Source of the DNA: a virus
Virus record (IMG/VR): IMGVR_UViG_3300020411_001021
Coordinates: 1 to 26,451 of that record
DNA: 26,451 nucleotides
Reading direction: 5' to 3' (one strand)
Positions 1 through 26,451 of this stretch are shown piece after piece (the stretch's first letter is position 1; each line of letters starts with the position of its first letter). The notes under the pieces were generated by a model that saw only the letters and a list, made by a program, of their open reading frames with translations, did no database searches and was not told the DNA's origin. Made by a program: the position numbers and the translations under genes.

Positions 1-2
1 AC

Positions 3-3000
3 ACATTTGTTTCAGCAACTGCTAACTGTGTAACAGTTCCTGGTGATTGTGCTAATGTTAAGGATGCAATTGATACTTTAGTTAGTAGTCTTAATGATAT
101 TATTTCACCTAAAGATGAAAACTATCAGATTGCTGCCGATAGACTTTATTTCAATAGAGATTATATTTCTCAAGAAGTTATTGGATTGACTAAGGCTGCA
201 TTCTCATATAGTTTAGGTAGTCAAACTTTCAATTCTTACAGTTATATTGGAGATAATAGCGAAATTGAAGTTAGAAAAGATATTGAGCTTATTATACTTT
301 CTTTGATATCTGATTTACAGACAGGTGGAAATAATAGCTCCATCGATTCTTGTGGTCAATTCTTAGCTGCTAATTTAACTATTATTGGTGGAGTCCAAGA
401 TATTCTAGGTCAGTTTATAAACCAGTTAGAACAACTTAAGTTTATTGGTGCTAAAGCAATACAAAATCTTCTTTACACTCTTGGTAGTAATGTAACTGGT
501 CAGCAATATGCTGCACAATATAATACTTTACCTGCTTACAGGGATACTGAGACTCCAACTAATATTGCTAATGTTGTTACTGATTTTGAGCAACTAATTG
601 ATATTCTTATTAAGGAATTTAATCCATCTGGTAAGAAGGGATTAAACTCTGCGAAGAACATGCTATTTAATGAGAATTATTATTTAAATGAAATTGCATC
701 TGTAGTTAATTCACAATTTGGATCTCAATCATGGCAATATAATGATTTCATTGACACTATTGTTAGTGATCTTGAGCATGATATTATCACTACTGATGTT
801 TCATCTTCTAATACTACTCAGGCAACAAAGATTTCTCTATTGAGAGAAGGTGTTATTAACACAATTAACTTTACAGGTGGTGCTGAATATCAATCAACAC
901 CAACTATTACTATTGACGCTCCTGCTGCTGGTGGAATACAAGCAACTGCAGAAGCAGTACTAAGCACAAGTGCATTATTAACAAGTATTGGTGTTACTAA
1001 TAGTGGTGCTAATTATGAATACATACCAACCTATAGTTTCTCTGGAGCACCTTTCCTTGGCACTCATGGTGGTAATATGTTTATTAATGGAAGTGGACAA
1101 GTTGTTTCAGCAAATTATGATGGTCAAATTACAGAAATGAAGGTTGCCAATGCTTCACAATTTGCTGTTGGTATTGGATGTGCTTTAGTTAATAGTGGCA
1201 CTGGAAGTGGAAGTGCTGGTGGATTTAATCTTGGTCAAGATCATGTAAGATTTGGTGCTGGCACAGGATCTGTTGGTAACAGATATATTAGTATATTACA
1301 ACCATTTGATTGCACTGATGTAGATAAAGTTAGAGTCTATGTTATTGCTGGAAATAATGCAAATGGTGGTGATACATGTGAAACTGGTGAAGATCTTGCT
1401 TTATACTATTCAACTAATGGTGTAAGTTGGACTTATGTTAATAGAATTGTATATGGTGGTACTGGAGGTACTAACGGTATTGATGGGCAAAACCAAAACC
1501 ATGCAGCATTTGCTGCTGGTGGTTTTGTAGATATTCCTCTTGCTGATGGTATTAAGCAAAGTCAGGTTTATTTCAGAATATGGCAGATTGGTCATTCTAC
1601 AGATTCTAATTATGACCATTATGGTATCTGGAGAATGGGTCTGATTAATGAAACCCAACCTGGATTTGATCTAGTTGGTAATACAATTACAGTAAGTTAT
1701 CATGATGCTGATGCACAAGTAGCATCTACTACAGATGCAGAATTGCAATTTAATGCGTCAGTAAAAGTTGAAAGTGTTAATATTACCAATAGAGGTACTG
1801 GTTATTCACCATCAAGTCCTCCAAGTGCTACATTTAGTGGTGGTAATCCAACAACACCTGCTACAGTTACTAATATTACTGTTATATTAGATAGCCGAAG
1901 ATTTACTGCTGGTGAGACAATTATTTCTAGTGCTGGCGGTCAAGCAACTGTATTAGAAGATATTGGTAATGCTCTTTATATTGGACCTACTACAGGAATT
2001 GGTTTTGCTGCTGGTCAGACATTATTCCAAGGTGCAATTACTGCAGTAATACCTGCCAATGGTGTTGGTAATCCATTTGATTGGTATACAAATGTTGGTA
2101 ATGCTCAGACTTTCCAAACAGCAAGAACAATTCAATCTTTAGTTGAAGGTGAAACATCATCTATTAACTTGATACCAAACCCTGAAACTGCAGTTTTGAA
2201 TTCTTGGTATTTCACATACGGCACACCATATAATATTGCTGGCACTGCACCTGATGGATCAGAAACTGCTATTGCCTTTGATCCTTCTACTGATAACAAT
2301 TATCATTATGTTACTAGGTATTATACATTAACTGCATATGAAACTTTTGACTCGGATGCTACTAAGTTTGATACTGAAGCATTAACATGGGATGCTGGTC
2401 CTATTGATGATGATTCTATACAGCAGTATACGATTTCTATGTTTGTGAAATCTGCTGGTACTGATAGAGTTAGAATGTATCTTCAGTTGATACCATATGG
2501 TAGCTACTCTCTAATTCAAGTTAATTTAGCAACAGGACAAGTTGAAGGACAATTCTTATCAAATTCTAATGCAAATGAGTTAACATTAGATGACGCTGGT
2601 GCTATTCCTTATGGAAATGGATGGTATAGAATTTATATTACTGGAAGTTTTGGTTATGGATTTACTGGAATAAACAAATCCGTATTCTGTATTAGTGATG
2701 GTGGATTGATGGCTTATCCAGGTCAGGCAGGTACTGGTGATATGATTCTACTTTGGGGATCTAAAATTAATAAAGGTGGATTAGATGCATATACTGCAGT
2801 TGCTGGTGAGGTATTCTACTCTAATATAGAATATAATATCAAGAAGTATTCTTTAGAATTACTTGAACAGTATAGTGAGTTGGCAATTGCTGGCACTTTA
2901 CAATCACCTGCACCATCTTCCAACTTTATTAGATATTTTGATAGTTCAATAGGATCTGATTACAATGTAGATTCTATACAAAGAATTATTAGAGAAAATC

Positions 3001-5057
3001 TTAAGATGATTCAAAGTCAGTTACTTGATACTGATCATTACTTGACAGTTGATGTAAATACTGGAATTAAACTTCCTACTAAAACATTTGGATCTAGAAC
3101 AATTCCAATACCTTTGGGTGGTGGTATTGAAGGTGCTGATTTCTTATATGGTGCAATTAGTAATAGTAGTGCAGAAGTTAAAACTGTTACTACTAATGAA
3201 GGTCTAGTTGTACAAGATTATAAGAGATTTAGAGTTTATACTACTATTACTGATGGTCCATTCCAGATGAATGAGACTATTAAGAAACAGGGTGATCCTA
3301 CTTGCCGTGGTGTTGTTTATGGATTCCATGAAGATGAAAACTATAAGTATGTTGATATTAGAGTTACTGGTGGTACATTTGCTCTACTTGATATTATAGT
3401 TGGTGATCAAAATAACACAACATTCCAAATTGGTAATATAGAAAGTCGTATCCAAGTTATTGATGTTAAAGGTAATTTTGAAGCAAATTCTGTATTCAGA
3501 GGATATACTTCAGAATCTACTGCTGCAACAGAAACATTCTTAAAGAATGATGCTGCTGTATTGACTAATACTGGAGGAAAACTTGTAGTTGATACTGAAA
3601 CTCTAAATGGTGCATTTGAAAGAACATCTGTAGTTTATGCAGAGAATTCTAGATTATATGTTGAAGTGCAGAAATTTGCTGGACTTGATATAGATGTTGG
3701 TGACAGAGTTGTTGCTGATGGTTATCTCAGATTAGGTACCGCAACAATTAATAATGAGGATGGATGGGTTGTTGGTGATTATGTTTGGAAGATTACTAAT
3801 GGTGTCCAAGATATTAACAATTATGGAATTATTAATAAGGTTGAGGGTACTACTATACATGTCGTACCTGTAGCTGGCAATTTTGCAATTAGTGATGTTA
3901 TAGCTGCATATAATTCAGCAAATATTCGTATTGCATATGCATCCGTAAGTACTAGAATTGCATACACTGGTGCTGCAGCTGCAGTTGTTCAATCTATTGA
4001 AGATGTTGGACTTAATAAGAGACTTTATCTAAGTGATGTTCTTGGAACATGGGCAGATACAGATTCATTAAAATCTGTTGATGGATATAAGTCTGCAATT
4101 ATAGTTAAACAGGATCTAAAAGCAAGGATAAACAGATCCTTTAGAGGATTTGATGGATCACAAACTATATTTGATCTTACTATAAACAATGGTACTCAAT
4201 ACTTCCCTGATACTGAAGGGCATATGCTTATCTTTATCAATGGTATTTTACAACCTCCAGGTGCAACAAATGCTTATACAGCATTCTCTGATAAGATACA
4301 ATTCACTGAGCCACCATCATTAGGATCATCATTCACAGGATTCTACGTTGGTAAGTTAAGACAGTTAGATGATATCTCTTTCGAGTTTGATTCTTTACGT
4401 CAGTCATTCAACCTCAAGCGTAATGATGTATTCTACTCACTAACGCTAACAGAAGGTGTCCAATCTTCTACAATACGTCCAGAAAATAATATCATCGTTT
4501 CGCTTAACGGTGTTGTACAAGAACCTGGCGTTGGTTTTGAATTGGTTGGATCTAGAATTATCTTTACAGAAATTCCTCGTGTGGGATCAACCTTCGTAGC
4601 ATTCTCCTTCGTTGGATCTGAAGCAGACGTTGACGCTGCAGAAGTTGTACCACCAATCGAGCCTACTGACTTCATCAGAATTGGTGGAGAAATCAGTGAT
4701 CGTGAAGTTGCTGTTATTGAATCTTCTAACTCCTTGGTAACATTCGATTATCTTGGTGCTGTATTTGGAAAAGATGCACGTGCTTCAACTTCTATAACAA
4801 AAGGATCTATTCGTGATGTTAGTGTCACCTCACCTGGATCTGGTTATACATCCAGACCTGTTGTTAGGGTTGACTCTATCAGTGGATTTGACGCAAATAT
4901 TAAAGCACTAGTTGGTGTTGGTGGTATTGTTGTCAACAACGGTGGTAGTGGATATCAAAATCCAGAAATTGCTGTTGAAACATCGGTACCAGATGATTGG
5001 ACTGCACCAGATCTAAGTCAGTATGGTGAAGAAGTCATAGATCCAGAAATCGTTTAA
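3..5057 (+). CDS. Giant modular virion structural protein, 5'-truncated (T4 gp7 slot)
   Basis: The frame is open from base 3 with no stop, so the TTG at 186 is not the start; at least 1684 residues are visible and the true start lies upstream. In order, I see: a helical Cys-containing part with two copies of a 'NRDYI..EV' unit (about 120-370 and 645-800); GxGY repeats (864-1060); a beta-sandwich-like stretch (about 1200-1660); another GxGY repeat (about 1762-1857); a glycan-binding-like jelly roll (about 2155-2835); several 'GE.I' modules (about 3080-4130); a tandem pair of 'INGILQ..G' units (4142-4618); and GxGY repeats at the C-terminus (4803-4980). No enzyme motif is visible. Its place upstream of gp8 corresponds to T4 gp7, but I see no sequence resemblance to gp7. 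A baseplate or tail-fibre component is inferred from context and module content. Arg codons switch from mostly AGA to mostly CGT after about 4350. Confidence 0.75.
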   Translation, partial: TFVSATANCVTVPGDCANVKDAIDTLVSSLNDIISPKDENYQIAADRLYFNRDYISQEVIGLTKAAFSYSLGSQTFNSYSYIGDNSEIEVRKDIELIILSLISDLQTGGNNSSIDSCGQFLAANLTIIGGVQDILGQFINQLEQLKFIGAKAIQNLLYTLGSNVTGQQYAAQYNTLPAYRDTETPTNIANVVTDFEQLIDILIKEFNPSGKKGLNSAKNMLFNENYYLNEIASVVNSQFGSQSWQYNDFIDTIVSDLEHDIITTDVSSSNTTQATKISLLREGVINTINFTGGAEYQSTPTITIDAPAAGGIQATAEAVLSTSALLTSIGVTNSGANYEYIPTYSFSGAPFLGTHGGNMFINGSGQVVSANYDGQITEMKVANASQFAVGIGCALVNSGTGSGSAGGFNLGQDHVRFGAGTGSVGNRYISILQPFDCTDVDKVRVYVIAGNNANGGDTCETGEDLALYYSTNGVSWTYVNRIVYGGTGGTNGIDGQNQNHAAFAAGGFVDIPLADGIKQSQVYFRIWQIGHSTDSNYDHYGIWRMGLINETQPGFDLVGNTITVSYHDADAQVASTTDAELQFNASVKVESVNITNRGTGYSPSSPPSATFSGGNPTTPATVTNITVILDSRRFTAGETIISSAGGQATVLEDIGNALYIGPTTGIGFAAGQTLFQGAITAVIPANGVGNPFDWYTNVGNAQTFQTARTIQSLVEGETSSINLIPNPETAVLNSWYFTYGTPYNIAGTAPDGSETAIAFDPSTDNNYHYVTRYYTLTAYETFDSDATKFDTEALTWDAGPIDDDSIQQYTISMFVKSAGTDRVRMYLQLIPYGSYSLIQVNLATGQVEGQFLSNSNANELTLDDAGAIPYGNGWYRIYITGSFGYGFTGINKSVFCISDGGLMAYPGQAGTGDMILLWGSKINKGGLDAYTAVAGEVFYSNIEYNIKKYSLELLEQYSELAIAGTLQSPAPSSNFIRYFDSSIGSDYNVDSIQRIIRENLKMIQSQLLDTDHYLTVDVNTGIKLPTKTFGSRTIPIPLGGGIEGADFLYGAISNSSAEVKTVTTNEGLVVQDYKRFRVYTTITDGPFQMNETIKKQGDPTCRGVVYGFHEDENYKYVDIRVTGGTFALLDIIVGDQNNTTFQIGNIESRIQVIDVKGNFEANSVFRGYTSESTAATETFLKNDAAVLTNTGGKLVVDTETLNGAFERTSVVYAENSRLYVEVQKFAGLDIDVGDRVVADGYLRLGTATINNEDGWVVGDYVWKITNGVQDINNYGIINKVEGTTIHVVPVAGNFAISDVIAAYNSANIRIAYASVSTRIAYTGAAAAVVQSIEDVGLNKRLYLSDVLGTWADTDSLKSVDGYKSAIIVKQDLKARINRSFRGFDGSQTIFDLTINNGTQYFPDTEGHMLIFINGILQPPGATNAYTAFSDKIQFTEPPSLGSSFTGFYVGKLRQLDDISFEFDSLRQSFNLKRNDVFYSLTLTEGVQSSTIRPENNIIVSLNGVVQEPGVGFELVGSRIIFTEIPRVGSTFVAFSFVGSEADVDAAEVVPPIEPTDFIRIGGEISDREVAVIESSNSLVTFDYLGAVFGKDARASTSITKGSIRDVSVTSPGSGYTSRPVVRVDSISGFDANIKALVGVGGIVVNNGGSGYQNPEIAVETSVPDDWTAPDLSQYGEEVIDPEIV
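645..800 (+). repeat. Second copy of the 'NRDYI..EV' helical unit
   Basis: The translation has a LFNENYYLNEI core followed by Gln/Ser-rich residues, an aromatic Asn-Asp-Phe-Ile segment and a helical Asp-rich tail. It parallels the unit at about 120-370, which has LYFNRDYISQEV followed by the EVRKDIELII helix and a GGN motif. Similar units occur in long arrays in large marine phage structural proteins (recalled from the family). The first unit keeps the 'RKD...SDL..GGN' end; this copy has lost GGN. Confidence 0.55.
864..1060 (+). repeat. GxGY beta repeat array in the gp7-slot protein
   Basis: Two successive units of the pattern 'I..I..T..G..Y...PT.....G' are followed by an Ala/Gly-rich turn. 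They match repeats found in at least three other genes of this window. The first unit has the degenerate core FTGGAEY and the second has VTNSGANY. Confidence 0.6.
2155..2835 (+). other. Glycan-binding-like jelly-roll domain
   Basis: The order of motifs is NLIPNP near the start, ISMFVKSAGTDRVRMYL, VNLATGQV, a GNGWYRIYITGSF strand, then GTGDMILLWGSKI near the end. This matches the carbohydrate-binding-like beta-sandwich of many phage tail proteins, which have 'SVYVKAG', 'dlstG.V', 'GNGWYR' and 'YLWGaQ' in the same order. The family resemblance is recalled, not searched. Binding to host-surface sugar is an inference. Confidence 0.6.
4142..4618 (+). repeat. Tandem pair of 'LNGVLQ.PG' modules
   Basis: Unit 1 (4142-4354) has FDGSQTIFDLT, then LIFINGILQPPG, then DKIQFTEPPSLGSSFTGFYVG. 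Unit 2 (about 4380-4618) has the equivalent FDSLRQSFNL, then IIVSLNGVVQEPG, then SRIIFTEIPRVGSTFVAFSFVG. The two align almost without gaps through the second half. This is a recurrent beta module of large marine phage proteins; its function is unknown to me. Confidence 0.7.
4803..4980 (+). repeat. C-terminal GxGY repeats of the gp7-slot protein
   Basis: Two units, RDVSVTSPGSGYTSRPVV and GIVVNNGGSGYQNPEIAV, are separated by an Ala/Gly-rich strand. They are the same repeat family as in gp8 and in the 1382-residue protein. Confidence 0.7.
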
Positions 5058-5060
5058 CCT

Positions 5061-5071
5061 CATAAATAACT
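5061..5071 (+). promoter_or_regulatory. T4-type late promoter motif, CATAAATAACT
   Basis: CATAAATAACT lies in the 30-base gap, with its last base 16 bases before the ATG at 5088. It matches the T4 late element TATAAATA and the NATAAATA form described for T4-like cyanophages. The same ATAAATAACT string recurs before the fibre gene at 19899, which strengthens both calls. It would be read with the phage late sigma factor and sliding clamp. Confidence 0.75.
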
Positions 5072-5087
5072 AAAAACATATTGCCTT

Positions 5088-6314
5088 ATGGCCAAGCAAG
5101 TAATAGGAATAGGTTCTACCGCAGGGGATAATACTGGAGATACCCTCCGTGTTGGCGGTGACAAAATAAATGACAACTTTACAGAATTGTATAGTGCCAT
5201 AGGAAATGGTGTTGCTACTCAGGTTAGTGTGACTAATGCTGGTACAGGGCAAGTGTTGCGTTATGATGGATCATCATTTGTTGCTTCTGATTATAGTGCT
5301 CTTACATCATCCTTAGATGTAAATAACAATTCCATTATTTCATCTAGTAATAATAATATTGTAATTGCACCAAATGGTACTGGTAATCTTGCCTTAACAG
5401 TTGGTGGAATTACATCTACATTTCTTGGTGCAACTGGTGCAATTGATATCCCTGCTCTTTTAAGACATAAAGGAGAATATTCATCTTTAGCAAATGCCCC
5501 TGCTGCTGCAGATTTTACTGGATATTTTTTCACTGTTGATGGTGATGATAATCCATATGTAAATATTAATATTACTACAGGTGGTGTTGGTGATACGAGA
5601 GCAAAACTTCTAACAGAATATGCTAGTATTGATGCTTTGGCAGATGTAGATACAACTACTGCTGCCCCTCAAGCAAACCAAGTTCTTAAATGGAATGCGA
5701 CAGATAGTAAGTGGATACCTGCTCCAGATGATGCTGGTTTATCAAATGTTAATTTATTTGCTACAGTTGCTGGTGATACAGGATCTACAACTGCTGATAG
5801 TTCTTCAGATACATTAACTGTTACTGGGGGTAATGATATTGTTACTAGTGTTGTTGGAGATACATTAACAATTGACTTTAATGGTAGTCCCATTACAACC
5901 TTTGCAGGTTTAACAGATACTAATATTGCTGGACTTGCTCAGGGTAATTCATTATTTTATGATGGTCTTAGTTGGGTAAGAACTTCAAGTCCAATTATTT
6001 GGTGGGATTTAGGATCTGATGGATCTTCTCACTATACTTTTGCTGGACCTGGATTTGCTAGTGCAACTAATGATCCTGATCTCTATCTTTATAGAGGATT
6101 TACTTATGCATTTGATAATAGTGTAAATGGTGGTAATCACCCATTTAGAATACAATCCGCACAAGGTTTACAAGGAGCACCATATACTAGTGGTCAGACT
6201 GGTAGTGGAAGCAATATATTATATTTTACCGTCCCTATGGACGCACCAAACATTCTATATTACCAATGCACTATTCATGCATTGATGAATGGTGTTATTA
6301 ACATTGTCTCATAA
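5088..6314 (+). CDS. Fibre-like structural protein with C-terminal cupredoxin-like domain
   Basis: 408 residues. The N-terminus (about 8-40) has the GSTAGDNTGDTLR and KINDNFTELY motif shared by many marine phage tail and fibre proteins. The middle (about 40-290) is Thr/Asn/Gly-rich and has two fibre-linker motifs, NQVLKWNATDSKWIP and NSLFYDGLSWV. The C-terminus (about 303-408) begins SHYTFAGPGF and has HPFRI and YYQCTIHALMNG. His351, Cys394, His397 and Met400 match the H...C-x2-H-x2-M ligand set of type-1 copper proteins such as amicyanin. There is no signal peptide. A late promoter motif precedes it, and the next gene, which also carries cupredoxin-like domains, starts four bases after its stop. 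No Shine-Dalgarno sequence is visible. I infer a baseplate-attached fibre or decoration protein; whether it binds metal is unknown. Confidence 0.75.
   Translation: MAKQVIGIGSTAGDNTGDTLRVGGDKINDNFTELYSAIGNGVATQVSVTNAGTGQVLRYDGSSFVASDYSALTSSLDVNNNSIISSSNNNIVIAPNGTGNLALTVGGITSTFLGATGAIDIPALLRHKGEYSSLANAPAAADFTGYFFTVDGDDNPYVNINITTGGVGDTRAKLLTEYASIDALADVDTTTAAPQANQVLKWNATDSKWIPAPDDAGLSNVNLFATVAGDTGSTTADSSSDTLTVTGGNDIVTSVVGDTLTIDFNGSPITTFAGLTDTNIAGLAQGNSLFYDGLSWVRTSSPIIWWDLGSDGSSHYTFAGPGFASATNDPDLYLYRGFTYAFDNSVNGGNHPFRIQSAQGLQGAPYTSGQTGSGSNILYFTVPMDAPNILYYQCTIHALMNGVINIVS
5994..6311 (+). other. Cupredoxin-like domain with complete type-1 copper ligand pattern
   Basis: The ligand candidates are His351 (codon 6138), Cys394 (6267), His397 (6276) and Met400 (6285). 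The surrounding HPFRI, VPMDAPNILYYQC and MNGVINI segments match the strand pattern of plastocyanin and amicyanin-like proteins, whose last three ligands sit on the C-terminal loop. The 43-residue spacing from the first His to Cys is typical for the fold. Confidence 0.7.
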
Positions 6315-6318
6315 TTAA

Positions 6319-9300
6319 ATGGCAAGAACAGTACCTGGATCTGGAGCAGTAATTGAGCCTCTATTCAATAAAGTCTTTGGCATAAAAGCAGTCAAAGTAA
6401 TTGAAGGGGGTAAGGAATATGAAAGTGCAGATCCACCTAGACTTACAATTACTGGTTGTGGTACTCCTACAGAAGAAGCGTTATTATATCCAATTATTGA
6501 TGATGAATCTGGTAAGATTATTCATGTACGGGTTTTAGAACCTGGATTGGGTTATGATCCATTGCGTGTTTCTATAACCCCTTTACAAGATACACCTAAT
6601 GTTGTAACTTCTTTTGATATTAATCGAATATGGCAATCTAATCCAAATTCTAGTACTACTGGTTCTTTTGCTACAGATACAGACAGGTTAACAATACAAA
6701 CAGATGGTGATCCAAAACCTTCTAATATTACAACTGAAAACCTAAGAGTTCCTGGTGGTGGATCTACTTTAACAGATGATACTTTTAATCAACAATTCAT
6801 TTATAGGGGTGGTAAAGAAGTCCCAAATCCTGCATTAAGAGAATTTCAAAGAAATAAATCAGTAGGTGTAATGGCTAATGGTGTTCTATTACATACACCA
6901 GAATGGGGAGCATTGGGTGGAGCACCAACCAATTTTGATATTGATACAGTAAAACATGGTTATCTCAAATCATCTGATGAATTTGATGGTGTTATAGATA
7001 CTCAACAATATTATTATCAGTCTAGTAAATTAATTAATCAACTTGCACAGGATAATGGTGCATTTGAAAATGGATTTATAAGACCATTTACTTGGAAAGT
7101 AAAAACAGAGACTGATAATATAATGCTGAATGTAGTCAGCACAGAAGAAAATAATGGTGGTACACCAATAGAAGTTGGAAGAACAGTAAGTGTTATTAAT
7201 GGTGATGGAGTTGCAGAAATTGCAAAGGTTGTTAGAGATGCTGGTGGAGTTTGCACAAGAGTATATTTAAGATTGGTTGGTGGCACATTTAGTAGTAATG
7301 ATAGAATTATTGGATCTAATGGATTCTATTTTACAATTTCTGGAAATCCATTAGCTTTCCCAACTGGTATTTTTTATATTGAGTTTGGTCCAGATGCTGC
7401 TGAATTTGGTAACTTTACTCCTGGAGAATATTATTTTGCACCAGAAGATATTAAAGTTCAAAGAAATTATTTGATTATTTGGGATCAGAGTGATGCTTCT
7501 AATCAAGCACCAATGTCTCATCCTATGAGATTTAGTACAACTGCTGATGGTACTCATAATGCTGGTGCTGTATATTACAATAGCACTGGAGCATCAGGAG
7601 CACCTGCTGCAGATTATGAGAATGAATATCAGGCATTGTTCATAATGAACGCTGATGAAACATCAAGAATTTATTATTATTGTGCTTATCATACTCACAT
7701 GTCTGGTTATACTGGTAATGAAGGGTATATAACATTTGATTCAGAGATTGATAATGATCCTCTTCCAAACGATTATTACATAACTGATTTTTATGATGAT
7801 GGTGGAACACCAGATTACAGTAGACATGCTAATGGACATTCTAAAATTTTAGGAATGTCATTTGATGGATATCCAATATATGGACCTTATGGATATACTA
7901 ATAACACTACTATAGGAAGAATGACATCTTCATTTAGATTGAAGACTGGTGTTGAAGTTGATGGTAATAGACCTCCACAAACAACGACTGGTAGTGTTAC
8001 ACATACAATAACTGTTTCTAATGGAAAGTTTTTAATTGATGGACAATTATTAGAAGTTTTAAATCTTGATAGAGGAAAGACATATACATTCAATTTAGAT
8101 GATTCATCAAATGATGGTTACATAGGATTGTTCAGTACTACTGAAGATGGTTGGCATTCTACAGGACAATCTACAGATATTGGTGACACCAGTTATCTTT
8201 TTTCTAGTGGAATAAAATATTTTATTAATGGATTAGAAGTACAGTATCAATCATATATTAGTGGATTTACTACTGCTACTACAAGATCTATTCAATATGA
8301 ATCGAAAGTAGATGCACCAACAGTCATATATGCATTCTCATATAGTGGCACAGAGGTTGGATATCGTTTAGTTAATAATGGATATGTAATGGGTGATTTC
8401 ACACAAGATTACATATATGAAGAAGGTCTTGGATTACTTGATGAACAAAACGGTATTTTTGCTTCAACTCCAGAATATCCTAATGGCACATATTGCTATT
8501 TCATGACTGAAGATAGTAGTGGTAATCCTGTATATCCATATATCGTAGGTCCAAAACTTTATGGAGCACCAACATTTGAGGGAGATACATTACCTACTGC
8601 ATCAACAGAATTTCCTTTTGGTGCTGAAGGTAAAGTTAATATTAATGATGGTGCAATTGATTTCATTAAAATGGTTAAGACTGGAGATGGATACTTTGGT
8701 CCTACTCAAGCAACAATACTTGGTGGAGAAGGTACTGGAGCAACAGTTACACCAACTGTTCAGACTGTTACTGGTTTAACATTATTAACTGATGGAAGAA
8801 ATTTCTTAACTCCACCATCTCTTATCTTTGAAGGTGGCGGTGGTCAAGGTGCAACTGGTGCTGCATCTATAGATGTTACTGGAAAAATAACTAATATAAG
8901 TGTAGTTGATCCAGGAGAATTTTACGATGAAGCTCCTTATATTTTAATTACTGGTGGAGGAGGATTAGGAGCAAAAGCTGTTGCAAGAATTTCTCAAGGT
9001 TCTGTTATTGGTGTTGATATTGTTGATCCTGGTAGAGGATATACAACTGAACCTAATGTAATCTTCCAAAAACTTGTTGATTTAAAGAGAAAGGCAAGAG
9101 CAAGACAGTCTCAAGCATCAGAATCATTCTTCTTAACTGGATTGTTGAAAGCAGTTACTGCTAATGATGATACATTATATGTAAAATCTACTAATGCTTT
9201 CCCTGGATCTGGATCTATTATTGTTGATCAGGAAACTATTAGTTATGCATCAAAATCAGAGCAAAAATTTACAGGTTTAACTAGAGGAGTAAACTTTAGA

Positions 9301-10467
9301 TATGATCAAAGGGTTGTTTTAGATACAAGTCAGAATGATTCAAATCAAGTATCTACATACACATATAATGTTGGTGATAGAGTTATAAGAAGTATTGAAA
9401 ACTCTAATAATAAAATTGCTAAAGTTTATGATTGGAATCCATATAATAGAGAATTATTGGTAACTTTTGAAGTTGATGAATTGGCATTTATTGATGCTGG
9501 TATACCTTCTACAGAAGATACGATTGTGCAATTTGATGCTGGCACTCCTGGAAGTGCAAGTTCATCATTCCAACCACATGTAATAGTAAATTCTGTTGGT
9601 GATGAAATTGTTGCTTTAACAGTACCAATTTCAACATTATCAGATAAGAAATTTGAAGATGATGATGAACAAGATGGTTTGGGAGATGGTATACCAGATC
9701 TTGTAAATACTGGAACTGCGTATGTCAATCAAATCAATCTTGATGGTGGTATTCATAGTTCTCTTTATGGTGTAGAAGAAACACAAGGTGGACAAAATAC
9801 TACTTTATTCCAGGTAGGAGAAAGTCTTAAAGATGGATCTACTCCACTTAAGTTTGCATCTGTTATTGAAGCAGGTGCTCTCAATGAAGGTAGACCTCAT
9901 AATGCTATAGTTGAAATTTTCGTTGATCCTCTTTACGGAAATGGATTAAACTTTAGTGTTAATGAAGTTGTTACTGGACAATATTCCCAAATCCAAGCAA
10001 CAGTAGTTTCTTGGGATAATGCTAGAAGTGTATTAACTGTAAAGGATATTGTCCCATATGATACTGGTGATGTTAATGTGGGTACTAATGGTAAGTTATA
10101 TTCATTCTCAGAAAATAGTACGGTAACTGATTTTATTGTACTAGATCCTGGAGCTGATTACACTCAGATTCCTACTATTGCAGTTGAGGATATTGGTGAT
10201 GTGCAAGCAACAGGAACAGTTAATATGACTACTGCTGGAGACCAAATTGCTTCTGTAACTATAACTAATGGTGGATATGGAATTGTTCCGTATGTAGATG
10301 GCACTTATAACCTACACCCAACCATAACTGTAACCAATGGTGGTGGAGATACCACTGGATCTGGAGCAATATTGCAAGCAGTTACTAGCGGTGAAAACAT
10401 CGTTGGTAATGGTGGAGCATCTTATAAAATCAAGTCTATTAACTATCAGACACAAATCAGATCCTAA
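6319..10467 (+). CDS. YHYH-domain virion structural protein with cupredoxin-like insertions
   Basis: 1382 residues. GxGY repeats lie at about 20-110. A YHYH-family domain follows: MANGVLL (about 185), a position equivalent to the YHYH signature that reads YYYQ (231-234), HSKILGMSFDGYPIYGPYGY (507-526), and LDEQNGIFASTPEYPNGTY through YPYIVGP (about 693-750). Between these blocks lie a 'GE.I'-type module (about 280-340), a cupredoxin-like domain with His401, Cys455, His458 and Met461, and a degenerate cupredoxin-like copy (about 560-690). Next come four GxGY repeats (778-920), a module with PGSGSIIVDQETISY and FTGLTRG (about 935-1005), a 'V..GE'-type module and two more GxGY repeats (about 1270-1360). 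The protein ends NYQTQIRS. It starts four bases after the preceding stop, so the two genes are probably co-transcribed. It lies just upstream of gp8, so a baseplate role is inferred. No enzymatic activity is predicted. Confidence 0.8.
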   Translation: MARTVPGSGAVIEPLFNKVFGIKAVKVIEGGKEYESADPPRLTITGCGTPTEEALLYPIIDDESGKIIHVRVLEPGLGYDPLRVSITPLQDTPNVVTSFDINRIWQSNPNSSTTGSFATDTDRLTIQTDGDPKPSNITTENLRVPGGGSTLTDDTFNQQFIYRGGKEVPNPALREFQRNKSVGVMANGVLLHTPEWGALGGAPTNFDIDTVKHGYLKSSDEFDGVIDTQQYYYQSSKLINQLAQDNGAFENGFIRPFTWKVKTETDNIMLNVVSTEENNGGTPIEVGRTVSVINGDGVAEIAKVVRDAGGVCTRVYLRLVGGTFSSNDRIIGSNGFYFTISGNPLAFPTGIFYIEFGPDAAEFGNFTPGEYYFAPEDIKVQRNYLIIWDQSDASNQAPMSHPMRFSTTADGTHNAGAVYYNSTGASGAPAADYENEYQALFIMNADETSRIYYYCAYHTHMSGYTGNEGYITFDSEIDNDPLPNDYYITDFYDDGGTPDYSRHANGHSKILGMSFDGYPIYGPYGYTNNTTIGRMTSSFRLKTGVEVDGNRPPQTTTGSVTHTITVSNGKFLIDGQLLEVLNLDRGKTYTFNLDDSSNDGYIGLFSTTEDGWHSTGQSTDIGDTSYLFSSGIKYFINGLEVQYQSYISGFTTATTRSIQYESKVDAPTVIYAFSYSGTEVGYRLVNNGYVMGDFTQDYIYEEGLGLLDEQNGIFASTPEYPNGTYCYFMTEDSSGNPVYPYIVGPKLYGAPTFEGDTLPTASTEFPFGAEGKVNINDGAIDFIKMVKTGDGYFGPTQATILGGEGTGATVTPTVQTVTGLTLLTDGRNFLTPPSLIFEGGGGQGATGAASIDVTGKITNISVVDPGEFYDEAPYILITGGGGLGAKAVARISQGSVIGVDIVDPGRGYTTEPNVIFQKLVDLKRKARARQSQASESFFLTGLLKAVTANDDTLYVKSTNAFPGSGSIIVDQETISYASKSEQKFTGLTRGVNFRYDQRVVLDTSQNDSNQVSTYTYNVGDRVIRSIENSNNKIAKVYDWNPYNRELLVTFEVDELAFIDAGIPSTEDTIVQFDAGTPGSASSSFQPHVIVNSVGDEIVALTVPISTLSDKKFEDDDEQDGLGDGIPDLVNTGTAYVNQINLDGGIHSSLYGVEETQGGQNTTLFQVGESLKDGSTPLKFASVIEAGALNEGRPHNAIVEIFVDPLYGNGLNFSVNEVVTGQYSQIQATVVSWDNARSVLTVKDIVPYDTGDVNVGTNGKLYSFSENSTVTDFIVLDPGADYTQIPTIAVEDIGDVQATGTVNMTTAGDQIASVTITNGGYGIVPYVDGTYNLHPTITVTNGGGDTTGSGAILQAVTSGENIVGNGGASYKIKSINYQTQIRS
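7360..7730 (+). other. Cupredoxin-like insertion with intact ligands
   Basis: A strand-rich segment contains LIIWDQSDASN, SHPMRFSTTADGTH and YYYCAYHTHMSGYTG. His401 (codon 7519), Cys455 (7681), His458 (7690) and Met461 (7699) give H-x53-C-x2-H-x2-M. The C-terminal loop resembles the amicyanin copper loop. Confidence 0.7.
7991..8380 (+). other. Degenerate cupredoxin-like insertion
   Basis: SNGKFLIDGQ, the NLDRGKTYTFNLDDSSN strand and LFSTTEDGWHSTG parallel the intact copy (WDQSDASN, RFSTTADGTH). The first His position reads Tyr601. The final loop reads YAFSYSGTEVG in place of YYYCAYHTHMSG, so the Cys, His and Met positions are all lost. It is probably a structural relic of the same fold. Confidence 0.5.
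8650..9075 (+). repeat. Four GxGY repeats
   Basis: The successive cores are MVKTGDGYFGP, LLTDGRNFLTPPS, VVDPGEFYDEAPY and IVDPGRGYTTEP. Each is followed by a GG.G.GA turn and an Ala-rich strand, with a period near 35-38 residues. This is the clearest array of this module in the window. Confidence 0.8.
10129..10400 (+). repeat. C-terminal GxGY repeats of the YHYH protein
   Basis: The units are IVLDPGADYTQIPTIAV and VTITNGGYGIVPY..., followed by TNGGGDTTGSGAILQAV. They come just after a 'V..GQ...A.VVSWD' module, so the two module types are adjacent here as they are at the fibre C-terminus. Confidence 0.65.
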
Positions 10468-10473
10468 AAGTCT

Positions 10474-10481
10474 GATAAATA
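10474..10481 (+). promoter_or_regulatory. Late promoter motif GATAAATA before gp8
   Basis: GATAAATA lies in the 50-base gap between 10467 and 10518. Its distance to the gp8 ATG is 36 bases. The octamer fits the NATAAATA late element. A purine patch, AAGAGG (10485-10490), lies between the motif and the start, but it is too far from the ATG to be the ribosome site. Confidence 0.65.
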
Positions 10482-10517
10482 AACAAGAGGATACCAAATC
10501 TTTATATATCGTAGGAA

Positions 10518-12050
10518 ATGGCAGCATTACTAACTGATCAATTTAGAATTTTTTCTGCACAGAAATTTATTAAGGCACTTGAAGGTCCAGTTGCGACCCA
10601 GAGTGATAGTGATGCTGGAGCTTCTAGAGATCGTCTATACATTTTTATCGGCAGACCACAATCGTGGGATGATGAAAACAACCCACCCCAAGCAGTAGAT
10701 TCTTTCCAAGAATTTTCATCAGCATATGATGATATGATTTCTTTGAAAAGGGTCTTGGCTTCTGACGTTGTGCAGGTTGTAAGACGAATTGACTGGGTTT
10801 CTCCAGAGCAGACTACAGGTGGTCTAGGTTTTACCTATGACATGTATCGTCATGATTACTCACCTAGTAAGACTGCATCTTCTGGTGCTACTAAACTGTA
10901 TGATTCCGACTTTTATGTTGTGAACTCACAGTATCAAGTATATAAATGTATCTACAATGGCACTTCTCCCTCGGATCCAAATGGTAAACCGTCAACGGTT
11001 GAGCCGACTGGTACTTCGACTTCTATTATTACTACTGGTGATGGTTATCGTTGGAAGTATCTTTATACCATTCCCGTGGCTTCTGTTTTGAAGTTTTTCT
11101 CTAATGATTACATGCCTGTTTTCATTAATGATGCTGTAAGAACAAATGCTGTTAGTGGAGAAATTGATACCGTTGTAATCAATGCTGCTGGTGCTGGTTA
11201 CAATAATGGTACATATGATAATGTACCTATTAACGGTGATGGCACAGGTGCTAGAGTTTCTATTGTTATAGATGGTGGTAAAGTCATCTCTGCAACAGTA
11301 ACCTCTGGAGGTACTGGATATACATTTGGTAAAATCAGTGTTGATACTATTACAGGAATCGGCACAGGAACAAACGCTGAAGTTGATGTCATAATTCCAC
11401 CTCCAGGTGGTCATGGTTACGATCCAGTCATTGAGATGGGTGGATATAGAGCTATGATTAATGCTAAACTCTCATATGATGAGGGTGCAGGTGACTTCCC
11501 AATTGATAACGATTACCGAAGAATTGGTTTAATTACAAACCCTCTTAAGTTTGGTACATCTGAATTAATTTCTGATCTAACAGTTTCAGGAACTAAAGCG
11601 GTTATTTTCCCACCTACTTTCCAAGGTAATTACATCCCTGATGAAATTATCACACAGTCTAGAATTGTTGGTGGTGTTAATGTTACTGCACGTGGAAGGG
11701 TTATTTCATGGAACGCAACAACAAAACTTCTCAAGTATTATCAAAATAGTGTTGATGGTATTTTCCCAGAAGTTACTGGTACTTTGAATGAGTTTGATGG
11801 ATCTAATCCCATCAATGGTGCTACATCAGGTGCTGCAGGGCAACCAGATGTTAACTTCCCAACTGTACCTAATACTTCTTCTAGGACAATCAATAACACT
11901 GAGTATGATCTTGGAATGAAATTTAATAATGGTTATGCGAAGTCTGAAATCAGATACAGCACTGGACAAGTGGTCTACATAGATAACAGACGCTCAATCA
12001 GTCGTGCAAACGACCAAGTAGAAGACATTAAAATCGTAATCGAGTTCTAA
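10518..12050 (+). CDS. gp8: Baseplate wedge protein gp8
   Basis: 510 residues, against 334 for T4 gp8 (length recalled). The T4-like core is clear at both ends and in the middle: SAQKFI near the start, LYIFIGRPQSWDDENNPP, VVRRIDW, GDGYRWKYLYTIP, FSNDYMPVF (about 194-202), RIGLITNPL (335-343), and VVYIDNRRSISRANDQVEDI at the end, matching the T4 'MIYMENR...DQTEEI' tail. gp8 is a homodimer in each baseplate wedge, contacting gp6, gp7 and gp10 in T4. The extra length falls in two places: GxGY repeats between FSNDY and ITNPL, and a 'V.ARGRVISW' module between ITNPL and the C-terminal core. The start is the ATG at 10518, preceded by AGGA with very short spacing. The next gene begins four bases after the stop. 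Confidence 0.95.
   Translation: MAALLTDQFRIFSAQKFIKALEGPVATQSDSDAGASRDRLYIFIGRPQSWDDENNPPQAVDSFQEFSSAYDDMISLKRVLASDVVQVVRRIDWVSPEQTTGGLGFTYDMYRHDYSPSKTASSGATKLYDSDFYVVNSQYQVYKCIYNGTSPSDPNGKPSTVEPTGTSTSIITTGDGYRWKYLYTIPVASVLKFFSNDYMPVFINDAVRTNAVSGEIDTVVINAAGAGYNNGTYDNVPINGDGTGARVSIVIDGGKVISATVTSGGTGYTFGKISVDTITGIGTGTNAEVDVIIPPPGGHGYDPVIEMGGYRAMINAKLSYDEGAGDFPIDNDYRRIGLITNPLKFGTSELISDLTVSGTKAVIFPPTFQGNYIPDEIITQSRIVGGVNVTARGRVISWNATTKLLKYYQNSVDGIFPEVTGTLNEFDGSNPINGATSGAAGQPDVNFPTVPNTSSRTINNTEYDLGMKFNNGYAKSEIRYSTGQVVYIDNRRSISRANDQVEDIKIVIEF
11157..11420 (+). repeat. GxGY repeats inserted in gp8
   Basis: VVINAAGAGYNNG, then GDGTGARVSIVIDGG, then ISATVTSGGTGYTFGK, then GTGTNAEVDVIIPP, and a final HGYDP. 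They fall between gp8 core blocks FSNDYMPVF and RIGLITNPL. T4 gp8 has a much shorter linker there, from memory of its sequence. Confidence 0.75.
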
Positions 12051-12054
12051 ACGA

Positions 12055-15000
12055 ATGGCACAAAATACCAATTTAAACGTCACCCCTTACTACGACGATT
12101 TCGATAAGGATAAGAATTTTTATCGAGTGCTGTTTCGACCTGGCTTCCCTATACAGGCTCGTGAATTATCAACAATGCAATCGATCTTGCAGAATCAGGT
12201 CGAGAATGTTGGTACGCACTTCTTTAAAGATGGTGCAATGGTCATACCTGGACAGGTTGGTTATGACTTAAACGTTAGTGCTATCTTACTTCAAGAGTCA
12301 TTCCTTGGTAGTGATGTTGAAACATATAGAGCACAATTAGATGGTGCTATAATTGAAGGACTGACAACAGGTATTAAAGCAAAGGTATTATATAGTATTT
12401 CAGCAGAGACTTCAGAGAAAGGTTATATTACATTATATGTTAAGTATATTGATTCTGGAGATACAACTTCAGAGTCTGCATTAAAGACTTTCCAATTAAA
12501 TGAGCAGTTAATATCAGATAAAGAAATAACATTTGGATCTACTCTTATTGAGGTTGGCACACCATTTGCTCAGTTGTTACCAGTAAATGCAACTGCTACA
12601 GGTTCTTCAGCATATATTAGTGAAGGTGTCTACTTTGTTAGAGGACACTTTGTTAATGTTCCTTCTAACTATCTAATTCTTGAACAATATAGTAATAATC
12701 CATCATTCAGGGTTGGTCTTGAAGTATTAGAATCTATTGTTACACCTGAAGATGATGAGTCACTAAATGATAATGCTGCTGGCACTTCAAACTATTCTGC
12801 ACCTGGTGCTCATAGATTTAAAGTATCTACTAATTTTGTTAAGAGACTTATTACAGATGAAGCAGATAAAGACTTCATTGAATTGTTAAGAATTAATAAT
12901 AGTGTTGTAGAAAATTTTGTTGAGAGGACAGCATATAGTGAATTAGAAAAATCTATGGCTCGTCGTACTTATGAAGAGTCTGGAGATTATGTTATTGATA
13001 CTTTTGATGTTAAAGCAAGGGAGCATTTAAATGACGGATTCAACAATGGTGTATACGATTCTGGAACAACTAGTCAGGATGGAAATGTCGCTGATGATGA
13101 AATGGTTGCTCTCGAAGTCTCCCCAGGAAAGGCTTACGTTAGAGGATATAGAACAGAGTTTATAACACCACAATATGTTGATGTAGAGAAACCAAGAGAT
13201 TTTGATTCTATTCAAAATGGTATCATTAATTTCAATCTTGGTAACTTCATGAAAATTTATGATGTTACTGGATGGCCTGAAATTAGTGGTGATGGTGTTA
13301 CTGATGCATATCAGATAGTTGAATTTTATGATGACTGGGCAGCTAATGCAACTGCATCTATTAAGTCAGGTGCTACCCTAATTGGTAGAGGAAGATTAAT
13401 TCAATTGCAGAAAGCAGTTACGTCAACTGCTAGTACCAATCCATTTGGGGGATCTGGTCCTATTGATGGTGTCTATGATATGTGGTTCTTTGATCCACAA
13501 ATGTGGACTGCATTAAACATTACTAATCCAGGAACATTTACTGTTGGAATGAGAGTAGTAGGTAAGACATCTGGATCTTATGGTTATGTTGCTAATATTG
13601 GTAATGGTACACATTACATATACTTAGAGCAAGTAACTGGTGGATTTACTAATGGTGAAATATTAGAAGTTGATGGTAGAGTATTTGGTACTTTAGAAGC
13701 AGCGTGGACATATAATATTACTGATGCTAGATCTGTATTTGGAAAAATTGCTGGCACTAACAATATTAGATTTGGTGCTAACCTTATTCTAAATGATGCT
13801 AAGGCTATTGAAGCATCTACTATAAATGTTGATGATACTACAGATGATGAAATTACTGGTTTCAGAACTAGATTTGATAAAGATCTACGTCCTGGTGATG
13901 TAGTTACTCCAGTTATTTCAAACTCTGAAGGAAATAATACACATAGAATTTTACGAGTTGATCCAACTGCTATTGGTGTAACAGCACAGAATAAGAAAAA
14001 TTCTGTTGCTGCAGCAGATGTTATTTTTAATTATGATGAGGAGACAGCTAAGATTGATGGTACATTAAAAGTTGGTACTGTTGCAGATGGAGATTATGGT
14101 GAATTAGTTAGGATGCGTCCTTTCATATTCCAAAAAGATTATCAGAATGGAGAACTATCTTTTGACTTACCAGAAGATGTGATGAAGGATATAAGTGATG
14201 AATCATTCTTTGTATACAGGAACTTTGCATCTAAAACTGTAACTACTGGATCTATTACATTTACTCTTCCAGAGACTGAAGCGTTTGCTGCAATGTCAGC
14301 TGAAAATTATATATTAACTGTTATTGCTGATGGTGGTGATACAACATGGACAAACGGAATGAACATTGATGTTGATTCACAGGCAGATGCTGGTAATTTA
14401 TCAATATCATTTGGTGCTCAAAATCAATCACTTTCTATAACTGGTTTAGGTCAAGTTGCTACAGTTACTTTAACAGCATTAGTATCTAAGAATACTGTTA
14501 CTAAGAAGTTGAAAACTGCTTCTAAGATGCAAGCGTTAAAGGTATATAAGACTAATGATAATGTAGATGTTCAACAAACAGGACTTGTTTATAGTAGTCT
14601 ATATGGTACTAGAGTTCAAGATGGTGATATATCTATGGGCATTAATGATGTTTATAAGATACATGCAATCTATGAATCATATGATGAAAATGATGCATCA
14701 CCTCCATACTTAACATTAACAGAATCAGTATTCTTTGGTACAGGAAAATTAATTGTAGGTAAAACATCTGGTGCTAGAGGAAGAGTTATTTCATTCCAAA
14801 ACACCACTCAAAAACTTTATTATGTTGCGATTAATGAGATTCCTTTCCTTAACGGAGAAATTATTGAGGGATATGATGCTGCTAATGATCCTATTACTGG
14901 AATTATAGATGATGATGAAGATTCAATTTTCCTTGGAAGTAAAGTAATTACAGATGAATTTGAGTTAGAAGCTGGAATGCGTACTAACTTCTATGATGTT

Positions 15001-18000
15001 TCTAGATTAACTAGACCAGGAGGAACAGTACCACCTAACAGAAGACTATTAGTTATATTTGATTACTTCATCCATGAAGCATCTGGTGATTATTTCTCTG
15101 CTGAATCTTATAGTGGTATTACATTTAAAGAGATTCCTAATTATAAATTAGATGGATCTATTAAGTATATTAGAGATCAGATTGATTTCCGACCTGCTGT
15201 TAAAGAGTTAAGAAATGGTACTGGTACTATAAGTGCTCCATATTATGTCAATTGTACTACATTTGACTACAACTCTAGAGTCTTTACTACTGCTGGTGGT
15301 AGCGGTGCTTCCACAGTCTTTGATATTATGCAAGTCAACTCTTCATTCAGAGCAGACTATAGTTGGTATCTACCGAGAGTTGATAAGTTATATCTATCCC
15401 ATGATGGAGATCTAAGAGTTGCTAAAGGTGTATCTAGTAAGTTCTTAATTCCACCACAACCAGTACAAAACTCAATGTTACTTGCAAACATTGAATATAA
15501 ACCATATGTTTTTGATCCTGAAAGAGATATTATTATTAAACCTGAAGTAATTCGTCGTTATACGATGAAAGATATTGGTGATATAGAAACACGTTTAACT
15601 AACGTTGAATATTATACATCATTATCAATGCTTGAATCTCAGGCAGATAATACTAAAACATATGATGAGAATGGATTTGATAGATTAAAGAATGGTTATG
15701 TCGTTGATGACTTTACCGATCATACAGTTGGTGATGTTTTAAATGTGGATTATAAGTGCTCTCTAGACTTTAGAGAAGGTCAGTTGAGACCACAACATTA
15801 TACTACAAACGTAGGATTACAGTATAATGATTCTGATTCTACAAATGTAGTTAGGACAGAAGGTAACGTTTTAATGCTTCCTTATACAGAAGAAGCGTTA
15901 GTGCAACAACCATATGCTTCTAGAACAGAGAATGTAAACCCATTTAACGTTTTCACTTTTATTGGACGTATTGATCTTCAACCTGCATCTGATGATTGGG
16001 TTGATATTGAAAGAATGCCAGCTAGAGTTGAGAATATTGAAGGAGACTTCTCTGCAGTGTCAAGAGACATGCAGGTTGATCAAAATGGTTTTGCTCCTAT
16101 TCAGTGGGGATCTTGGCAGACTAACTGGACTGGTGAAACATTAACTTCTACATCTCAGCGACAATCCACATCTGGTACTTATGGTATTGGTCGTCAGTTA
16201 GGTCGTGCAGGTCATGGTCAACGTCGTCAAGGTTTATTCTATCTACATGAACGTCGCACATTCCGTGTTGTTAATAATCAGGCTCGTCAAGGTATTAGAT
16301 CTAAAGTTGTGCCCAAAATTGAAAGAAAATCACTTGGTGATACAATCCTTTCAACAAGTACAATTCCTTGGATTCGTTCTAGAAACGTTGGATTTAATGT
16401 ATTCAGATTGAAACCACGTACTAGATTCTATGGATTCTTCGATGGAGTTGCAGTAACACCTTATATTACTCCAAAAGTAATTGAGATAATTAAAAACTCA
16501 ACAACAGATGCAAGAACAAATGAAACACCATTTGTTGTTGGTGAAACTGTAGTAGGTCAAAATTCAAAATGTCAACTTAAGGTAGTTGCTCCTAATGATG
16601 GATATACAACTAACCCATATGGAAAAGGAACAGAAACATTACCTGAAACATATGCATCACAAACAGAATATTTAAATCATGATATAACTGCAATTTCAGA
16701 AACTGTATCACCAGATTATTTTGGTAATATGCAAGTTGGTGAAGTATTAGTTGGTCAAACTTCTGGTGCTAGATGTGTTGTTAGAGAACGTCGTCTATTG
16801 ACAGATAACGTTGGTAATATTCAAGGTACTTTGTTTATACCTTCTCCTAAGAATGATGCTAATCCTCGTTGGGCAACAGGTACAAGAAGCTTCAGATTTA
16901 CTACTTCTGAGACTAACTCAACTATGACTGGTGCTGTAGATTCATCTGCACAAACCAATTATACTGCTTCAGGTACTACTCAAACAGTACAAGAGAATAT
17001 TCTTGCAATTAAGAATGCAGAGATTGTCCAAGACACTGTTAGTGAAGAAAGAGTTGTTGAGACAACTAGAACTGAAGAGCGTCAGATTGGTTGGTATGAC
17101 CCTCTTGCTCAATCATTTATTATTGAGAAAGAAGGTGGCACATTCTTAACAAGTGTTGAAATATATTTCCAAACAAAGGATACAAATATTCCTATCTCTA
17201 TGCAGATAAGGACTATGGTAAATGGATATCCAAGTAAGAGTATCCTACCTTTCTCTGATGTAACTATAAATCCAGAACAAGTAGAGATTTCTGAAAGTGC
17301 TGCTGTGCCAACTAAGTTTACCTTTAGAGCACCAGTTTATATTAAGTCATCTGTTGAATATTGTTTTGTATTACTATCCGACTCTAATGAATATAAGGTT
17401 TGGATATCTAGAATGGGTGATATAGACGTTACAGGAACAAGGACTATATCTGAGCAGCCATATGCTGGTGTCTTATTCAAGTCACAAAACGCATCTACTT
17501 GGACTGCTGATCAGTATGAAGATTTGAAGTTTAGTATCTATAGAGCAGAGTTTACTCAAACTACAGGTACTGCAGTTTTAAATAATACTGCTCAAGGAAG
17601 AGGAAATGGTGGAATTCATAGATTGGTTAATAACCCAATTCAAACTTTGAAACCAAAGACTTCCTTAACTCTACCTACAGGTAGTAACTATTCATTCTCT
17701 TTAGGTGCTAGATTAAAACAGGTTACTACTGGTGCATTGGCAACAGTATTGGACCATAACACTACACCTGATCCAGATACATTAACTGTTAATGAAGTTA
17801 GTGGAAACTGGTTAGTTGGTAGTGCTACAACTTACATGATTACATCATCTCAAACTAATGCTACAATTAGCACATCTGGTGTTTCAGGAACATTTGAAGC
17901 TGGTGACGTAGTTACTGGTGGTACTTCTGGTGCAGTAGGTGAGGTTGTTTCTTGGGATGCTGCTGGTAATTCATTGGTATTGAATTATGTGACTAAGGCA

Positions 18001-19392
18001 TTTACAGCAACAGAAACCATTACAGAACCAGGTGGTGCTACTGCTGTAGCAGCATCAATTAACTATACTGGTGATAGTATTGGTGCATATCTTACTGCAG
18101 CACCTACATTTGCTGCTAGTGAGAAAGAGGTCTTGGTATACCATAGAAACCACTGTATGCACAATAGAACAAATAATGTTAAAGTTGAAGGACTTATCTC
18201 TGAGATAGGTGATACAGTATTAACTGGATCTTTAACTGATACTGCTACTAGTATTGCAGTTGAAGCAACAGGTGGCAATTTCCATAAGATTATTAACGGT
18301 GTTGCAATTAGTGATTCCAATCCAGGATACCTTAAAATTGGTGATGAAATTATTAAGTATAGTGCAATTTCTAATGATGGTAAAACTATTACTGTTGCAA
18401 CTTCAGGTAGAGGAGCAGCAGAAACTACAGCAGTAGCACATGCTGTTGATGATATAGTAGAGTGTTACAACCTTGATGGTATACCATTGACAGAATTGAA
18501 TAAGACTCACACATCAATTTCATGTCCTTGGTTGGATACTTACATGTTACATACTACTAGTATTGCTAGTGGTGGTATACGTGCTGGTGGTGGAAATGTG
18601 TATGCTTCACAAAACGTACAATTTGAAACTCTAACACCTCAAGTATCTGTTATGGATTTACCTGAGACTACTATTGCTGCAAGGATCAATACTACTAGTG
18701 CAACTTCTATTGGTAATGGATCTACAACTCAGGATCAATCATCATTTGTGAATGATGGAGCATATGAATTCATAACATTAAATGATATGAATCAATGGGC
18801 TAATCCAAGAATGGTTTGCTCAGATGTCAATGAATCAGCTAAATTAAGTGGTGCTAAGTCACTTACACTTAAGATTGATATGGTAACTGAGAAATCTCAT
18901 TTATCTCCAGTTGTTGATTTAGATAGGTGCTCTTTGATTACAACAACCAATAGAATTAATTCTTGGCCAGGTGGTCCTAATGCATATGGACAACAAGCAG
19001 ATATAGATACAACACAAGATGTTTCTGTATTACCATACGGAGATCAGAATGATGCTGTATACATTACTCGTTTGGCAAGACTTATTAAGGAGTCAAGATC
19101 TTTAAGAGTTGATTTCCAAATGTCACGACCACCAGAGTCTGAGATAAGACTTTACTATCGTGTATTCAGTAATGGTAGTAATGATAGTTTAGATTCAGTG
19201 GGTTGGACTTTAATGCCAGCACCTTTACAATATGATTCTGCACCATCAGAAGAAATCTTATGGAAGGATTTCTATTATGAAGTTAGTGGATTGAATTTCA
19301 ATGCATTCCAACTTAAGATTGTTATGAGATCAACAAACCAAGCAAGAATTCCATTAATTGCTGATTTACGTGCTATTGCACTTGCAACATAA
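12055..19392 (+). CDS. Giant DUF4815-type virion structural protein (T4 gp9/gp10 slot)
   Basis: 2445 residues. The N-terminus (about 8-70: TPYYDDFDKDKNFYRVLFRPG, QARELSTMQSILQNQVE, GTHFFKDGAMVIPG) is the signature of the phage DUF4815 family. Other conserved blocks are IPWIRSRNVGF with KPRTRFYGFFDGVAV (about 1437-1470), WYDPLAQSFII (about 1680) followed by FLTSVEIYFQTKD, and the C-terminus MRSTNQARIPLIADLRAIAL. Between these are at least four 'G.TSGA.G.V' modules (about 490-548, 894-948, 1559-1598, 1946-2001) and a GDEIIKYSAI...TSGRG module (about 2060-2150). No enzyme motif is seen. Its position right after gp8 and its family suggest a baseplate-peripheral protein that attaches fibres, in place of T4 gp9 and gp10; that role is inferred. 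It starts four bases after gp8 with no Shine-Dalgarno sequence, and its stop overlaps the next start (TAATG). Confidence 0.85.
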   Translation: MAQNTNLNVTPYYDDFDKDKNFYRVLFRPGFPIQARELSTMQSILQNQVENVGTHFFKDGAMVIPGQVGYDLNVSAILLQESFLGSDVETYRAQLDGAIIEGLTTGIKAKVLYSISAETSEKGYITLYVKYIDSGDTTSESALKTFQLNEQLISDKEITFGSTLIEVGTPFAQLLPVNATATGSSAYISEGVYFVRGHFVNVPSNYLILEQYSNNPSFRVGLEVLESIVTPEDDESLNDNAAGTSNYSAPGAHRFKVSTNFVKRLITDEADKDFIELLRINNSVVENFVERTAYSELEKSMARRTYEESGDYVIDTFDVKAREHLNDGFNNGVYDSGTTSQDGNVADDEMVALEVSPGKAYVRGYRTEFITPQYVDVEKPRDFDSIQNGIINFNLGNFMKIYDVTGWPEISGDGVTDAYQIVEFYDDWAANATASIKSGATLIGRGRLIQLQKAVTSTASTNPFGGSGPIDGVYDMWFFDPQMWTALNITNPGTFTVGMRVVGKTSGSYGYVANIGNGTHYIYLEQVTGGFTNGEILEVDGRVFGTLEAAWTYNITDARSVFGKIAGTNNIRFGANLILNDAKAIEASTINVDDTTDDEITGFRTRFDKDLRPGDVVTPVISNSEGNNTHRILRVDPTAIGVTAQNKKNSVAAADVIFNYDEETAKIDGTLKVGTVADGDYGELVRMRPFIFQKDYQNGELSFDLPEDVMKDISDESFFVYRNFASKTVTTGSITFTLPETEAFAAMSAENYILTVIADGGDTTWTNGMNIDVDSQADAGNLSISFGAQNQSLSITGLGQVATVTLTALVSKNTVTKKLKTASKMQALKVYKTNDNVDVQQTGLVYSSLYGTRVQDGDISMGINDVYKIHAIYESYDENDASPPYLTLTESVFFGTGKLIVGKTSGARGRVISFQNTTQKLYYVAINEIPFLNGEIIEGYDAANDPITGIIDDDEDSIFLGSKVITDEFELEAGMRTNFYDVSRLTRPGGTVPPNRRLLVIFDYFIHEASGDYFSAESYSGITFKEIPNYKLDGSIKYIRDQIDFRPAVKELRNGTGTISAPYYVNCTTFDYNSRVFTTAGGSGASTVFDIMQVNSSFRADYSWYLPRVDKLYLSHDGDLRVAKGVSSKFLIPPQPVQNSMLLANIEYKPYVFDPERDIIIKPEVIRRYTMKDIGDIETRLTNVEYYTSLSMLESQADNTKTYDENGFDRLKNGYVVDDFTDHTVGDVLNVDYKCSLDFREGQLRPQHYTTNVGLQYNDSDSTNVVRTEGNVLMLPYTEEALVQQPYASRTENVNPFNVFTFIGRIDLQPASDDWVDIERMPARVENIEGDFSAVSRDMQVDQNGFAPIQWGSWQTNWTGETLTSTSQRQSTSGTYGIGRQLGRAGHGQRRQGLFYLHERRTFRVVNNQARQGIRSKVVPKIERKSLGDTILSTSTIPWIRSRNVGFNVFRLKPRTRFYGFFDGVAVTPYITPKVIEIIKNSTTDARTNETPFVVGETVVGQNSKCQLKVVAPNDGYTTNPYGKGTETLPETYASQTEYLNHDITAISETVSPDYFGNMQVGEVLVGQTSGARCVVRERRLLTDNVGNIQGTLFIPSPKNDANPRWATGTRSFRFTTSETNSTMTGAVDSSAQTNYTASGTTQTVQENILAIKNAEIVQDTVSEERVVETTRTEERQIGWYDPLAQSFIIEKEGGTFLTSVEIYFQTKDTNIPISMQIRTMVNGYPSKSILPFSDVTINPEQVEISESAAVPTKFTFRAPVYIKSSVEYCFVLLSDSNEYKVWISRMGDIDVTGTRTISEQPYAGVLFKSQNASTWTADQYEDLKFSIYRAEFTQTTGTAVLNNTAQGRGNGGIHRLVNNPIQTLKPKTSLTLPTGSNYSFSLGARLKQVTTGALATVLDHNTTPDPDTLTVNEVSGNWLVGSATTYMITSSQTNATISTSGVSGTFEAGDVVTGGTSGAVGEVVSWDAAGNSLVLNYVTKAFTATETITEPGGATAVAASINYTGDSIGAYLTAAPTFAASEKEVLVYHRNHCMHNRTNNVKVEGLISEIGDTVLTGSLTDTATSIAVEATGGNFHKIINGVAISDSNPGYLKIGDEIIKYSAISNDGKTITVATSGRGAAETTAVAHAVDDIVECYNLDGIPLTELNKTHTSISCPWLDTYMLHTTSIASGGIRAGGGNVYASQNVQFETLTPQVSVMDLPETTIAARINTTSATSIGNGSTTQDQSSFVNDGAYEFITLNDMNQWANPRMVCSDVNESAKLSGAKSLTLKIDMVTEKSHLSPVVDLDRCSLITTTNRINSWPGGPNAYGQQADIDTTQDVSVLPYGDQNDAVYITRLARLIKESRSLRVDFQMSRPPESEIRLYYRVFSNGSNDSLDSVGWTLMPAPLQYDSAPSEEILWKDFYYEVSGLNFNAFQLKIVMRSTNQARIPLIADLRAIALAT

Positions 19393-19625
19393 TGAATGGA
19401 TTAATACCTGTAGAAGGAAAGGATGGCTGGTATAGAGATCCAGACTCCAATGCTATCGTAAATGCCAATACATCAGACTATGATAAATATATGGCGACTT
19501 ATAATAAGCGTCAGAAAGAGATTTCTGAAAAGAAGGCTTTACAAAATGATGTTTCTGAGTTAAAATCAGAGATAAGTGAAATAAAAGCACTCTTGAAAAC
19601 GTTAGCTAACAAACCCGTATCATGA
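19392..19625 (+). CDS. Small coiled-coil protein (77 aa)
   Basis: The ATG shares a base with the TAA stop of the preceding gene, suggesting translational coupling. The N-terminal half has the motif KDGWYRDPDSNAIVN followed by SDYDKYMATYNKRQ. The C-terminal half (about 40-72) is a heptad-patterned coiled coil with Lys/Glu/Ser/Leu. Small proteins with this 'RD..S.AI.N....Y..Y' head and coiled-coil tail are common next to structural genes in marine phages. I do not know a proven function; a virion or assembly role is inferred from its place between tail genes. It is co-translated with the next gene through a four-base ATGA overlap. Confidence 0.75.
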   Translation: MNGLIPVEGKDGWYRDPDSNAIVNANTSDYDKYMATYNKRQKEISEKKALQNDVSELKSEISEIKALLKTLANKPVS

Positions 19626-19864
19626 CAGAGACACCAGTTGAGAAGATTTCCCAAGAACAAATGCTCAAAGAATTTAAAGAGCGTTTTCAAAAGTTGATTA
19701 CTGAGAATCAACAACTTGGGCAAAAGATTAAAGAGAATGAATCTCAAGCACTTAAACTACAAGGTGCTATTGAAACGCTAGAATATTATCTGGCAGGAGG
19801 GACACCCGATACACCAGAACCTAGACCTGATGGTACTATCGATCCCGACAATATAGATGAATAA
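19622..19864 (+). CDS. Small helical/coiled-coil protein (80 aa)
   Basis: It starts at the ATG within the ATGA overlap with the upstream stop. Residues about 8-57 form a continuous charged helix (KEFKERFQKLITENQQLGQK, then LQGAIETLEYYL) likely to be a coiled coil. The tail (about 58-80) is acidic and Pro/Asp-rich, hence probably disordered. The 'LQGAIETLEYY' segment recurs in small phage proteins of unknown role. It is the last gene before a strong terminator, so the pair is co-transcribed with gp8 and the giant protein. Its function is unknown to me. Confidence 0.75.
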   Translation: MTETPVEKISQEQMLKEFKERFQKLITENQQLGQKIKENESQALKLQGAIETLEYYLAGGTPDTPEPRPDGTIDPDNIDE

Positions 19865-19867
19865 TTG

Positions 19868-19892
19868 AAAGGGGTTTTAAAACCCCTTTTTT
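19868..19892 (+). terminator. Rho-independent terminator
   Basis: AAAGGGG, TTTTAAAA, CCCCTTT form a perfect inverted repeat with a short loop, followed by a run of six T in total. It begins four bases after the stop of the 80-aa gene and ends just before the next late promoter motif. The A-run on the left means it could also act on the opposite strand, but no gene reads toward it from that side. Confidence 0.9.
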
Positions 19893-19897
19893 ATTAG

Positions 19898-19908
19898 CAT
19901 AAATAACT
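19898..19908 (+). promoter_or_regulatory. Late promoter motif CATAAATAACT before the fibre gene
   Basis: CATAAATAACT is identical over 11 bases to the motif at 5061. It sits six bases after the terminator T-run and 38 bases before the fibre ATG. The terminator-promoter pair restarts transcription for the fibre, gp13 and gp14. Confidence 0.8.
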
Positions 19909-19946
19909 CAGAAGCATTAACTGTACATAGGTCGTCCTAAAATAAA

Positions 19947-22900
19947 ATGGCAAATAGAATTCAATTAAGACGAGGTGGTGCTCAAGAATGGGCAAACTCA
20001 AACCCAACTCTAGCACAAGGTGAGTTAGGAGTTGAATTAGATACTGGTCGCTTTAAAATCGGTGATGGTGTAACTGCATGGAACTCTTTGAGATATGAGA
20101 GACCCATTGAATCTACATCCAACACTGCTAATACTCTTGTACAACGAGATGCTGATGGTAACTTTCAAGCAGGTACTGTTACCGCTACAGTTATTGGTAA
20201 TGCCTCTACTGCATCACGACTTGCTTCAACTAGACAAATTCAAATAGCAGATGATGTTACTTGCTCTGGTGTTTTTGATGGATCGGCAAACTTAACACTT
20301 AATGCTACATTAGAATTACTTTCATCATTACCTCATTATGATGGCACATCTACTTCAACAGGTACATATACAAAAGTTACTGTAGATGCTAAAGGTAGAA
20401 TTATTAATGCTTCTACTCCATCAACTCTTGCAGATTATAATCTTAATGGAACTGTAGAGGGATCTTCTGCACAGGCATATGACGCAGACCTAGCATCATT
20501 TGCTTCACTAGCAAGTAATGGTCTTGTCACTAGGGTATCTAATGGTAATGTTACTACTAGGGTTTTAACAGGTACTGCTTCTAGAATTTCTGTTTCTGAT
20601 GGTGGTGGTTTACTAGGAAACCCAATCATTGATATGATCCTGACTGCTGTAGTACCAGGTGATTACAATACAGAATCTTTAACTTCAGTCAATGCATTAG
20701 GTAGTAATAACGAACCATTTGGAACAGAAACTGTTAATGCTACAAAGTTTACAGTTGACGGATATGGTAGACTAACTAGTGCAACCAATGTACCTATTGC
20801 AACAGCAGTAGAAGGAACAGATGCAGCAGCATACAATAATGGATCGACCTATTCCAGAGGTGATAGGATCACTAATGCGTCGAATCTTTATCAGGCCATT
20901 GCAGCTATTGCGGCTGGAGGTGGGGCTCCTACTCACACAGATGGTAGTGATACTGGATCGTGGAGATATCTCGCTGCAGTTTCCACGAAGCAGAAGGGTC
21001 TTGCGTCCTTCTCTCAAGAGGATTTTGATGTATCTGCAGGGGGTCACGTTAGTCTCGCTGCTGCTGGTATTGACAATTCTCAATTACAGAACAGTAGAGT
21101 TTCGTTTGCTGACGGTAACACGAAAGAGGACTTCGACCTTGACCAAGAATTAACGGCTACTACTGGTTATAGAGGTTTCAATTATTTAAACTATGTTAAA
21201 GTCAACGATACTTCAGGCAATCTTCTCTTCGGTGCTAATAATACTGGGGATGCTGGTGCTGGTGAAGTTGATATTAATGTAAGAACTTACATTTCAGATC
21301 CAGATATTACTTTGGATGGTGCTGTTGCACAAACTTTAGATAAGAGTGGAGATGGTAATCTAACATTCCAGTTAACACAGAATAGCTCCAATCAAAGAGA
21401 ACTAACCATTGCTGCTACTAACTCAGGTAGTGGCACTTCTGGTGTTGTTATTACAGCAGAAGACTTAGTTAATATTCAAGCAACTGAAGCAACTAATGGT
21501 AAAGTTTGGGTTGAAGGATCAAGATTCCAAGCAAATTATATTGCTTCTGATGATGCTACATTAATTCTCGATCCTGGTGATGATCGAGCAGTGAGTGGTA
21601 AAGTTCAGATAATGGGGGATTTACAAGTAGATGGAACGACTACAACAATTAATTCAACCGTTACTACGTTGGATGATCCTATTATCACTCTTGGTGGTGA
21701 TACTGCTCCAGGTTCAGATGACAACAAGGATAGAGGAGTTGAATTCAGATATTACGACTCACAAGCAAGAGTTGGATTCTTTGGTTACGACGATTCGGCC
21801 GCTGATCTTGGAGGCCATACAGGAGCATTCACATTCCTCTACGATGCCACAAATACCTCAGAGGTATTCTCTGGAACAGATGCAGGGATCATCGCTGGTA
21901 ACTTAAGTCTAACAACAAATACTAACTCAACATCTAATACTACTGGAGATTTGGTAGTAGCAGGTGGTGCTGGTATTGGAGATGATGTTAATATTGGTGG
22001 TAGTGTAGATGTAGATACTAACCTTCGCATTCATGGTACATCTCGTTTTGATGATACTATGGAATTGCATGGTGCTGCTAAGTCGTTGCAATTTAAAAAT
22101 GGATCAGGCACTGTTAAGAGTGAGATTCATACAACATCTGGTAATGCAGAATTTGGTGGTGTTGTAACAGTCACAGGAAATACTGATTTAAATGCAAACT
22201 TAAATGTAGCATCTCTAGTTCATTTTGAGTCTACAGATAATCCTGATATTCTATCTGGTGCTCCTCACTCAATTCAGAATAGTGATTATGGTGCATTAAG
22301 AGTAGATGGTGGTGGTTACTTTGATAAGGATGTATTGTTTAACGGTGACATCTATCTGAATGGTGACTTTAACCAGCAAGAAGACGCAACTGAGAATTAT
22401 GGTTTAAGAAACTATCTATCTGTCCGATATAAACTACGTGCTGGTTCTGTTGGTGTATACACTCCAAGTTATTCAAACCATAACACTTCTAACTTAAGAG
22501 TCTTTGGTGGTGCTGGTATTAACACTACACTACACGTTGGTGCTACTGGAGTAGGACAAGGTTTATTTGTAGGTAAGAAGAACTCTGGAGATACAGTTAA
22601 GTTTAGTGTTGATGGACCTTCTGGTAATGTTAATACTTCAGGTACTTTAGTTGTTGCAGGTCAAACAACTATTAATGATTCACTTATTATTGATGCTGCT
22701 AATGAAGAGTTTGCAATTCAGAATGGATCTGGCACTGATAAATTCACAGTTGACACAGACAATGGTAATACAGTAATTCAAGGTACTGTTAATATTGAGG
22801 GTGTAACTGATATTGATAATGACTTTGCAGTCAGATCAGGAACAACAGATAAGTTTAAAGTTACATCTTCAAATGGTAATACTAATATTGAAGGAACTCT

Positions 22901-25421
22901 AACTGCTGATGGTCACACTGAGTTAAATTCAACTCTTAACGTTGATAACAATACAACTCTTGGTGGCACATTGGTAGTTACAAGTACATCTGAGTTTAAT
23001 GGAACTGTAGATGTTGATGCAAACTTTGCAGTTAGGTCAGGTACAACAGATAAATTTACAGTTGCATCTTCATCTGGTAATACAGCAACTGAGGGTACTC
23101 TAGTTGTACAAGGTCAGACAACTATCAATGATTCTTTAATTGTTGATGCTGCTAATGAAGAATTTGCAATCCAGAATGGTTCTGGTGCTGATAGGTTTAC
23201 AGTTGATACGGATAATGGTAATACTGAAATTAGTGGTACATTAACTGTTGGATCTACTACACAGATCAATAATACATTTGGAACTACTGGAATATCATCC
23301 TTTACAAATGCATCCGATCAAACTCTTGCAGGTTCATATGCTGCTGATGGTGGTGTAAGAGTTACTGGTGGTGTTGGTATTGCTAAGAATTTAGCAGTTG
23401 GTGGCGGGGCTAGAATACATGGTAATACAGAATTAACTGGTACTTTAGATCTTAATAATGATGCTGATATATCTGGTAATTTAGTAGTTAGCAACACTGA
23501 TGAAGCAACATCTCTTGCAGATGCTTCTGTTGCTCTACAAGTTGCTGGTGGTGCAACTATTGATAAGAATACATACGTTGGTGGAAACTTCACAGTCTAC
23601 GATGCTGGTAATACTCGTGCTGCATTTGAAGTAACTAATGCTACAGGCGATGGTGCATTTTATAATGATCTTACTGTTGGAGGAGACTTAGTAGTAAATG
23701 GAACAACAACTACTGTCAATAGTACGGTCACAACTCTCGATGACCCTATTATTACTTTGGGTGGTGACACAGCACCATCGTCTAATGATGGTAAGGATCG
23801 TGGTGTTGAGTTCCGTTATTACGACGGCTCTGCTAAAGTTGGCTTCTTCGGATATGATAGATCCTCCTCACAATACGTCTTCTTAGCAGATTCAACAAAT
23901 ACAGGAGAAGTCCATGCTGGTACTGATGCTGGATTGAGGGCTGGATCATTAAATCTTACTGCTGCTGGCACAGCACTTGATGTAGATAACAATGCAAATA
24001 TTGATGGCACGTTAACAGTAGATGGTCAGATTACATCTAACCTTGCAACAGGTACTGCTCCATTTGCTGTTACTTCTACTACTAAAGTATCAAACTTGAA
24101 CGTTGACTTGCTAGATGGCATGACAACTTCTCAAAATAATGTGGCATCTACAATTGTTAATCGTGATGGATCTGGAAACTTTACTGCAGGAACAATTACT
24201 GCTGCTCTAACAGGTAATGCATCTACAGCAACAACTCTTGAAACTGCAAGGACAATTACTGTTGATGGTGTTGTTGATGGTAGCGTTTCCTTTAATGGTA
24301 GTGCTGATGTAACAATCACAACAACCTATGCAGATGCTGATATTACTGCTCTAGCAGCTATGTCTGGTACTGGATTTGTTGTAAGGACTGCTAGTAACAC
24401 ATATGCTCAAAGATCAATTTCGGCTACAGCATCATCTGGTATAACAATTACTAATGGTGATGGTGTTGCTGGTAATACAACAATCAATGTCTTATCTGCA
24501 GCAACAAACGCTGCTAACAACTTAGTCTTACGTGATGGATCTGGAGACTTTGCTGCTAATGAAATCACTGCAGATCTTGTTGGTAACGTTACTGGTAATG
24601 TGACTGGTAATGTTACAGGTAATGCAGACACTGCCACAGCACTTGCTACAGCAAGGAATATTGGTGGAGTAGCATTTGATGGATCTGCTAATATAAACCT
24701 TCCTGGTGTTAATGCTGCTGGTAGTCAGGACACTTCTGGTAATGCTGCTACTGCCACTGCCTTAGCAACTGCTCGTAATATTGGTGGCACTTCTTTTGAT
24801 GGCACTGCTGATATTACACCAGCAACTGCTACTCAAGCAGCAAATCTTAACAACCATGATACTGCAGATCTTGCTGAAGGCACTAACCTCTATTATACAG
24901 AGGCAAGAGTTCAAGCAAAACTTGATAATGCTTACGAGCAACTTAGAGCAATGTTAAACAATCTTGCTACTGCTACAACATTGACATTAAATCTATCTGC
25001 AGATCCTACTCCTGGTGATGTTACTGTGCTTAACAGTGGATCACTTTCTGGTGGTACTGGTTATGTTTCAGCTACTAATGTAGCAACAACTGGCGGATCT
25101 GGTACTGGATTAACTGTTGATATCACAGCAGTTGCTGGTGCTGTTACTGCAGTAACAATTAATGCTGCTGGTGGAAATTATGCTGAAGGTGAAACTGTTA
25201 CTATTACAGGTGGTGGTGCAAATGCTACTATCGCTATTCTGACTGTGAAGGAAATGGAAGTTGGTCAAACCTTAACAGGTGCTACTTCTGGTACAACTGG
25301 AGTTATTACTGCTCTTGGTTCTACTTCCGTTACTGTTGACAACGTTGATGGATTCTTTAAGAAGACTGAAGTTGTCTCAGCTGGTAATGTTAACAACTTA
25401 ACTGTATCTTCATTCGCTTAA
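19947..25421 (+). CDS. Large repetitive tail fibre / fibritin-slot protein
   Basis: 1824 residues. The N-terminus (3-52: NRIQLRRGGAQEWANSNP, ELGVELDTGRFKIGDGVTAW) is the virion-attachment-type head found on many phage fibres, also resembling the Mtd N-terminus. Next come 'RDADGNFQAGTVTA...GNASTA' repeats (about 63-124), a chitin-binding-like patch (about 293-343), duplicated 54-residue units (562-615 and 1251-1304), a long region of short beta-helix-like repeats (about 660-1240), two more 'RDGSG.F' repeats with ATALATARNIGG motifs (about 1400-1640), and C-terminal GxGY and TSG modules. There is no collagen-like or peptidase-like autocleavage motif that I recognise. It lies directly before gp13, where T4 has gp11, gp12 and wac. 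I infer a trimeric receptor-binding or whisker-like fibre. No Shine-Dalgarno sequence is visible at the start. Confidence 0.85.
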   Translation: MANRIQLRRGGAQEWANSNPTLAQGELGVELDTGRFKIGDGVTAWNSLRYERPIESTSNTANTLVQRDADGNFQAGTVTATVIGNASTASRLASTRQIQIADDVTCSGVFDGSANLTLNATLELLSSLPHYDGTSTSTGTYTKVTVDAKGRIINASTPSTLADYNLNGTVEGSSAQAYDADLASFASLASNGLVTRVSNGNVTTRVLTGTASRISVSDGGGLLGNPIIDMILTAVVPGDYNTESLTSVNALGSNNEPFGTETVNATKFTVDGYGRLTSATNVPIATAVEGTDAAAYNNGSTYSRGDRITNASNLYQAIAAIAAGGGAPTHTDGSDTGSWRYLAAVSTKQKGLASFSQEDFDVSAGGHVSLAAAGIDNSQLQNSRVSFADGNTKEDFDLDQELTATTGYRGFNYLNYVKVNDTSGNLLFGANNTGDAGAGEVDINVRTYISDPDITLDGAVAQTLDKSGDGNLTFQLTQNSSNQRELTIAATNSGSGTSGVVITAEDLVNIQATEATNGKVWVEGSRFQANYIASDDATLILDPGDDRAVSGKVQIMGDLQVDGTTTTINSTVTTLDDPIITLGGDTAPGSDDNKDRGVEFRYYDSQARVGFFGYDDSAADLGGHTGAFTFLYDATNTSEVFSGTDAGIIAGNLSLTTNTNSTSNTTGDLVVAGGAGIGDDVNIGGSVDVDTNLRIHGTSRFDDTMELHGAAKSLQFKNGSGTVKSEIHTTSGNAEFGGVVTVTGNTDLNANLNVASLVHFESTDNPDILSGAPHSIQNSDYGALRVDGGGYFDKDVLFNGDIYLNGDFNQQEDATENYGLRNYLSVRYKLRAGSVGVYTPSYSNHNTSNLRVFGGAGINTTLHVGATGVGQGLFVGKKNSGDTVKFSVDGPSGNVNTSGTLVVAGQTTINDSLIIDAANEEFAIQNGSGTDKFTVDTDNGNTVIQGTVNIEGVTDIDNDFAVRSGTTDKFKVTSSNGNTNIEGTLTADGHTELNSTLNVDNNTTLGGTLVVTSTSEFNGTVDVDANFAVRSGTTDKFTVASSSGNTATEGTLVVQGQTTINDSLIVDAANEEFAIQNGSGADRFTVDTDNGNTEISGTLTVGSTTQINNTFGTTGISSFTNASDQTLAGSYAADGGVRVTGGVGIAKNLAVGGGARIHGNTELTGTLDLNNDADISGNLVVSNTDEATSLADASVALQVAGGATIDKNTYVGGNFTVYDAGNTRAAFEVTNATGDGAFYNDLTVGGDLVVNGTTTTVNSTVTTLDDPIITLGGDTAPSSNDGKDRGVEFRYYDGSAKVGFFGYDRSSSQYVFLADSTNTGEVHAGTDAGLRAGSLNLTAAGTALDVDNNANIDGTLTVDGQITSNLATGTAPFAVTSTTKVSNLNVDLLDGMTTSQNNVASTIVNRDGSGNFTAGTITAALTGNASTATTLETARTITVDGVVDGSVSFNGSADVTITTTYADADITALAAMSGTGFVVRTASNTYAQRSISATASSGITITNGDGVAGNTTINVLSAATNAANNLVLRDGSGDFAANEITADLVGNVTGNVTGNVTGNADTATALATARNIGGVAFDGSANINLPGVNAAGSQDTSGNAATATALATARNIGGTSFDGTADITPATATQAANLNNHDTADLAEGTNLYYTEARVQAKLDNAYEQLRAMLNNLATATTLTLNLSADPTPGDVTVLNSGSLSGGTGYVSATNVATTGGSGTGLTVDITAVAGAVTAVTINAAGGNYAEGETVTITGGGANATIAILTVKEMEVGQTLTGATSGTTGVITALGSTSVTVDNVDGFFKKTEVVSAGNVNNLTVSSFA
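20823..20976 (+). other. Chitin-binding-like / 'PTHT' patch in the fibre
   Basis: AAYNNGSTYSRGDRI, NLYQAI and GGGAPTHTDGSDTGSWRYL give the aromatic-spacing pattern 'Y..G..V....LY.A....P.HT.G...W.Y' seen in small carbohydrate-binding modules and phage fibre domains. The DNA from here to about 21180 is visibly richer in G and C than its surroundings. Confidence 0.45.
21630..21791 (+). repeat. 54-residue 'IITLGGDTAP' unit, copy 1
   Basis: Residues 562-615 align without gaps to 1251-1304 of the same protein. By my count 46 of 54 residues are identical, including STVTTLDDPIITLGGDTAP and KDRGVEFRYYD. The copy is followed by a longer linker (GGHTGAF...) than copy 2. Confidence 0.9.
22641..22772 (+). 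repeat. 44-residue fibre repeat, copy 1
   Basis: Residues 899-942 (GTLVV.GQTTINDSL ... FTVDTDNGNT) match residues 1050-1093 at 40 of 44 positions. The offset is exactly 453 bases (151 residues). A shorter 'FAVRSGTTDKF' unit occurs twice between them (22824 and 23025). Confidence 0.9.
23094..23225 (+). repeat. 44-residue fibre repeat, copy 2
   Basis: The partner of 22641-22772. The two differ at about 22 of 132 bases but at only 4 residues, so most changes are silent. Confidence 0.9.
23697..23858 (+). repeat. 54-residue 'IITLGGDTAP' unit, copy 2
   Basis: The partner of 21630-21791, in frame and ungapped. It is followed by SSSQYVFLADSTNTGEV, parallel to the AFTFLYDATNTSEV that follows copy 1. 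It uses more C- and G-ending codons and CGT for Arg than the flanking repeats. Confidence 0.9.
24582..24623 (+). repeat. 12-base tandem repeat encoding Gly-Asn-Val-Thr
   Basis: Units of the form GGTAAYGTKACW start at 24582, 24594 and 24606. A partial fourth unit (GGTAATGC) starts at 24618. The repeat gives three GNVT units before GNADTATALATA. Copy number could change in frame by slippage. Confidence 0.85.
25019..25392 (+). repeat. GxGY repeats plus TSG module at the fibre C-terminus
   Basis: SGSLSGGTGYVSATNVA and VTINAAGGNYAEGETVTITGG are GxGY units. MEVGQTLTGATSGTTGVITALG is the same 'G..L.G.TSG..G.V' module seen in the giant protein and gp8. Confidence 0.7.
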
Positions 25422-25426
25422 AATAA

Positions 25427-26233
25427 ATGTCTGCTACAAGACCTGCTTCAAAAACAGAACTAAAAGATTATGCCTTGCGTAGATTAGGTTATCCTACGAT
25501 AGACATCAACGTTGCGACTGAGCAGTTAGATGATCTGGTAGAAGAAGCAATCGATTACTATCAAGAATATCATTATAGTGGAAGTTATCAATCTCTTATG
25601 AAGATTGAAGTTACTGATGCTATTAAGACTGCTGCACAATCATCACAACAACAGGGTGCAACTAATTGGTATGAGAATAATAATTATGTTGATCTACCTC
25701 CTGGAGTTTTATCTGTAAATCATGTATATACTAATGTTGGAGCTTCTAGTGTTGTTCCTGGTAATATTTTTAATATAAAATATCAGATCTTTCTTAATGA
25801 CATCTATGCGATGACACATGGTCAGATCTTACATTATTTTATGACTTCTCAATATCTTGAGACATTGGATTGGATTACTAATTCTCAAGCAAATAGAAGA
25901 ATTAAGTGGAATGAATATCAAAATAGATTGTATCTTGATTTTGATTGGGATACTTTAAACTCAGGTGATTATATTTTAGTTGATTTACATATGCGTCAGG
26001 ATCCTACAACCTATACGGATATGTTTAATGACAATTGGTTAAAGGATTATACTGAAGCATTATTCCAACAACAGTGGGGTAGGAACCTAAGTAAATATGA
26101 TGGTATACAAATGTTGGGTGGTGTTACTCTTAATGGTCGCCAAATTTTAGAAGATGCTGCTGCATACAAAACAAGTTTGGAAGAGACACTTAGAGATCGT
26201 TATGAATTACCACCACTAGATCTAATAGGGTAA
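25427..26233 (+). CDS. gp13: Neck protein gp13
   Basis: 268 residues, close to the T4 gp13 size class (T4 protein about 309, recalled). Two blocks match T4 gp13 clearly: the N-terminus KTELKDYALRRLGYPTIDIN, then LVEEAIDYYQEYHYSG; and the C-terminus NWLKDYTEALFQQQWGRNL, then YDGIQMLGGVTLNGRQILEDA and PPLDLIG. gp13 forms a ring with gp14 in the neck that seals DNA-filled heads and joins them to tails. The ATG at 25427 begins five bases after the fibre stop, with no ribosome-binding motif. gp14 follows immediately, preserving the T4 13-14 order. Internally it is shorter than T4 gp13 around the middle loops. Confidence 0.95.
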   Translation: MSATRPASKTELKDYALRRLGYPTIDINVATEQLDDLVEEAIDYYQEYHYSGSYQSLMKIEVTDAIKTAAQSSQQQGATNWYENNNYVDLPPGVLSVNHVYTNVGASSVVPGNIFNIKYQIFLNDIYAMTHGQILHYFMTSQYLETLDWITNSQANRRIKWNEYQNRLYLDFDWDTLNSGDYILVDLHMRQDPTTYTDMFNDNWLKDYTEALFQQQWGRNLSKYDGIQMLGGVTLNGRQILEDAAAYKTSLEETLRDRYELPPLDLIG

Positions 26234-26236
26234 TGT

Positions 26237-26451
26237 ATGGCATACTCAAATACACCAGCACAAGATTACGTACAATCTGACTATAGTAATAGTGCAAGAT
26301 TAAATATTAATGGGTCGGCACAAGAACAGAAGTTTATAGAAAATTTAATTGTAGAGAGCATTGAAATTTACGGTCAAGATATTTACTACGTGCCGAGAAC
26401 TATTGTCAACCGTGATAACGTCTTCGGAGAGGACTCTGATGGCAAATTTGA
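26237..26451 (+). CDS. gp14: Neck protein gp14 (3'-truncated by window)
   Basis: The first 71 codons are present and the frame is open at the right edge. IVESIEIYGQDIYYVPRTIV and the following FGEDSDGKF match the T4 gp14 motifs 'ESI...G...YYVPR..V' and 'FGED...KF'. gp14 partners gp13 in the head-completion neck. The ATG at 26237 (product starting MAYSNTPAQDY) is chosen because it keeps this frame; the overlapping ATG at 26233 is in another frame. A weak TAGGG lies six bases upstream, one of the few ribosome-site-like sequences in this window. Confidence 0.95.
   Translation, partial: MAYSNTPAQDYVQSDYSNSARLNINGSAQEQKFIENLIVESIEIYGQDIYYVPRTIVNRDNVFGEDSDGKF

Follow-up and report, generated by a model that had tools for sequence, protein, structure and literature searches.

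Positions 6865-8570 of the window (the whole stretch of DNA analyzed here, a 26,451-base virus record by the coordinates of which all features are placed; Table 1) raise the question whether a viral YHYH domain has been split by two cupredoxin-like insertions and whether a metal site has moved from the host fold into an insert, as suggested in a first-pass annotation of the sequence.

Host ORF and the split YHYH domain

The stretch in question encodes residues 183-751 of a single uninterrupted ORF (6319-10467), which matches the baseplate wedge subunit family PHROG 708 over its full length (1-1382 of 1383). Proteins from isolates, among them syn9 gp103 with the annotation baseplate wedge subunit, are in many cases about 60% identical to the window protein from end to end. 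From the PHROG 708 match and the kinship with syn9 gp103 it can therefore be deduced that a cyanomyovirus baseplate protein is encoded. Within this family, often annotated as gp7-like, the window protein is an ordinary clade member and differs in nothing essential, and some cyanophages annotate its relatives as gp7. As for a T4-type baseplate wedge, the family profile goes together with gp8- and gp10-like neighbors, and the gene order is the same in syn9. Besides, the first of two structure models (see below) gave a weak fold match to a baseplate-cup chain of a Klebsiella phage. Since at least 80% of the window protein is covered by one place in 279 phage records and independent metagenome contigs also match it, at up to 95% identity over the full length, the protein is widespread and an assembly oddity can be excluded.

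The YHYH profile PF14240 is matched at 72.9 bits (cut-off 25, E = 4.3e-20) in split stretches, residues 503-564 (7825-8010) corresponding to profile positions 88-149 and residues 681-733 to positions 128-184. The weak N-terminal block came into register when phage and cellular YHYH proteins free of interruptions were aligned with the window protein; in this alignment, the sequence YYYQ falls on the namesake motif. Hence, the first-pass description of three YHYH blocks in the right order but pushed apart, with a namesake motif reading YYYQ, is borne out by the profile match and the alignment. Cellular PF14240 members and the stand-alone phage YHYH proteins S-ShM2 gp7 and ACG-2014d Syn7803US111_72 possess the same blocks in the same order and share with the window protein the motifs NG, DGYPIYGP, QDYxY, LDxxNG, and TPEYPxGTY. 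In contrast to these uninterrupted proteins, however, two loops of the window protein are longer by about 220 and 130 aa. The distance from YHYH to DG[YF]P amounts to 281 residues, whereas 55 cellular proteins have 23-26 and four stand-alone phage proteins 44-45; that from DGYP to xDYxY amounts to 176 residues, compared to 46, 47 or 61 in cells (one motif being missed) and 47-50 in phages. Moreover, no long insertion interrupts any of the PF14240 matches in 198 Bacteroidota and 200 Pseudomonadota genomes; the cellular YHYH domains sampled are unbroken. The alternative named at the outset, that cellular YHYH proteins naturally have such lengths between their blocks, is thus ruled out for this sample of 55 proteins and about 400 genomes by the spacings and the unsplit genome matches, with the three blocks of the cellular proteins aligning in register at far shorter distances.

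Table 1. Features of the window protein and its neighbors, in window coordinates.
Feature	Residues	Position	Strand	Basis
gp9/10-like wedge-fiber connector, neighbor		5088..6314	+	profile matches
Whole ORF, 1382 aa, cyanophage baseplate wedge protein, syn9 gp103 orthologue		6319..10467	+	PHROG 708
Scaffold, N-terminal part	1-96	6319..6606	+	joined straight to about residue 778 in the YHYH-less relative L081
YHYH fold segment 1, holding the block seen in the first-pass annotation	97-252	6607..7074	+	alignment, model
Namesake motif position, YYYQ exactly on YHYH	231-234	7009..7020	+	alignment
Insert 1, about 220 aa net	253-484	7075..7770	+	12 residues instead in nine non-redundant orthologues
Small beta domain opening insert 1, about 95 aa	255-345	7081..7353	+	model
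Cupredoxin-like domain of insert 1, ligand set intact	351-474	7369..7740	+	fold search, alignment, model
Predicted Cu ligand His401	401	7519..7521	+	43/43 orthologues with insert 1
Predicted Cu ligands Cys455, His458, Met461 (C-x2-H-x2-M)	455-461	7681..7701	+	43/43 orthologues with insert 1
YHYH fold segment 2, RHANGHSKILGMSFDGYPIYGPYGY	485-552	7771..7974	+	PF14240 match, alignment
Insert 2, cupredoxin-like, copper ligands lost	553-~685	7975..8373	+	alignment, model
YHYH fold segment 3, QDYIY...LDEQNG...TPEYPNGTYCYF...PYIVG	686-752	8374..8574	+	PF14240 match, alignment
gp8-like baseplate wedge protein, context		10518..12050	+	profile matches

Fold and modularity of the inserts

Modeled with AlphaFold from an alignment of orthologues only (pLDDT 67.7, pTM 0.56), the inserts were predicted confidently and the host blocks poorly, many residues of the latter being below pLDDT 50; packing of the host blocks cannot be read from this model because the alignment was too shallow. 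With uninterrupted phage and cellular YHYH homologues added, pLDDT 92.8 and pTM 0.88 were reached and the host segments became confident, in a model not fully independent insofar as its input alignment already paired the host blocks with uninterrupted YHYH domains. Judged by this confidence, the model supports folding of the three YHYH segments into one domain. When PDB folds were searched with both inserts together, the top matches of both models were laccases and multicopper oxidases, with small laccases also among the matches and rusticyanin among those of the orthologue-only model; a YHYH fold was absent among the PDB matches listed. A viral structure library gave matches to other cyanophage YHYH proteins along the length of the model, for example from S-RIM14 (664 columns). 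In line with these fold matches, the claim that each gap holds a cupredoxin-like segment stands, but the first gap had been described incompletely, as insert 1 comprises, besides its cupredoxin, a small beta domain that had been missed and that is found in 216 phage records at one place in each.

By its sequence and predicted structure, insert 1 is a cupredoxin fold with a His/Cys/His/Met (HCHM) ligand set, for which a type-1 copper site is predicted. Its His...Cys-x2-His-x2-Met spacing is that of amicyanin. The full set reported for this insert from the sequence alone corresponds to H401, C455, H458, and M461; it was recovered in all 43 non-redundant orthologues with insert 1, and a copper ligand pattern preserved to this extent is beyond chance. 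As in amicyanin, rusticyanin, plastocyanin and small laccases, a beta sandwich with the same ligand order is predicted, whereas, unlike the blue-copper proteins and small laccases, the window cupredoxins are embedded within a different domain of a virion protein. Furthermore, while the copper site is predicted, the inserts have no detectable sequence match to cupredoxins of PDB or Pfam, and fold comparison alone detects the relationship: phmmer with the whole protein and searches with insert profiles against PDB sequences gave no cupredoxin, and in Pfam searches with the isolated inserts no cupredoxin family appeared at E up to 1, the curated cut-off being reached by neither insert.

Natural variants illustrate the modularity of the protein. 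Among the fused proteins, reduced to 54 rows, nine have the approximately 232 residues of insert 1 replaced by 12. The scaffold of L081 joins about residue 86 straight to about residue 778, without a YHYH region, and from that of L169 the region is missing as a whole, too; each of the two phages encodes YHYH nearby in a gene of its own, without interruption. Together with the confident model and the baseplate neighborhood, the insert-1-free orthologues and YHYH-less scaffolds substantiate the earlier proposal of a new composite domain on the baseplate. Other members bear extra insertions of about 155 aa at residue 492, 210 aa at 526 and 110 aa at 119-149. The insert at 492 shares a 74-residue stretch, 41% identical, with a large structural protein encoded next to the window protein. 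In L343, L348-L350, L353, and L355-L358, the YHYH domain lies inside a structural protein of about 6000 aa and is likewise split between blocks 1 and 2, with GGSGY-type repeats at this first site, whereas the insert of the window protein is cupredoxin-bearing. A loop-inserted, intact-looking cupredoxin with C-x2-H-x2-M is also present in the YHYH protein WJZ48554.1 of Actinomycetia phage DSL-LC01 (L084:3777-5147), in this case, however, at a third site between TQDYSY and DLDTNNG and in a stand-alone protein of 456 aa, not a baseplate scaffold. As several tail proteins carry inserts at various sites, YHYH loops have been used repeatedly for insertions.

Ligand exchange and decay of the predicted YHYH metal site

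Scored by alignment columns over non-redundant orthologues, HCHM is present in insert 1 of all 43 proteins bearing it, and an intact set in insert 2 is found in none of these 43. Without insert 1, eight of nine orthologues have HCHM in insert 2, and in L201, also free of insert 1, insert 2 retains Cys and His, with Met missing. In the window protein, the ligand columns of insert 2 are Y601, S674, G677, and V680, and across the insert-1 clade many different residues replace the ligands, with W612-H613 conserved in the degenerate domain. By hhalign, the intact and the degenerate form of insert 2 represent one and the same domain (100%, E = 2.8e-40), and insert 1 shows a more distant likeness to intact insert 2 (95%, E = 2.7e-8). 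In a tree of the scaffold minus the YHYH region, the insert-1 proteins come out as a single group (support 100/99), the insert-1-free proteins fall into two groups below it and, under a midpoint root, the YHYH-free scaffolds are outermost. That precisely this ligand set should arise a second time is unlikely; its loss from insert 2 is therefore the derived state, so that insert 1 was gained on the same branch. An exchange on a single branch counts as one historical event, not as a recurrent correlation; it is the later conservation of the exchanged state, as far as the aligned ligand columns tell, that recurs across all 43 proteins.

For YHYH domains, a metal site of three His and one Asp has been predicted (PMC7824862), with which four alignment columns were equated by our own choice; at these columns, DHHH is intact in 25/25 cellular and 9/12 other phage YHYH domains aligned, compared to 0/38 insert-1 proteins and 0/8 insert-1-free fused proteins. 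The window protein reads D, gap, Y and Q, and decay is graded among the insert-1-free fused proteins, with L201 reading D-H-T-H. Hence, D...H...YHYH is mostly kept in cellular and free-standing phage proteins but lost in the window protein, the domain of which is homologous to YHYH proteins and, by the DHHH criterion, outside the metal-binding members. As none of the eight insert-1-free fused proteins scored has the complete site, its decay set in before insert 1 was acquired, which weakens the idea that the site was given up once insert 1 had provided a replacement. Of the suggestion that a metal site moved from the host fold into an insert, the move itself is retained, in that the ligand set was exchanged (43/43 and 8/9), but not its starting point: the hand-over that can be traced in the alignment columns runs between the two inserts. 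With the site itself being predicted, this is a clear and countable metal-site relocation within one protein family.

Possible role of the retained site

We propose that a YHYH domain was built into a T4-like cyanophage baseplate-wedge scaffold, where it would have lost its predicted Asp/His metal site and become a chassis for loop-inserted domains. One loop would first have gained a cupredoxin (insert 2) and another, later, the beta domain plus cupredoxin module (insert 1), and the branch gaining the latter would have lost the ligands of insert 2, resulting in one intact type-1-copper-like site per protein. This site would bind metal, most likely copper in view of the amicyanin-like spacing, and at the baseplate rim it may staple the structure or mediate adhesion rather than act as an enzyme. 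The interruption, the fold class, the modularity and the ligand exchange are established at the level of sequence comparison and structure modeling, and the proposal in its entirety, with the staple or adhesion role included, is in our judgment probable, with considerable room for doubt. Relevance of the retained site is favored by its being kept through a change of the carrier domain and by the adjacent gp9/10-like connector, the C-terminus of which (about 109 aa, 5985-6311) is a similar cupredoxin-like domain with His/Cys/His/Met. In the connector, His plus C-x2-H-x2-M is present in 42/42 relatives listed, including four outside the stricter pattern, and the set is kept in both clades whatever the state of the YHYH protein. 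A catalytic role is disfavored, as no enzyme family was recognized and the YHYH site is gone.

Conceivably, the cupredoxins are metal-free beta sandwiches for packing or receptor binding, with Cys, His and Met conserved for fold stability, and degenerate insert 2, which keeps its fold and W612-H613 without the ligands in 43/43 proteins, would fit such a role. All four ligands of insert 1 are invariant over the same 43 proteins, however, whereas those of insert 2 are variously replaced, and the intact state follows whichever domain carries the set, which makes this explanation unlikely. Slightly less credit is given to a redox-active cupredoxin or copper-dependent trigger, for which virion-bound copper would be reduced or stripped at or within the host envelope and thereby aid baseplate rearrangement or attachment. 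Exactly one intact HCHM set survives the change of position, which argues for selection on the site beyond the fold alone, and the connector also preserves its set in both clades; on the other hand, a partner or redox chain would have to be postulated, the copper site is a prediction, and structural metal sites in phage tails are sufficient precedent. Such structural sites occur in the short and long tail fibers of T4. HxH sites are discussed in PMC11705849. Just as doubtful as the trigger is its broader form, in which functional copper centers would be present in the gp10-like connector as well as the YHYH-cupredoxin wedge of T4-like cyanophage baseplates; involvement of copper occupancy or redox state in attachment or triggering would then account for preservation of the ligand set through the change of carrier domain.

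By far the least probable explanation is that the YHYH fold is still a metal-dependent hydrolase, as proposed for the YHYH domains of jumbo phages (PMC7824862), with His503 and His507 substituting for the lost histidines. This RHxxGHSK pair is indeed present in 36/38 proteins with insert 1 and in 8/8 without, but DHHH is absent from all 38 insert-1 proteins scored. Moreover, the pair also occurs in the other phage YHYH domains (12/12), including those with an intact DHHH, and is therefore not a replacement.

YHYH domains in phages were already known (PMC7824862, PMC7029224), albeit as enigmatic proteins guessed to be tail-associated metal hydrolases; the lineage described here is widespread and has lost the predicted active site, with the fold apparently serving as an insertion chassis. 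The composite YHYH-cupredoxin architecture was not found described in the literature searched, in which no paper joined cupredoxin, phage and baseplate, most subscription journals being outside the scope of the search. The one paper there that names both cupredoxin and cyanophage reportedly concerns Borgs. From the ligand exchange, cyanophage virions are predicted to contain roughly one cupredoxin-type metal site for every copy of the wedge protein and another for every gp10-like connector; should metal indeed be bound, such phages would carry copper in the surface ocean.

Several further proteins in the window and in related phages show noteworthy domains. A subtilase-family protein of Synechococcus phage ACG-2014e (L172:1258-3318) has a C-terminal cupredoxin-like domain with C-x2-H-x2-M. 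In the stand-alone YHYH proteins S-ShM2 gp7 (L168:4776-6497) and ACG-2014d Syn7803US111_72, an alpha/beta-hydrolase-like region follows, with matches of S-ShM2 gp7 to a PHA depolymerase model and to Abhydrolase_2 below the cut-off. Within the window, the frame at 3-5057 contains, at about residues 408-481, a module recurring as an extra YHYH-protein insertion in L048-type phages and overlapping a sub-cut-off Reelin_subrepeat-B match. Downstream, 12055-19392 encodes a structural protein of 2445 aa with DUF4815, and 19947-25421 a protein of 1824 aa that starts with an Mtd_N domain and is probably a tail fiber.
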